Below are positions 1-64,000 of a DNA stretch of 64,000 nucleotides, piece by piece (position 1 is the first letter of the stretch; each line of letters begins with the position of its first letter). The translations under genes and the position numbers were made by a program. The stretch spans positions 186,862,179 through 186,926,178 of the forward strand of contig OX352772.1 in the NCBI GenBank assembly GCA_947095535.1. Reading direction: 5' to 3'. Below the pieces are notes generated by a model. The model did not search any database. It was not told where the DNA came from and was given only the letters and a program-made list of their open reading frames with translations. Source of the stretch: Poecilobothrus nobilitatus (Eukaryota; Arthropoda; Insecta; Diptera; Dolichopodidae).

Positions 1-664
1 GTAAATAATTGAGTAAAAGGGTTTTAAATGTCTGTCATTTACAGATTAAATATTATGATATGATGATATGAAAATATCAGAAAAACAACCAAAAAAAAAA
101 TAGAATTGCATCGAACTTGCCAAACTCAAAACTTCGGAGTTTACGAATCGGCCACTCTACCACTGCACTAAACTCTTCACTAAAATCTGAATGTTTATAT
201 TCAGTTATATTGTGAAATTTTTATTTCCTACCATACAAACTATATTTTAAAATTTTATTTATGTATTTACATAAAGAAACTATATACATAGAGTATTCAT
301 CCAGTACAAAATTTTTTAGTCAATTTCTTAAAAACGTTTTGTACCCAAAATTACTCAATATACATTTTATTGTACCCAAATTTACTCAATACTCAAAATA
401 TTTTCACTTATAAATTATAAGTATTTTATAAATGAGACTAAGTCATTTTTTACACTCGTAAATGTACTCGTAAATGTACACTTAAATGTATTTATATTAC
501 TTATGAAAATAATATGAATGTGTAAAATGAAAATAAAGAATTTATTTAACATAAAGAATAGATACTAATTTAAGTAGTATATAAATGGTATAATATCATT
601 GTTGAATGTATTTTTTATTTTAAAATGCTAGCGCTCTTGCCTCTTAACTCTTACAAGTATTATT
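1..664. other. AT-rich DNA without a recognisable gene
   Basis: Apart from a weak tRNA-like stretch at 102-180 (listed separately), I see only AT-rich sequence with short A and T runs. No reading frame resembles a known protein. Confidence 0.5.
102..180 (-). repeat. tRNA-like pol III promoter remnant (tRNA pseudogene or SINE head)
   Basis: On the minus strand the stretch carries a box A-like motif (TAGTGCAGTGGTAGAG) and, about 35 bases further on, a box B-like motif (GTTCGATGC). This is the spacing of an internal pol III promoter in a tRNA. The acceptor and T stems pair poorly and I cannot assign an anticodon. A tRNA pseudogene or the head of a tRNA-derived SINE fits best. The call rests on two short motifs only. 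Confidence 0.3.
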
Positions 665-1010
665 GTGGTGCCATCGGTTTCCGGACGAATAACTTTTTTT
701 AAATTTTGGTTACTCGTAATTTTGTAAATCCTATAGCTATACAATGATTTTTTTTTTCTTGTTAATTTGGAATATTCTAAATACAAATTATTTTATTTTA
801 AAATATTTGAATAAAAAATAAGATAAAATTGAAAAATAAATAAAAAAGTATTCGATTCTTTAGTTTTCAGACACTAAAATTCAGTTTACGGAAAAAAAAA
901 TTTACTTTCCGGACAAAGAATCTCTGAAATATTTTAATAATATAATTTTAAATAAAAATATTTTTTTATTTCATTTCTGTTTGTTTTTGTTGAAAAATAA
1001 TTATTTATAT

Positions 1011-1076
1011 GTACATAAATATGTACATATATATATGTACATATAAATATGTACATTTATATGTACATATATGTTT
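1011..1076. repeat. ATGTACAT palindromic microsatellite
   Basis: The motif ATGTACATATA and its variants repeat about six times. Each unit is self-complementary, so the stretch can form a cruciform. Confidence 0.7.
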
Positions 1077-1399
1077 GAAAAAAACTAAATTAAACATTAG
1101 AATTCATTCTTTGATTCTAGGAGTTAGAAATTTTATATTATATTATATTATTTATTGAATATGTAATTTATTTTAATATAAAATTGAAATTTAAATTACG
1201 TTTTAAAAAAATTAAGATTAATTATAAAATCGTTAATCTTAAAATTAAAATCAAAATTAAATAACATCTCAATAATGTTTTAAAAAAATTAAAAAACATG
1301 ATAGAGTTTTACAATTGTGGTATATAGATATATCACCATGGTAAAACTCCTTTACCATTATGCTATAAAGATATCACAAATTTCGTTCATTTCGAGTAG

Positions 1400-1709
1400 T
1401 CCACAACATCTGGATTAAAGCACTAAATTTACACTTTTTAAACCCAGCCAGCTTAGTGGCAATCATCACAGGCCACTTACCAGTAGGCATGAATACAGCC
1501 AAAATAAGAATTCCTTACAACACCTCCTGTAGGAGTTTCAAAAAAGCAAACGAAAGTGAGAACCTTGACACTTGTTTTGCAGATGTTCGGCCTTAGTTAG
1601 AGCCAGACTTCTCTCTCTCGGCAAACTGTTCTATCACAACCTCAGGGAGCTCCCTGAACACAGAATCAAAGAATTGATTTTTTATCTGAACTCCTCGGGT
1701 TGGATATAA
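1400..1709 (+). pseudogene. C-terminal fragment of a non-LTR retrotransposon ORF2 (RNase H end and cysteine tail, R1/LOA type)
   Basis: The plus strand reads VAIITGHLPVG, then a CRSF segment standing where the family has CRxC, then ESENLDTCF where it has E-x-E-T-x-x-H-x-x-C. After a frameshift near 1596 it continues LLSLGKLFYHNLRELP and ends GWI-stop. This order (TGH, cysteine motif, LG...L...L, GW) is typical of the RNase H and zinc-knuckle tail of R1-clade ORF2 proteins. The fragment has one frameshift and lacks the reverse transcriptase, so it is a dead remnant. It may belong to the same family as the R1-like sequence at 12.5-14.7 kb, but no shared DNA shows this. Confidence 0.6.
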
Positions 1710-3390
1710 AACCGAAAACAATCTTAAAACATAGGTCACGTTAGTACAATGATATCAAAATGGCGCAATCTAGTGTTAATTGAGGCCTTCACGCAGCCAC
1801 TAATACATTCACAGTTTTGAAGATAGATTTTCATAAATTTTTATGTGTCCGGAAACAAAAATAATATTGAAATATTACTATTTACTTTCCAGACACTTCC
1901 GTCCAAAAATTAATTTTCCCGATTTTGCTTGCATCGGATATCGGACAAGCAATTATAAGCAATTTTTTTTCTTTTTGGCGAAATATATGAGCTTTTGTTT
2001 TCCTCCTTTGTTCATTTTTTTTCCGAATTTTATGTTTCTATACAATATATGTTATTGCTATACATATAGTTTGAAATTTGAATATGAATGATATACATTA
2101 TAGTACAAATGTATTTATAGAGCTACGTAGTGTTAGGTATCTATTAATAGCTATACGTTTTTTCTGTTTTATGTTTCTATACAATATACGCTATTGCTAT
2201 TATATATATAGTTTGATATGAATAGTATAGATATGTATTTATATACATATGTAGATATGTATTTATATACATATGTAGATATGTAATGTTAAGTATTTAT
2301 CTACATATTTTTTGTTTTGTTATGTTTCTTTTTTGTTTTTTGAGTAAAGAATGAATATGAATATAATATGTAAGTGATGAATGAATGTGTATAATATGTA
2401 AGGTTTTTCGAGTTACAGACAAATTGTGTATGAAAGTACATTTTGTAAAAATAAAAGCTAAAAAATGTGTGCATTGTATTTGTATATAAAAATTTGCTAT
2501 TATTGGAATGAGTATTGGTAATTATTCTAATAAAAATTCGTCACTTCAATTGAGGTATGTAATATAATATGAAAAATGATTTGTATTTTTTTATTTTAAA
2601 AATTGAATTGAATTGTAAACCAGTAAAAAACAAATACATACATATGTACATATGTATTTCTGAAATTTTTTTAAGAATAAAATTTAAGCGTAGATTTTTA
2701 AAATTTATAGGTAATAAATGTACAAAATAATTTTCATGCAATTCACAAAATTATTTGTTGAAGTTTGCATCAAAATTAATATTATGATACATACATACAT
2801 ATGTATGTATAATATTAACGCTATCACAAATTCAATAATATTGCATTTTTTTCATTCAAATCAAATTTTTTTTTTCTTAAAAATTTGTTAAGAATTAGAA
2901 ATCTGATTGCGGAAAATAGAAGACAGTATTCGAAAATAACCGTTCAATAAAAGGTCTATTTACATATGTACCTATGTATTAATTAATATATGTGAGAAAG
3001 TTCAAACCATACTAGAAAATATTTCGCCAGTCTTTAAATTTTATTTTTAATAAAATTTCAAACTTATTTGTTTTTTAAGTTTTGTACAAAATATTAATAA
3101 TAAAAACATTTTCCAATATATTTAAATAACACTTTCACTAACATATGAAAAAATCGAATAAAAATTAGCTTTTTTTGAGTGATCGTCCACAATTTTTTTT
3201 TTAAATAAAACGAACTTTTTTTCTTTTTGTACAGATGCGTACTTGTTAACTTTTTAATACTGAATTATTTATTTTTCTATTTTTTTTGTTTAGAATTTTA
3301 TTAGGAACAAAATAATAAAAATAAATCGCAAAAGGCGATTTAATAGTCAGTTATTTCTACTTTTCTTAATATTTAAGTAAATATGTTAAT
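1710..3390. other. AT-rich stretch with TA-rich short repeats, no gene
   Basis: This contains short tandem repeats (an ATATGTATTTATATAC-like motif near 2213-2290, an ATACATACATATGTATGTAT palindrome near 2787-2806) and long A and T runs. No open frame resembles a known protein. Confidence 0.5.
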
Positions 3391-3435
3391 TTGTCCGGAA
3401 AGTGATGCCTGTCGGGAAACCGATGCCACTACCCT

Positions 3436-3575
3436 ATATTGTTTATATTATCATCGGTTTCATCAAAATTTCTCTCATTGGATTCCGAGTCATTTTGTTC
3501 TGTTTCGTAATCCTTTAAATTTTCTATATTAAGAAACTCTGCATCTTTTTCTTCGCAGTTAGAGTGTTCAAAATT
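3436..3575 (-). pseudogene. Short acidic coding-like fragment of unknown origin
   Basis: The minus strand is open for about 46 codons, rich in Glu, Asp and Asn (for example NLKDYETEQNDSESNERN), and ends at a TAG near 3436. Composition and codon use look coding, unlike the surrounding poly-A/T DNA. There is no clear start codon and I do not recognise a family. It could be an exon end or a transposon fragment. Confidence 0.2.
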
Positions 3576-3941
3576 ATAATTAATTAATAATATAACTACT
3601 ATAATTAATTAATTGCTAATATATTACTAAATTCCTATATCGAATGATTATTGCTACAACCATTTCCATACCTAATTAAAGAGTTTAAATTTTCTAAGAC
3701 ATATTAATTTAAACGCGATAGTAATAAATATGAACACCTGTGTTATAAAATGAAAAAATGTCGGAACTTAATTCCGTAATCCCCGTTAAGGACTGGACCA
3801 TGAGAAAATGAGACCACAAATGTATTGCATTGCGTCAATTTGCGTTTTTGAAACTAATTGTGCATTTCTAACAGATTTTTGAAAATATCATAAACAGTTT
3901 TACATTGTATTAATTCATATTTTCTTTTTTGTATTTTTCAG

Positions 3942-4145
3942 ATGATGATTTCAAATACTGATTTTATGCTGCCTGATGCTGATAGTGATGATTATCACAC
4001 CTTCAGATAAGTAAAATATATTACATGTGTTTAAATAATTTTTTGTTTTATGTTTGTTTTAAGATTTGTGTTTAGCAGCAAATTAAAAACTCGATGAAAA
4101 TATTATATATTCATTTACACAAGAATTATAATATCTGTCAAATAA
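3942..4145 (+). other. Possible terminal exon with polyadenylation signal
   Basis: A pyrimidine-rich tract ends in TTTTTCAG at 3941. It is followed by a short frame (MMISNTDFMLPDADSDDY and a few more residues, then TAA near 4010). An AATAAA lies about 130 bases downstream, near 4140. This is the arrangement of a last exon, but the peptide is unknown to me and AT-rich DNA produces such arrangements by chance. Confidence 0.15.
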
Positions 4146-4741
4146 AGCCAGTTTAATGGATATTAAAAACATTTTTTTGTGTTTTATTTCAACTTAAAGT
4201 TCTCCATCTCTAAAAAAACACCCTATAGTAATATTCAATCGGAGTAAAAGTTTTAATAAAGTTTCTTTCAAATAATACTCTTCCAAAAACTTCGTAACCA
4301 CGACACTGACAATTTTCTATATGGTAATGTAAGATTTTGTCATTATATGAGAAATTGTCTCACTTTTTTTTAATTCAATTTTCTTATACTCTATAAGTTA
4401 AGTTTCCATACATCAAAATATTTTTTTTGTTTTTTTAAATTCCTTTTTTGTTTTGTTTTAATGTGCGTTTTGCATAATATATCTATTTAATATAATAAAA
4501 ATTTTATAACTATTTAATATAATTAAATTTGTATAATATATAATTAATATAATTAAAATTTTCACAAATTAATTTTTGAATGTAGAAAAAAGTGTTTTGC
4601 TAAAGTGAACAATACTTTAATCTATATAATAAAAGTAAAGCAAAAATAATTTAATTAAAATAGAAAATATTCTATGTATATTAAGGTTTAAAATGGCTTT
4701 ATAATATAATAATTTTGTTATTTATTTAAAAAAGAAATAAC

Positions 4742-4885
4742 CTTTAAAAGAGCAGCACCAGCTATAGCACCAATACACTGCACGCATATATAAAAGGCGG
4801 CTTTTAACAAACTTGTTTTTCCGTTAATTAAAAAACTTATAGTTACAGCAGGGTTGATGTGGCAACCACTTACATGCCCAATAGC
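4742..4885 (-). CDS. Aquaporin (MIP family) internal exon
   Basis: This 144-base exon (48 codons, phase 0) encodes one aquaporin half-repeat. It contains [18 protein letters not shown], with the pore-forming NPA motif, followed by a membrane helix ending [13 protein letters not shown]. Aquaporins are six-helix membrane channels for water or small solutes; the NPA loop lines the pore. On the minus strand the exon is preceded by a pyrimidine tract ending TATAG (AG at 4886-4887) and followed by GTTATTT (GT at 4740-4741), so both splice sites are intact. The sequence is closest in type to insect Drip/Prip aquaporins. The other exons are not visible, so flanking transposon-filled DNA may be intron. 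This is the only convincing host gene piece in the window. An isolated pseudo-exon cannot be excluded. Confidence 0.85.
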
Positions 4886-5989
4886 CTATAAAAAAAGAAT
4901 GTAGGAATAAATATTATAATATTATATTAAGTAATATTTTGTATTTTTGTATTTGTGAGTGTGGATTATGTTCCCACAAAATATGGTGTTCAAAAAGTTT
5001 GCCAATACTAACTAATAATAATTTTGTTCATCCAATTTTTTATTTAACATAATATTTTTTTTTATCAACAAATTTTTCTTGTGAAATGATATAAAGTATA
5101 ATGATATAATATAAAGTAGAAGTTTTTTCTTGTATAAAAACAAGTGAATATTTGTAAAAGAAAAAACAAAAACTATAATAAAGTTATCAGTATCAAAAAA
5201 CAAAACATATATTTTAACGTCGAGGCTTTATCAACTCCTACGTTATTAATATTATAAGCTAACGATTTATTAATAAAAAAAAAATATATAAAAACCATAA
5301 TCAAAATAAATTATAAAGTAGATAATAATAAAAATAAAAGTGACCAAATATATTAGTAATAAGAATTTTGTCTAATTTGTTTAACGAATATATAATATTA
5401 AAAAAAATATATTTTATTTTTAATAAAAAAATATTTTTCAAAAATACCTCAATTAAAAAATATATTTTTTTAACTGAGGAAAAATGGCTCCAGTTTCAAC
5501 GATATTGTCAAAGAAGCTCTACGAAGCACGACTACACGATTGTAGTAGTAAATGAATGGGAGAGGACTCTTATTATCTATCCTCATTTAACTGAACAACT
5601 GTAGTATAACTAAACTAATATTAGTGTTTAAATATAAAAACTAAAAATATATTACCTTAGTTTAAATATAATATTAGGTAAGTTAAACTTACATATATAT
5701 AAATTTACATTTATATATAATCTGTATGAGCAGAATTGCTCTTTTTGAAACTGAAATAAATAAATAAATAAAATTCTTATTAGATGCTTCTACACCTAGA
5801 TAATGTAATTCCGATACTACCGTGATCAGTGAGTATTTTCTTGATTTTTTTTTCATTATCCTACTCAAACTCCAGTTTTTGTGCGGACATAAATAGTTTT
5901 AATCACATAAATAACCATTTCGAAATTTCTTTGAATTTGCAGATAACAAATAATCAAATAATTCAATATTAAGAGAAGTTAAATATTAA
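4886..5989. other. AT-rich stretch, probably intronic or intergenic; no assignable gene
   Basis: Mostly A/T runs. A less AT-rich patch at 5470-5605 has an open frame with segments such as QRYCQRSSTKHDY and NEWERTLIIYPHLTE, but I recognise no family. AATAAA-like runs occur near 5755. Confidence 0.4.
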
Positions 5990-6785
5990 CTATTTTCCTG
6001 GGCCCGATGGTATTCCAGAAAGTGATTTTTACAAATTCTTTTTGGACTACCATTATCTATTCTTTTTTCTTCCTTAAGTATAGGTATTTTTCCAGATATT
6101 TGGAAGAAAACATTTATTTGGCCTATTTTTAAGAAAGAAAAAATAAATACTGTAAATTGTTATCGACCGATTGCTAAATTTTCTACAATTCCTAAAATTA
6201 TTCAATCAATGATTTTTGATTTAGTTTATTCAAATGGTTTTAACATTATTTCTGAAACTCAGCATGACTTTGTAAAACATAAATCTACTACAACCAACCT
6301 AGTATAATCAACATCTGTCTTTATAAATAATATGGAATCGGGTTTCAAAACTGATGTAATCTACACTGACTTTAGCAAAGCCTTTAATATTTTACCCTAT
6401 AGTATCATTCTTCTAAAATTAAAGAAATATGGTTTTCCAGACAGCTTTAATAAATGGATTTGTTCTTATCTCAAAAATAGAAATTACAGCGTAGTGTTTA
6501 GGTTTTGGGTTTCCAAAGCTTTTACGGTAAATACAGACGTTCCTCAAGGTAGCCATTTAGGTCTGCAGTTTTTTTTAAACACTAATGGTGTCGCTACCTT
6601 TTTTAATCATAGTGATATTAAAGTGTATGCAGATGATATGAAAATTTAAAAAAAAATTACTTGTATGGAAGATGCTAGCTTACTGCAATCTGATCTGAAT
6701 AATTTTTTTTCGTGGTGCACCATAAATAATCTTCTTCTAAATATTGTAAAATGCCACTCCAATTTATTATTATTTTACTTTCAAT
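5990..6785 (+). pseudogene. Jockey-like non-LTR reverse transcriptase fragment
   Basis: The plus-strand frames show reverse transcriptase blocks in order: GPDGIPES, WPIFKKE, NCYRPIAKF with IPKIIQS, a block containing YTDFSKAFNILP (motif A with its Asp), a PQGS block (motif B), and VYADDMKI, which holds the YADD active site. The best single frame is 6332-6649. A stop at 6306 and a stop right after YADDMKI break it. Endonuclease and tail are absent. It belongs to the Jockey/CR1 group of non-LTR elements and is dead. Confidence 0.8.
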
Positions 6786-7325
6786 AAGTAATAAGTATAA
6801 GTAGGTTAAAGTATAATGTAACATATGGTTTACATATGTTATTTTTAAAAATTAAAAACAAGAAGAAGATCAATTTTAAATTTATGAAAGTAGAACTACA
6901 TTGCAAAGAAAAAGAGGTTATTTTTAAGGTATGAAATAAGAATGATCACATTGCAATTTTGAACTAAATTATTGGATGAATTTAGTTCTTCTTTTTAAAA
7001 GACCTTGAATATTTTGTAAATGCTGGTTTGCATTGACAGCAAGATCTGTTTTTGTAAATTCTATTCTTTTGTATATGTAAGAAAATAAGTTATAAAAGTC
7101 TTTTCAATAATAGATATGAGGGCATTAGAAGTTAAGAAGTTGAAGTGCAAAGATGTACTTTCGACTGTTTCGAAAGAAAGAAAATAATAACCATGTAAAA
7201 GTAGAATAATAGTGTAAAATTAAAACTAAAATAATTACGAATAAAAATATAATAAAAAGCATTATTAACAATATAAACAATTTTACTTATTCATTCATAA
7301 CATACTTACTTGCAAAAGAATATCC
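6786..7325. other. AT-rich spacer, possibly a degraded 5' LTR of the following Ty3/gypsy remnant
   Basis: No coding sequence is seen. By position this is where the 5' LTR of the element at 7.3-11.6 kb should lie, but I could not match it to a 3' copy. Confidence 0.3.
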
Positions 7326-7645
7326 AAAAGCTTTACATTGGTGTCAGGTGTGGGGTATGGAATATGAATTCTATTATCCAAAACAGTGTTAATTATTGAG
7401 AAAAAAAATGAAGAAGTATACATAAATGTAATAAATAAGTTAAATAAAAAACAAATATAATAAAAATATAAAAAAGAAGGATATAGTAACTTTTCAAATG
7501 AAAGTCTAACTGAGTTTGGCAGATAGTATCCCTATTAAAAAAAAAAGAGTAAAAGTGAAAGTGCAACTTTAAAACGGGGGCTCAGAGCACTGTTTTAATT
7601 CATCATATAATAAAAGGAAAACAATTTTAAAGCGTTTTTATTAAA

Positions 7646-7717
7646 ATGGGTTCAGCACAGAGCGTAGTCCAGTCTCTAAACAACAACACGGAAAGGAAAA
7701 AACAAACTAAGAATTAA
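7646..7717 (+). pseudogene. Gag N-terminus remnant (MGSAQS start)
   Basis: An ATG opens MGSAQSVVQSLNNN followed by a lysine-rich stretch, then a stop after 23 codons. A glycine at position 2 followed by a serine-rich stretch suggests N-myristoylation, as in some gypsy Gag proteins. Downstream DNA to about 8070 is A-rich and not coding. Confidence 0.35.
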
Positions 7718-8077
7718 TAAAAAAAAAAAACTATATATATATTATGTAATATGGAAAATTTGTAAAAAAAAAAATAAAAAAAATTTAATAAGAAACCTTG
7801 TAGTAAAGTTTTATAAAGGGAAAAATTTTATAATTTCATAAATTAAGAAAAAATGTTTCAAGATTTAAAAAAAAAAAAATATACTAATAGTAATGAAATA
7901 AAATAATAATTAATAATAAGAAAAAAAAAATTTTTTTTTTCAGTTATTAAAATTAGTTTTATTAAATTCCATTTTTTAATTTTTATTACTTTCAAAAAAA
8001 AAAAGAAGGAAAAATTAATTTATTTATATAAAATAAAAGAATAAGAATATTATGTTTTAAAGAAAAGAATATTTCAC

Positions 8078-8615
8078 TTCACGAAAGAACGAGGAAGGAC
8101 GACAATTTATTAGACTTTATGGAAGCTATTCTTTCTAAAATTTCAGGGCGCGCATATAACGCCACAATACGATACTAGAGTTTGATAACTGAGAAGACCT
8201 TAAGAATTCACTTATAGAAAAATTTTCCAAGACGAGATCAGCCCACATAATTCAGTTAGACATATTCCTTTTTAGTCAAGGGAGTAAAGAGAATCAGTAA
8301 CACATTATTCAGAAAGAACCGATTTCAGATTTTGTAAACGGATTATTAGATCCAGTAAGAATAATTGTTCGCCCAGGAAGGGCAACTTCTTTGAATGAAG
8401 TTATAGGTTTGGCTATTAATGAAGAAAAATTCAATCTACCTACTAGTCATAAAATTAGCAATCAAAATAAAAATTATTATAATGGAAACAATAATAATCA
8501 CAAAATGTCTTATTGTAATTTTTGCAAAATAAATACCCATTATACTAGAGATTGTCGGAAACCAAATAACCGTCGAAATTTTAATTTTAATCAAAGACCG
8601 TCTACTCAATTTTAA
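8078..8615 (+). pseudogene. Gag C-terminal part with CCHC zinc knuckle
   Basis: Frames in this segment read LIEKFSKTRSAHIIQLDIF and then a block ending CNFCKINTHYTRDC, a C-x2-C-x4-H-x4-C knuckle for RNA binding. An Asn-rich linker separates the capsid part from the knuckle. Upstream stops (for example near 8138 and 8300) show decay. Confidence 0.6.
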
Positions 8616-8639
8616 TCAAAGAACTAACCAAAATATTTC

Positions 8640-8693
8640 GGGAAAATTTAATAATGCTACGCGGTTTACAGTAATAGTAATAATAACAATAAT

Positions 8694-8724
<31 letters not shown>

Positions 8725-9290
8725 GTAATAATAATAGCTGCTACAGTGGAGCCATCTTTGGTTATATCATGCAAGGAATGTGTTATATACAGCTGCACGT
8801 TGTCATCCGCTGATGGCGTTGATTCTGTAGTAAAATAATAGCAATAATAATAAAAATAATAATTGTAATAATAATAATAATAGTAATAATAACAATAATT
8901 ATAATAATAATAATAATAGTAATAATAATAATAGCTACTACAGTGGAGCTATCTTTGGTTAATCATGCAAGTAAGGTGTTATATACTGCTGCACTGCGCT
9001 GACTCTGTAGAAAAATAATAACAATAATAATAATAATAGTAATAATATCTTTGGTTATATCATGCAAGTAAGGTATTATATACTGCTGCACGTTGTAATC
9101 CGCTGATGGCGCTGACTCTGTAGTAAAATAATAATAATATTAATAAGAATACTAATACCAATAATAATAACCGCTACAGTGACAGTTGCCTTCAATAATT
9201 ACCTCATGTAGTACTATATACTACTACTACATGTTTGTGACGGCTGTAGTCACTGTTAGCAAAATAGTAATAATAATAGGCGGATTCATT
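8640..9290. repeat. Degenerate tandem array of about four ATA-rich units
   Basis: Four diverged units of roughly 100-200 bases each join an (ATA/ATT)n stretch to a conserved core. The core contains ATCTTTGGTTATATCATGC, a CTGCTGCAC segment and a CGCTGATGGCG segment, followed by TAGTAAAATAATAATAA. The cores lie near 8752, 8950, 9048 and, most diverged, 9185. The array interrupts the gypsy gag remnant. Confidence 0.6.
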
Positions 9291-9554
9291 GTTTCCTTAC
9301 AGTCCCACTCCCAATTCAATGTTTCCGTATCCATTTCCTATCCTTTCCTATCCCTACTGCCTAGCCAATATACTACGCTAGCAGATAAGGGTTTCATCTC
9401 ATTATATTGGATAAAGGGGGGGTGGGTTTAGTCAGTAAGAATCTGACACTACCAAAGGGGAAATTCTTGGTGTCTTTAGAAAATTTCCACCTCCCTTAGA
9501 AAAAAAAAAAAAAACCAAATTCCAGTCCTCAAGTCCTCAATACATTAACGCAGG

Positions 9555-10116
9555 AAAAAATTTGTCGTTATTATAAAACTCCTGGACATAGCTTAGATGA
9601 ATGCAGAAAACTGGCATTCAATAGGAATAAGAAGAATGGTATTAACTATTCCCAAACCAATTCAAATGAGGAAAACTACCAGCAGCTTGGTCCATCGGGC
9701 CTCTGAACGCAGGCAAGCCAATTCAAATACAGAGCCCTAATGCTAATTCTAAATCAAGCAAAATGCTAAACGTCAATTCTTATAAAAATCAAAATCAAAA
9801 TTTAAACAAAATCCTAAATCAAAAATTAACAAGGGAAATAATGTTAAACCCAACCAAAAATCGTATTTTTTCCAGTATCTTGTCTCTACAAATGCAGGGT
9901 GCGGAAAATCAATTCACAAATTTATTGATAGACTCGGGTGCAAATATAAGCATTATTAAAGTAAGTGCTTTACATGACGATACGTATATAGATTGCATGT
10001 TTATTGAATTGGAAGGTAGTTCGTCCGAACATATTAACACAATTGGAACTACTACATTATTCATCAAAGTTCCTGGTCATAAGATATGCTATACTTTTTC
10101 ATATAGTTTGCGCTAA
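9555..10116 (+). pseudogene. Gypsy gag zinc-knuckle end and aspartic protease
   Basis: From 9555 the frame reads ICRYYKTPGHSLDEC, a knuckle whose second Cys has become Tyr. A separate open frame at 9763-10116 contains NLLIDSGANISIIK, the D-S/T-G active-site loop of a retropepsin, about 65 residues from its start. Retropepsin dimers mature Gag-Pol. The frame ends near the mariner insertion, so the protease C-terminus is cut. Confidence 0.6.
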
Positions 10117-10139
10117 TTTTCCAACTGCGCAAGATAGTA

Positions 10140-10851
10140 AAGGGTGTTCAAAATTGAGGTATCATTTTAATTTTAATAAAAAAAAGGCTTTTTTTTGAAA
10201 TATTAAATATATTTTTATTTTAATTTATTACAAACAGCTGGAAATGAGCTTCGTCGGTGAAGATTATTTTGCTAAAAAAATTCTCATTTTCTTCTTGTTT
10301 TTCGATTGCGATTTTTCGTTTTTCGATTGCCGACGTAATGCATGGTCAGTTGGTTTTAATTCTTGCGTCAGCTGGATCTTATAAGCCTTTAAATAGAGAT
10401 CACGATGGAAAATGTTAAATAATGTGGATGGTTTTATGTTTAATTGCTGCGAACGATGACGAATGGAAGTTTTTGGATCTTCTTCAACACTTCTGCTCAC
10501 AGCTGCTACATTCTCGGTTGAACGGCCACTACGTTGATAAATATTGCCTCTGTTATCAAGAACAGATCCAGTTTCTAGAAATTTATCAACCATCAGCTTG
10601 ATAGCACGATTTTTTGGAGCATTTTCTCTACCAAATTTTGTTCGAAATTTTCTAAGATGTAAATCTTGAAAACTTTTACCATTTTCAAAAAATGTTGTAA
10701 TAACAAAAACACGTTGTTCCTTCGTGTAACGTTCCATATTAACTAACCGGAATGTATTTAGAATATACCTAAAGAAACCTCGTATAAAAATTCCAGGTAG
10801 AAAAAATATGGCGGCAAAAACAAAATGATACCTCAATTTCGAACACCCTAT
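10140..10851 (-). mobile_element. Internally deleted mariner/Tc1-superfamily element
   Basis: Near-perfect terminal inverted repeats of about 28 bases bound the element: AGGGTGTTCAAAATTGAGG at the left end and its complement, with one mismatch in this stretch, at 10822-10850. Inside is the minus-strand N-terminus of a transposase (10264-10836). The element is only about 710 bases against 1.2-1.4 kb for an intact copy. It sits inside the gypsy pol remnant and is younger than it. Confidence 0.85.
10250..10734 (-). pseudogene. Mariner-type transposase, N-terminal half
   Basis: The likely start is the Met at 10734 (MERYTKEQRV). The frame shows a helix-turn-helix region (ENGKSFQDL, then FRTKFGRENAP), a GRSTEN segment in place of GRP, a second HTH (RSQQLNIKPSTLFNIFH) and IQLTQELKPTDH. 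A frameshift in an A-rich stretch near 10264 moves into a frame with KIIFTDEAHF, which holds the first catalytic Asp of the DDE/D triad. After that the catalytic core is deleted up to the left inverted repeat. It could bind the ends but not catalyse. Confidence 0.8.
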
Positions 10852-10887
10852 AGATCACAAAATAACAAAATCAATTAACTCAATGGT

Positions 10888-11603
10888 ATGGAAAATAAAA
10901 ATTCTAACAATTTTAAAAGCAAAAATTTCAATTCTGATACGAATAATATACCTAAAAACATTACATCAAACGTTAGCTTAACAGCAAATCAAGACTTAAC
11001 ACGAAAAAATTGCTTTAGATATAGTAGGGCCATTATCTATTTCCGAATCAGGAAATATATATATATTAACGTTTCAAGATTTACTCACTAAATTTCTATA
11101 AGCTATCCCTATTCCTAACCAGGAAGCGGTAACGGTAGCCGATAGAACGATAGCCGGTACGGAAGGTCATTTGCATTTTTGGTACTCCAAAAATAGTTCT
11201 AACTGATCAAGGTACTAATTTTATGAGTGAAGTATTTAAAACGACTTGTTCACTGTTAAAAATCAAAAAGATAAACACAACCAGTTATCATCCGGAATCC
11301 ATCGACGACTATGTTCTAGATTTAAAATCACGTCTTCAAAGTAGTTATACCGAAGCCAGAAATAACTTAATTAAATCCAAAGAAATAAACAAAATAATGT
11401 ATGATAAGAATACTCGATTATTAGACATTGTAGGAGATAATGTTTGGATACTTGATACAGTAAAGAAAGATAAAAAATTAATCGCATGTTATCTAGGGCC
11501 TTAGGAAGTCATAAAAATAAACTCTTCAGAAAATACTACTATTAAAATTGGTAGGAAAACAAAGTTAGTTCATAATAATCTGTTGAAAATGTTTATTGAA
11601 TAA
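10888..11603 (+). pseudogene. Ty3/gypsy integrase remnant
   Basis: Several frames together show a block with ALDIVGPLS-like sequence (about 11010-11040), LTFQDLLTKF, LTDQGTNFMSEVF (second catalytic Asp) and TTSYHPES, in the region before the catalytic Glu. A C-terminal part at 11223-11504 contains GDNVWILDTVK and KLIACYLGP. The last frame ends at TAA near 11603. The expected catalytic Glu region after YHPES is altered (SIDDYV). Frameshifts and stops make it non-functional. It continues the gypsy remnant beyond the mariner insertion. Confidence 0.7.
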
Positions 11604-12054
11604 AAAAAAAAAAGTGAATCTGAAACTGAAACTGAAACTGAAAAAATTAAAACTCATAAAACATTTAATTTTCACTACTTGAATATACAAATAAAATATA
11701 AATTTTTGGTAATGCGTAATAACAATAAAAAAAAAATCAAATCAAACATGTACTAATAGTGAAATTTTTTTTATAATATATAATAATTATGTTAAGTAAG
11801 TAAAACAAAATATATAAAAAGACAATGACAAAAAAATAACACATATGTTCTTTCTACAATGTCAAAAGAAAAAACATGTTCATTATAAATGTAAGAAAAC
11901 ATAATTTTTAAGCTAATAAGCAGAAAAATTTTTTTTAATATGTCGTTAACTAATTCATATTAGATAATAATTTGAAATTTTTTTTGTAATTCTATAAGGG
12001 AAAAAATAAATAAAAATAATAAAATAAAAAAATATGGTAAAAATATAATAAATA
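11604..12054. other. AT-rich tail after the gypsy remnant; short GAAACT repeat
   Basis: A GAAACT motif repeats about three times at 11618-11641. The rest is A/T-rich, possibly a degraded 3' LTR, but without a matching 5' copy I cannot show that. Confidence 0.4.
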
Positions 12055-12087
12055 AAAAATTTTATTATTATTATTATTATTACTATT

Positions 12088-12118
<31 letters not shown>

Positions 12119-12515
12119 TTATTAACTATTAATTATTATTATTATTATTATTATTTTTATTATTTTTACTATTATTATTATTTTTATTATTATTATTATT
12201 TTTATTATTATTATTATAATTATTTTTATTATTATTATTTTTATTATTATTGTTATTATTTTTATTACTATTATAATTATTTTTATTTTTATTATTATTA
12301 TTTTTATTATTATTATTATTATTTATTATTATTATTATTTATTATTATTATTTATTATTATTATTTATTATTATTATTTATTATTATTATTTATTGTTAT
12401 TATTTATTATTATATTATTTATTATTATTATTTATTATTATTGTTATTTATTATTATTTATTATTATTATTATTTATTATTATTTATTATTATTTATTAT
12501 TATTATTATTATTAT
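12055..12515. repeat. Long TTA trinucleotide microsatellite
   Basis: About 460 bases of TTA/ATT repeats with interspersed TTTTTA and TTTA variants. It abuts the R1-like remnant that starts at about 12520. Confidence 0.95.
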
Positions 12516-12519
12516 TTTG

Positions 12520-14013
12520 GAATCCTCGGCGACAGATTACTGGTGATTTGGTGGCCTGCTTAAAGACGGGAAGGACGGCTGAATGGGAGAGCTTCCCTAT
12601 GAAGTGCAGGGAAGTGGGAGGCGAATTCTGGCTGTTGCATCGACTGTGGCTCGAGAATGCAGCTCTGAACCTGAATAGGAGCAAGCAACCATTAAAATAT
12701 TCAAATAGATAAAAAATTGAATCAAAGAGTGGTGGTGATGATATAGTGTGCATGGAACCATTTCGGAAAAATGAAAAGGTAATGAGATCCCCGCCGCAGA
12801 TTAGTAAGGCTGTCTCGCTGGATGGCCGGAGTAATCGGCGCGAATTTCAGTGAACGAAGTAATGGCGAATCCTCTGGCGGTGGCAGCGAGTTCTCCAAAA
12901 CAGAGAAGCACGTTGCAAGTCGAGGATGACGTAGAAAGGAGGGAGCAGATGCTACTCAAATGCTAGACAATAATCGATTAAATGCGGGCTGGAACTGGTA
13001 AACAAAAACACATATCAATGGATGTGAAGAATGCGCTGGCCGAACTAGATGAGCTTATTGATGCGATAGTGGCTAGTGGCTCCCAAAATACGAAGCAGTT
13101 ATAATCTCCGCCCTAATCTTGAAAGATATGGGTGTGATGACGAAGAGAATTACCATTTCCAGCCAGAAGCGTACAGCCAACAGCACGCTATTGAAGTAAA
13201 AAAGGAAAATAAGATAAGAAAGAGAGCATAAGGAGCAGGAGAGAATCAGAAAAAGGAATTAGAAAAGGTCCAGGAGATCCACAGTACCTGAGTGAAGATC
13301 AGACCCAAAAAAAAAAGAGAAAGAAGAAGGAAAAACCAGGAGTAAAGTTCTGGGGGATGTCATCGCTGGAGTAGAGAGAAACCCAGTACTAATCAAAAAG
13401 CACGAAATAGGGAACTTTCGTCTGGAGATAATCCTGATTAAACCAGCCCAAAGCAAATCTTATGCTGAAGTCTTACGCATTATCAGGAGGATATAGCTGC
13501 ACTTCGCGAGTCCCTCAAAGCTATATTGGGGAAGAATGCAAGCGTGTGAGGCTAAGAACCAAAGGAGACGGCGGAGATTAGAGATCTTGATGACCTCACC
13601 ACCACGGAGGAGGTGAGTAATGCCATAAAAGAAGTTTTTGGACGATTGGACCGCAAGTTTCAAAGTCTCGGTAACCGGCTCTAACAGCAGCGCTCAAAAA
13701 ATGCCAATAATGGTCATCGGGCAAAGGGCGCTCAAGTACTTATAAAAACACAGCACATAAAAGTGGGATTTTTCAGCTGCAGAGTCAGGCAGAGGGCAAC
13801 CAAAACCAAGTGCTATAAGTGCCTTGGGTATGGTCACCACGCTGGGACAGGCAAGGGCTATGATAGAAGGTCTGCACGGGAAAGTGTGTATATCGCCCGA
13901 ACGATTCTTTCTGTGCGTTGAGAAGGACCATGATTCAGGTAGCGTGAACCATATCTCTGTGTCTAGGAGATGCGAGATGTTTAGGAACACTTTAGGGAAA
14001 ACTCAATCACTTA
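12520..14013 (+). pseudogene. R1-clade non-LTR retrotransposon ORF1 (Gag-like) remnant
   Basis: Plus-strand frames show a coiled-coil segment (DVKNALAELDELIDAI), KPAQSKSYAEVLR, then IRDLDDLTTTEEVSNAI, the conserved Gag-like core of R1/LOA ORF1 proteins. After this come IKVGFFSCRVRQRATKTKCY and a zinc knuckle, CYKCLGYGHHAG, whose final Cys is gone. ORF1 proteins bind element RNA. Many stops and frameshifts interrupt the frame. GC content is clearly higher than in the surrounding DNA, as is usual for R1-type elements. Confidence 0.75.
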
Positions 14014-14017
14014 TTAG

Positions 14018-14707
14018 ATGATCCGAATCATGCAAGCGAATCTTAATCGGAGCACGACGGCGGACTCTCTTCTACACCAGTTAGTCCGCGAACACAATGC
14101 TGACTTGCTAGTTATCAGTCATCAGCACAGGGACCTATTATCTACATACTGGAACCGCGATGAGCTTGGGACTGCGGAGATCTGGGTATGGAATGTTGAA
14201 AGTATTACGGTGGGGGCTCTCGTAAGAAACAAAGGCTTCGTTTGGATTAAAAAAGAAGGGGTGAAATATATCAACTGCTACTTTACTCCGAATGAAGTGA
14301 TACAGCCCTCCAGAATTAAAATAGATGCACTGGAGGATGAGATCCTTCGAATGTCAGGCAAAATTATAACCGCTCTAGAGTTCAATGCGTACAGTACTGA
14401 ATGGGGAATGTCCAATACCAACTCTCGTGAGAAATATATCTCGGACATGGCGGCTAGAAGGGGACTAATTGTACTAAACACTGGCTGTACGTCGACGTTT
14501 CGTTGCCCAGGGTATAGGGAGACTATCCCCCACATCTCCTTCGCGACGGAGGATCTCGCGTCGCTAGTGGAGGGCTGGAGTGTACTAAAGGACTATACCG
14601 GAAGTGATAACCAGTACATTTGTTTCTGCGACCGGGAGAGGTCAGAGCCATACCGAAGTGCTCGGCAAGAGCTAGGCTACTACTTCCGACAGTTAGTCCT
14701 TTTTTAA
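14018..14707 (+). pseudogene. R1-clade ORF2 endonuclease domain (EEP family), catalytically altered
   Basis: This open frame of 229 codons begins IRIMQANLNRSTTADSLL and matches the apurinic-type endonuclease of R1/LOA elements. The family's GDFNA motif reads ALEFNAYSTEWG here, so the Gly-Asp of the catalytic loop is lost. The terminal SDHQ motif reads SDNQYI, so the catalytic His is Asn. The reverse transcriptase that should follow is missing; the frame ends in AT-rich DNA at 14707. It directly follows the ORF1 remnant, in the normal order. The open frame has survived although the active site has not. Confidence 0.85.
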
Positions 14708-15458
14708 TATAATTTTTTTTTTATATAAAGTTTTTTAATATAATTTTATTGTTTATATATATTTACTAGCAGAGTACCCGGCGTTGCCCGGAGTATTTTA
14801 TCGGCTTTATGAAAAATTATTAACTTTTGCTTTTGAGTTAATATAATTTAACTAATATAGTTAACGTATTACTACGCATTTTCAGATGCTGGTAGTTAAT
14901 ATTCTATTTTTATTACATTTAGTTAAATATATAAATATAATGAATATACAGAGCGAAAAATTAAAGACAATTCGTTTACAAAAAATCTTTAAAGGAATCA
15001 ATAATCTATTGAGTACACAATTACGGCGAAGTAAGTTTTCACAATATATTCATTAATACTGCAACATAAAATTGCATTTCAATTATAAAAAGCCATAATG
15101 GAATAATTTTTTTTCGTAAGTAATGTCACATCATATTTTTGTGAATTAGCCTTTTAAACACATTTTGAAAAATTTGCCATTAGGTTCGCTCTGTCAATCC
15201 ATCTGTTTACAAAACTTATATACTATTTAATAAACAGCAATAAAATATTACCTATGCATAGGTATCTTAAAAGAGTAATGTTGTAGAACAACTTTTTTAT
15301 GTACCATCACCGTTAGATATTCTACAGCACCGACAGCTTCAAATTTTGAAAAAACTTCTTTTTAAATGCATACATCTCAGGTTCTGTTTAATATATTTTT
15401 TTTAATATAAAAACTACATAAATGAACCAGAATTTTTTTACGTTTACTTTTTCTAATT
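14708..15458. other. Non-coding stretch with a GC-rich patch
   Basis: At 14767-14795 there is a short GC-rich patch (ACCCGGCGTTGCCCGG) in otherwise AT-rich DNA. It looks like a repeat end but I cannot name the family. The rest to 15458 shows no coding similarity; it may be the 5' part of the non-LTR element that becomes recognisable at 15459. Confidence 0.35.
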
Positions 15459-15657
15459 ATGTTTTCAAATTTACTAATCTCTATCTTTTACTCAAATCTG
15501 TTTCAAATTATTGATGCCTTTGTTCCTAAAATTCGCAAAACGCATAAAACAACAGAACCATGGTTAGATAGAGACCTTAGGAACTTGAGAAATCGGAGCA
15601 ATAAAATATACAAAAAAATTAAACATCACCAAGCACCATGCGACGACTTATTGAATA

Positions 15658-15661
15658 TGTA
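15658..15661. repeat. Target site duplication TGTA, left copy
   Basis: TGTA here and at 19710-19713 flanks the Ty3/gypsy element exactly at its TG...CA LTR ends. Joining across one copy restores the non-LTR reading frame. Confidence 0.8.
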
Positions 15662-16453
15662 TGTAGGGTTGTCTCAATACAACCCACAGATTAAGCGGGC
15701 AAAATAAAAAAACTCAATTTATTTTAAGATGAAAAAAAATATTGCAACCATTTATTATTGTAAAAAAATTAAAATAAAATTAAATTCTAATATTAAATCC
15801 TTTCTTTTTTTTTTAGTTTGAGCAAATATATAAATTTCTTTTTTTTTTCAGTTTTGTTTTCTCCGAATTATTTCTTTTCAGATTTTATAATTATTTTCTT
15901 TTCTTCCTTCCTTCATATACAATTCTTATCCTTCACTTATTGACTTTACTTTTTAGAGTGCCTTTAATACAATTTTGAGCCTCTATTTATACTAAGAAAA
16001 TTAGCTGTATAAAATTAATACATAACATAAAATAGTACATAGTATAAAAATATTAACGTTAAAATTCTAAATGCAATTCAAAATGTAAAAGTAAAACATA
16101 GGCTTGACATACAGAACATAGCTGCATTCTAATATAAAAAGTACAGAATTAAAAAAAAGTACAGAATATAAAAAGTACAATTGCCTTATTTGTCAAAACT
16201 GAAGGTTTTGACAATTCAAATTCAATTCAAAACAACATAAAAGGTAAACAAAATGTTTACAAATAATAATAACATTTAATGGATTATGGATTATGAACAT
16301 AATAATAGATTATGAAGAAACTCATTGCTGGACGGATGACCCGACGGGTGGACTACTGGATGACTTGACCGCATCAGGTAATGTTTTGTGTTTAATTGTT
16401 ACTAATAGACAAGTATTGTTATATTTTTAGGAAACAATTCATAAGTTTCTACA
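15662..16453 (-). repeat. 3' LTR of the Ty3/gypsy element
   Basis: On the minus strand the LTR starts TGTAGAAACTT at 16453 and ends CAACCCTACA at 15662, giving the usual TG...CA ends. It is about 790 bases. A TATA-like box (GTATAAATAGAGG) lies near 15975-15990, a plausible promoter. The first 83 bases match 19627-19709 (the 5' LTR stub). The integrase stop codon overlaps the LTR start. Confidence 0.8.
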
Positions 16454-17165
16454 CTCGGCCATCCTGCTCATCGTCTGACCCAGACGTGTATGAAAACGTG
16501 CTGCTGTCATTATCCGATTCATCAGTGACCCATGGCTTCATAAAATCGGCAACAGTAGAAGTGTTGTGAGGCCCTTCGTGATTCCCAACCTTTGTTACAT
16601 CGTATCGATCGTGTCGCTTTATTTTTATTATCTCATATGGCCCTAGAAACTTCGGGTACAGCTTCAGACCATTTCCAAATTGTGTTTTTTATATGGCTAC
16701 CAAGTCATGCACTTTATATTTTCTTGCCACTTTTCTAAACTTATTGTAGGTTTTGACATTTTCTTGCTGAATTTTCAGAATATTTTCTCGTGCTTCTTTA
16801 CGTATTTCGTTTCTTTCTTCATCATAAGCTTCGATGAATAATGCTTCCATTTGCTTGTTTAGTTCAAAATCGAATTTATTTTTCATAACAGTTCCAAACA
16901 TAACCTCGAATGGTGTTCTCCCAATGCTTCTGTTTTTGTTTGAGTTAATGTATTTCTGGACTAGTGGTACATGCTTGTACTATTTTGTTGGTTCTTCCAC
17001 TGACATCTTTCGTAATATTTCAATTGTGGTTTTATTTTGTCTTTCTGCTTGTCCATTACCACGGAGAACACATGTCGTGGTCGTGACTTGTTCAATGTTC
17101 TTTAACTTGCAGTATTCTTGAAGTTCTTTGGACGTAAGCCAGAGTTTTTGGTACGACCAATAAAT
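16449..17165 (-). pseudogene. Ty3/gypsy integrase, C-terminal half
   Basis: Reading on the minus strand: SKELQEYCKLKNIEQ, then VLRGNGQAERQNKTTIEIL with the catalytic Glu, then TPFEVMFGTVMKN, a helical stretch (16689-16901) ending KVHDLVAI, then LGPYEIIKIKRHDRYDV and a tail ending SDDEQDGRV-stop at 16449. Stops near 16686 and 17000 and frame changes break it. The two catalytic Asp residues and the zinc-binding domain lie in the deleted part. The small barrel-like C-terminal domain (GPYEIIK) normally binds DNA. Confidence 0.8.
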
Positions 17166-17256
17166 ATGAACCTTTTACAAACTTATGTTGTGTCTCAGTT
17201 TGAAATTTTCGTACTCGCGTTCTTTTAAAATTGTAATAATTAGATTGCAAAATTTG

Positions 17257-17523
17257 TTACTTACTTGAGCTGCTTCTATTCGTTTTAGTATCCCATCTTC
17301 CACTCTCAACAACACTTATATAGAAAACCGGGTAAAAATTACCTTGATGTTTTTGCAGCAATATGCCACCATAACCTTCAAAACTTGCATCTGTGTGTAA
17401 TTCGGTTTCCAGGTTGGGGTTGAAAAGCTTTAAAACTGGTTCATTACATAAAATTTGTTTTAGTGTTTCGAATGCTTCAGCTTCACGTTCTCCAAAGTAA
17501 AATTTTGTATCCTTTTTTATCAT
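17257..17523 (-). pseudogene. Ty3/gypsy RNase H N-terminal part
   Basis: The frame contains FGEREAEAFETLKQILC and HTDASFEGYGGILLQ, the first catalytic Asp block of retroviral-type RNase H, which removes RNA from the replication hybrid. It overlaps the end of the polymerase frame at 17483-17523 in another frame, marking a frameshift. After YISVVESGRWDTKTN the domain is cut by the deletion that also removed the integrase N-terminus. Confidence 0.75.
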
Positions 17524-18998
17524 GTCGGATAGTGGTTTCGCTATTGTTGAATAATTCTTTACGAATTTCCTGAACCTTTTTTATTGATCTAGATGTTGGG
17601 AAAAATTTGACCGTTTGTATCTTTTCATCCGATGGTTTAATAGATCCATTTTCAATTATATGACCCAAAAACTTTATTGATAACGCCAGAAATATACATT
17701 TTTGCCACTTAAAGATAAGGCCGTTTTCTTTTCCTACTTGAAGTACTTCTTTTAAAATTTCTAAATTTTGCTCTTCTGTAGTTGTTGGAATTATCAAATC
17801 ATCAATGCATATGATGATTTGGCCTAGGTGAATTAATTTATGAAAAACTGTGTTCACAAACCTTTGAAAAACTGCTGGTGAATTGCATAAACCAAATGGG
17901 ACTTTTTTGAACTGGTATTGACCATCTGGTGTTATGAACGATGTGTACTTTTGACTCTCTTGATGTACATCAACGTGTAAGAATCCATTTTTCAAGTCCA
18001 ACGTTGTGAACACCGGTGCACCATACAATCTCTCCAAAATGTCTTCTATAATAGGTAATGGGTACCTATCTTTGATAATTTTGCCGTTTAATTTCCGGTA
18101 ATCCACGCACAGTCTTCTTGCTCCATCTTTTTTTTTTACTAAAACTATTGGTGAAGCAAAATCCAAAATACTTTCTTCTATGACTCCATCTGCCAACCAT
18201 TTTTCTATCTGATTTTTCACGACTTCACACTCGGTCAATGCTAGCTTCCTTGCTCTTTGGTATATGGGAACTTCATCCTGCAGGACTATTTTCATTTGCA
18301 TACTTGATTTGACCATTTTGTTTGGTTCAAATGCGTTGACCAAATCAAGTACAATTTTTGTTGATACTGGGTTTTGTGAATTAATATTTAATTCCTCATT
18401 ATCCTTTTGTAGGGCTTCTATATTTATTTGTAAAATTTCATCTTCTTTCCATTCTTCGCTTGTTTTTCTGATCGCTTCGTACTCTCCTATGATTACTTTA
18501 CCTTTGTCAATGACTAATATTCCTTTTTCCAAAAAATGTTGACCCAAAATAATATTATCTGACATATAGTGGTCAGGAACAACTTCAAATTGCGCTTCAT
18601 GGATTGTTGACTTAATCTTCACCTTAACCGTACACGCACCCAATATTGAACAAGTGTTGTTTCCAAACCCTTTCAATGTAGTATGTTTTTTACTACTTAG
18701 CTGTACACCAATTAACTCCTGTACTGTTTGCTGCATAAGTGACACGTCGCTACCATTGTCGACGAATGCGTTAAAACCCTTGTTTTCTATTATGACCGGA
18801 ATTTTGTTCTCGCTGTTGATTCTTCTTACACTTTTACTTGTGGTTGCTGACCTATTTGGACATTGTGGTGAAATATGGCCAAATTGATTGCAACTGAAAC
18901 ACCTTTTCCCTTTTTCTTTATTTGGGAAATTGTCGTCCAAATGTGAAAGAGCACCACAATTTTTGCACCTGGTCTTCTGTTGATTACTGGTAGTAAAA
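17483..18998 (-). pseudogene. Ty3/gypsy Pol: zinc knuckles, aspartic protease, reverse transcriptase
   Basis: The frame continues from gag past a single in-frame TAA (19001-19003). It opens with two knuckles: RCKNCGALSHLDDN, with its last Cys changed, and RCFSCNQFGHISPQC, intact. The protease loop is AFVDNGSDVSLM, with N instead of S/T before G-S-D. Reverse transcriptase blocks follow: LVKKKDGARRLCVDYRKLN, FTTLDLKNGFLHV (motif A) and IICIDDLII (active site, CIDD where most elements have YVDD or YIDD). It ends FLGHIIENGSIKPS plus a frameshift. The internal gag stop is present in the inverted copy too, so it predates the duplication. Confidence 0.85.
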
Positions 18999-19000
18999 TT

Positions 19001-19630
19001 TTAAACTAAAAATTTTGCTTTTAATTCACCTAGTGATTTTGCTTCATACAACACTGTTTTGTTACTTACGCTGTCGTTAATACCATTGATAATGTAAGTA
19101 ATTAATGACTCTTCATCCATATTACCCTTGTTTGCTATGCTCTTCATCTCATACAGGTACTCTAGATGGCTTTCCGACGGTTTCATTTTTCTTTTTTCCA
19201 GCATCTTATGTATTTCAATACTGGACGGCTTTTTTGTGAACTCAGACTGTAACAATGTTTTTAGTTTCATAAAAGATGCAATTCCTGTATTCACCTCTAC
19301 CGCTAATTTTGCTGCACCCTGTAACAATCTTCTAGCGTATAAATACTTTTGAATGTCGTTCCACCCACATACTTCTACTATCTCTTCAAAATCTTTTATC
19401 CATGCTTCATAGTTTTTGCCCGTTTCCCCATTAAATTTTTCCAGTGAATCTTCGACATCTTTGAATACGAAATTGTTTGTTTCTGGCATTTTTCTAATTT
19501 CGTCCTTAACGCTAATCACTGATTGATCACTATCGCTACTGCTGTTGCTGCTGCTAATTTCGATGGAATTAATCAACTGGGAGATGTCGCCGCTATTCAA
19601 CTCTTTTGCCCTATAAAAATCCATCAGCAT
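19001..19630 (-). pseudogene. Ty3/gypsy Gag capsid region
   Basis: 209 codons from an ATG at 19630. The middle reads GKNYEAWIKDFEEI, YLYARRLLQGAAKLAV, KTLLQSEFTKKPSSIEIHKM and LEYLYEMKSIANKG, the helical capsid of the Ty3/gypsy retrotransposon_gag family, which assembles the virus-like particle. The start lies inside or beside LTR-derived sequence because the normal leader is deleted. A TAA at 19001-19003 separates it from the knuckles and pol in the same frame. A near-identical copy is at 41878-42507 (plus). Confidence 0.85.
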
Positions 19631-19709
19631 CAGATAATGTTTTGTGTTTATTTGTTACTAATAGACAAGTATTGTTATATTTTTAGGAAACAATTCACAA
19701 GTTTCTACA
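19627..19709 (-). repeat. 5' LTR stub of the Ty3/gypsy element
   Basis: These 83 bases match the first 83 bases of the 3' LTR (16371-16453) with few differences. The remaining 700 or so bases of LTR, the primer-binding site and the leader are missing, so gag lies directly against the stub. Confidence 0.8.
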
Positions 19710-20098
19710 TGTATAAGCAACTTGCAATTGAATTTAAACAAAAAGCCAATGCAGCATATGAAAACTACGGTCACGGATATTGGCAACAAACTTGTTATTG
19801 ATCCTAAAAAATTTTTTGATTTTGTTAACACAAAACGGAAATTATTTGGGTATCCCAATTAAATGATATCAAAAGACAATGTGGTTTCTGATTACCAAAA
19901 GTAATTTGTAACTTCTTTTCTGATCATTTTCCACAAGTTTATCGTCCAACAGCACCAGTTACCACATCGACTAATTCCTTATCTGATAGCTCCAATTTGC
20001 TATTTACAGACGTGTATCTATCCGAAAATGATATTCTTGAAGCAATTTTGAGCCTTGATATATAAAAGAGTGCTGGTCCGGACTTAATTCCTCCAATC

Positions 20099-21497
20099 TA
20101 ATTAATTTAAAATATTTTTTTTTTTTTAAAGTAAAAATTATTATATTTATTTTTTTTCTAAATGGAAATAAGGATTTCTTTTTTATTTTATAATTTTATT
20201 TATTTGTTTAAGAATTTAGGTTTCTCTTTTTAACAGCTTTTTATTAACTTGGTTGTGTAAAGGATGGAATCTTAGAAGCCATTTTAAACACACTTCCCGT
20301 TGAGCTAGAGACTTGAAATTTTCTTCATTAGATCAGATCCCGATGACAATACATGATTTTAAAATAATAATATCGAAAAACATTAGAGAAATTAGCTTAA
20401 TTTCAAAATTAAATTTTCATACAAAGATATAACAGAATTTTTAACAGAATTATTACAGAACCAAAATAAACATTTTATCTAAATTTACTAAACTCACCAA
20501 TACCAATACGTATACGTAATACATAAATGTTTTTTTTTTCTATAAAAGACTATTGTTTTTTATGTAGACCATTGCATTGTATGCGTACATATACATGTAA
20601 TAATATGTGCTTCGAAAATATTTTTGGTTTGAAAGCGATGAATTTGAAAGATATGAATGTGTAAACAAGTTAATGTGCCGCACTTGAGAACGCAGTGTAA
20701 AATTTAATATGCATTTCCTTAAAATTTAGTAAACAAGTGTTAAATTTAAGTTTTTTTTCATCAAATCAATTGATTTTTAGTATACATTTTTATTTATAAA
20801 AGCAATGTGTTTATTTATAATATTTATATAGATATGTGTTTTTCCTTTCTTAATTATAATTAAAATAGGGCTTTTCTTTCGAAACTCTTAAAATATTAAA
20901 ATCGCCTATTATGGCCCATACGAAACATATTAAAATCGCCTATTATGGCCCTAACATTGATACCTAAATTGAGAGCTGCCTTTAAATTAAGATCTATTAG
21001 GGAATGATGATCTGAACCACTAATGCCTTTTTCTGAAGTATAATAACTAAGAATATATTTCCAATTATGTAAAAACATTAAACAACAAAAAGAATATATT
21101 AAAAATAAGAAATCCAGTCTTTTCTAAAAATAGTAAATAACAAAAATATTTGTCTTTTCAATAACAATAATTATGAATTAATCATAAAATATATGTTATG
21201 TACATACATACATATATATCTACATCGTCTAGAAAAAGAAAAATATTTTTTTTTTAATTCAAAAACATTAGCATTTAGAAGTAAGCAATTTAATAAATTC
21301 TCAATTACATACTTTTAAAACCAAATTTTTTTACTACATATGTAGGTACAAAATATACAAAAATGGTATGCTTATTTAAGTGTGCTATTAAAAATCTGCT
21401 AACACAGTCACACCAAATTCCCAAATTCCCCACTATTATTATTTAGTTGATTTATCGATTTATTATTTTTTAATATGTAGGTAACAGTTATATTTAT
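20099..21497. other. AT-rich stretch, few features
   Basis: No intact gene. The minus-strand frame at 20896-21078 contains SGSDHHSLIDLN and INVRAIIGDFNMF; the GDFN recalls a retrotransposon endonuclease but the motif order is wrong, so I leave it unassigned. Within it, a 26-base segment around ATCGCCTATTATGGCCC is directly repeated (20898-20923 and 20928-20953). Confidence 0.45.
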
Positions 21498-21590
21498 ATG
21501 AATGGACGGTAAACATAAACGAACAAAAAAAAATTTTATGTATGCATATGAATGGACGGTTAACATAAACGAACAAAAAAAAAATTCAGA
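21498..21590. repeat. Two-copy direct repeat
   Basis: A segment reading ATGAATGGACGG followed by AACATAAACGAAC and an A-run occurs twice in tandem. The inverted copy at 39920-40015 has the same two units. Confidence 0.8.
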
Positions 21591-21751
21591 ATGTTCTATA
21601 GCTAATAATTTATATTTTTAAATAGACTGTATGCATAAATTTAATATTAAAAAAAAAAAATAAGTTCTTAGTACCTAAATAACAGAAAAAAAAAAAGTAA
21701 AATTGGAGGAATTAATCCTTTTGCTAATGTCGTTACGTTAGTAATATAACA

Positions 21752-24700
21752 ATGCAAGATATAAAACTGTTTATACCTAGTTCGTATAAATCGGAAAACA
21801 CCAAGTTATGGTTCAACAACACTTGCAAAAAGGCCATAGAAAATATAAAGAAAATTTTCAAACTGTTCAAGACTAATGCTTCGGAAGAATCGTGCAGGAG
21901 CTATAAAGAGGCTAGAAAAAATTGCAAGAAAATAATCAATCAGCTAAAGTTTCCGCATAACCAAAGGCTAAAACAAAAAATCCTCTACCAGGCCAAATGC
22001 AATAGTTCCTTTTGAACATATGCAAAAAATGTCAAGCAGAACTTTTTTTTTTTGCATTTTCATGCCCTCCGCTGATCGATAATAACTAACTATCTAAATA
22101 ACTCTATCATTTCAAATTCGTTTGGGAAGGTAAACTTATTTGCAAAACTTTTTGCGTCAAATTCCACGCTTCCTTTTAACCTTTTTTACCTATCATTTTC
22201 GACTGGGATATATCCCTGTTAATGGAAGACTGCTCATGTTTCACCAATTCCCAAAAAAGGTCACAAAAGCCACCCATCTAATTATAGGCATTTAGCTATA
22301 ATTTCGATTATCTCCAAAGTTATAGAAACGATCATAAACCAAAAGCTTTGGAAATATATCGATGATAAGGGTATTTTAAATGATCGACACTATGGTTTAA
22401 GAATATGTAACCGATCCACTGGCGATGTTTTGACTTAACTTTGTAGAAAACTTAACAGCAGCATTCACTATTCTGGCGAATGAACTGTTGTTGCTCTTGA
22501 TATTTCGAAAGCTTTTGATTGACTTTGGCATGGTGCTCGTTTCAGCAAATGTCAAGCTATCTGCCTTGGAACTACTTTCTGTAAATAGGTTGAAGATTTT
22601 CTTTCGTCCGCAAGGACCCGTCCCTGCTCCAACTCTCTTTTTGATTTTTTCAACGATCTCTTATCTACAACCTTCAATCTAATCCACAGTTTTGCTAACG
22701 ACAGCACTCTGGTGCAATTTTATGCGTTTCCTAGGATGTCACAAACACCGCCATCAATGCAGCACGGCTTACTATATTCAACACGGTTAACCCTGATTTT
22801 GCCATAATTGCTAGCTGGGGTGCTAACAACAGAGTGCAGTTTAACACCACCAAAACTCGATGTTGTCAGATCTCAATAAAAAACGAATACTAACCCTACT
22901 CTGAGGTTCCAGGAAGAAATTGTACAACGATCAGAAAATCTAAGTATTTTAGGCATACAGCTAAATCATAAAATGATATGGAATGATCAAATTTTTGATA
23001 TAGCGAAAAGTGCTGCTAAATGCTTAAGTTTTCTCTCTAGGTGCAAGACATATTTTTGATCCAGGGACTGGCTAAATATCTATAAGGGTTATATAACACC
23101 CAAGATGGAATATAGCTCCCATATATGGTGTACCAAAAATGCGCCATTCGTCTTATTAGAGACTCCGTTGAGACTGCTTGTCTCACTTCGCTTCACATTC
23201 GTCGTAATATTAGAGCTCTTTCTCTTTATACCCGTACGATAGGATCGGGTATAATAAAATTACTCCTCCGTTTGTAACACCTCGAAATAAGCGAGCTAGA
23301 TATACCTTCAAAGGTATGGATCGGATCAGAAAAAAATTCTAAGACTTTTGAGCCATGTCCGTCCGTCCGTCCGTCCGTCAGCACGCTAACTCAAAAACTA
23401 AGAAAGCTAGAATCTTGAAATTTACACAAAATATTTTGGTAGTAATTTGTAGGTTCCCTATTTTTTTTGGTTGAGTTTGGACCAAGCCTTAGGGTAGCTC
23501 TCGAACACCTAACTTTTAGATCCCCACATTTTTTTTGTAATAGAGCTATGAAATTTTAACCGCTGATAGATCTCATAAAAATATTAATTTTATTTTTAAT
23601 AACTTTTTTTCGTAGCCCCACCCGTTACGGAGCTACAGCTCCCCAAAGGTTCAAAAAAGCTCTATATTTAAATTGTTATAGCACAAGTTGTATAAAGTAT
23701 ATCTTCATTTTGAAAACGTCAAACGATTACTACTTCCATTAGCTTTAAAAGTATATATACAATAAATATATAGTTGTGGCATACGTTGTCTTAATTTACC
23801 GTTATGCGAAACTAAAATTTTGCAAAATCCTTTAACCCTTCTATCTTCTAAACGGTTTAAGTTGGAAACTTGAAATTTCGACAGATGTTAGATCTTTGAA
23901 AATAAGTATGAGTCATTTCAGAAATTTTTTTTGTGTCACCCCCCGTTTAGGAGCTGTAATGGGTCAAAAACTGAAAATTTCCTATTTTTAAACACCTGTA
24001 ACTTGAACACCTGTTAAAATTTTTTTGAAGTAATACACAAAAATTAAAGCTTCAACATTATTTTCTTATTTCTGTTAACAACTTTTTTTAATAATATAGG
24101 GTTACTTTATAATTGACGAAAGTGTTACTTGATTTTTTCAAATTTTCTAACAAATTGCTTTAACGAATTTTTTCCATTTTGTTTTACTCGATAATTTGAA
24201 ATTGTTGAGGATATAATGCGTAGTACAAAAAAATGTAAATTAATAAACAACATAACGGTTGCTTGAAGAATTTTTATTTATATGATATTGATATAAATAC
24301 TTATATAATATCATGTTTATTTACATATCGTATATGCCACTAGTGGGTGAATGATAAGAGTATATATGTATATTATATAGTGCCGTATTTACATACATAT
24401 ATATGTATTTTATTGTACTTATAAAAAATTATTCTATCAATGGAATATTTAAATATAATATAATATAATATTTAAAATTACATTTACTGTTTTGTACTTA
24501 GTAAATTTAATATACATTTACCGCTTAGTATTAAATGGTACTATAGAATATTTGAAAAAGTTTTGGATTGATAATCGTTATGTGGAAGATTAGAATCTGC
24601 TTTTGAAGAATGTACATATAAACATATAGTTTGAATATATGTACAACCCATAGTACTAGAAATTATAAAATTTACCCAAATTATTTTAAAATACTAAAAT

Positions 24701-25225
24701 GTTAAAAAAATAATATTGTAAGCAGAGTGACAGGCTGTGAACATACTAACGGTTCGTACGGGTATCTAAGAGTTGACAAAGTCAACTGTATTCTTCCTCG
24801 TTTTTATAGATATTTTGTGGGGAATGTTGAAACATTTGTTCAGATGAGATAAAATCGCTGATGCCACCTCTCAAAACATTCCACCACACCACTAAAGGGA
24901 CCTCAAGTGCTCATACCTACTATGCGGAACTTTCTAATTAATCTTTCTACTGGTTATAGCAAATTGTTTGTTGTGAAAACTGCAAAAATGTGCAACGTAT
25001 TACCATCCTCTGTGTTTCCAAAAATTGACGATTTTTTGATTTACAATTTGGACAAATTCAATACGAATGTTAACAGATTTATGACGCAAATTACCGTCTC
25101 ATTATTCTTTATCCGCATTTTGTCCGTCCGTATCCCATCCAATTTAGTCTCAACTACTTTTTATTACAAGGGAACATACTCCTAGATTGAGATTATTGAA
25201 TAAAAAAAATAAAAAAAATACTAAG
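21752..25225 (+). pseudogene. Jockey-like non-LTR ORF2 remnant, split by a Helentron-like insertion
   Basis: The plus strand shows the pre-RT region (21752-22015: KLWFNNTCKKAIENIKK, YKEARKNCKKIINQLK). RT blocks follow, broken by stops: PIPKKGHKSHPSNYRHLAII (about 22236-22295), VALDISKAFD (motif A), FANDSTLVQF (motif C with AND in place of ADD) and ILGIQLNHKMIWNDQI. The part up to 23226 ends ALSLY. The frame resumes beyond the insertion with RYFVGN and then PSSVFPKIDDFLIYNLDKFN (24907-25185), the C-terminus. An A-rich tail at about 25199-25220 is the 3' end. Many stops show it is old. Confidence 0.8.
23227..24804 (+). mobile_element. Helentron-like non-autonomous element, family A copy 1
   Basis: Starts TATACCCGTACG (23227-23238). 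Near its other end are the inverted motif CGTACGGGTAT (24755-24765), then a 7-bp stem-loop AGTTGAC-AAA-GTCAACT (24771-24787), then a short tail GTATTCTTCCTCGTTTT. A (GTCC)n microsatellite lies at 23367-23384. Subterminal inverted repeats, one hairpin near one end, a GTCY microsatellite and insertion between T and T are hallmarks of Helentron-derived DINE-1/mini-me-type repeats. It has no protein. It splits a Jockey-like ORF between ALSLY and RYFVGN. Confidence 0.65.
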
Positions 25226-26086
25226 TTTTAGTATTATTACATATACATCGTATTGATATTTACTTTTGAATTTGTATTTTGTATCACAGTTGTTTTTTTT
25301 TTTTTACATATTTCGAATCCTTCAATTACTAATATTATTTAAAATTTTTAATAATACATATTTTTTTTTTACATCTTTTCGTGGTATTTTATTCAATAAT
25401 ATACTTTTACCTGATCATCCACTGCTGTTGTTTCGTTAGGTCATTCGCCTGATATTTTCCTTGATCCAAAATGATTACCAACTTTTTTAACTATTTTATA
25501 AGGACTATTAAACTATTATTAAAGTTTTTTTAATAATTTAGACCGTTGACTATACTACGATCTTGGTAGCGCTATTATATCACTAACTTTATAATCTGGT
25601 TCTATTCAGTGCGACACGAAATTTACAAAATTTCGTTTTTGCAAAGTCTCGTTTTACAATCAAGTTTTTACAAAATCTCGCTTTTTTTAAATCTCGGTAA
25701 ATCTCGTTTTTACTACAGCAAAAATAGTACATTAAATTAAAAACTGTGGAGAGTAATTAATAATACAATTAAGAATAGTAATAATAATAAAAATTAACGA
25801 ATAAAATGGAAAATGAAATGGTGTACAAATGGAAAATGGTGATTTTGCGGAAACATATAAAGACATAGCTGAAATCTTTAACAAATTTTTTAATTAATTA
25901 GGTGAAAATATAATAAGCAAAAACAAGTCATCCTTAACTAGTGCTATACCGACAAGAAATGTCACCAATTGTTTGTTTAAAAACATAAATAAAAAAATAA
26001 TATTTTAATTTAATATAATTCAAAAAGATTTAATATATTAAAAACTGTTCAAAATCAAAAAAAAACTGTTCAATTCAATCTAAAAA
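25226..26086. other. AT-rich stretch with a gypsy integrase scrap and a short tandem repeat
   Basis: On the minus strand around 25448-25600 short pieces read YKVSDIIALPRS and SPYKIVKKVGNHFG, resembling the C-terminus of a Ty3/gypsy integrase. At 25615-25705 a unit close to TTTTTACAAAATCTCG repeats about five times. From about 25964 the sequence resembles 56960 onward, part of the BEL/Pao LTR region. Confidence 0.45.
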
Positions 26087-27245
26087 ACAAGTAAATGTAA
26101 CAGTAAGTCGATGCAATCGACTTATTTATACCCTACACCTAAAAAATTCAAATTAAATTAAAAATCCATAAGTTATTTTAGTTAGGAATTTAATATAAGC
26201 TAAAAAAAATAAATGCTTTTACAACCTTTGTACAAAATTTCAGGTTTCTATCTTTATTAAGATATGCTTGCTAAGTCTTGGGAAATGTGTGAAGGCACCC
26301 GGACCACTACCCCAATTCATCTCAAATTTTAGAGACATCATCAGAACAGGGTAGAATACTCTTATATCGAAGATATGCTTATTCGGTTTTGGGAGTTGTG
26401 TGGGAGATACTCGAACAACCACTCAAATTCATTTGAAATTGTAGGCGAATCAGGGATTCAGGAAACAACACCCTGTTATTAAATTTACAGTTTCTATCTA
26501 TATTAATTTCGAAGATATGCTTGTTCGGTTTTGGGAGTTGTATCGGAGGTACTCGAACAACCACTCCAATTCATCTAAAATTTTAGGCAAATCAGGAATT
26601 CAGGAAACATCACCCTCGTATATAATTGGAAGTTTCTATCTTTATTAATTTCGAAGATATGCTTGTTCGATTTTGGGAGTTGTGTGGGAGGTACCCAAAC
26701 AACTCCTCCAATTCATCTCAAATTTTAGGAATATCAGGAATTCAGGAAATAATGCCCTAGTACCAAATTTGAAGTTTCTATCTTTATTAATTTCGAATAT
26801 ATGCTTGTTCGGTTTTGGGAGTTGTGTGGGGGTACCTGAACAACCACTCCAATTCATCTTAAATTTTAGGGATATCAGGGATTTAGGAAAATACACCCTC
26901 GTACAAAATTTTAAGTTTCTATCTTTATTAATTTCGAAGATATGCGTATTCGGTTTTGGGAGTTGTATGGGAGGTACCCGAACCCATGGTCCGATTTCGC
27001 CCATTTGCAATCCCCGCTTTACTTTAGCCATTGTTAAGCAACAGTATAAATTTCATCGAGATAGCATCAGTATTTTTTGAATTATCGCGCGTACGGACCG
27101 ACGGACGAACGGACATCGCTAAATCGACTCAGGAGGTGATCCTGTTTCAGCATATATACATGTCCATATCTAACTCGCTTTCTTTTGGTGGTTAAAAACA
27201 CCATACCAAAGTTAATATACCCTATACTTTAAGTGTAGGTTATAA
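26087..27245 (-). mobile_element. Helentron-like non-autonomous element, family B copy 1, with central tandem repeats
   Basis: One end has a short tail (ACAAGTAAATGTAAC), a 9-bp stem-loop TAAGTCGAT-GCA-ATCGACTTA (26104-26124) and then TATACCCTACACC; the other end has GTGTAGGTTATA as the inverted motif. A GGACCGACGGACGAACGGAC stretch near 27095 is a decayed GTCC microsatellite. The centre (26234-26970) holds about five units of roughly 140 bases. The organisation matches family A. The unfilled target is visible at about 57050-57065, which dates the insertion as later than the LTR duplication. Confidence 0.65.
26234..26970. repeat. Tandem array of about 140-bp units inside family B copy 1
   Basis: Each unit contains TTTCTATCTTTATTAATTTC, a GAAGATATGCTTGTTCGG segment, GGGAGTTGTGTGGGAGGTAC and CCAATTCATCTCAAATTTTA. 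About five units can be followed; spacing between TATCTTTATT motifs is 139-143 bases. Open frames across it on both strands are repeat artefacts, not genes. Confidence 0.85.
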
Positions 27246-27347
27246 AAAGTGAATATTAAATACTTTTGAAAAATTAATAACGCACTGTTATTTTTATGCT
27301 GAAATTAAAAACGCACTGTTTTTTTCCTTTTAATAAAACACACTGTT

Positions 27348-28751
27348 TATACCCGTACGATAAGTTTTTTTTGGTTGAGTTCCGACCAGAACTTCGGGTA
27401 GCTCTCGTATACCAAACTTTTAGATCCCCACATTTTTTTTGAAATAGAGCTATGAAATTTTAACTGCTGATAGATCCCACAAAAATATTAATTTTATTTT
27501 TAATAACTTTTTTTTGTAGCCCCACCAGTTACGGAGCTACACCTCTCCAAAGGTTCAAAAAAGCTCTTTATTTAAATATTTATAGCACAAATTTTATAAG
27601 GTATATCTTTATTTTGAAAACGCCAAACGATTACTGCTTTTATTAGCTTTAAAGTTATATATACCATAAATATATACTTGTAGCATACGGTGTCTTAATT
27701 TACCGTTATGCGAAACTCAAATTTTGCAAAATCCTGTAACCCTTCTATCTTCTAAACTGTTTAAGTTGGAAACTTGAAATTTTGATAGAAGTTAGATTTT
27801 TGAAAATAAGTATGAGTCATTTCAGAAATTTTTTTGTATCACCCCCCGTTTAGGAGTAGTATGGGGTCAAAAACTGAAAATTTCCTATTTTTAAACAGCT
27901 GTAACTTGAACACCTGTTACAAATTTTTTGAAGTAATACACAAAAGTTAAAGCTTCAACATTATGCTCTTATTTCTGTTAACAACTTTTTTTTAATAATA
28001 TAGGGTTACTTTATAATTGACGAAAGTGTTACTTGATTTTTTCAAATTTTCTAACAAATTTCTTTAACGAATTTTTGCATTTTGTTTTACTCGATAATTT
28101 GAAATTGTTGAGGATATAATTCGTAGTACAAAACAATGTAAATAAATAAACAACATAACGGTTGCTTGAAGAATTTTTATTTATATGATATTGATATACA
28201 TACTTACTTATATAATAACATGTTGATTTACATATCGTATATGTCACTGATGAATGAATGATAAGGGTATTGATGTATATTATATAGCGCCGTATTTACA
28301 TATATATATGTATTTTATTGTACTTATAAGAAATTATTCTATGAATGGAAATATTTTTAAAGAAATATTGCAATGTATGGCGATATACTTATAACAATAT
28401 AAATATACTATGTGCGCATTATATTTAAAATTATATTTACTATTTTGTACTAAGTAAATTTAATATACATTTACCGCTTAGTAGTAAATGGTACTATAGA
28501 ATATTTAAAAAAGTTTTGGATTGATAATCGTTATGTGGAAGGTTAGAATCTGCTTTTGAAGAATGTACATATAAACATATAGTTTGAATATATGTACAAC
28601 CCATAGTTCTAGAAATTATAAAATTCACCGAAATTATTTTAAAATATTAAAATATTAAAAAAATAATATTGTAAGAGTGACAGGCTGTGTACATACTAAC
28701 GGTTCGTACGGGTATCTAAGAGTTGACAAAGGCAACTGTATTCTTTCTCGT
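27348..28751 (+). mobile_element. Helentron-like non-autonomous element, family A copy 2
   Basis: Direct second copy of the 23227-24804 element, clearly diverged and lacking about 190 bases after the first 15, including the GTCC microsatellite. Ends are TATACCCGTACG and, beyond CGTACGGGTAT, an imperfect hairpin AGTTGACAAAGGCAACT and CTTTCTCGT. The empty site is present at about 57130-57145 (CACTGTTTTATTTCC), so this copy inserted between two T residues in the BEL/Pao LTR region after the LTRs were made. Confidence 0.7.
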
Positions 28752-29481
28752 TTATTTCCAATTTAATTATTTTATTTTAGCAACATTTTTGAGTTAAACG
28801 GTTCAAGATTAACGTTTAAAAAATTGAATGTATAAAAAAAAATAATTTGTGCTGCTTCAAGATGTTATGTGCTGATCGGTTGGACGTGACCAGAATTTAA
28901 TCGTTACTCAGATAAGTATACGTTTGTGTTATTTGATGATCCTTTGTGTTTTTTTTTTCTTTTTGTTTATTTTCAGACGCTGAAAATTGCCTTGGCATCC
29001 TCCCATAAAGATGTCAACATAAAGTTAATATTAATAAGTATCATCATAATTAAAAACATTTCATTCATATTTTTTGTTTGTTTATTTGCTTTTAAAGAAA
29101 AAAAATTCCGTATTTGCTGATTGTTTGTTGTTCTTAATGTGACTTCTTGTTGTGATACACACCACTGGACACCGGTTGAATATTATTGGATTGAATGCCC
29201 ATCACCACGACTCGACCATGCAAAGAGAGTAAGGAATTAGAACACATATAAGTAAGAATAAAAAAAAATGACAAAATATATATATATATGTATACAAGTA
29301 TTGTAATCAGTATATTAGTATTATTTTTTAGTAGGTATTCTCAGCTGTTGTGTAGATTTGCTATTGTAGATGTTCTCGGCTATTGTGTAGAGTAGTAGGA
29401 CTTATTGTAGAATTATTCCATCGTAAAAATTAGGTAAATAGTGTAGTTGATACTTTAACGTAGGTCTCTCGGTTGACGATA
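28752..29481 (-). repeat. BEL/Pao 3' LTR and untranslated region
   Basis: Segments here (TTCCAATTTAATTATTTTAT, a block with TAATTTGTGCTGCTTC and AGATGTTATG, GATTTAATCGTTACTC-like and the T-rich run ending TTTTCAGACGCTG at 28983) recur at 57138-57705, beyond the gag end of the same element. The shared part is therefore LTR. Between the pol end (29482) and the LTR lies untranslated DNA. The LTR is expanded by two Helentron-like insertions. Confidence 0.6.
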
Positions 29482-30786
29482 TTAGTTTTTTTTTTTTTTA
29501 TCGTTTGGTAATAAACAAATTTTTATAATCAGCCGTTTTAACGTACTGTGTTTAGTGCGTACGGTGACAACTGGAACCAACCCATCAGATCTGGGATGTT
29601 TTTCAATAATCCGGCCCCATAACCATTTATTGGGTGGCAGATTATCTTGTTTTAGTAAAACGAGTTGATTTGGTACTACATTTTCTATCTTTCTCGTCAA
29701 TTGAGGTCTCTGTTATAACCTTGATAAATATTCAGAGTTCCATCGAAGCCAAAAATTTTGTACTAACGCTTGCAAATATTGCCTTCGCGTTAGCCGATGT
29801 ATCTTTATATCGGCGACTTCTTCTTGTGGCGCTGCCAGCATTGAATCACCGATTAAAAAGTGTGCTGGTGTCAGCGGTGTGAGATCTTGTGGATCTGAAC
29901 TCATTTCTGTCAATGGGCGTAAATTGAGACATGCTTCAATATGACACAACACCGTATTAAATTCTTCGTATGTGATGGCCGTATTGCCCAAAATCCTTTT
30001 CAGATGATATTTTGTGGCTTTCACTCCTGCTACCCACAAACCTCCAAAATGTGGAACAGAGGGTGGGTTAAAATGAAACGCAACTTCATTATACTCCATC
30101 AGCGCGGCGATTTCAATATTTAAGTCTTAAATTATTTTTTTGCTTTGTTTAGTTAAAATTCTATGACCATCAACAAAATTTGTACCATTATCGCAGTATA
30201 TGTTTTTACACAGGCCTCTTCGGGCACAAAAACTTCTAAATGCAGCGACAAAGCCTTCAGATGACACATCACTTACTAGCTCCAAGTGTATAGCCTTAGT
30301 TGCCATTCATATAAAGAACGAAACGTATGCTTTATATTTAGCTGAATCTGAAAACTTCGGGTTTGTGAACGTTTTACCAGAATTGTCATTGCTTGTGTTA
30401 CTTCTTGAGCCCGTAAATATCCTTTCAATTTTATAGATTTTTTCTTTGCGTTGTTGATAAAGCGACAACAATAAGCTATGATTCGTGATAATTTGGTCAA
30501 CGATGAAAATTTACAATCGAAATCATCTTGTGTTGTGTTCACATAACATTGCACAATTTTTCTTTTTTCTAGTTAAGTTTCCACTTGCTTACTGCGAGCC
30601 CAAGACTCTGCTGGTTTGGACAGCCATTCCCGCCTATTCCAACAAAGTTGAAAATTAGCTAATTCAGCTGGGTGTAACCCCCTTGATGCACAGTTCACGG
30701 GGTTTTGCTTTTTCGGTACATGAGAACACACATTTTTTTCCAGTATGTTGTGAATGTGTGACACTTTGTTTGCGATGAAGGTGGTC
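29482..30786 (-). pseudogene. BEL/Pao Pol: RNase H end and integrase (left-arm copy)
   Basis: On the minus strand from 30786: FIANKVSHIHNILEK, VPKKQNPVNCASRGLHPAEL (the linker conserved in BEL/Pao), the integrase N-terminal region (30276-30554), TKAIHLELVSDVSSEGFVAA, IYCDNGTNFVDG (catalytic Asp), FNPPSVPHFGGLWVAGVK and the C-terminus (29482-29700) NQLVLLKQDNLPPNKWLWGR. In this copy the catalytic Glu of GGLWEAG is Val; the right-arm copy keeps Glu. Several frame breaks make it non-functional. It is the 3' half of the element whose gag lies at 44.2-56.1 kb. Confidence 0.85.
30721..30786. other. 66-base spacer at the palindrome centre
   Basis: This is BEL/Pao pol sequence (minus-strand FIANKVSHIHNILEK) continuing the left arm without a mirror copy in the right arm. 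It contains TTTGCGATGAAGGTGGTC, a unit of the minisatellite seen at 43887-44010. The same 66 bases, with a few differences, reappear at 43827-43885 in direct orientation. No sequencing-adapter-like sequence is present. Confidence 0.9.
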
Positions 30787-32025
30787 TGTACCGAAAAAGC
30801 AAAACCCCGTGAACTGTGCATCATGGGGGTTACACCCAGCTGAATTAGCTAATTTTCAACTTTGTTGGAATAGGCGGGAATGGCTGTCCAAACCAGCAGA
30901 GTCTTGGGCTCGCAGTAAGCAAGTGGAAACTTAACTAGAAAAAAGAAAAATTGTGCAATGTTATGTGAACACAACGCAAGATGATTTCGATTGTAAATTT
31001 TCATCGTTGACCAAATTATCACGAATCATAGCTTATTGTTGTCGCTTTATCAACAACGCAAAGAAAAAATCTATAAAATTGAAAGGATATTTACGGGCTC
31101 AAGAAGTAACACAAGCAATGACAATTCTGGTAAAACGTTCACAAACCCGAAGTTTTCAGATTCAGCTAAATATAAAGCATACGTTTCGTTCTTTATATGA
31201 ATGGCAACTAAGGCTATACACTTGGAGCTAGTAAGTGATGTGTCATCTGAAGGCTTTGTCGCTGCATTTAGAAGTTTTTGTGCCCGAAGAGGCCTGTGTA
31301 AAAACATATACTGCGATAATGGTACAAATTTTGTTGATGGTCATAGAATTTTAACTAAACAAAGCAAAAAAATAATTTAAGACTTAAATATTGAAATCGC
31401 CGCGCTGATGGAGTATAATGAAGTTGCGTTTCATTTTAACCCACCCTCTGTTCCACATTTTGGAGGTTTGTGGGAAGCAGGAGTGAAAGCCACAAAATAT
31501 CATCTGAAAAGGATTTTGGGCAATACGGCCATCACATACGAAGAATTTAATACGGTGTTGTGTCATATTGAAGCATGTCTCAATTTACGCCCATTGACAG
31601 AAATGAGTTCAGATCCACAAGATCTCACACCGCTGACACCAGCACACTTTTTAATCGGTGATTCAATGCTGGCAGCGCCACAAGAAGAAGTCGCCGATAT
31701 AAAGATACATCGGCTAACGCGAAGGCAATATTTGCAAGCGTTAGTACAAAATTTTTGGCTTCGATGGAACTCTGAATATTTATCAAGGTTATAACAGAGA
31801 CCTCAATTGACGAGAAAGATAGAAAATGTAGTACCAAATCAACTCGTTTTACTAAAACAAGATAATCTGCCACCCAATAAATGGTTATGGGGCCGGATTA
31901 TTGAAAAACATCCCAGATCTGATGGGTTGGTTCCAGTTGTCACCGTACGCACTAAACACAGTACGTTAAAACGGCTGATTATAAAAATTTGTTTATTACC
32001 AAACGATAAAAAAAAAAAAAACTAA
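30787..32025 (+). pseudogene. BEL/Pao Pol, inverted copy
   Basis: Mirror of 29482-30720. Plus-strand frames at 30953-31231, 31408-31794 and 31807-32025 encode the integrase pieces. Here the integrase keeps the Glu of GGLWEAGVK that is Val in the left arm. Other breaks are shared, for example the TAA before DLNIEIAALMEY, so decay had begun before the duplication. Confidence 0.85.
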
Positions 32026-32754
32026 TATCGTCAACCGAGAGACCTACGTTAAAGTATCAACTACACTATTTACCTAATTTTTACGATGGAATAATTCTAC
32101 AATAAGTCCTACTACTCTACACAAAGCCGAGAACATCTACAATAGCAAATCTACACAACAGCTGAGAATACCTACTAAAAAATAATACTAATATACTGAT
32201 TACAATACTTGTATACATATATATATATATTTTGTCATTTTTTTTTATTCTTACTTATATGTGTTCTAATTCCTTACTCTCTTTGCATGGTCGAGTCGTG
32301 GTGATGGGCATTCAATCCAATAATATTCAACCGGTGTCCAGTGGTGTGTATCACAACAAGAAGTCACATTGAGAACAACAAACAATCAGCAAATACGGAA
32401 TTTTTTTTCTTTAAAAGCAAATAAACAAACAAAAAATATGAATGAAATGTTTTTAATTATGATGATACTTATTAATATTAACTTTATGTTGACATCTTTA
32501 TGGGAGGATGCCAAGGCAATTTTCAGCGTCTGAAAATAAACAAAAAGAAAAAAAAAACACAAAGGATCATCAAATAACACAAACGTATACTTATCTGAGT
32601 AACGATTAAATTCTGGTCACGTCCAACCGATCAGCACATAACATCTTGAAGCAGCACAAATTATTTTTTTTTATACATTCAATTTTTTAAACGTTAATCT
32701 TGAACCGTTTAACTCAAAAATGTTGCTAAAATAAAATAATTAAATTGGAAATAA
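32026..32754 (+). repeat. BEL/Pao 3' LTR and untranslated region, inverted copy
   Basis: Mirror of 28752-29481 with a few small differences, for example CACAAAGCCGAG instead of CACAATAGCCGAG near 32120. Confidence 0.6.
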
Positions 32755-34159
32755 ACGAGAAAGAATACAGTTGCCTTTGTCAACTCTTAGATACCCGTAC
32801 GAACCGTTAGTATGTACACAGCCTGTCACTCTTACAATATTATTTTTTTAATATTTTAATATTTTAAAATAATTTCGGTGAATTTTATAATTTCTAGAAC
32901 TATGGGTTGTACATATATTCAAACTATATGTTTATATGTACATTCTTCAAAAGCAGATTCTAACCTTCCACATAACGATTATCAATCCAAAACTTTTTTA
33001 AATATTCTATAGTACCATTTACTACTAAGCGGTAAATGTATATTAAATTTACTTAGTACAAAATAGTAAATATAATTTTAAATATAATGCGCACATAGTA
33101 TATTTATATTGTTATAAGTATATCGCCATACATTGCAATATTTCTTTAAAAATATTTCCATTCATAGAATAATTTCTTATAAGTACAATAAAATACATAT
33201 ATATATGTAAATACGGCGCTATATAATATACATCAATACCCTTATCATTCATTCATCAGTGACATATACGATATGTAAATCAACATGTTATTATATAAGT
33301 AAGTATGTATATCAATATCATATAAATAAAAATTCTTCAAGCAACCGTTATGTTGTTTATTTATTTACATTGTTTTGTACTACGAATTATATCCTCAACA
33401 ATTTCAAATTATCGAGTAAAACAAAATGCAAAAATTCGTTAAAGAAATTTGTTAGAAAATTTGAAAAAATCAAGTAACACTTTCGTCAATTATAAAGTAA
33501 CCCTATATTATTAAAAAAAAGTTGTTAACAGAAATAAGAGCATAATGTTGAAGCTTTAACTTTTGTGTATTACTTCAAAAAATTTGTAACAGGTGTTCAA
33601 GTTACAGCTGTTTAAAAATAGGAAATTTTCAGTTTTTGACCCCATACTACTCCTAAACGGGGGGTGATACAAAAAAATTTCTGAAATGACTCATACTTAT
33701 TTTCAAAAATCTAACTTCTATCAAAATTTCAAGTTTCCAACTTAAACAGTTTAGAAGATAGAAGGGTTAAAGGATTTTGCAAAATTTGAGTTTCGCATAA
33801 CGGTAAATTAAGACACCGTATGCTACAAGTATATATTTATGGTATATATAACTTTAAAGCTAATAAAAGCAGTAATCGTTTGGCGTTTTCAAAATAAAGA
33901 TATACCTTATAAAATTTGTGCTATAAATATTTAAATAAAGAGCTTTTTTGAACCTTTGGAGAGGTGTAGCTCCGTAACTGGTGGGGCTACAAAAAAAAGT
34001 TATTAAAAATAAAATTAATATTTTTGTGGGATCTATCAGCAGTTAAAATTTCATAGCTCTATTTCAAAAAAAATGTGGGGATCTAAAAGTTTGGTATACG
34101 AGAGCTACCCGAAGTTCTGGTCGGAACTCAACCAAAAAAAACTTATCGTACGGGTATAA
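32755..34159 (-). mobile_element. Helentron-like family A copy 2, inverted copy
   Basis: Mirror of 27348-28751, ending CGTACGGGTATA at 34148-34159. Confidence 0.7.
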
Positions 34160-34261
34160 ACAGTGTGTTTTATTAAAAGGAAAAAAACAGTGCGTTTTTA
34201 ATTTCAGCATAAAAATAACAGTGCGTTATTAATTTTTCAAAAGTATTTAATATTCACTTTT

Positions 34262-35420
34262 TATAACCTACACTTAAAGTATAGGGTATATTAACTTTGG
34301 TATGGTGTTTTTAACCACCAAAAGAAAGCGAGTTAGATATGGACATGTATATATGCTGAAACAGGATCACCTCCTGAGTCGATTTAGCGATGTCCGTTCG
34401 TCCGTCGGTCCGTACGCACGATAATTCAAAAAATACTGATGCTATCTCGATGAAATTTATACTGTTGCTTAACAATGGCTAAAGTAAAGCGGGGATTGCA
34501 AATGGGCGAAATCGGACCATGGGTTCGGGTACCTCCCATACAACTCCCAAAACCGAATACGCATATCTTCGAAATTAATAAAGATAGAAACTTAAAATTT
34601 TGTACGAGGGTGTATTTTCCTAAATCCCTGATATCCCTAAAATTTAAGATGAATTGGAGTGGTTGTTCAGGTACCCCCACACAACTCCCAAAACCGAACA
34701 AGCATATATTCGAAATTAATAAAGATAGAAACTTCAAATTTGGTACTAGGGCATTATTTCCTGAATTCCTGATATTCCTAAAATTTGAGATGAATTGGAG
34801 GAGTTGTTTGGGTACCTCCCACACAACTCCCAAAATCGAACAAGCATATCTTCGAAATTAATAAAGATAGAAACTTCCAATTATATACGAGGGTGATGTT
34901 TCCTGAATTCCTGATTTGCCTAAAATTTTAGATGAATTGGAGTGGTTGTTCGAGTACCTCCGATACAACTCCCAAAACCGAACAAGCATATCTTCGAAAT
35001 TAATATAGATAGAAACTGTAAATTTAATAACAGGGTGTTGTTTCCTGAATCCCTGATTCGCCTACAATTTCAAATGAATTTGAGTGGTTGTTCGAGTATC
35101 TCCCACACAACTCCCAAAACCGAATAAGCATATCTTCGATATAAGAGTATTCTACCCTGTTCTGATGATGTCTCTAAAATTTGAGATGAATTGGGGTAGT
35201 GGTCCGGGTGCCTTCACACATTTCCCAAGACTTAGCAAGCATATCTTAATAAAGATAGAAACCTGAAATTTTGTACAAAGGTTGTAAAAGCATTTATTTT
35301 TTTTAGCTTATATTAAATTCCTAACTAAAATAACTTATGGATTTTTAATTTAATTTGAATTTTTTAGGTGTAGGGTATAAATAAGTCGATTGCATCGACT
35401 TACTGTTACATTTACTTGTT
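34262..35420 (+). mobile_element. Helentron-like family B copy 1, inverted copy
   Basis: Mirror of 26087-27245 with the same central 140-bp tandem units. The stem-loop is at about 35384-35404. Confidence 0.7.
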
Positions 35421-36320
35421 TTTTAGATTGAATTGAACAGTTTTTTTTTGATTTTGAACAGTTTTTAATATATTAAATCTTTTTGAATTATATTAAATTA
35501 AAATATTATTTTTTTATTTATGTTTTTAAACAAACAATTGGTGACATTTCTTGTCGGTATAGCACTAGTTAAGGATGACTTGTTTTTGCTTATTATATTT
35601 TCACCTAATTAATTAAAAAATTTGTTAAAGATTTCAGCTATGTCTTTATATGTTTCCGCAAAATCACCATTTTCCATTTGTACACCATTTCATTTTCCAT
35701 TTTATTCGTTAATTTTTATTATTATTACTATTCTTAATTGTATTATTAATTACTCTCCACAGTTTTTAATTTAATGTACTATTTTTGCTGTAGTAAAAAC
35801 GAGATTTACCGAGATTTAAAAAAAGCGAGATTTTGTAAAAACTTGATTTTGTAAAACGAGACTTTGCAAAAACGAAATTTTGTAAATTTCGTGTCGCACT
35901 GAATAGAACCAGATTATAAAGTTAGTGATATAATAGCGCTACCAAGATCGTAGTATAGTCAACGGTCTAAATTATTAAAAAAACTTTAATAATAGTTTAA
36001 TAGTCCTTATAAAATAGTTAAAAAAGTTGGTAATCATTTTGGATCAAGGAAAATATCAGGCGAATGACCTAACGAAACAACAGCAGTGGATGATCAGGTA
36101 AAAGTATATTATTGAATAAAATACCACGAAAAGATGTAAAAAAAAAATATGTATTATTAAAAATTTTAAATAATATTAGTAATTGAAGGATTCGAAATAT
36201 GTAAAAAAAAAAACACAACTGTAATACAAAATACAAATTCAAAAGTAAATATCAATACGATGTATATGTAATAATACTAAAACTTAGTATTTTTTTTATT
36301 TTTTTTATTCAATAATCTCA
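35421..36320. other. Mirror of the AT-rich stretch with gypsy integrase scrap
   Basis: Inverted copy of 25186-26086, including the TTTGTAAAAACGAG-like tandem repeats at about 35800-35890. Confidence 0.5.
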
Positions 36321-36322
36321 AT

Positions 36323-39300
36323 CTAGGAGTATGTTCCCTTGTAATAAAAAGTAGTTGAGACTAAATTGGATGGGATACGGACGGACAAAATGCGGATAAA
36401 GAATAATGAGACGGTAATTTGCGTCATAAATCTGTTAACATTCCTATTGAATTTGTCCAAATTGTAAATCAAAAAATCGTCAATTTTTGGAAACACAGAG
36501 GATGGTAATACGTTGCACATTTTTGCAGTTTTCACAACAAACAATTTGCTATAACCAGTAGAAAGATTAATTAGAAAGTTCCGCATAGTAGGTATGAGCA
36601 CTTGAGGTCCCTTTAGTGGTGTGGTGGAATGTTTTGAGAGGTGGCATCAGCGATTTTATCTCATCTGAACAAATGTTTCAACATTCCCCACAAAATATCT
36701 ATAAAAACGAGGAAGAATACAGTTGACTTTGTCAACTCTTAGATACCCGTACGAACCGTTAGTATGTTCACAGCCTGTCACTCTGCTTACAATATTATTT
36801 TTTTAACATTTTAGTATTTTAAAATAATTTGGGTAAATTTTATAATTTCTAGTACTATGGGTTGTACATATATTCAAACTATATGTTTATATGTACATTC
36901 TTCAAAAGCAGATTCTAATCTTCCACATAACGATTATCAATCCAAAACTTTTTCAAATATTCTATAGTACCATTTAATACTAAGCGGTAAATGTATATTA
37001 AATTTACTAAGTACAAAACAGTAAATGTAATTTTAAATATTATATTATATTATATTTAAATATTCCATTGATAGAATAATTTTTTATAAGTACAATAAAA
37101 TACATATATATGTATGTAAATACGGCACTATATAATATACATATATACTCTTATCATTCACCCACTAGTGGCATATACGATATGTAAATAAACATGATAT
37201 TATATAAGTATTTATATCAATATCATATAAATAAAAATTCTTCAAGCAACCGTTATGTTGTTTATTAATTTACATTTTTTTGTACTACGCATTATATCCT
37301 CAACAATTTCAAATTATCGAGTAAAACAAAATGGAAAAAATTCGTTAAAGCAATTTGTTAGAAAATTTGAAAAAATCAAGTAACACTTTCGTCAATTATA
37401 AAGTAACCCTATATTATTAAAAAAAGTTGTTAACAGAAATAAGAAAATAATGTTGAAGCTTTAATTTTTGTGTATTACTTCAAAAAAATTTTAACAGGTG
37501 TTCAAGTTACAGGTGTTTAAAAATAGGAAATTTTCAGTTTTTGACCCATTACAGCTCCTAAACGGGGGGTGACACAAAAAAAATTTCTGAAATGACTCAT
37601 ACTTATTTTCAAAGATCTAACATCTGTCGAAATTTCAAGTTTCCAACTTAAACCGTTTAGAAGATAGAAGGGTTAAAGGATTTTGCAAAATTTTAGTTTC
37701 GCATAACGGTAAATTAAGACAACGTATGCCACAACTATATATTTATTGTATATATACTTTTAAAGCTAATGGAAGTAGTAATCGTTTGACGTTTTCAAAA
37801 TGAAGATATACTTTATACAACTTGTGCTATAATAATTTAAATATAGAGCTTTTTTGAACCTTTGGGGAGCTGTAGCTCCGTAACGGGTGGGGCTACGAAA
37901 AAAAGTTATTAAAAATAAAATTAATATTTTTATGAGATCTATCAGCGGTTAAAATTTCATAGCTCTATTACAAAAAAAATGTGGGGATCTAAAAGTTAGG
38001 TGTTCGAGAGCTACCCTAAGGCTTGGTCCAAACTCAACCAAAAAAAATAGGGAACCTACAAATTACTACCAAAATATTTTGTGTAAATTTCAAGATTCTA
38101 GCTTTCTTAGTTTTTGAGTTAGCGTGCTGACGGACGGACGGACGGACATGGCTCAAAAGTCTTAGAATTTTTTTCTGATCCGATCCATACCTTTGAAGGT
38201 ATATCTAGCTCGCTTATTTCGAGGTGTTACAAACGGAGGAGTAATTTTATTATACCCGATCCTATCGTACGGGTATAAAGAGAAAGAGCTCTAATATTAC
38301 GACGAATGTGAAGCGAAGTGAGACAAGCAGTCTCAACGGAGTCTCTAATAAGACGAATGGCGCATTTTTGGTACACCATATATGGGAGCTATATTCCATC
38401 TTGGGTGTTATATAACCCTTATAGATATTTAGCCAGTCCCTGGATCAAAAATATGTCTTGCACCTAGAGAGAAAACTTAAGCATTTAGCAGCACTTTTCG
38501 CTATATCAAAAATTTGATCATTCCATATCATTTTATGATTTAGCTGTATGCCTAAAATACTTAGATTTTCTGATCGTTGTACAATTTCTTCCTGGAACCT
38601 CAGAGTAGGGTTAGTATTCGTTTTTTATTGAGATCTGACAACATCGAGTTTTGGTGGTGTTAAACTGCACTCTGTTGTTAGCACCCCAGCTAGCAATTAT
38701 GGCAAAATCAGGGTTAACCGTGTTGAATATAGTAAGCCGTGCTGCATTGATGGCGGTGTTTGTGACATCCTAGGAAACGCATAAAATTGCACCAGAGTGC
38801 TGTCGTTAGCGAAACTGTGGATTAGATTGAAGGTTGTAGATAAGAGATCGTTGAAAAAATCAAAAAGAGAGTTGGAGCAGGGACGGGTCGTTGCGGACGA
38901 AAGAAAATCTTCAACCTATTTACAGAAAGTAGTTCCAAGGCAGATAGCTTGACATTTGCTGAAACGAGCACCATGCCAAAGTCAATCAAAAGCTTTCGAA
39001 ATATCAAGAGCAACAACAGTTCATTCGCCAGAATAGTGAATGCTGCTGTTAAGTTTTCTACAAAGTTAAGTCAAAACATCGCCAGTGGATCGGTTACATA
39101 TTCTTAAACCATAGTGTCGATCATTTAAAATACCCTTATCATCGATATATTTCCAAAGCTTTTCGTTTATGATCGTTTCTATAACTTTGGAGATAATCGA
39201 AATTATAGCTAAATGCCTATAATTAGATGGGTGGCTTTTGTGACCTTTTTTGGGAATTGGTGAAACATGAGCAGTCTTCCATTAACAGGGATATATCCCA

Positions 39301-39758
39301 GTCGAAAATGATAGGTAAAAAAGGTTAAAAGGAAGCGTGGAATTTGACGCAAAAAGTTTTGCAAATAAGTTTACCTTCCCAAACGAATTTGAAATGATAG
39401 AGTTATTTAGATAGTTAGTTATTATCGATCAGCGGAGGGCATGACAATGCACAAAAAAAAAGTTCTGCTTGACATTTGTTGCATATGTTCAAAAGGAACT
39501 ATTGCATTTGGCCTGGTAGAGGATTTTTTGTTTTAGCCTTTGGTTATGCGGAAACTTTAGCTGATTGATTATTTTCTTGCAATTTTTTCTAGCCTCTTTA
39601 TAGCTCCTGCACGATTCTTCCGAAGCATTAGTCTTGAACAGTTTGAAAATTTTCTTTATATTTTCTATGGCCTTTTTGCAAGTGTTGTTGAACCATAACT
39701 TGGTGTTTTCTTTGGCCGATTTATACGAACTAGGTATAAACAGTTTTATATCTTGCAT
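36323..39758 (-). pseudogene. Jockey-like non-LTR ORF2 remnant, inverted copy
   Basis: Mirror of 21752-25185. The C-terminal part is at 36323-36601, RT blocks at 38282-39490 and the pre-RT region at 39489-39758. It carries 6 extra bases (SAKENT instead of SENT) near 39717 relative to the left arm. Stops are mostly shared. Confidence 0.75.
36704..38277 (-). mobile_element. Helentron-like family A copy 1, inverted copy
   Basis: Mirror of 23227-24804. It carries the GGACGGACGGAC microsatellite near 38132 and the hairpin AGTTGAC-TTT-GTCAACT at about 36721-36737. Confidence 0.7.
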
Positions 39759-41409
39759 TGTTATATTACTAACGTAACGGCATTAGCAAAAGGATTAATT
39801 CCTCCAATTTTACTTTTTTTTTTCTGTTATTTAGGTACTAAGAACTTATTTTTTTTTTTTAATATTAAATTTATGCATACAGTCTATTTAAAAATATAAA
39901 TTATTAGCTATAGAACATTCTGAATTTTTTTTTTGTTCGTTTATGTTAACCGTCCATTCATATGCATACATAAAATTTTTTTTTGTTCGTTTATGTTTAC
40001 CGTCCATTCATATAAATATAACTGTTACCTACATATTAAAAAATAATAAATCGATAAATCAACTAAATAATAATAGTGGGGAATTTGGGAATTTGGTGTG
40101 ACTGTGTTAGCAGATTTTTAATAGCACACTTAAATAAGCATACCATTTTTGTATATTTTGTACCTACATATGTAGTAAAAAAATTTGGTTTTAAAAGTAT
40201 GTAATTGAGAATATATTAAATTGCTTACTTCTAAATGCTAATGTTTTTGAATTAAAAAAAAAATATTTTTCTTTTTCTAGACGATGTAGATATATATGTA
40301 TGTATGTACATAACATATATTTTATGATTAATTCATAATTATTGTTATTGAAAAGACAAATATTTTTGTTATTTACTATTTTTAGAAAAGACTGGATTTC
40401 TTATTTTTAATATATTCTTTTTGTTGTTTAATGTTTTTACATAATTGGAAATATATTCTTAGTTATTATACTTCAGAAAAAGGCATTAGTGGTTCAGATC
40501 ATCATTCCCTAATAGATCTTAATTTAAAGGCAGCTCTCAATTTAGGTATCAATGTTAGGGCCATAATAGGCGATTTTAATATGTTTCGTATGGGCCATAA
40601 TAGGCGATTTTAATATTTTAAGAGTTTCGAAAGAAAAGCCCTATTTTAATTATAATTAAGAAAGGAAAAACACATATCTATATAAATATTATAAATAAAC
40701 ACATTGCTTTTATAAATAAAAATGTATACTAAAAATCAATTGATTTGATGAAAAAAAACTTAAATTTAACACTTGTTTACTAAATTTTAAGGAAATGCAT
40801 ATTAAATTTTACACTGCGTTCTCAAGTGCGGCACATTAACTTGTTTACACATTCATATCTTTCAAATTCATCGCTTTCAAACCAAAAATATTTTCGAAGC
40901 ACATATTATTACATGTATATGTACGCATACAATGCAATGGTCTACATAAAAAACAATAGTCTTTTATAGAAAAAAAAAACATTTATGTATTACGTATACG
41001 TATTGGTATTGGTGAGTTTAGTAAATTTAGATAAAATGTTTATTTTGGTTCTGTAATAATTCTGTTAAAAATTCTGTTATATCTTTGTATGAAAATTTAA
41101 TTTTGAAATTAAGCTAATTTCTCTAATGTTTTTCGATATTATTATTTTAAAATCATGTATTGTCATCGGGATCTGATCTAATGAAGAAAATTTCAAGTCT
41201 CTAGCTCAACGGGAAGTGTGTTTAAAATGGCTTCTAAGATTCCATCCTTTACACAACCAAGTTAATAAAAAGCTGTTAAAAAGAGAAACCTAAATTCTTA
41301 AACAAATAAATAAAATTATAAAATAAAAAAGAAATCCTTATTTCCATTTAGAAAAAAAATAAATATAATAATTTTTACTTTAAAAAAAAAAAATATTTTA
41401 AATTAATTA
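39759..41409. other. Mirror of the AT-rich stretch 20099-21751
   Basis: Includes the inverted copies of the two-copy repeat (39920-40015) and of the unassigned GDFN-containing frame (40431-40613, plus). Confidence 0.6.
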
Positions 41410-41794
41410 GATTGGAGGAGTTAAGTCCGGACCAGCACTCTTTTATATATCAAGGCTCAAAATTGCTTCAAGAATATCATTTTCGGATAGATACACGTCT
41501 GTAAATAGCAAATTGGAGCTATCAGATAAGGAATTAGTCGATGTGGTAACTGGTGCTGTTGGACGATAAACTTGTGGAAAATGATCAGAAAAGAAGTTAC
41601 AAATTACTTTTGGTAATCAGAAACCACATTGTCTTTTGATATCATTTAATTGGGATACCCAAATAATTTCCGTTTTGTGTTAACAAAATCAAAAAATTTT
41701 TTAGGATCAATAACAAGTTTGTTGCCAATATCCGTGACCGTAGTTTTCATATGCTGCATTGGCTTTTTGTTTAAATTCAATTGCAAGTTGCTTA
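41410..41794 (-). pseudogene. Non-LTR pre-RT fragment, inverted copy
   Basis: Mirror of 19714-20098. It ends at the TACA (TGTA) duplication at 41795-41798, beyond which the gypsy LTR stub starts. Confidence 0.75.
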
Positions 41795-41798
41795 TACA

Positions 41799-43383
41799 TG
41801 TAGAAACTTGTGAATTGTTTCCTAAAAATATAACAATACTTGTCTATTAGTAACAAATAAACACAAAACATTACCTGATGCTGATGGATTTTTATAGGGC
41901 AAAAGAGTTGAATAGCGGCGACATCTCCCAGTTGATTAATTCCATCGAAATTAGCAGCAGCAACAGCAGTAGCGATAGTGATCAATCAGTGATTAGCGTT
42001 AAGGACGAAATTAGGAAAATGCCAGAAACAAACAATTTCGTATTCAAAGATGTCGAAGATTCACTGGAAAAATTTAATGGGGAAACGGGCAAAAACTATG
42101 AAGCATGGATAAAAGATTTTGAAGAGATAGTAGAAGTATGTGGGTGGAATGACATTCAAAAGTATTTATACGCTAGAAGATTGTTACAGGGTGCAGCAAA
42201 ATTAGCGGTAGAGGCGAATACAGGAATTGCATCTTTTATGAAACTAAAAACATTGTTACAGTCTGAGTTCACAAAAAAGCCGTCCAGTATTGAAATACAT
42301 AAGATGCTGGAAAAAAGAAAAATGAAACCGTCGGAAAGCCATCTAGAGTACCTGTATGAGATGAAGAGCATAGCAAACAAGGGTAATATGGATGAAGAGT
42401 CATTAATTACTTACATTATCAATGGTATTAACGACAGCGTAAGTAACAAAACAGTGTTGTATGAAGCAAAATCACTAGGTGAATTAAAAGCAAAATTTTT
42501 AGTTTAAAATTTTACTACCAGTAATCAACAGAAGACCAGGTGCAAAAATTGTGGTGCTCTTTCACATTTGGACGACAATTTCCCAAATAAAGAAAAAGGG
42601 AAAAGGTGTTTCAGTTGCAATCAATTTCGCCATATTTCACCACAATGTCCAAATAGGTCAGCAACCACAAGTAAAAGTGTAAGAAGAATCAACAGCGAGA
42701 ACAAAATTCCGGTCATAATAGAAAACAAGGGTTTTAACGCATTCGTCGACAATGGTAGCGACGTGTCACTTATGCAGCAAACAGTACAGGAGTTAATTGG
42801 TGTACAGCTAAGTAGTAAAAAACATACTACATTGAAAGGGTTTGGAAACAACACTTGTTCAATATTGGGTGCGTGTACGGTTAAGGTGAAGATTAAGTCA
42901 ACAATCCATGAAGTGCAATTTGAAGTTGTTCCTGACCACTATATGTCAGATAATATTATTTTGGGTCAACATTTTTTGGAAAAAGGAATATTAGTCATTG
43001 ACAAAGGTAAAGTAATCATAGGAGAGTACGAAGCGATCAGAAAAACAAGCGAAGAATGGAAAGAAGATGAAATTTTACAAATAAATATAGAAGCCGTACA
43101 AAAGGATAATGAGGAATTAAATATTAATTCACAAAACCCAGTATCAACAAAAATTGTACTTGATTTGGTCAACGCATTTGAACCAAACAAAATGGTCAAA
43201 TCAAGTATGCAAATGAAAATAGTCCTGCAGGATGAAGTTCCCATATACCAAAGAGCAAGGAAGCTAGCATTGACCGAGTGTGAAGTCGTGAAAAATCAGA
43301 TAGAAAAATGGTTGGCAGATGGAGTCATAGAAGAAAGTATTTTGGATTTTGCTTCACCAATAGTTTTAGTAAAAAAAAAAGAT
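41799..43383 (+). pseudogene. Ty3/gypsy 5' part (LTR stub, gag, protease), inverted copy, truncated
   Basis: Mirror of 18125-19709. Gag is at 41878-42507, the same TAA follows at 42505-42507, and knuckles plus protease run to 43383. One knuckle residue differs (NQFRHISPQC instead of NQFGHISPQC). The frame breaks off inside LVKKKD at the first reverse transcriptase block, where BEL/Pao sequence is joined. The open frame continuing to 43542 is therefore a chimera with antisense BEL sequence and not a gene. Confidence 0.85.
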
Positions 43384-44918
43384 AGCTCCAAGTGTATAGC
43401 CTTAGTTGCCATTCATATAAAGAACGAAACGTATGCTTTATATTTAGCTGAATCTGAAAACTTCGGGTTTGTGAACGTTTTACCAGAATTGTCATTGCTT
43501 GTGTTACTTCTTGAGCCCGTAAATATCCTTTCAATTTTATAGATTTTTTCTTTGCGTTGTTGATAAAGCGACAACAATAAGCTATGATTCGTGATAATTT
43601 GGTCAACGATGAAAATTTACAATCGAAATCATCTTGCGTTGTGTTCACATAACATTGCACAATTTTTCTTTTTTCTAGTTAAGTTTCCACTTGCTTACTG
43701 CGAGCCCAAGACTCTGCTGGTTTGGACAGCCATTCCCGCCTATTCCAACAAAGTTGAAAATTAGCTAATTCAGCTGGGTGTAACCCCCTTGATGCACAGT
43801 TCACAGGGTTTTGCTTTTTCGGTACATGAGAACACACATTTTTTTCCAGTATGTTGTGAATATGTGACACTCTGTTTGCGATGAAACCACCTTCATCGCA
43901 AACAAAGTGTCACACATTCACTATTCACCTTCATCGCAAACAGGGTGTCCTTCATCGCAAGCCACCTTCATCGCAAACAGGACCACCTTCATCGCAAACA
44001 GCGGGTCACACATTCACTGGAGACACTGGGACACACATCTACTGGGATGTTCTGTCAGCCAAGCCAATACAATTTCTGAATCGCTCCATTCACAAACTGT
44101 GATGCTTTCGGTTAATTTTAGTGATTTTTTGACGAGTTGCACTAATTTAGCCGCCAAGCTTGCCGCACATAATTCCAAGCGTGGTAACGAGATTATTTTG
44201 ATTGAAGCGATTTGATTGATTTGTGTTTGCTGGGGCACTGAGCTACTTTGTGGCCTTCTCCTAAACAATTCCAGCATAACGCTTTTGTTCTTACAAAGTC
44301 CAATCCTTTAATGGGAGCAAGTTCTAAAAAATTTTTACATTTTCTCAAGATATGCGGCTCTTTACACATGGTACAAATAACTCCAGTTACTGACGCGATG
44401 TAAAAACTTTTAGTAGGTGCTTGCTTAACCTCCTTTGATTTAATGTGATTCGGATGATTACGTTGATCAGATTCCAAAGTCCGAAATCTGTTTTCTAAAA
44501 ATTCGTTGAACATTGTGAATTCCGGTACTGTTCGAGAGTTGCCAATCTTTTCCTCCCATAATTGTTGAGTTCGAAATGGTAACTTCTGAACCAAAAAAAA
44601 ATCAAAATACTATTCCAGCTTTCCACGAGGATGTTTAAATTTTTTAAGGAATGATAGGATGCAACAGTGGTGTCCAGCATGGTTTTGATTGCTGCTGCCG
44701 ACTCAGCTGTAATTTGCGGTTGATTTAGTAAAACCCTTAGCTGGGCGTTTACCAACACTCTTTTGTTTTCGTAACGATCAGTGAGAATAGTTATGGCTGA
44801 CTTAAAACATGATTCTTCTAAATTTAAATGTTGAATGAGTATTGCTGCATCTCCCTCCATTTTAGTCTTTAGCACGTTCAACTTCTGCATATTCGACATT
44901 TGTGAGTATTGAAGGAAA
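43384..44918 (-). pseudogene. BEL/Pao Gag-Pol fragments left of the Polinton-like insertion
   Basis: On the minus strand from 44918: gag middle (about 44640-44918, LQYSQMSNMQKLNVLKTKME and ILTDRYENKRVLVNAQLR), gag C-terminus with cysteine knuckles (44193-44594, CTMCKEPHILRKC and CWNCLGEGHKVAQC), then directly RNase H (44014-44250, LPRLELCAASLAAKLV, WSDSEIVLAWL), a minisatellite, and pol linker plus integrase start (43384-43885). The protease and reverse transcriptase between the knuckles and RNase H are deleted. The last 500 bases are a third copy of 30278-30786. Confidence 0.85.
43850..44015. repeat. Foldback and minisatellite of about 17-21-bp units in BEL/Pao pol
   Basis: At 43856-43885 the minus strand reads FIANRVSHIH. 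From 43890 the plus strand reads FIANKVSHIH, so the sequence folds back on itself around ACCACC. The unit CCTTCATCGCAAACAGG then repeats about four more times with small variants up to about 44003. The array is a local, inverted amplification of pol codons. Confidence 0.85.
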
Positions 44919-44924
44919 TAGGCG
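44919..44924. repeat. Target site duplication TAGGCG, left copy
   Basis: Identical to 55708-55713. A 6-bp duplication is the size made by Polinton/Maverick integrases. Confidence 0.95.
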
Positions 44925-45730
44925 AGTAGATAGGTAGGCACTTGGGCCAGACAGGTAGATCAGTAGATCAAGGTCACCCGGAAGTAGGTCAAGGTCACCC
45001 AGAAGTAGGTCAAGGTCACCCGGAAGGCCAGACAGGAAGTATGTCAAGGTCATTTTAAAAGTAAGTCAGACTGGCGGCGATCGTCAGTTGTTTATAAAGA
45101 TTGTATACTTGGTTTAAGTAATAGGTATGCAGGAAAATAGTAGGAAAAAAAAATGCTTTTTCATACAATGTAAAGAGAAAAAAACTGTACCTATACGTTT
45201 CTTTAAAATTTAAAAAAAAGTGCAAACTGGTTTTTTACATCTTAGATGAAGAATCAACAAAATTAATGCAATTTTGAGATGTATTTTTTTTTCTTTTTTT
45301 CTTGTTTTTTCTTTTTTTTATGAAGTATTTAAAGAAGAGGAAATAAAAACCATTAATTAATTGCGAGTATCACCGTATAAGATTTTATTGTTATGTAAGA
45401 ATGTTGACAAAAATATGAATAAAAAGAAAACAAACAGAAAATCAAAAATATCTAACATGTGGTTTAAGTAATAGGCGTAAATGCGTTTTTATAAAATGTA
45501 AAGAGAAAAATTTAAACAAATTAAGTGTACCTATGCGAATTTTTAAAATTAAAAGAAAAAAGTGCAAAGCTGGTTTTTAAATCTGAATCAACCTTGACCA
45601 AATTGATATTTTGAGGTGAATTTTTTCTTTTCTTTTTTGTTCTGATGAAATATTTAAAGAAGAGGAAAGAAAAAATTATTAGTATTTTAAGATTTTATTG
45701 ATATGTAAGAATGTAGAACAAAAAAGATGT
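44925..45730. repeat. Left terminal inverted repeat of the Polinton-like element
   Basis: The outer 130 bases contain three to four copies of a 21-bp unit close to GTAGGTCAAGGTCACCCGGAA. After a stretch TTTATAAAGATTGTATACTTG come two diverged subrepeats of about 260-350 bases (45112-45460, 45462-45725). Each contains TTTAAGTAATAGG, TGTAAAGAGAAA, GTGCAAA, a TTTAAAGAAGAGGAAA segment and TAAGATTTTATTG. All recur inverted at 54335-55707. Confidence 0.85.
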
Positions 45731-45838
45731 ATTCTTATGTTGTGTTAAAAAAAAAAAAAATAAAACAAATTTATTTATATGTTTGAAATAATTTTTTATT
45801 TAAAAATATTTAATAATTTTATAGAAATCTGTGCTGTT

Positions 45839-46408
45839 TTAATCTAACATTTTTTCTTTTAAAAGATACATATATACATTATAACAATTTTTAACAGCAC
45901 ATCTGAAATTGTTGTTTAATAAGTGTATAGGACAATTTGCTTTAAAGTTATCAATCTTTTGTAATGACGGCAAGTTTCTGCTTAAATCTTCTATTTTATC
46001 ACTGTCAATGTACTTTTGAAGGAATAGTTTTTTTTGTTCTCCTTTAACATAAATTTTTTCCGCTGACTCTAAATAGTGTTTTAATATGCATTTTACATCT
46101 AAATATTCAACTAGACCGTTATTCCATTTAAGTCCATTTATTTTATTTTCGCAATACTGGTTATTATATTTCATATCCGGACTAAGTTCCTCTGAGGGGT
46201 ACGGTGCTTTGAAGTGATAGACAGTTGGAATTAAACTTCCTTTTTCAAGTATGGCTAATTCTTTTAGGAAATATTGCTTTTCATGTCCTTGTAAAAATTG
46301 TAGGTCAACTATGAGAACTCGTTTAACCATGTCGACGGTTTGTGTAAGAATACTCATTAGAATAAATAAATTTACATTTATATTCACTTCGGCAAAAGAG
46401 CTTTTCAT
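45839..46408 (-). CDS. Polinton-associated protein, possibly a DnaQ/DEDD-like nuclease fold
   Basis: 189 codons from the ATG at 46408, intact; a second plausible start is the Met at 46327. It contains KRVLIVDLQFLQG, FLKELAIL, a HFKAPYPSEEL segment, GLKWNNGLVEYLDV, KIYVKGEQKKLFLQKYI and a C-terminal Cys/His pair (CPIHLL) followed by CAVKNCYNVYMYL. This order recalls uncharacterised insect transposon proteins in which an acidic residue after a first strand (VDLQ) and a second helix (KEL) suggest an exonuclease-like fold; I cannot confirm catalysis. It is the first gene inside the left repeat, divergent from the ATPase. The 50832-51164 product looks like a distant relative. Confidence 0.55.
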   Translation of the reverse strand: MKSSFAEVNINVNLFILMSILTQTVDMVKRVLIVDLQFLQGHEKQYFLKELAILEKGSLIPTVYHFKAPYPSEELSPDMKYNNQYCENKINGLKWNNGLVEYLDVKCILKHYLESAEKIYVKGEQKKLFLQKYIDSDKIEDLSRNLPSLQKIDNFKANCPIHLLNNNFRCAVKNCYNVYMYLLKEKMLD

Positions 46409-46449
46409 ATAAATATAGGTTAACAGTGCTATTTTTAACTAATACAACT

Positions 46450-47124
46450 ATGCTGTTTCATCCATTTACAATGATGGTAGCGGGGCCATCATGCTGTGGT
46501 AAAACCACTTTTATTCATAATTTAATAAAGTATAAAAAAGAAAATATACAACCACATATTAATAAAATTATTTGGTGTAATCCAGACAAAAATGCCGTTC
46601 CAAAATATTTAAAAGATGTGGAATATAGTAACACTATTCCGGATTTTAATGACAATAAAGAACCTTTGTTAATTATTATCGATGATATGATGTTAAATTC
46701 CCATGATAAGTATGTATGTGATTTATTTACTAGAGGATCACACCATAGAAATTTATCTGTAATATTTGTAACACAAAATGTTTTTCACCAGGGTAAATTT
46801 TCAAGAGATATTTCGCTTAATTGTAAATATCTAGTACTTTTCAAAAATCCAAGAGATAAATCGCAGATATTACCTCTAGCTCGCCAAATATATCCCAATC
46901 AAATCAAAGCATTTGAAAAAGTATACAATGAAGTGACGTCAGAACCATACGGGTATATATTAATAGATCTTACTCAAGACGTTAATGATATATTTCGATT
47001 AAGAAGTGATATATTTGGAAAAGGTTTGTGTTTTTGTACAAGAGATCAATTAGAACAATTTGGCAAAGAATATGAAACGTTTGAAGGTCAACCGTCATAT
47101 ATTGCACCTATTAAAAAGCTCTAA
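46450..47124 (+). CDS. Packaging ATPase (FtsK/HerA, A32-like)
   Basis: The ATG at 46450 gives 224 residues, MLFHPFTMMVAGPSCCGKTT at the start, with the Walker A motif GPSCCGKT at residues 12-19. Walker B is PLLIIIDDMM (about residue 70-80), followed by a sensor-like VIFVTQNVFHQG and FKNPRDKSQILPLARQ. Such ATPases pump genomic DNA into icosahedral capsids of Polintons, adenovirus-like and virophage-like viruses. The frame is intact and all motifs are present. An upstream in-frame GTG (46426) is unlikely as a eukaryotic start. Its 3' end overlaps the next gene. It is one of the few undamaged genes of the element. Confidence 0.93.
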   Translation: MLFHPFTMMVAGPSCCGKTTFIHNLIKYKKENIQPHINKIIWCNPDKNAVPKYLKDVEYSNTIPDFNDNKEPLLIIIDDMMLNSHDKYVCDLFTRGSHHRNLSVIFVTQNVFHQGKFSRDISLNCKYLVLFKNPRDKSQILPLARQIYPNQIKAFEKVYNEVTSEPYGYILIDLTQDVNDIFRLRSDIFGKGLCFCTRDQLEQFGKEYETFEGQPSYIAPIKKL

Positions 47125-47395
47125 ACCGAAATTTCAGAAAGTAATTATAAAACATTGTGACCCTGAAGTAATCAAAACATTTTGTGAATTTGCTTTGAAT
47201 ATTTTAAAAGGTAATTGTAATCTAAGTAAAAAATCAACAACCCAATTACGAAAGTATAAAAAGGAATTGAGATCCCTCATTTACCGCCAAAAATCTATAA
47301 ATAATAAAAGAAAAATCATTATTCAACGTGGTGGATTTTTACCTACACTTTTTGGTGCAGTACTATCAGGGATAATCGCAAATTTTATAAAATGA
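47072..47395 (+). CDS. Small basic Polinton protein with hydrophobic C-terminus
   Basis: From the ATG at 47072 the product has 107 residues. It is rich in Lys/Arg and ends IIIQRGGFLPTLFGAVLSGI plus a few residues, a glycine-containing hydrophobic segment able to enter membranes. The block NILKGNCNLSKKSTTQLRKY and the RGGFLP motif recur in small proteins found next to capsid genes of animal Polintons and adintoviruses. Function is unknown; a virion core or membrane-active role is a guess. It overlaps the ATPase end by 53 bases and the next gene by 4 bases (ATGA). Confidence 0.65.
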   Translation: MKRLKVNRHILHLLKSSKPKFQKVIIKHCDPEVIKTFCEFALNILKGNCNLSKKSTTQLRKYKKELRSLIYRQKSINNKRKIIIQRGGFLPTLFGAVLSGIIANFIK

Positions 47396-48078
47396 ATAAT
47401 ACAACATTTAACAAAATGATTATACTAAAACCCGAGATTTATGAGAAAATGAAACAAAATGCAGACTTTGAATTAAATGAGTTGGATAAAAATATGAAAA
47501 AAATATTGTTAAATAAATATCTAACAGACACTCAAAAATGGTATTTATACAGACAAAATTTATTTAAAATAAGAAACAAAAATAGAGTACTTCCTAGAAA
47601 TAAAGAGGAGAAAGTAAAAATTACGGAAACAAAAGGTACTCAAACTCGTGCAAAACCAATGTATATAGATGCGGAAGCTCAATCGCATTTTCCTGAATAT
47701 AAGAATGTAGGAATACAAGTTGTTCCTGAAGAAGAAGTATATGAAAAAGAAGCTGATGACGATGTATTTGATGATGAAATTCAGGAAAATGTTTTAACAA
47801 AAGCATTGTCAGCTGCTTCAGTTGGAGAACGCCTTAGAAAAAGAAAATCAATTAGAAATCAAAATGTACAAATTTTTGAAACTAATACAGGGGACATTAT
47901 AACTGTTCCTTTAGATAGCCCAAACCCACCAACGAAAAAAGAAAAAACTATAAATAGCAAAGAGTTGAATAATTCATCAAGACGTGTTTTAAGGTCAGCA
48001 GTAGGTAATACTCAAACAGAACTTAATTTTCCAATTCGTAAGAATAAATCCGCAAGCTCATGCACAACATACAAGTAA
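47392..48078 (+). CDS. Polinton accessory protein, charged and probably disordered
   Basis: 228 residues from ATG 47392, overlapping the previous stop as ATGA. The N-terminal third is helical (LKPEIYEKMKQNADFELNEL, LTDTQKWYLYRQNLFKI). The middle is acidic (EEEVYEKEADDDVFDDE) and the end is Ser/Lys/Arg-rich. Proteins with this layout, a helical head with a Kw.lY motif and a charged tail, sit between the ATPase and penton genes in animal Polintons. I do not know the function. The frame is intact and its last 19 bases overlap the penton-like gene. Confidence 0.6.
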   Translation: MNNTTFNKMIILKPEIYEKMKQNADFELNELDKNMKKILLNKYLTDTQKWYLYRQNLFKIRNKNRVLPRNKEEKVKITETKGTQTRAKPMYIDAEAQSHFPEYKNVGIQVVPEEEVYEKEADDDVFDDEIQENVLTKALSAASVGERLRKRKSIRNQNVQIFETNTGDIITVPLDSPNPPTKKEKTINSKELNNSSRRVLRSAVGNTQTELNFPIRKNKSASSCTTYK

Positions 48079-48869
48079 ATGATGAATTTTATGCCACTTT
48101 ACTCAGTGATTCATCTATGAACTATTATCCAGAAAATTCATTATCATCTTTTACAAATAAAATGAATAAATACATGTGTTATTCAAGGTGGAAAGTCGGT
48201 ATTTCAGAAATGTATGTTAATGATTTCGTTCCAAATGTGTATGGTGAAGAATGGGAAAAAAGTACTCAAATATTTATTAAAGGTATGCAGAAAGATATGA
48301 TAGGGGTTGGAACATCATATATTCCATACATAGAAAAACAAATGATATGCGACTGGAAAGTTTTTCTACTAACAACACTAATTCAAAATATACGCCCACT
48401 TAATAGGTTTACAAGAAAAGAAGTTGAACGACAGTTGATTTGGGGAATTTTTAATTTTATAAACGATGAAGTTCATTATACACAACCAATAAAAGCTGAG
48501 GAGATGCCTAAAAATTTAAGTTACACCACAATATGTGTTACTAAGCCTAAAATAGATATAAAAATAAGAGCAAATTACGCTTATACCCTCGAAGGACTTT
48601 TGACAACATGTTTCAATCAAGTATCTTTTAAAGTTACAGATTTTAAAAAATATAAATTACGTGTAATAGAAGCTTTCAAAACTTTTATAGATAGTGTACA
48701 ATTGATTCCCATTAGTAAACCAGATATGTTTTTTATATACACAGATATAATTGAACCGCAAAAACTAGGTGATAAAGATATAAGGTGTTTAAGATCTGTT
48801 AACATACAAAATTCTTTCACTGATACTGTAAAAGAATTCAGTAATATTCAATATTGCAATATCATTTAA
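48060..48869 (+). CDS. Minor capsid (penton-like) protein
   Basis: 269 residues from ATG 48060, intact. The N-terminus has FYATLLSDSSMNYYPENSLS followed by FTNKMNKYMCYSRWKVGISE. This FY-x-x-L-x-S-x-x-S-M-x-x-(Y/F)P-x-N...WxVGxxE pattern marks a widespread animal Polinton/adintovirus protein taken to be the single-jelly-roll penton that fills capsid vertices. Position just before the core-like and major capsid genes supports this. The C-terminal part (FFIYTDIIEPQKLGDKDIRC) keeps the family's YxDIIxPxxxGD-like motif. Assignment as penton is by family and context, not by visible fold. Confidence 0.75.
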   Translation: MHNIQVNDEFYATLLSDSSMNYYPENSLSSFTNKMNKYMCYSRWKVGISEMYVNDFVPNVYGEEWEKSTQIFIKGMQKDMIGVGTSYIPYIEKQMICDWKVFLLTTLIQNIRPLNRFTRKEVERQLIWGIFNFINDEVHYTQPIKAEEMPKNLSYTTICVTKPKIDIKIRANYAYTLEGLLTTCFNQVSFKVTDFKKYKLRVIEAFKTFIDSVQLIPISKPDMFFIYTDIIEPQKLGDKDIRCLRSVNIQNSFTDTVKEFSNIQYCNII

Positions 48870-49050
48870 GAAATATCATTAATATCATTTAAGAAATCAT
48901 TTAATAACATTTCATTACTTTTATGTGATAAATATGGATACAAAATAAACTTTTCCAATAGTTCAATTCCAACAAAAATTGTATTACATTTTAAAAAAGT
49001 ATAAATAAAAGCGATTTTACAAAACTATATATTATTTTATTTTATTCATT

Positions 49051-49491
49051 ATGGAGAGAGCGTACTACAAATATTATTTAGTTCAATCAGGAAAAGGTCT
49101 TGAGGATATTGGTCCTTTGTTACACTCAATTGTACCTTACCAAAGGGGACGAGGGTTAGGGAGCTTTTTCGGTAGTCTTTTTAGATATTTAAAACCAATA
49201 TTTACGTCTGGAGCTAATATATTTAAAAAAGAGGTTATTAACTCTGGTATTAATGCATTATCTGATATTGCTACAGGTGCAAATGTAAAAGAAGTGGTTC
49301 AAGATCGAAGTAAAGAGATAATGAAAAATGTAAGACGAGGTGCAGTTCGGAAACTCAATGAAATGTATGGACAAGGCAAAAGAAAACGAAGAAAATCTAT
49401 AAAAAGACCTCTCATTAATAATTTAAATTATTTTACGTCGAAGCGACGCAAAGTTAATAACAAAAACAAAGAAAAAGATATTTTTGAATAA
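49051..49491 (+). CDS. Adenovirus core/pVI-like minor virion protein
   Basis: 146 residues from ATG 49051, intact. The N-terminus has YYKYYLVQSGKG and the centre QRGRGLGSFFGSLFRYLKPI, an amphipathic Gly/Phe-rich segment. After this come KKEVINSGINALSDIATGAN and a strongly basic tail (GQGKRKRRKSIKRP, SKRRKVNNKNK) suited to DNA binding. Similar proteins precede the major capsid gene in Polintons and adintoviruses and are compared with adenovirus core proteins. Its stop is 2 bases before the start of the major capsid gene. Confidence 0.7.
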   Translation: MERAYYKYYLVQSGKGLEDIGPLLHSIVPYQRGRGLGSFFGSLFRYLKPIFTSGANIFKKEVINSGINALSDIATGANVKEVVQDRSKEIMKNVRRGAVRKLNEMYGQGKRKRRKSIKRPLINNLNYFTSKRRKVNNKNKEKDIFE

Positions 49492-49493
49492 TT

Positions 49494-50794
49494 ATGATTG
49501 AATGTATGAAATCAGAGCTTGATATTTTTAAAACACAGCCTATTCAGTCAAGTATTTTACGATCAAGTATTTTACGATTTTACGATCTATTGCTTCTTTA
49601 GATAATCCGTCTGTCATAGAATTTGTTTCACTAGGGCACGGTGATACATATAGAGACTTGTCTTCGACATATCTAAAATTAAAAGTACAAATTTTAAAAA
49701 AAGATGGAACTCAATGAAATAAAGATAAAAAAACTGATGGAACACCTATACAACAACCAAGTGTGGTTAATAATATGTTACATTCATTAATAAAACAATG
49801 TAATGTTCAACTAAATGGAAAGAATATATCTTCATCAGATGGCAATTATCATTACAGATCTTATATTGAATCATTGTTAAATTATGGTACGGATGCCGCT
49901 ACAACGCATTTGGAGTGTGGTGGATGGATGCTAGATAAGCCAAATATAGCAAAAACAGATAGTGGTTCAAAAGAACGTCAAAAATTATACCAAAATAGCA
50001 ATGTAGTGGAACTTATGGGGAAATTACATTTAGATATGTTTAACCAACCTACACTTCTCATAAACAATGTCGATGTTCGAGTTGTCCTAACATTAGAAAA
50101 ACCAGATTTTTACCTCTTTGCAGATGATACTGATGAATCTCAACTGAAAATTTTAGAAGCCACTTTATTTATGAGACATGTAACAATTAATCCTAGTGTG
50201 CTATTAGCACATAATGCTGTATTGGAAAAAACTAATGCCAAATACAATTACAAACGGGTAGAGGTAAAAACTTTTACCATTCCACAGAATAGTTCATCAA
50301 TATCACTTGATAATGTTTTTATTGGACAGTTGCCGAACACAATCATTTTTTGCATGACAGAAAATACAGGTTACTCTGGAAAAAGGTCAAAAAACCCATA
50401 CAATTTTAAACATTTTGATATTTCACAATTTGTGTTAAACGTAAATGGTGTTCAAATACCTAATTCAGCAATTGAAACCAGTTTTTCAGATGAAAATAAT
50501 TGCTGTACAAGAGCATACAGTACACTTTTTTCGGGAACTGGAATTTACCATAATGATAAAGGTCATCAGATAACAAAAACCATGTTTAGTAATGGGTTTT
50601 TCATTCTAGCTTTTGATTTAACTCCAGATTCATCAGGAAATGAAGTGTGTCAAGGTCTACTAAATCAAGGTACAGTTAGAATTGAGGCAAGACTATCAAA
50701 ACCACTTACATCTACACTGACTGCTATTGTTTATGGAGAATTTGATGCAAGTTTACAAATTGATAAAAACCGAAATATATTCTCAAACCTATAA
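49494..50794 (+). pseudogene. Major capsid protein (hexon-like double jelly-roll), broken near the N-terminus
   Basis: The gene starts at ATG 49494. A local duplication (TCAAGTATTTTACGA repeated at about 49548-49577) shifts the frame and leads to TAG at 49599-49601; the correct frame then meets TGA at 49715-49717. From 49718 the frame is open to 50794. It shows LLHSLIK-like MLHSLIKQCNVQLNGK, YRSYIESLLNYG, GKLHLDMFNQPTLLIN, LFMRHVTINPSVLLAHNAVL and NPYNFKHFDI, all typical of Polinton/adintovirus major capsid proteins. The full family length is about 430-650 residues. The first ATG after the lesions is 49775, which would remove an essential strand region, so function is unlikely. Confidence 0.88.
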
Positions 50795-50831
50795 ATAGCA
50801 TATATAAAAGTAAATTTGATTATTTGACAAA

Positions 50832-51164
50832 ATGTCACTGTCTTGTGCACTTCTGGATGTAACATTTTGTAGTGATGATAATAATACCTTGTTTGCGAAA
50901 GATATTTGTATAGTTGGTTTTAAAGAACCTTGTAAAAAGTTTGTAAAAGAGCTCAAGTATAAATTTCCAACTAGGGATTTTATAAATGATAATTTTGATA
51001 ATTACTCTTTTGGAACTGTGTACAACGATAAAATAAATAAAGAGCTCTGTCAAATACTAGAAAAATTTGATGTTATTATAACAAATAAAAAAATAAAAAA
51101 AGAGTTTTTATCTAATTATATTAAAGAAACAACTAAAGTATATGACTTGAATCAATTTGATTGA
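50832..51164 (+). CDS. Unknown Polinton protein, possibly a short DnaQ-like relative
   Basis: 110 residues from ATG 50832, between the capsid and protease genes, sharing one base with the protease start (TGATG). It reads LLDVTFCSDDNNTLFAKDIC, then FGTVYNDKINKELCQIL and KFDVIITNKKIKKEFLSNYI. The spacing of D-x-T, K-D, then a Val-Ile-Ile strand followed by a K-x-x-FL-x-x-YI helix resembles the minus-strand gene at 45839-46408. It lacks the C-terminal CPIHLL/CAVKN part. The relation is tentative. Confidence 0.45.
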   Translation: MSLSCALLDVTFCSDDNNTLFAKDICIVGFKEPCKKFVKELKYKFPTRDFINDNFDNYSFGTVYNDKINKELCQILEKFDVIITNKKIKKEFLSNYIKETTKVYDLNQFD

Positions 51165-51637
51165 TGAATACCCTAGAGATAAGTGACGTATTAAGATGTA
51201 ACAAACACACACGTACATTTTTTAAAGGAGTTTTTGCTCTGGATCAACTCCCCAGAATAATTGAAAAACAAACTTTTTTAATTGTAAACACTGATAAATC
51301 AAATTGGTTAGCTATTTTTAAGCCAAAGAATGGCTGTGTTGAATATTTTGATTCGTTTGGTAGAAAACCAGATAAATTATAAATTTTAAGTTACTTAAAA
51401 AATCAATGTATAATTTTTAATAAGAAACAGTTACAAAGTAACTATTCAGATGTTTGTGGGCAATATTGTTGTGTTTATACATGGTATAGATGTTGCGGTT
51501 ATAGTATGAACGCTTTTTTAAAAAAATTGAATAAAGGAAATCAACTAGAAAACGATAAGTATATTTTAAGTACCTTTCAAAATGTATTTGGAAAATATAA
51601 CTCATTACAAATTTGTGTTCCTAAAACGTATAAATAA
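51164..51637 (+). pseudogene. Adenain-like cysteine protease, interrupted by a stop and lacking its catalytic His
   Basis: Open from ATG 51164 for 72 codons to a TAA (51380-51382); the same frame then runs on to 51635-51637, 157 codons in all. The first part has FFKGVFALDQLP, SNWLAIFKP and YFDSFGR; the second has SDVCGQYCCVYTWY. The family needs His in the H-W motif, Asp in FDxFG and Cys in CGxYC. Here the His position is Asn (SNW), so the enzyme would be dead even without the stop. Adenain-type proteases mature capsid precursors. Order after the capsid gene fits Polintons. Confidence 0.88.
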
Positions 51638-51675
51638 TAAAAACAATATAAACAGGTTTTAGTAAAATTAAAGGA

Positions 51676-52098
51676 ATGGAAGCACCAAGTCAGAACACAA
51701 ATTTATTGCTAAGTTACACATATTTTCTCAATAAGAGTCATACATTAAAAAATTGCTGTTGGATTTGACTGTGAATCATTTGAAGCCTCAAGTATAATTC
51801 ACCGTATTGGTAAAAAGTCAATTGTCTTAAAATATCATGAAGGGAATAAATTTTATTACGAATTTAACAAAAAACTCGATAAAAAAATATAAAACAGAAC
51901 TTTCATCATGGACTAAAATCAGCGAACAGGCAAAGTATAAGTATTAACAAAGAAGAAGCAGAGCAGTTTTACAATTTAAGCGATTTTCTTCACGCAGTGA
52001 TGATCTATTATAAATCTGCTGAGTTAAATGTAAAAGACTATGTTCGGGAATATCTAAATTTATGTGTCGAACAACAAGTTTTTAGGTTAGAAAGATAA
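51676..52098 (+). pseudogene. Unknown Polinton gene remnant
   Basis: Three consecutive coding-like pieces in shifted frames. These are an N-terminal one from ATG 51676 to TGA near 51766 (MEAPSQNTNLLLSYTYFLNK), a middle one (SIIHRIGKKSIVLKYHEGNK, to TAA near 51890) and a last one (INKEEAEQFYNLSDFLHAVM, YVREYLNLCVEQQVFRL, to TAA 52096-52098). The middle piece could be a strand-rich nucleic-acid-binding domain of the PC4 type, and the last part is helical. I do not recognise the family. At least two lesions are present. Confidence 0.45.
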
Positions 52099-52367
52099 AT
52101 TTATGTACCAATACAACGTTTTAATGTACACTGTAATTATTCAAGGTTATTTTTTGAAATTTCTGTAATTTTAAAGGAACAAATCTGTAATATACTACAT
52201 AAAACAAACAAAATAAATCACAATAAATAATATAAAAATTTTTATTTTTTATTTATATGTTCTAGATAGACAAATATTTTTCTGTACACCTTTCATTAGA
52301 TTATTTAATTAAAATTATTTAGGATTATTAAATCATTGAAATAATCAAGATCTCTTATGTCCCAAAT

Positions 52368-52589
52368 TTAATTAAATAGAACTGCTTCCTCATCTTCCTC
52401 AATTTCTTCTTCCACTGCTTCTTCTTCGTCTTCTAATTCAACTATCTGGAACGGGGGTGTAAATTCCTCAGTTTCTGCTAAATCTTCGTCGTCCATGGTG
52501 GACGTAATTTCATTTTCTTGTATCTGACCTTGTGTATTTACATCATCTACAGTTTCTTTAAATGGAAATGATGTGGAATCAGGCAGCAT
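52368..52589 (-). CDS. Small acidic protein of unknown function
   Basis: 73 residues from ATG 52589 on the minus strand. The C-terminal half is almost all Glu/Asp (ELEDEEEAVEEEIEEDEE). It sits between the unknown remnant and the integrase, opposite to both. No domain is visible. It could be a regulatory or histone-mimic-like protein, or the end of a longer gene whose 5' part decayed. It may also be only a low-complexity open frame. Confidence 0.35.
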   Translation of the reverse strand: MLPDSTSFPFKETVDDVNTQGQIQENEITSTMDDEDLAETEEFTPPFQIVELEDEEEAVEEEIEEDEEAVLFN

Positions 52590-52779
52590 TTCAGCGAGTT
52601 GTTGAGCAGTCAGAATGGAAATGAATTAAATTTGAAAATAAAAGTTGAGTTATATACTCATGTAGAAAAGTATAAAAGCAAATTAAACTCAATTAGATGA
52701 TTAGTTTAAACCATGCTTTGGTCTATCATTTTATGTATAATAATTATTATAACATTACCTTTAACATTTTTAAAACAAA

Positions 52780-53699
52780 ATGTCAAGAGCTCAAATAGTG
52801 ACTGAAATTCATAGACAGGCAAGACGTAAATTTCTTAGAAGAAAATTCAAACAGAAAGGTCTAATGACACGTGGCAAATCGATTTAGTCGAAATGATACC
52901 TTATGGAAAATTTAATAATGGTTATAAATATATGCTGACGGTAATTGATACTTTTTCCAAATATGCCTATGCTGAACCTGTGAAAACAAAAAATGCTGAA
53001 AATATTTTAAATGCCTTAAAAACAATTATTGTTAGAGCTAAAGTTATACCAAAAAATATTCATTCTGATCAAGGCAAGGAATTTTTTAATTTACAATTTC
53101 AAAATTATATGAAAGAAAAATCAATCAATCATTATCACACATTTAGCGAATTAAAAGCATCAATTGTTGAACGGTTTAACCGTACATTGAAAAATTCTAT
53201 GTGGAAAAAATTTAGTTTAAACGGGAATTATAAATGGTTACCTATTATACAATCATTAATAAAAGAATATAATTCAACAAAACATAGCACAACAAAACTT
53301 CCTCCTGAAAAAATTACAAAGAAAAACGAAAAAAATATACTGCGGAATGTATATACTGAGCCTAAAATTTTTCAAAAAAGTAAATATAAAACTGGAAATT
53401 TTGTAAGAATAAGTAAATATAAAGGTCATTTCGAAAAAGGTTATCAACCGAATTGGTCAACTGAAGTATTTAAGATTGATAAAATCAATAATACTTATCC
53501 TGTTACATATCAATTATCGGACTATACTGATACGCCAATTTCTGGGCGTTTTTATCAAGCTGAGCTTACAACTGTAAAATACCCAGATACTTGTCTTGTA
53601 GAAAAAATTCTGAAAAAGCAAGGAAATAGAGTTTTTGTTAAATGTCTAGGTTTTGATGACACACATAATACTTGGATAAATTCAACAAATATTGTTTAA
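52780..53699 (+). pseudogene. Polinton integrase (DDE, rve family) with chromodomain, one frameshift
   Basis: The probable start is ATG 52780 (MSRAQIVTEIHRQARRKFLR). A one-base lesion near 52855-52863 shifts the frame; the rest is open to 53699. The core shows WQIDLVEM (first Asp, just before the Met at 52893), a VIDTFSKYAYAEPVKTK block, IHSDQGKEFF (second Asp) and KASIVERFNRTLKN (Glu, 33 residues between Asp and Glu as usual for Polintons). The end has a chromodomain-like segment, LVEKILKKQGNRVFVKCLGF followed by NTWI. Integrases of this type insert the element with 6-bp duplications, as seen here. The frameshift lies before the catalytic domain. Confidence 0.9.
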
Positions 53700-53876
53700 T
53701 ATCTGTAAAATAAAACTCTAATAAGCACCTGAAAATAAAACTTGAAAACATCTGAAAAATGAAATAAAATCTTAACATCTGAAAAATGAAAATAAAATTA
53801 AAACAGTAGAAAATTTCTTTGAAATAAAATTTTTTTTATTAAATAAAATTTTTTAAATAAAATTAGTCTAAAACTA

Positions 53877-54119
53877 TTACTGATTTGTGGCGAATTCAAA
53901 ATCACCACGTTCTTCTTTTAAATTTAATTGGCTTTCCTCAATTATGAGGAAATATTCATTTTTTTCGATTTCCTCACGGAAATCATTATCTTCAAATACC
54001 CCAACTTTTTGATGCGGTATAAATATAATATTATTTAGGGTCTCGAAGACCCATTTTTTACCGTAAACGGTTTTTAACTTTTTAATCTTATTTATTTTAT
54101 AGAGCCTACTTGGCTCCAT
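53877..54119 (-). CDS. Small OB-fold-like protein, possibly single-stranded DNA binding
   Basis: 80 residues from ATG 54119. It reads LYKINKIKKLKTVYGKKWVF, then NNIIFIPHQKVGVFEDNDF and YFLIIEESQL. The pattern (Y-x-I-x-x-x-K-x-x-x-T-x-YG-x-x-x-x, then I-x-F-x-P, then D-x-x) recalls short insect transposon proteins with one OB-like barrel, thought to bind single-stranded DNA. Upstream the same frame stays open without an ATG through RKRKLAELFNLKKNFKKFLK into a Gln-rich repeat, so the original protein may have been longer. It is the innermost gene at the right repeat, convergent with the integrase. Confidence 0.4.
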   Translation of the reverse strand: MEPSRLYKINKIKKLKTVYGKKWVFETLNNIIFIPHQKVGVFEDNDFREEIEKNEYFLIIEESQLNLKEERGDFEFATNQ

Positions 54120-54221
54120 ATCTTTAACTTTTAAAAATTTTTTAAAATTTTTTTTTAAATTAAATAATTCCGCCAGTTTTCTTTTTCTGATGGGATTTGA
54201 TGTTGCCTTACTCTGATAATC

Positions 54222-54335
54222 TTGTTGTTGCTGTAGTTGCTGTTGTTGTAGTTACTGTTGCTGCAGTTGTTGCTGTTGTTGTGGTTGTTGATGTTGTTAT
54301 TGATGATGATGCAGTTGATGTAGTTGCTGTTGTTT
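54222..54335. repeat. GTT/GCT-rich microsatellite (Gln-coding on the minus strand)
   Basis: Imperfect GTTGTTGCT-type triplets. On the minus strand most triplets are CAA/CAG. The tract lies directly upstream of the OB-like gene frame and inside the right inverted repeat boundary. Confidence 0.8.
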
Positions 54336-55707
54336 TTTTTTCAACATTCTTACATAACAATAAAATCTTATACGGTGATACTAAGATTTTTTTCTTTCCT
54401 CTTCTTTAAATACTTCATAGAAAAAACGATAACAAGAAGAAATAAAAGCATCTCAAAATTGCATCAATTTTGTCAAGGTTGAATCTTTATGTAACATTTA
54501 AAAACCAGTTTGCACTTTTTCTTTTAATTTTTTTAAAATTAGTTTTAAAATTTTAAAGAAACGTAGTTACACATCTTTTTGTTCCGTTTTCATTTTTCTC
54601 TTTAAATTTTATAAAGCATTTTTTTGTTATTCTTTTCATATATGCCTATTACTTAAGCTAGGTATACATCAACAAGAAGTATACCTGTACCACGTTAGAT
54701 ATTTTTGATTTCTTGTTGTTTTCTTTTTATTCATATTTTTTTCTTGAACACAGAATAAATCTGTTTTATTTTTATATTCTTGTTTTCAAAATAGGTGACA
54801 AATGCAATTAACCTGACTTGAATTTTTTTCTTTTTTTATTTTTCACAGATTAGGCCACATACAATGCACTTAAGCAATATGTTAGTCGTTAAGTACTTCC
54901 ATAGCTTTAATTTCCTGGTTGTCTTCTTTTCATTCATATTTTTTGTGAACATTCTTACAAACAAAAAATATCTTACATGACACACCGACAATAATCATTA
55001 GTTTTTTTCTTTTAACTTCTTTAAATAGTTAAAGTAGAAAAAAAAAAACAACACAAATAATTAGGTACATCTAAAAACGCTAAATTTTTGTTCAATGGTT
55101 TGATCATTATGTAGACATAAAAACAGGTTTGCACTTTTTCTTTATGAATTTTAAAGATGCGTTGTACCTTTTTAAATTGTTCTATCTTGTACGTTTAAAC
55201 TTTTTTTTGTTTTTTTCCTTTTACATTCATTAACCATTTTTTTGTTTCTACTTTTCATATGCGCCTATTACTTATAACTTAAGCCAAGTATACATCAATA
55301 AGAAGTAGACCTGTACCACGTTAGATATTTTTGATTTCTTGTTTTTTTTCAACATTCTTACATAACAATTAATTAATGGTTTTTCTTTCCTCTTCTTTAA
55401 ATACTTCATAAAACAAAACGAAAGAAAAAAACAACAAACAACAACATCTTAAAATTTGCAAGCATAAAAAAAAAATTTGTTCTTACTATTTCCATGTTTA
55501 CCTATTACTTAAAACAAGTATACAATCCTTATAAACAACAAGAGTTGTCTGACGGTCGCCGCCGCCTGTCTGACCTAATTTTATGTCGTTAACCTACTCC
55601 TGTCTGACCTAATTACAGTTTGACCTACTTCCGGGTGACCTTGACCTACTTACGGGTGACCTTGACCTACTGACCTGTCTGGCCCAAGTGCCTACCTATC
55701 TACTACT
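54335..55707. repeat. Right terminal inverted repeat of the Polinton-like element
   Basis: About four diverged subrepeats (54335-54665, 54665-54910, 54910-55290, 55290-55520). Each shows AACATTCTTACATAACAAT or a variant, a TTCTTTAAATACTTCATA segment, TTTGCACTTTTTC and GCCTATTACTTA. The last 190 bases hold the 21-bp minisatellite (TTCCGGGTGACCTTGACCTAC). They mirror 44925-45730 but with more subrepeats, so the two ends differ in length by about 560 bases. Confidence 0.85.
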
Positions 55708-55713
55708 TAGGCG
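55708..55713. repeat. Target site duplication TAGGCG, right copy
   Basis: Identical to 44919-44924. Confidence 0.95.
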
Positions 55714-56147
55714 TCTAGAGTATTCTTAAAGGCCGATCAACTTTCATACGTGCCATCAAACAGGGGTAAACTCAAGCGTGGTGGCGCAAAATCTTGTTGA
55801 GTTGGAGCCAATGATGAACTCAAATCAGGGGTTTCCTTTACTAATTGGTCATAAGCATCCTTCAACTCAGATTGCAGATCCATATATACTTCTAAAATCT
55901 TGACCCATGTTTCACTTTTCAAATATTCTTCGACGTCATCCATGCCAACAACAGCCATGTGCAATTTCTCCGACTTATTGTGTCTGTTTTCTAGTAATGT
56001 CAGCCTTATGTGCAATTGAGTCGCACGTAACTTCGACCCTAGTTCCTTAAAACCAGCTTGAAATGTTGGCATATCCTTAAATGTTAGCAAATTGGTTTCC
56101 AATTGTGCGATAATTTGTGCTTTCGTTTTTGCCTTTGACTTCTTCAA
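55714..56147 (-). pseudogene. BEL/Pao Gag N-terminus, right of the Polinton-like insertion
   Basis: From ATG 56147 the minus strand reads QIIAQLETNLLTFKDMPTFQ and later APPRLSLPLFDGTYES. The PRLSLPxFDGTYES motif is the BEL/Pao Gag landmark and lies about 130 residues from the start. Directly after it is a TGA where the family has Trp. The frame continues to the TAGGCG site and resumes at 44918 on the far side. Gag forms the particle of the retroelement. It is followed leftwards by the inserted Polinton-like element. Confidence 0.85.
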
Positions 56148-57711
56148 CGCGATATAGAGCTACTTATAACTTATATAAATCAATTTAGTTAATCCTTATT
56201 AATAAAATTTTAGCATATAAAACAAATTTGAAAAAATATTTTTAAAATTTTTATATATTTTGTTGTTGTTGAATGTTTTTATAAATATTTTATTATAAAT
56301 GTTGGTGTTGTTAAATGCAAATATTTAATGTTGTGTGAGTTTTGTTAGTATATAATAATTAGAACGGATTTACTTTGTTTTGTATATTCCTCTTTTATTT
56401 CCAGAACCCGTACCGAACGCGCGCGTGCCAAACCGTTTGGGATTTTGATCATTATAATTTTGTTCACTATATAAGGGCTTAAAATTTCATTGTTTTTTTT
56501 TTATTATTATTTTTTTTTAATCGTTTTTACAAAATTTGAAAATTCACTGTCTTTACTTATAATTTATCTTATAAAATTTCAAAAATCACTGTTTTCAACT
56601 AGCTCAAAAATTGCAAATCTTTTATATAATTCACACTTAACATTCAAAATCAAAAAAAAACTTAAATCATCTGTATTATTTTTTTTTTTTTACATTTTTT
56701 TGTATATATATTACTATAATATTTTACTTTTTTTTATAAAATTTCAAGAGTCACTGTCTTTAATTAGTTCAAAAGTTGCAAATCTTTTATGTACTTTAAC
56801 TCAAATTTAACATTCAAATTTAAAAAAAAGACTTAAATCCTCTGTATTTTTTTTTACTCTTTTTTTTATACACTGAAATTAATATATTTTATATAATAAC
56901 TTTAATATTTTATATCTTATTTTAAAACAATAATATCTTTAATATCATCAAGGACCAAAAAATGTTTGTTTAAAAATATAAATAAAAAAATAATGTCTTA
57001 ATTTAATATAATTCAAAAAGAACTGTTCAAATTAAAAAAAAAATGTTCAATTCAATCAAAAAAAAAATGAATATTCACTACTTTTAAAAAGTTAATAACG
57101 CACTGTTTTTTTTTTCTTTTAATAAAACGCACTGTTTTATTTCCAATTTAATTATTTTATTTTAGCTACCTTTTTTTTACGACTCTACGATAACGATTAA
57201 TTAAAAATTCATAAAATTTGGGTTTATATAAACTTGAGTTAAACAGTTCAAGATTAACGTTTAACCCAAGTTCAGTAACCTTGAATTAAAGTATATAATA
57301 AAGTGAAACAAAAAGCAAATATATAAAAAACATATGTAGTGTACATAAAAAGTTAAAATATTGAATATATAAAAAATATAAATTTATTGTGAGTTAAATT
57401 AATTTTAGTTAGCTGACATCTTCTGTCCCAAAATGAAAACAATTATATTTTGACAATTTCTATCTAATATTGTGAATTTGTTTGGTTTTGACAATTAATG
57501 TAAGTATCAATAATACTTTAAGTTAAAATGTATTTAAATTTTAATATAAACATAAAATTTAATGTATAGATATAAAAAAAAATAATTTGTGCTGCTTCAA
57601 GATGTTATGTGGTGATCGCTTGGACGTGACGAGGATTTAATCGTTACTCAGATAAGTTCTTTGTGTTTTTATTTTTTTCTTTTTGTTTATTTTCAGATGC
57701 TGAGTATACTG
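56148..57711 (-). repeat. BEL/Pao leader and 5' LTR region
   Basis: Between gag and the non-LTR fragment at 57.7 kb. A GC-rich patch near 56404-56440 (CCCGTACCGAACGCGCG) stands out. From about 56960 to 57705 the sequence matches pieces of 25964-28990, which identifies LTR sequence. It contains the empty target sites for family B (about 57055) and family A copy 2 (about 57136). Exact LTR limits could not be set. Confidence 0.55.
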
Positions 57712-58236
57712 AAGACGGAACACCAATAATATATCAATTTTCTTAGAACCTACTAATGAAATGGAAATTTATAATATAATTGAATAAGAATACAGCTTCA
57801 GGAATTGATAAAATTTCGGTTAAGGATTTACAAGTACTTGCTGTGTTAATCAAAAAACCACTGACAGCATTAGTTAACAAAAGCTTATTCCAAACTGCCT
57901 AAAAGAAGCTATAATAACTCCAATTTATAGAAGTTGGCTAAAAACTGACTGTGGTAACTATAGACCTATATCTATACTTAAGGGCTTTAATAAATAAAAC
58001 CATACGCTTCGATATTAATCAGTTTGGTTTTATTGCGAACAGTGGAACCGAATCAGCGATTAGTACTACACTTTTTTTTTTATTTTATCACAAAAACAAA
58101 ACAAGGTCGTTATAAAAAAATTTTTAAATTAATGCTTATAATTAAAATTAAACAAAACAATGACATAAAGCTAAATTTATAACAACTTAAATCTTTAAAA
58201 AGGTTAATTTATTATTATAGTTATTGTCATTATTAT

Positions 58237-60925
58237 TATACGCTACACCTAAAGTATAGGGTATATTAACTTTGGTATGGTGTTTGTAACCACCAAAAGG
58301 AAGCGAGTTAGATATGGACATGTATATATACTATTCTGAATCAGATCCACCTCCTGAGTCGATTTAACGATGTCCGTCCGTCCGACCTGGATTCTGGAAG
58401 CTTCCGAATGATACCGGAGCAAACGAAATTATCTCCAAAACCAACAAAGATAGAACCTTTAAATTTTGTACAATGATGTTCCTTCCCGTTCGATTTATGT
58501 CTTTGAAATTAAAGAGGATTTGGTTCATGGGTTTGGATTTTGGAAGCTTCCGAACAAGCACCTGAGCAAATGAGATTATCTCCAAAACCAACTAAGATAT
58601 AACCTTTAAATTTAGCAGAGTGCTGTTCTTTCATGTTTTATTTAAGTCTCTGAAAATTGAGAGGATTTGGTCCATCGGTTCGGATTTTGGAGGCTTCCAA
58701 ACAAGACCCAGAGCAAACGAGATTATCTCCAAAACCAACAAAGATAGGACCTTTAAATTTTGTACAATGATGTTCTTCCCCGTTTGATTTAAGTCTCTGA
58801 AACTTAAAAGGAGTTGGTCCATGGGTTTGGATTTTGGAAGCTCCCGAACGAGCACCAGAGCAGATAAGATTATCTCCATTTCTTTCATGTTTTATTTAAG
58901 TCTCTAAAATTTGAAAGGATTTGGTCTATTGGTTCGGATTTAAGATGCTTTCGAACGAGCCCCAGAGCAAATGAGATTATCTACAAAATCAACAAAGATA
59001 GAACCTTTAAATTATGTACAATATTGTTCCTTCCCGTTCGATTTATGTCTCTGAAATTTAAGAGGATTTCCGAATGAGCCCCAGAGCAAAGGAGATTATC
59101 TCCAAAACCAACAAAGATAGAACCTTTAAATTTTTTACAATGATGTTCCTTCCCGTTTGATTTATTTCTCTGGAATTTAAGAGGATATGGTCAATGGGTT
59201 TGGATATTGGAAGCTTCCGAACGAGCCCCAGAGCAAATGAGATTATCTCCAAAAAAAAGAAAAATTTAACCTTTAAAATTGGCAGAATGGTGTTCTTTAA
59301 TGTTTGATTTAGGTCTCTGAAATTTGAGAGGATTTGGTACATGGTTTCGGATTTTGGAAGCTTCCGAACGAGTCCAAGAGCAAACGAAATTATCTTCAAA
59401 ACCAACAAAGATAGAACCTTTAAATTTTGTACAATGATGTTCCTTCCCGTTCGATTTATGTCTTTGAAATTAAAGAGGATTTGGTTCATGGGTTTGGATT
59501 TTGGAAGCTTCCGAACAAGCACCTGAGCAAATGAGACTATCTCCAAAACCAACTAACCTTTAAATTTGGCCGAGTTATGTTCTTTCATGTTTTATTTAAG
59601 TCTCTGAAATTTGAGAGGATTTGGTTCATGGGTTCAAATCTTGGAAGCTTTCGGACGAGCCCCATAGCAAACGTGTATATCTCCACAACCAACATTGATA
59701 GAACTTTTATTTTTAGTACAAAGAAGTTCTGTTATGTTTCCTTTTCTATAAAATTGGAAACTGACATTTGAAAGAATTTGAACCATGAATTCGTATTTTG
59801 GAAGCTTCCGAACGAGCCCCAGAGCAAACGAGATTATCTCCATAATCAACAAAGATGGACTTTAAATTTTGTACAATAATGTTCCTTTCCGTTCGATTTA
59901 TGTCTCTAAAATTTAAGAGGATTTGGTCCATGGGTTTGGATTTTGGAAGCTTCCGAACGAGCACCAGAGCAAATGAGATTATCTCCAAAACCAACAAAGA
60001 TAGAACCTTTAATTTTTGTACAATGATGTTCCTTCCCGTTTGATTTATGTCTCTGGAATTTAAGAGGATATGGTCAATGGGTTTGGATTTTGGAAGCTTC
60101 CGAACGAGCCCCAGAGCAAATGAGATTATCTCCAAAAACAAGAAAAATATAACCTTTAATATTGGCAGAATGGTGTTCTTTAATGTTTGATTTAGGTCTC
60201 TGAAATTTGAGAGGATTTGGTCCATGGTTTCGGATTTTGGAAGCTTCCGAACGAGCCCAAGAGCAAACGAGATTATCTCCATAATCAACACTGATAGAAA
60301 CTTTAAATTTTGTACAATGATGTTCCTTCCCGTTCGAGTTATGTCCCTAAAATTTAAGAGGATTTGGTCCATGGGTTTGGATTATGAAAGCTTCCGAACA
60401 AGCACCTGAGCAAATGAGATTATCTCCAAAACCAACTAAAATATAACCTTTAAATTTGGCCGAGTTATGTTCTTTCATGTTTTATTTAAGTCTCTGAAAT
60501 TTGAGAGTTTTTGGTTCATCTTGGAAGCTTTCGGACGAGCCCCATAGCAAACGAGTATATCTCCACAACCAACAAAGATAGAACTTTTATTTTTAGTACA
60601 ATGGTGTTCTGGCATGTTTTCTTTATGTTCCTGAGATGGTTTCGATGAATTGGAGTGGCAATTTGGGTACCTGACACACACCTCCCTAGGACTAACAGTC
60701 TTCGAAATTAATAAAGATAGAAACTTAAAATTTTTTACAAAGTCGTCAAGCATATCCCAAGATGATGCCCCTTTTGCGTTCCTGAAATTCGAGTTGAATA
60801 AGATAGAAAAGGGAAGAAGTTCAAGCAGCTGCCAAAAAAACTTATGAATTTTTTATTTAATTCGAATTATTCAGGTGTAGGGTATTAATAAGTCGGTTGC
60901 ATCGACTTACTGTTACATTTACTTG
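58237..60925 (+). mobile_element. Helentron-like family B copy 2, expanded
   Basis: Starts TATACGCTACACCTAAAG, has TATGGACATGTATATA and a (GTCC)n stretch near 58371-58384, and ends with GGTGTAGGGTATTAATAAG and CATCGACTTACTGTTACATT, the hairpin end of family B. The centre is a long tandem array (listed next). At 2.69 kb it is more than twice the size of copy 1. TTATTAT occurs at both borders. No protein is encoded. Confidence 0.7.
58380..60640. repeat. Array of about sixteen 146-bp units
   Basis: The marker TATCTCCAAAACCAACAAAG (with variants) occurs about every 144-150 bases, at roughly 58430, 58576, 58724, 58868, 58976, 59096, 59246, 59390, 59536, 59678, 59834, 59979, 60127, 60271, 60419 and 60556. 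A few spacings are shorter (108-120), marking internal deletions. Neighbouring units at 58430-58620 and 59390-59570 are almost identical, as are 59096-59390 and 59979-60240, showing higher-order duplication. Long open frames on the minus strand are by-products of the repeat. Confidence 0.9.
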
Positions 60926-60946
60926 TTATTATTTAGGTTTGAGTTA

Positions 60947-61936
60947 CTAGTAACCGGCTTTAAAGTATCTCCTTGGATGAAGATAATGAACTCTGAATTG
61001 GAAAATTTCTTTTTTAGCTTTATTACTAAAAGGAACAGCGAAAGGATTAAGAGGAAGTGTTTTAGAATGCGTGTTATTATTGTTTGTGTTAATGTTTAAG
61101 CTTGTATTAATATGTGAAATAGATTTTGGTGTATTACTACTACAATAAGACTCTTCTTTAAAAAGCTTTATTATAGTAACTTTTTTCCATCGTTTGTAAT
61201 TTATTATTTCACAAACTTTGGCTTGAGGTAACATAATTTTAAAAGATTTATATTTCGGTTTATCTAAGTTTTTTAATCTCAGATTCTTAGGATTCTTAGG
61301 ATTCTTTCTTAAACTTATTCTTTAAAAACATACTGAGATAATTAGAAGTTGTGTAAAATGCAAATTTAGTAAAATACAGTGACTGGAGATCCGAATCCGG
61401 TTTAGGTTCTTCCTCAGTTGACGCCTGCTTACGAACTGCAGTAATTTCTTTTTCATTTGGAAGTTAAAATTGAACCTTCTTAGTTGGTAATTTAGAAGCA
61501 TTTGAAGAACATTTTTTAATTGAAGAAGGATTAGTTACAGATGGTAATTGATCCAGAGTATGAGAGCTCAAAGATGTCGAAGTAGATACTGTGAAATTTG
61601 TGAAACTTTTATTGTTAATAGTGTCAGTTTAGGTGGAGATAAATTGGTATTGTAAGCACTGCACTGAAGTAATTCGTTATATAAAGAATTGTTTACGAAG
61701 TTTGATTTTGAAGCAGTTTCAGGAATATCATGGTTTGAAAACGTGGCAGGTGAATCTTGAATTGAATCTGCAGATGAGATAGTTTCAGAACATAAGCCAG
61801 CCTGAGTTACATTTTTTGAATTTTTAACTGTATTGTAGTTTATTGGTTTAAAAATAAACGCATTCTGATCTGCACTATAGTTGAAAGGTTCATCAGTCTG
61901 AATCCATATATCTTTTGAGTTGCTACTTAGATACAT
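60947..61936 (-). pseudogene. Non-LTR ORF1 remnant, C-terminal part
   Basis: Minus-strand frames at 61568-61936 (Ser/Thr/Asn-rich, with EPFNYSADQNAFIFKPINYN) and 60947-61234 (LPQAKVCEIINYKRWKKVTI, near the end FRVHYLHPRRYFKAGY) look like successive pieces of one low-complexity protein. Frame breaks separate them. I assign them to ORF1 only because they follow the PHD-like and coiled-coil pieces upstream. Confidence 0.4.
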
Positions 61937-61955
61937 TTGGTTGTTTCTAAATGTA

Positions 61956-62198
61956 TCAAAAGATGTATCTAAATGTATCAGTAGTACTGTCGATAAATTT
62001 TGAATTTAAAAGTTTTTGCAGTTGTGAGTTAATAGATGATTTTAACTCATTAGTTAATGATTTGATAGATTCATTAGTAGAATTTAATGCAGAAATAAAT
62101 TCATATTTATTGAACACTGCGTTCTGCTTCAAATGATCATTCTGCTTTTGTGACGTTCTGCTCAAGGTAGTATTGAGGGCTTCATAATCTTTAGCCAT
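61956..62198 (-). pseudogene. Non-LTR ORF1 remnant, coiled-coil part
   Basis: 80 codons, predicted helical by eye: SALNSTNESIKSLTNELKSS followed by INSQLQKLLNSKF, with hydrophobic residues at heptad-like spacing. Coiled coils that make trimers are typical of ORF1 proteins of Jockey/CR1-type elements. Confidence 0.45.
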
Positions 62199-62308
62199 TT
62201 CATTAAATGACGCGGAGTTGTATTTTATTGTGTCGTTACATCTTGCTGTAAGTCCTGTGAACTTATCTTTAATGTTATTGATTTAATAACATGAACTCAT
62301 CTTTAATG

Positions 62309-62563
62309 TTATTGATATAATAACAATGAACTCATCTTTAATGTTAAAGATTTGACTTCATCCAATAACATATTAATGCTGGAGTGATAATCCAAGCATT
62401 CGTCACATACAAAGTATTGAGCCAGGAATGCAGAATACCACACTCTAGAAGCGTTTAAACAAACTCCGTGAAAGCGCTTCTTACAAAAACTCCTGCATGT
62501 AACAGTTTCGGTTTTTGCGTCAGAAACTGTGCAGCTTGAACTGTTGCATTTAAACGAACTCAT
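62309..62563 (-). pseudogene. Non-LTR ORF1 N-terminal PHD-like zinc finger
   Basis: 84 residues from ATG 62563. Cysteines and histidine are arranged CNSSSC...CRSFCKKRFHGVC...YFVCDEC, a C4-H-C3-type PHD/zinc finger. Such fingers open the ORF1 of several arthropod CR1/Jockey-like elements. The finger is intact, but the frame ends soon after (LLLYQ) and the coiled coil lies in another frame. Confidence 0.6.
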
Positions 62564-62992
62564 TTTTGATTATATAAATAGTATTTACTTTAACACTTAA
62601 AAAAAAAAAAAACGGCAATTTAAAAATAGTTCAAAGTTTTTAGCGAAAGTACTAGCAGAATAAACAATAAATTAAAAAAAAGTAAATAAGTAAATTAAAA
62701 AAAGCTGATTCTAATATAATTTTTTTCTTTTAACAAAAGTTTAACAAAAAGAGAAAAAAATTTTTTTACTAAAATTTAAAAGATGAATAAGCTATTTAAT
62801 TTTACAAAAGTACTAGCTGTTTACAAGTTTGTAAAATCAGTTCAACACACTTTTTTATTTTTTTTTTTATTTTTATTATGAAATTGTTAGAATATTAAAA
62901 TGTATTATTAATATTATTATTTTAAAGTTAAATAACAAATTAAAAATAAAATTAAGAATAAATTTAGCACGTCTACTTAGTTAAGTGTCTGA
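62564..62992. other. AT-rich 5' region of the nested non-LTR element
   Basis: A and T runs only. It probably contains the 5' untranslated part of the minus-strand element and the border with the plus-strand reverse transcriptase, which I cannot place exactly. Confidence 0.4.
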
Positions 62993-64000
62993 TATACGAA
63001 TGATATACTTGATATACTTGATCAAATACAAGAAGGACTTGATGGGGGGAAATATGTTGCGGCCATTTTTGTAGATTTATCAAAGACATTCGATGTAGTA
63101 AACGATAAAAAAACTAATAAATTTAATGGAGGATATGGAAAATAAGACGGGTGGCCAACAAACTGATCCAAAATTATTTAACAAATAGAACACAGTACAC
63201 TCGAATTAACGGCACACTGAGTAGCAAAATGCCTATAAAAATTGGTGTACCTCAGTGATCATTGTTAGATCCACTGTTGTACCTCTTATACATAACAAAT
63301 ATTACAAATTGTAACATCCATTCAAAATATAATATTTATGCTGATAATACTAATTTTGTGACTAAAGCAAATACACTTAGGAATTGGAATTAATATTGAA
63401 TAAAGATATGAAAAGGCACAGTAATTGGCTTAGGGCGAATGAATTAATTATGAATATCAAAAAAACAAATTACATAATGTTTAAACCCAGAAAAAGTAAT
63501 AATGAGGAAATTACTATCAAAGTAAATAACATGCCCCTAAATAGAGGAAACAATTTGAAATATTTGGGAGTTATAATTGATGAAAATCTTAAATGGAAAA
63601 GTCATATAGAGAAAATTAAAAAAAATCATTTAAATATGCTTAGCAATTAAAAGAGGAGGAGCATCAAATAAAGTGGCTAAACTGGTTTATAACGGATGAA
63701 TCTTATCCAAGATAAGGTATAATATTACGAGTTGGAGCAAGTGTTCTAGTTTTCATGTAAATCAAATATGCACAATAATGAATAAGGCTTTAAAAACTTT
63801 ATTCAAAATGGATATGAGATGCACCACAAAAAAGGTATATAAAGAAACAAAAGAACTGGATATTAAACAGCTTATTTATTTTGAAAAATGTAAATTTATA
63901 CATAAATTATTAAAAAAAAATCAAATTGGATTACTAAGTTTGAGAGAAGAAGTCGATCACCATAACACGAAAAAGAAACTAAAATTAAATGTACCGAAAG

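What the first reader, a model, noticed from the sequence alone, without database searches (positions are those of the whole stretch)
44925..55707. A complete-looking 10.8-kb Polinton-like element with no DNA polymerase B
Both ends, the 6-bp duplication (TAGGCG at both borders) and the virion genes (ATPase, penton-like, hexon-like, protease, core-like, integrase) are present. Yet no frame resembles the large protein-primed polymerase that defines animal Polintons and adintoviruses. The gene spacing is tight and leaves no obvious scar. Either this is a deletion derivative mobilised by a full-length relative, or a lineage that replicates with other enzymes. The DnaQ-like and OB-like genes at its two ends would then be candidates for replication roles.
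Basis: partly seen in the sequence, partly recalled or inferred. Interest (0 to 1): 0.88.

Follow-up and report, generated by a model that had tools for sequence, protein, structure and literature searches.

The report
Polinton family without its polymerase gene
An insect genome carries a virus-like mobile element that has lost its own DNA-copying enzyme and yet sits at many places, apparently by borrowing that enzyme from close relatives in the same genome, much as a satellite virus uses a helper.

Summary
Window 44925-55707 is a 10.8-kb Polinton with inverted repeats, a 6-bp target duplication, virion and integrase genes, and no PolB. It is damaged: capsid and protease frames carry stops.

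The host genome (944 Mb) explains it. A 15.2-kb family "A" shares the left end and virion genes (about 99% over 48174-51524) and has PolB; 32 of 33 sampled A stretches hold an exact PolB marker. The window copy is not A minus PolB but a mosaic: at about 51,524 it switches to a second PolB-bearing family, "B2", and at about 53,390 to an integrase-tail/OB-like module that abuts right-end repeats where A has PolB.

The mosaic is a family: 30 of 40 scored loci match a query spanning both junctions, 35 of 40 match OB-like gene plus right repeats, 17 are in both sets. The integrase shows purifying selection against B2 and A. PolB-bearing families abound. Most likely it is a satellite replicated in trans; that step is inferred. 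The DnaQ-like and OB-like genes also occur in PolB-bearing families, so they are not replacements.

The parts
44919..44924 (.). left copy of the 6-bp target-site duplication TAGGCG
   Evidence: matching copy at 55708-55713
44925..45150 (+). left terminal inverted repeat, tip AGTAGATAGG
45151..45725 (.). left subterminal AT-rich repeats, related to 54333-55456
45839..46408 (-). gene 1, 189 aa, possible RNase H-like/DnaQ-like fold (D-L-Q where DEDD exonucleases have D-x-E, motif recalled); its DNA is present at the left end of A copies, and family D has a homologue (50% identity over 161 columns)
46366..47124 (+). genome-packaging ATPase, A32/FtsK-like
47054..47395 (+). small ORF, function unknown
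   Evidence: no Pfam match over cut-off
47392..48078 (+). ORF, function unknown
48060..48869 (+).
49051..49491 (+). core-like ORF; 36% identical over 146 columns to the N-terminal part of a Leptosia nina protein that continues as the capsid protein
49532..50794 (+). major capsid (hexon, F54H12.2-like) gene, interrupted by an in-frame stop at 49715-49717 and not matching its relatives at the start
50832..51164 (+). 110-aa ORF; homologue in family D (48% identity over 108 columns)
51161..51637 (+). adenain-like cysteine protease gene, interrupted by an in-frame stop; contains the first recombination junction (about 51524)
51524..53390 (.). segment shared with PolB-bearing family B2 (mismatch about 2%); about 30% different from family A in the part aligned (51524-52173)
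51883..52098 (+). protein X (partial frame), 54% identical over 70 aa to the X protein of family A
52368..52625 (-). acidic ORF, open in 12 of 13 copies compared
52893..53699 (+). rve integrase, weak C-terminal chromo match below cut-off; contains the second junction (53318-53390)
53877..54251 (-). OB-like small protein, 47% identical over 94 columns to its counterpart in family A; fold not established (mean pLDDT 54)
54334..55418 (.). right subterminal repeats, 90-97% identical to blocks of the right end of PolB-bearing family A, where PolB follows
55476..55707 (-). right terminal inverted repeat, tip AGTAGTAGATAGG (one AGT more than the left tip)
55708..55713 (.). right copy of the target-site duplication TAGGCG

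Best explanation
The element is one copy of a polymerase-less ('satellite') Polinton family. Recombination between co-resident Polinton families joined the virion half of an A-type element to the middle of a B2-type element and to a right end in which an integrase-tail/OB-like module abuts the right-end repeats, so that PolB was left out. The product keeps terminal repeats, packaging ATPase, capsid genes and its own integrase. It most likely multiplies because PolB made by related full-length elements in the same nucleus recognises the related ends and copies it by protein priming; its own or a helper's integrase inserts the product with a 6-bp duplication, and virion proteins may package it. 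Shown: absence of PolB in the window copy, ends, target duplications, mosaic junctions, copy number, co-resident PolB-bearing families, selection on the integrase between families. Inferred: copying in trans, protein priming, packaging.
For: No PolB in the window copy. 30 of 40 scored loci match the 3.5-kb query that spans both junctions; 35 of 40 match OB-like gene plus right repeats uninterrupted and the other 5 also run from it into the repeats; 17 loci are full in both lists (coordinates compared by hand). The left part is also free of PolB where checked, 4 loci: the window, the 139.4-Mb copy (extra length accounted for by two insertions, in part identified as a repeat found elsewhere in the window), and two by distance between landmarks (8,315 against 8,325 bases; 8,039 against 8,102). 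Independent insertion: TSD TAGGCG (window) and CATACA (139.4 Mb). Possible helpers: family A, left end 97-98% over 200 bases, right end 80-97%, B2 and D with open PolB frames. Selection on the integrase: dN/dS 0.18-0.23 against B2, 0.15 against A. In two mosaic copies the two tips differ by one AGT unit, as sliding-back initiation by a protein-primed polymerase would give (recalled mechanism).
Against: No expression, replication or packaging data exist here. The window copy is damaged, and frameshifts or stops occur in several sibling copies, so part of the family is dead. The left side was checked at only 4 loci, and beyond 54,760 the right side of siblings was read at few loci (whole at 139.4 Mb; two others are cut). 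Within the family, differences are few: integrase 5-15 per pair (dN/dS 0.27-0.44), OB-like gene 2-5 per pair, mostly non-synonymous (0-1 synonymous), so no selection is shown there. The outermost right repeat of the window is only 80% identical to A's, so recognition by A's PolB is not assured. In one search the window's virion half matched other loci best, 13 of the 36 already classed as A and none a mosaic locus; part of the likeness to A may be later gene conversion.
Confidence: 0.68

Rival explanations
1. A one-off deletion derivative of a full-length Polinton, now a dead fossil.
For: Longer PolB-bearing copies with the same left end exist; capsid and protease carry stops.
Against: 30 of 40 scored loci match across both junctions and two copies have different target duplications. 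The right module is not A minus a piece (integrase 58.6% protein identity).
Confidence: 0.08
2. A lineage that replicates with its own non-PolB enzymes, with the DnaQ-like and OB-like proteins as parts of the machinery.
For: Gene 1 weakly resembles DnaQ-type exonucleases (best E 3.5e-3, none at 0.001 or below, TM about 0.4); the OB-like protein has a strand pattern compatible with an OB fold at low confidence.
Against: Relatives of both genes occur in PolB-bearing families. In the ORFs scanned no helicase, primase or other polymerase reached a cut-off; the only such matches (RNA_helicase E 0.001, Rad17, AAA families, PHROGs clamp loader E 0.13) are weak P-loop matches of the packaging ATPase. 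Gene 1 has D-L-Q in place of the expected D-x-E (motif recalled), which suggests weak or no exonuclease activity.
Confidence: 0.08
3. Cut-and-paste or host-polymerase amplification: the integrase moves the element as DNA and host repair or chromosomal replication multiplies it, without PolB.
For: The integrase is conserved between families. Neighbouring copies on C8 (138.556, 138.560 and 138.77 Mb) suggest some local duplication.
Against: AGT-unit variation at the tips and ends related to those of PolB-bearing families point to the same replication mode; the sample of tips is small.
Confidence: 0.11
4. The copies are mainly later products of gene conversion between resident Polintons rather than of transposition of the mosaic itself.
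For: Mosaic structure is seen more than once in these families; the window's virion half is nearer to A loci than to sibling mosaics.
Against: A 3.5-kb segment with both junctions recurs at 30 of 40 scored loci on several contigs at 93-98% identity; separate conversions would not be expected to repeat both breakpoints.
Confidence: 0.05

Closest known systems
Animal Polinton/Maverick elements and adintoviruses (F54H12.2-like hexon)
   Same: 6-bp target duplication, long inverted repeats, rve integrase, A32/FtsK-like ATPase, hexon family, cysteine protease.
   Different: No PolB, the gene that together with hexon defines adintoviruses in PMC11071296 (passages seen).
Polinton-like viruses without PolB (PLVs, mostly protists)
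   Same: Capsid-coding integrating element without PolB. [quoted passage not shown]
   Different: PLVs mostly encode other replication proteins in its place (PMC11071308, passages seen); none was found here, the rve integrase is kept, and the hexon is of the animal Polinton kind.
Chimeric meldviruses with adenovirus-class virion genes and no recognisable PolB or integrase (PMC11071296, passages seen)
   Same: Animal-type virion genes joined to a different replication module, PolB missing.
   Different: Those lack the integrase too, and the example named there carries a primase-helicase; here the integrase is kept, no replicase is found, and PolB-bearing sister families share the host genome.
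Virophages and other satellite viruses
   Same: Would work like them: own virion genes, dependence on another element's replication (inferred).
   Different: Most virophages carry their own polymerase or primase (recalled); the presumed helper here is a resident sister transposon, not a giant virus.

Membership tests
Polinton/Maverick (adintovirus) | terminal inverted repeats with a 6-bp target-site duplication | tested here: met
   second mosaic copy CATACA at both ends
Polinton/Maverick (adintovirus) | retroviral-type (rve) integrase | tested here: met
   rve E 1.1e-13, over cut-off
Polinton/Maverick (adintovirus) | C-terminal chromodomain of the integrase | tested here: inconclusive
   Chromo E 0.034, below cut-off
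Polinton/Maverick (adintovirus) | packaging ATPase of the A32/FtsK kind | tested here: met
   Pox_A32 28.3 bits, cut-off 22.8
Polinton/Maverick (adintovirus) | hexon of the family | tested here: met
   715 homologues, named ones F54H12.2-like; by sequence only; that this name marks the Polinton hexon is recalled; no solved structure matched
Polinton/Maverick (adintovirus) | adenain-type cysteine protease | tested here: met
   window piece 45% identical to a family D protein that matches ASFV S273R E 2.2e-6; the window frame is broken
Polinton/Maverick (adintovirus) | penton | tested here: inconclusive
   ORF 48060-48869 has no match over cut-off
[quoted passage not shown]
   window copy; siblings, from 50,800 to 54,760 only
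PolB-less Polinton-like virus | alternative replicase such as SF1/SF3 helicase, primase or PolA | tested here: not met
   none over cut-off in the ORFs scanned with Pfam and none of that kind beyond weak P-loop matches with PHROGs; very divergent ones could be missed
Satellite virus / virophage-like dependence | needs a helper's replication proteins | not testable with these tools
   possible helpers are present in the genome; dependence is inferred

The most novel reading that the evidence does not exclude
A stable lineage of satellite Polintons in an insect: capsid- and integrase-coding, polymerase-less elements born by module shuffling among resident Polintons, which live on the PolB of sister families with related ends, a helper-satellite pair made entirely of resident transposon-viruses.
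Probability: 0.45. Interest if true: 0.8.

Novelty: new variant of a known kind. Interest (0 to 1): 0.62.

Why it matters
Polintons are called self-synthesising because they carry PolB. A family that keeps capsid and integrase genes but multiplies without PolB, beside near-identical PolB-bearing relatives, would show that these elements can split into helpers and satellites in one animal nucleus, and that recombination inside conserved genes shuffles virion and replication modules. It gives a natural system in which to ask whether Polinton PolB works in trans and whether such satellites interfere with their helpers, as virophages do.

Tried and rejected
Rejected: that PolB is present but diverged (negative; control limited to the two of four pieces that overlap the control locus); that the copy is an assembly accident (the same joint segment at 30 of 40 scored loci); that it is a simple internal deletion of A (integrase 58.6% protein identity to A's). 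Two IMG/VR scans found no relative of the capsid, so no free virus was found there. A homologue search of the OB-like protein found nothing, of gene 1 only two proteins. The OB-like model is too poor to use. The capsid alignment matched no solved structure (best E 0.82). Five literature searches did not list a report of a polymerase-less Polinton family beside its PolB-bearing relatives in an animal genome (listings of 12-20 papers each; passages seen of PMC11071308, PMC11071296, PMC4028283, PMC6431247 and PMC10120064). Only openly licensed papers are in that library, and the two founding papers that I asked for (Polintons 2006, adintoviruses 2021) are not held.

Limits: the genome search scores only the best 37-75 candidates, so all copy numbers are lower bounds and the matches closest to the window are over-represented; the left part of sibling mosaics was checked at 4 loci only. 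Of the 40 integrase matches, 33 were examined: 19 with the OB-like flank, 9 with a PolB-type flank (one of them over 105 of 301 bases only), 2 with right-end repeats directly, 3 unresolved, 7 not examined.
Full report
What was given. The finding describes a complete-looking 10.8-kb Polinton-like element at 44925-55707 with no DNA polymerase B and offers two readings: a deletion derivative mobilised by a full-length relative, or a lineage with other replication enzymes.

Is it there? Yes. The tips are at 44925 and 55707, with TAGGCG on both sides. The arms share a perfect 32-nt match near the tips and further blocks. The two tips are AGTAGATAGG and, read inwards from the right, AGTAGTAGATAGG: the same sequence apart from one AGT unit. 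The ATPase and integrase are clear by Pfam. The capsid piece matches 715 proteins; the nearest named ones are 'F54H12.2-like' proteins of the long-legged fly Condylostylus longicornis (up to 83% identity), and an unnamed contig reaches 93%. That the host is a fly of that group is an inference from these matches. The protease piece is 45% identical to a protein of another family of the same genome that matches ASFV S273R. The core-like ORF is 36% identical to the N-terminal part of a Leptosia nina protein that continues as the capsid protein. The penton-like label has no match over cut-off.

No PolB. Four PolB pieces from related elements of the same genome, each searched apart, gave no match below E 1 in the 64-kb window; the two pieces that overlap the control locus matched it (one a self-match); the PolB motifs tried were absent in six frames. 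The copy is damaged: an in-frame stop splits the capsid gene, its start does not match its relatives (by eye), and the protease is split by a stop. In the protease segment the other copies compared lack a 15-base deletion of the window copy, but several have breaks of their own.

The genome around it. The assembly has 943.8 Mb in 84 contigs, and the window lies on C1. A 200-base query from the left end gave 40 scored matches (1,225 first-look candidates), 97-98% identical apart from the window itself. Two of them, 15.2 kb apart in opposite orientation, bound one longer copy. In its middle (L009) the window's 48174-51524 is matched with 0.9% mismatches; beyond that the copy carries, on the opposite strand, an OB-like gene, an integrase and the C-terminal part of PolB (Pfam DNA_pol_B_2 E 6.6e-10). 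Its right end (L048) holds long frames that continue PolB and, outside them, right-end repeats. I call this family A.

How many A copies? Of the 39 other left-end matches, two are the two ends of that one copy, so there are 38 elements or fragments. For 33 of them a fetched stretch was classed as A, and an exact 34-base PolB marker was present in 32 of the 33 (the marker was chosen from this same set for being conserved, so it is a presence test and not an independent estimate). One (139.4 Mb) is the same mosaic as the window, one (L031) is a short copy with PolB sequence, for one (L045) the PolB side was not covered, and two (L029, L030) were uninformative.

The window copy is a mosaic. Against family A the mismatch rate jumps from 0.9% to 30% at about 51,524, inside the protease gene (0 of 1,000 shuffles of the mismatch positions reach this). 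From there to about 53,390 the window is about 98% identical to a second set of copies, B2 (L061, L063, L064), and at 53,318-53,390, inside the integrase gene, this falls to about 79% (0 of 1,000 for each of the three; profile). In L061-L063 the integrase is followed by DNA that is about 70% identical to the PolB region of A copies, on the opposite strand; the motif Y-x-D-T-D-S was read in L062 and L063. So B2 is a PolB-bearing relative; L064 looks like a B2 copy with a deletion. In the window the integrase is followed instead by the OB-like gene and then by right-end repeats whose blocks are 90-97% identical to those of A. In A, PolB lies just inside those repeats. The element has therefore most likely lost PolB by recombination inside conserved genes, which would also explain why no scar is visible.

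It is a family. A 3.5-kb query that spans both junctions (50800-54320) is matched essentially whole at 30 of 40 scored loci, at 93-98% identity apart from the window itself; one of the 30 reaches 3431 of 3521 and continues in a second piece (5,558 first-look candidates). A query of the OB-like gene plus the first right-end repeats (53720-54760) is matched whole, to within three bases at either end, at 35 of 40 scored loci; the other five are cut but also run from the OB-like gene into the repeats. Comparing the two lists by coordinates, 17 loci are full in both, so at those 17 there is no PolB from the 110-aa gene through protease, X, integrase and OB-like gene into the right-end repeats. Beyond 54,760 the right side was read whole only in the window and the 139.4-Mb copy; two others are cut. 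The left part was checked at four loci: the window; the 139.4-Mb copy, about 14.0 kb long, where one insertion of 1,577 bases (part of it matching a repeat present elsewhere in the window) and a second that begins with the same repeat and was only partly fetched account for the extra length; and two copies in which the distance between left-end and integrase landmarks is 8,315 and 8,039 against 8,325 and 8,102 in the window (distances worked out by hand from the coordinates). The 139.4-Mb copy has its own target duplication, CATACA.

A count in the other direction: of the 40 scored matches to 52250-53250 I looked at the flank of 33. Nineteen have the OB-like flank, nine the PolB-type flank, two run straight into right-end repeats, three are unresolved; seven were not examined.

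Selection. Comparing the window's integrase with B2 copies gives dN/dS 0.18 and 0.23, and with A 0.15; the OB-like gene against A gives 0.26. Within the mosaic family there are too few differences to say more: integrase 5-15 per pair (ratios 0.27-0.44), OB-like gene 2-5 per pair with 0-1 synonymous. The integrase frame is open in 8 of the 12 copies compared over their whole length, window included; L059, L061 and L064 have frame-shifting indels and L062 a stop; a thirteenth copy was covered only in part. The OB-like frame is open in 8 of 8.

Helpers. The PolB profile gives 221 matches from 75 scored stretches (5,851 first-look candidates), many in open frames of 1,277-1,331 codons. One of these, at C1:188.473 Mb, belongs to yet another family, D: its PolB piece is 59% identical to A's over 326 columns, and a few kb further lie a gene-1 homologue (50% identity), an X homologue, a protease and a homologue of the 110-aa gene. 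So PolB-bearing relatives with open frames coexist with the mosaic family.

How it most likely works. Shown: a left end shared with PolB-bearing A copies and a related right end, no PolB, many loci, own insertion sites, selection on the integrase between families. Inferred: PolB from A or another family copies the mosaic in trans by protein priming. A hint is the AGT unit: in the window and in the 139.4-Mb copy one end has an extra AGT and the other does not; the left tip of the 229.75-Mb mosaic has it too; in the short A copy at 124.5 Mb both ends have the shorter form. Variation in a terminal 3-nt unit is what sliding-back initiation of protein-primed polymerases would leave (recalled). This is a small sample.

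The two candidate replication genes. The OB-like protein gave a poor model and no homologues. Gene-1 DNA is present at the left end of A copies and D has a homologue; A has an OB-like counterpart. They look like general Polinton accessories and not a substitute for PolB.

A result that complicates the picture. With the virion half of the window (47400-51400) as query, the 37 scored loci are the window and 36 others, whose pieces match at 95-98% (one short piece at 100%); by coordinates 13 of the 36 lie in copies already classed as A and none is a mosaic locus. The virion half of the window copy is thus closer to A than to its own siblings, as if it had been exchanged again, or converted, after the mosaic arose.

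Comparison with what is known. By virion genes, integrase and ends this is an animal Polinton (adintovirus-like). It fails one defining feature, PolB. PolB-less Polinton-like viruses are known, mostly in protists, and mostly carry other replication genes (PMC11071308 and PMC10120064, passages seen); chimeric animal contigs without recognisable PolB and integrase are on record (PMC11071296, passages seen). The searches did not list a polymerase-less family with virion genes and integrase beside its PolB-bearing relatives in an animal genome; the library holds only openly licensed papers. I therefore rate it a new variant of a known kind.

Noticed in passing
window 18125-43383: A 25-kb near-perfect palindrome (25,280 aligned columns, 99.5% identical to its own reverse complement), holding retroelement gag/pol frames in mirror image. 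It could be a real inverted duplication or an assembly fold-back.
   Followed up: partly
window 58388-60637: A long tandem array with many shifted self-matches at about 73-85% identity.
   Followed up: no
G000 C1:188470300-188478500 (L070-L072): Another Polinton family, D, with long open PolB frames and a different gene order (PolB and gene-1 homologue on one strand, X, protease and 110-aa gene on the other).
   Followed up: partly
L047 (G000 C2:112139800-112145800): Beside an A copy lies a stretch with integrase-like DNA (67% to the window) and, by eye, fragments that look like PolB: perhaps an older Polinton.
   Followed up: no
L050 176-1752 (139.4-Mb copy); window 37371-38276 and 23228-24137: A repeat has inserted in the 139.4-Mb mosaic copy at the capsid start, a second insertion there begins with the same repeat, and it also borders the cut right end of the 229.75-Mb copy. 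The window copy has an indel near the same spot.
   Followed up: partly
L052, L053 (G000 C1:124508796-124518566): A short A copy with PolB sequence, about 9.8 kb, with AAATTG at both ends.
   Followed up: no
G000 C8:138555715-138563721 and 138772429-138776413: Several mosaic copies lie close together, two of them only 4 kb apart, which suggests local duplication as well as insertion.
   Followed up: no
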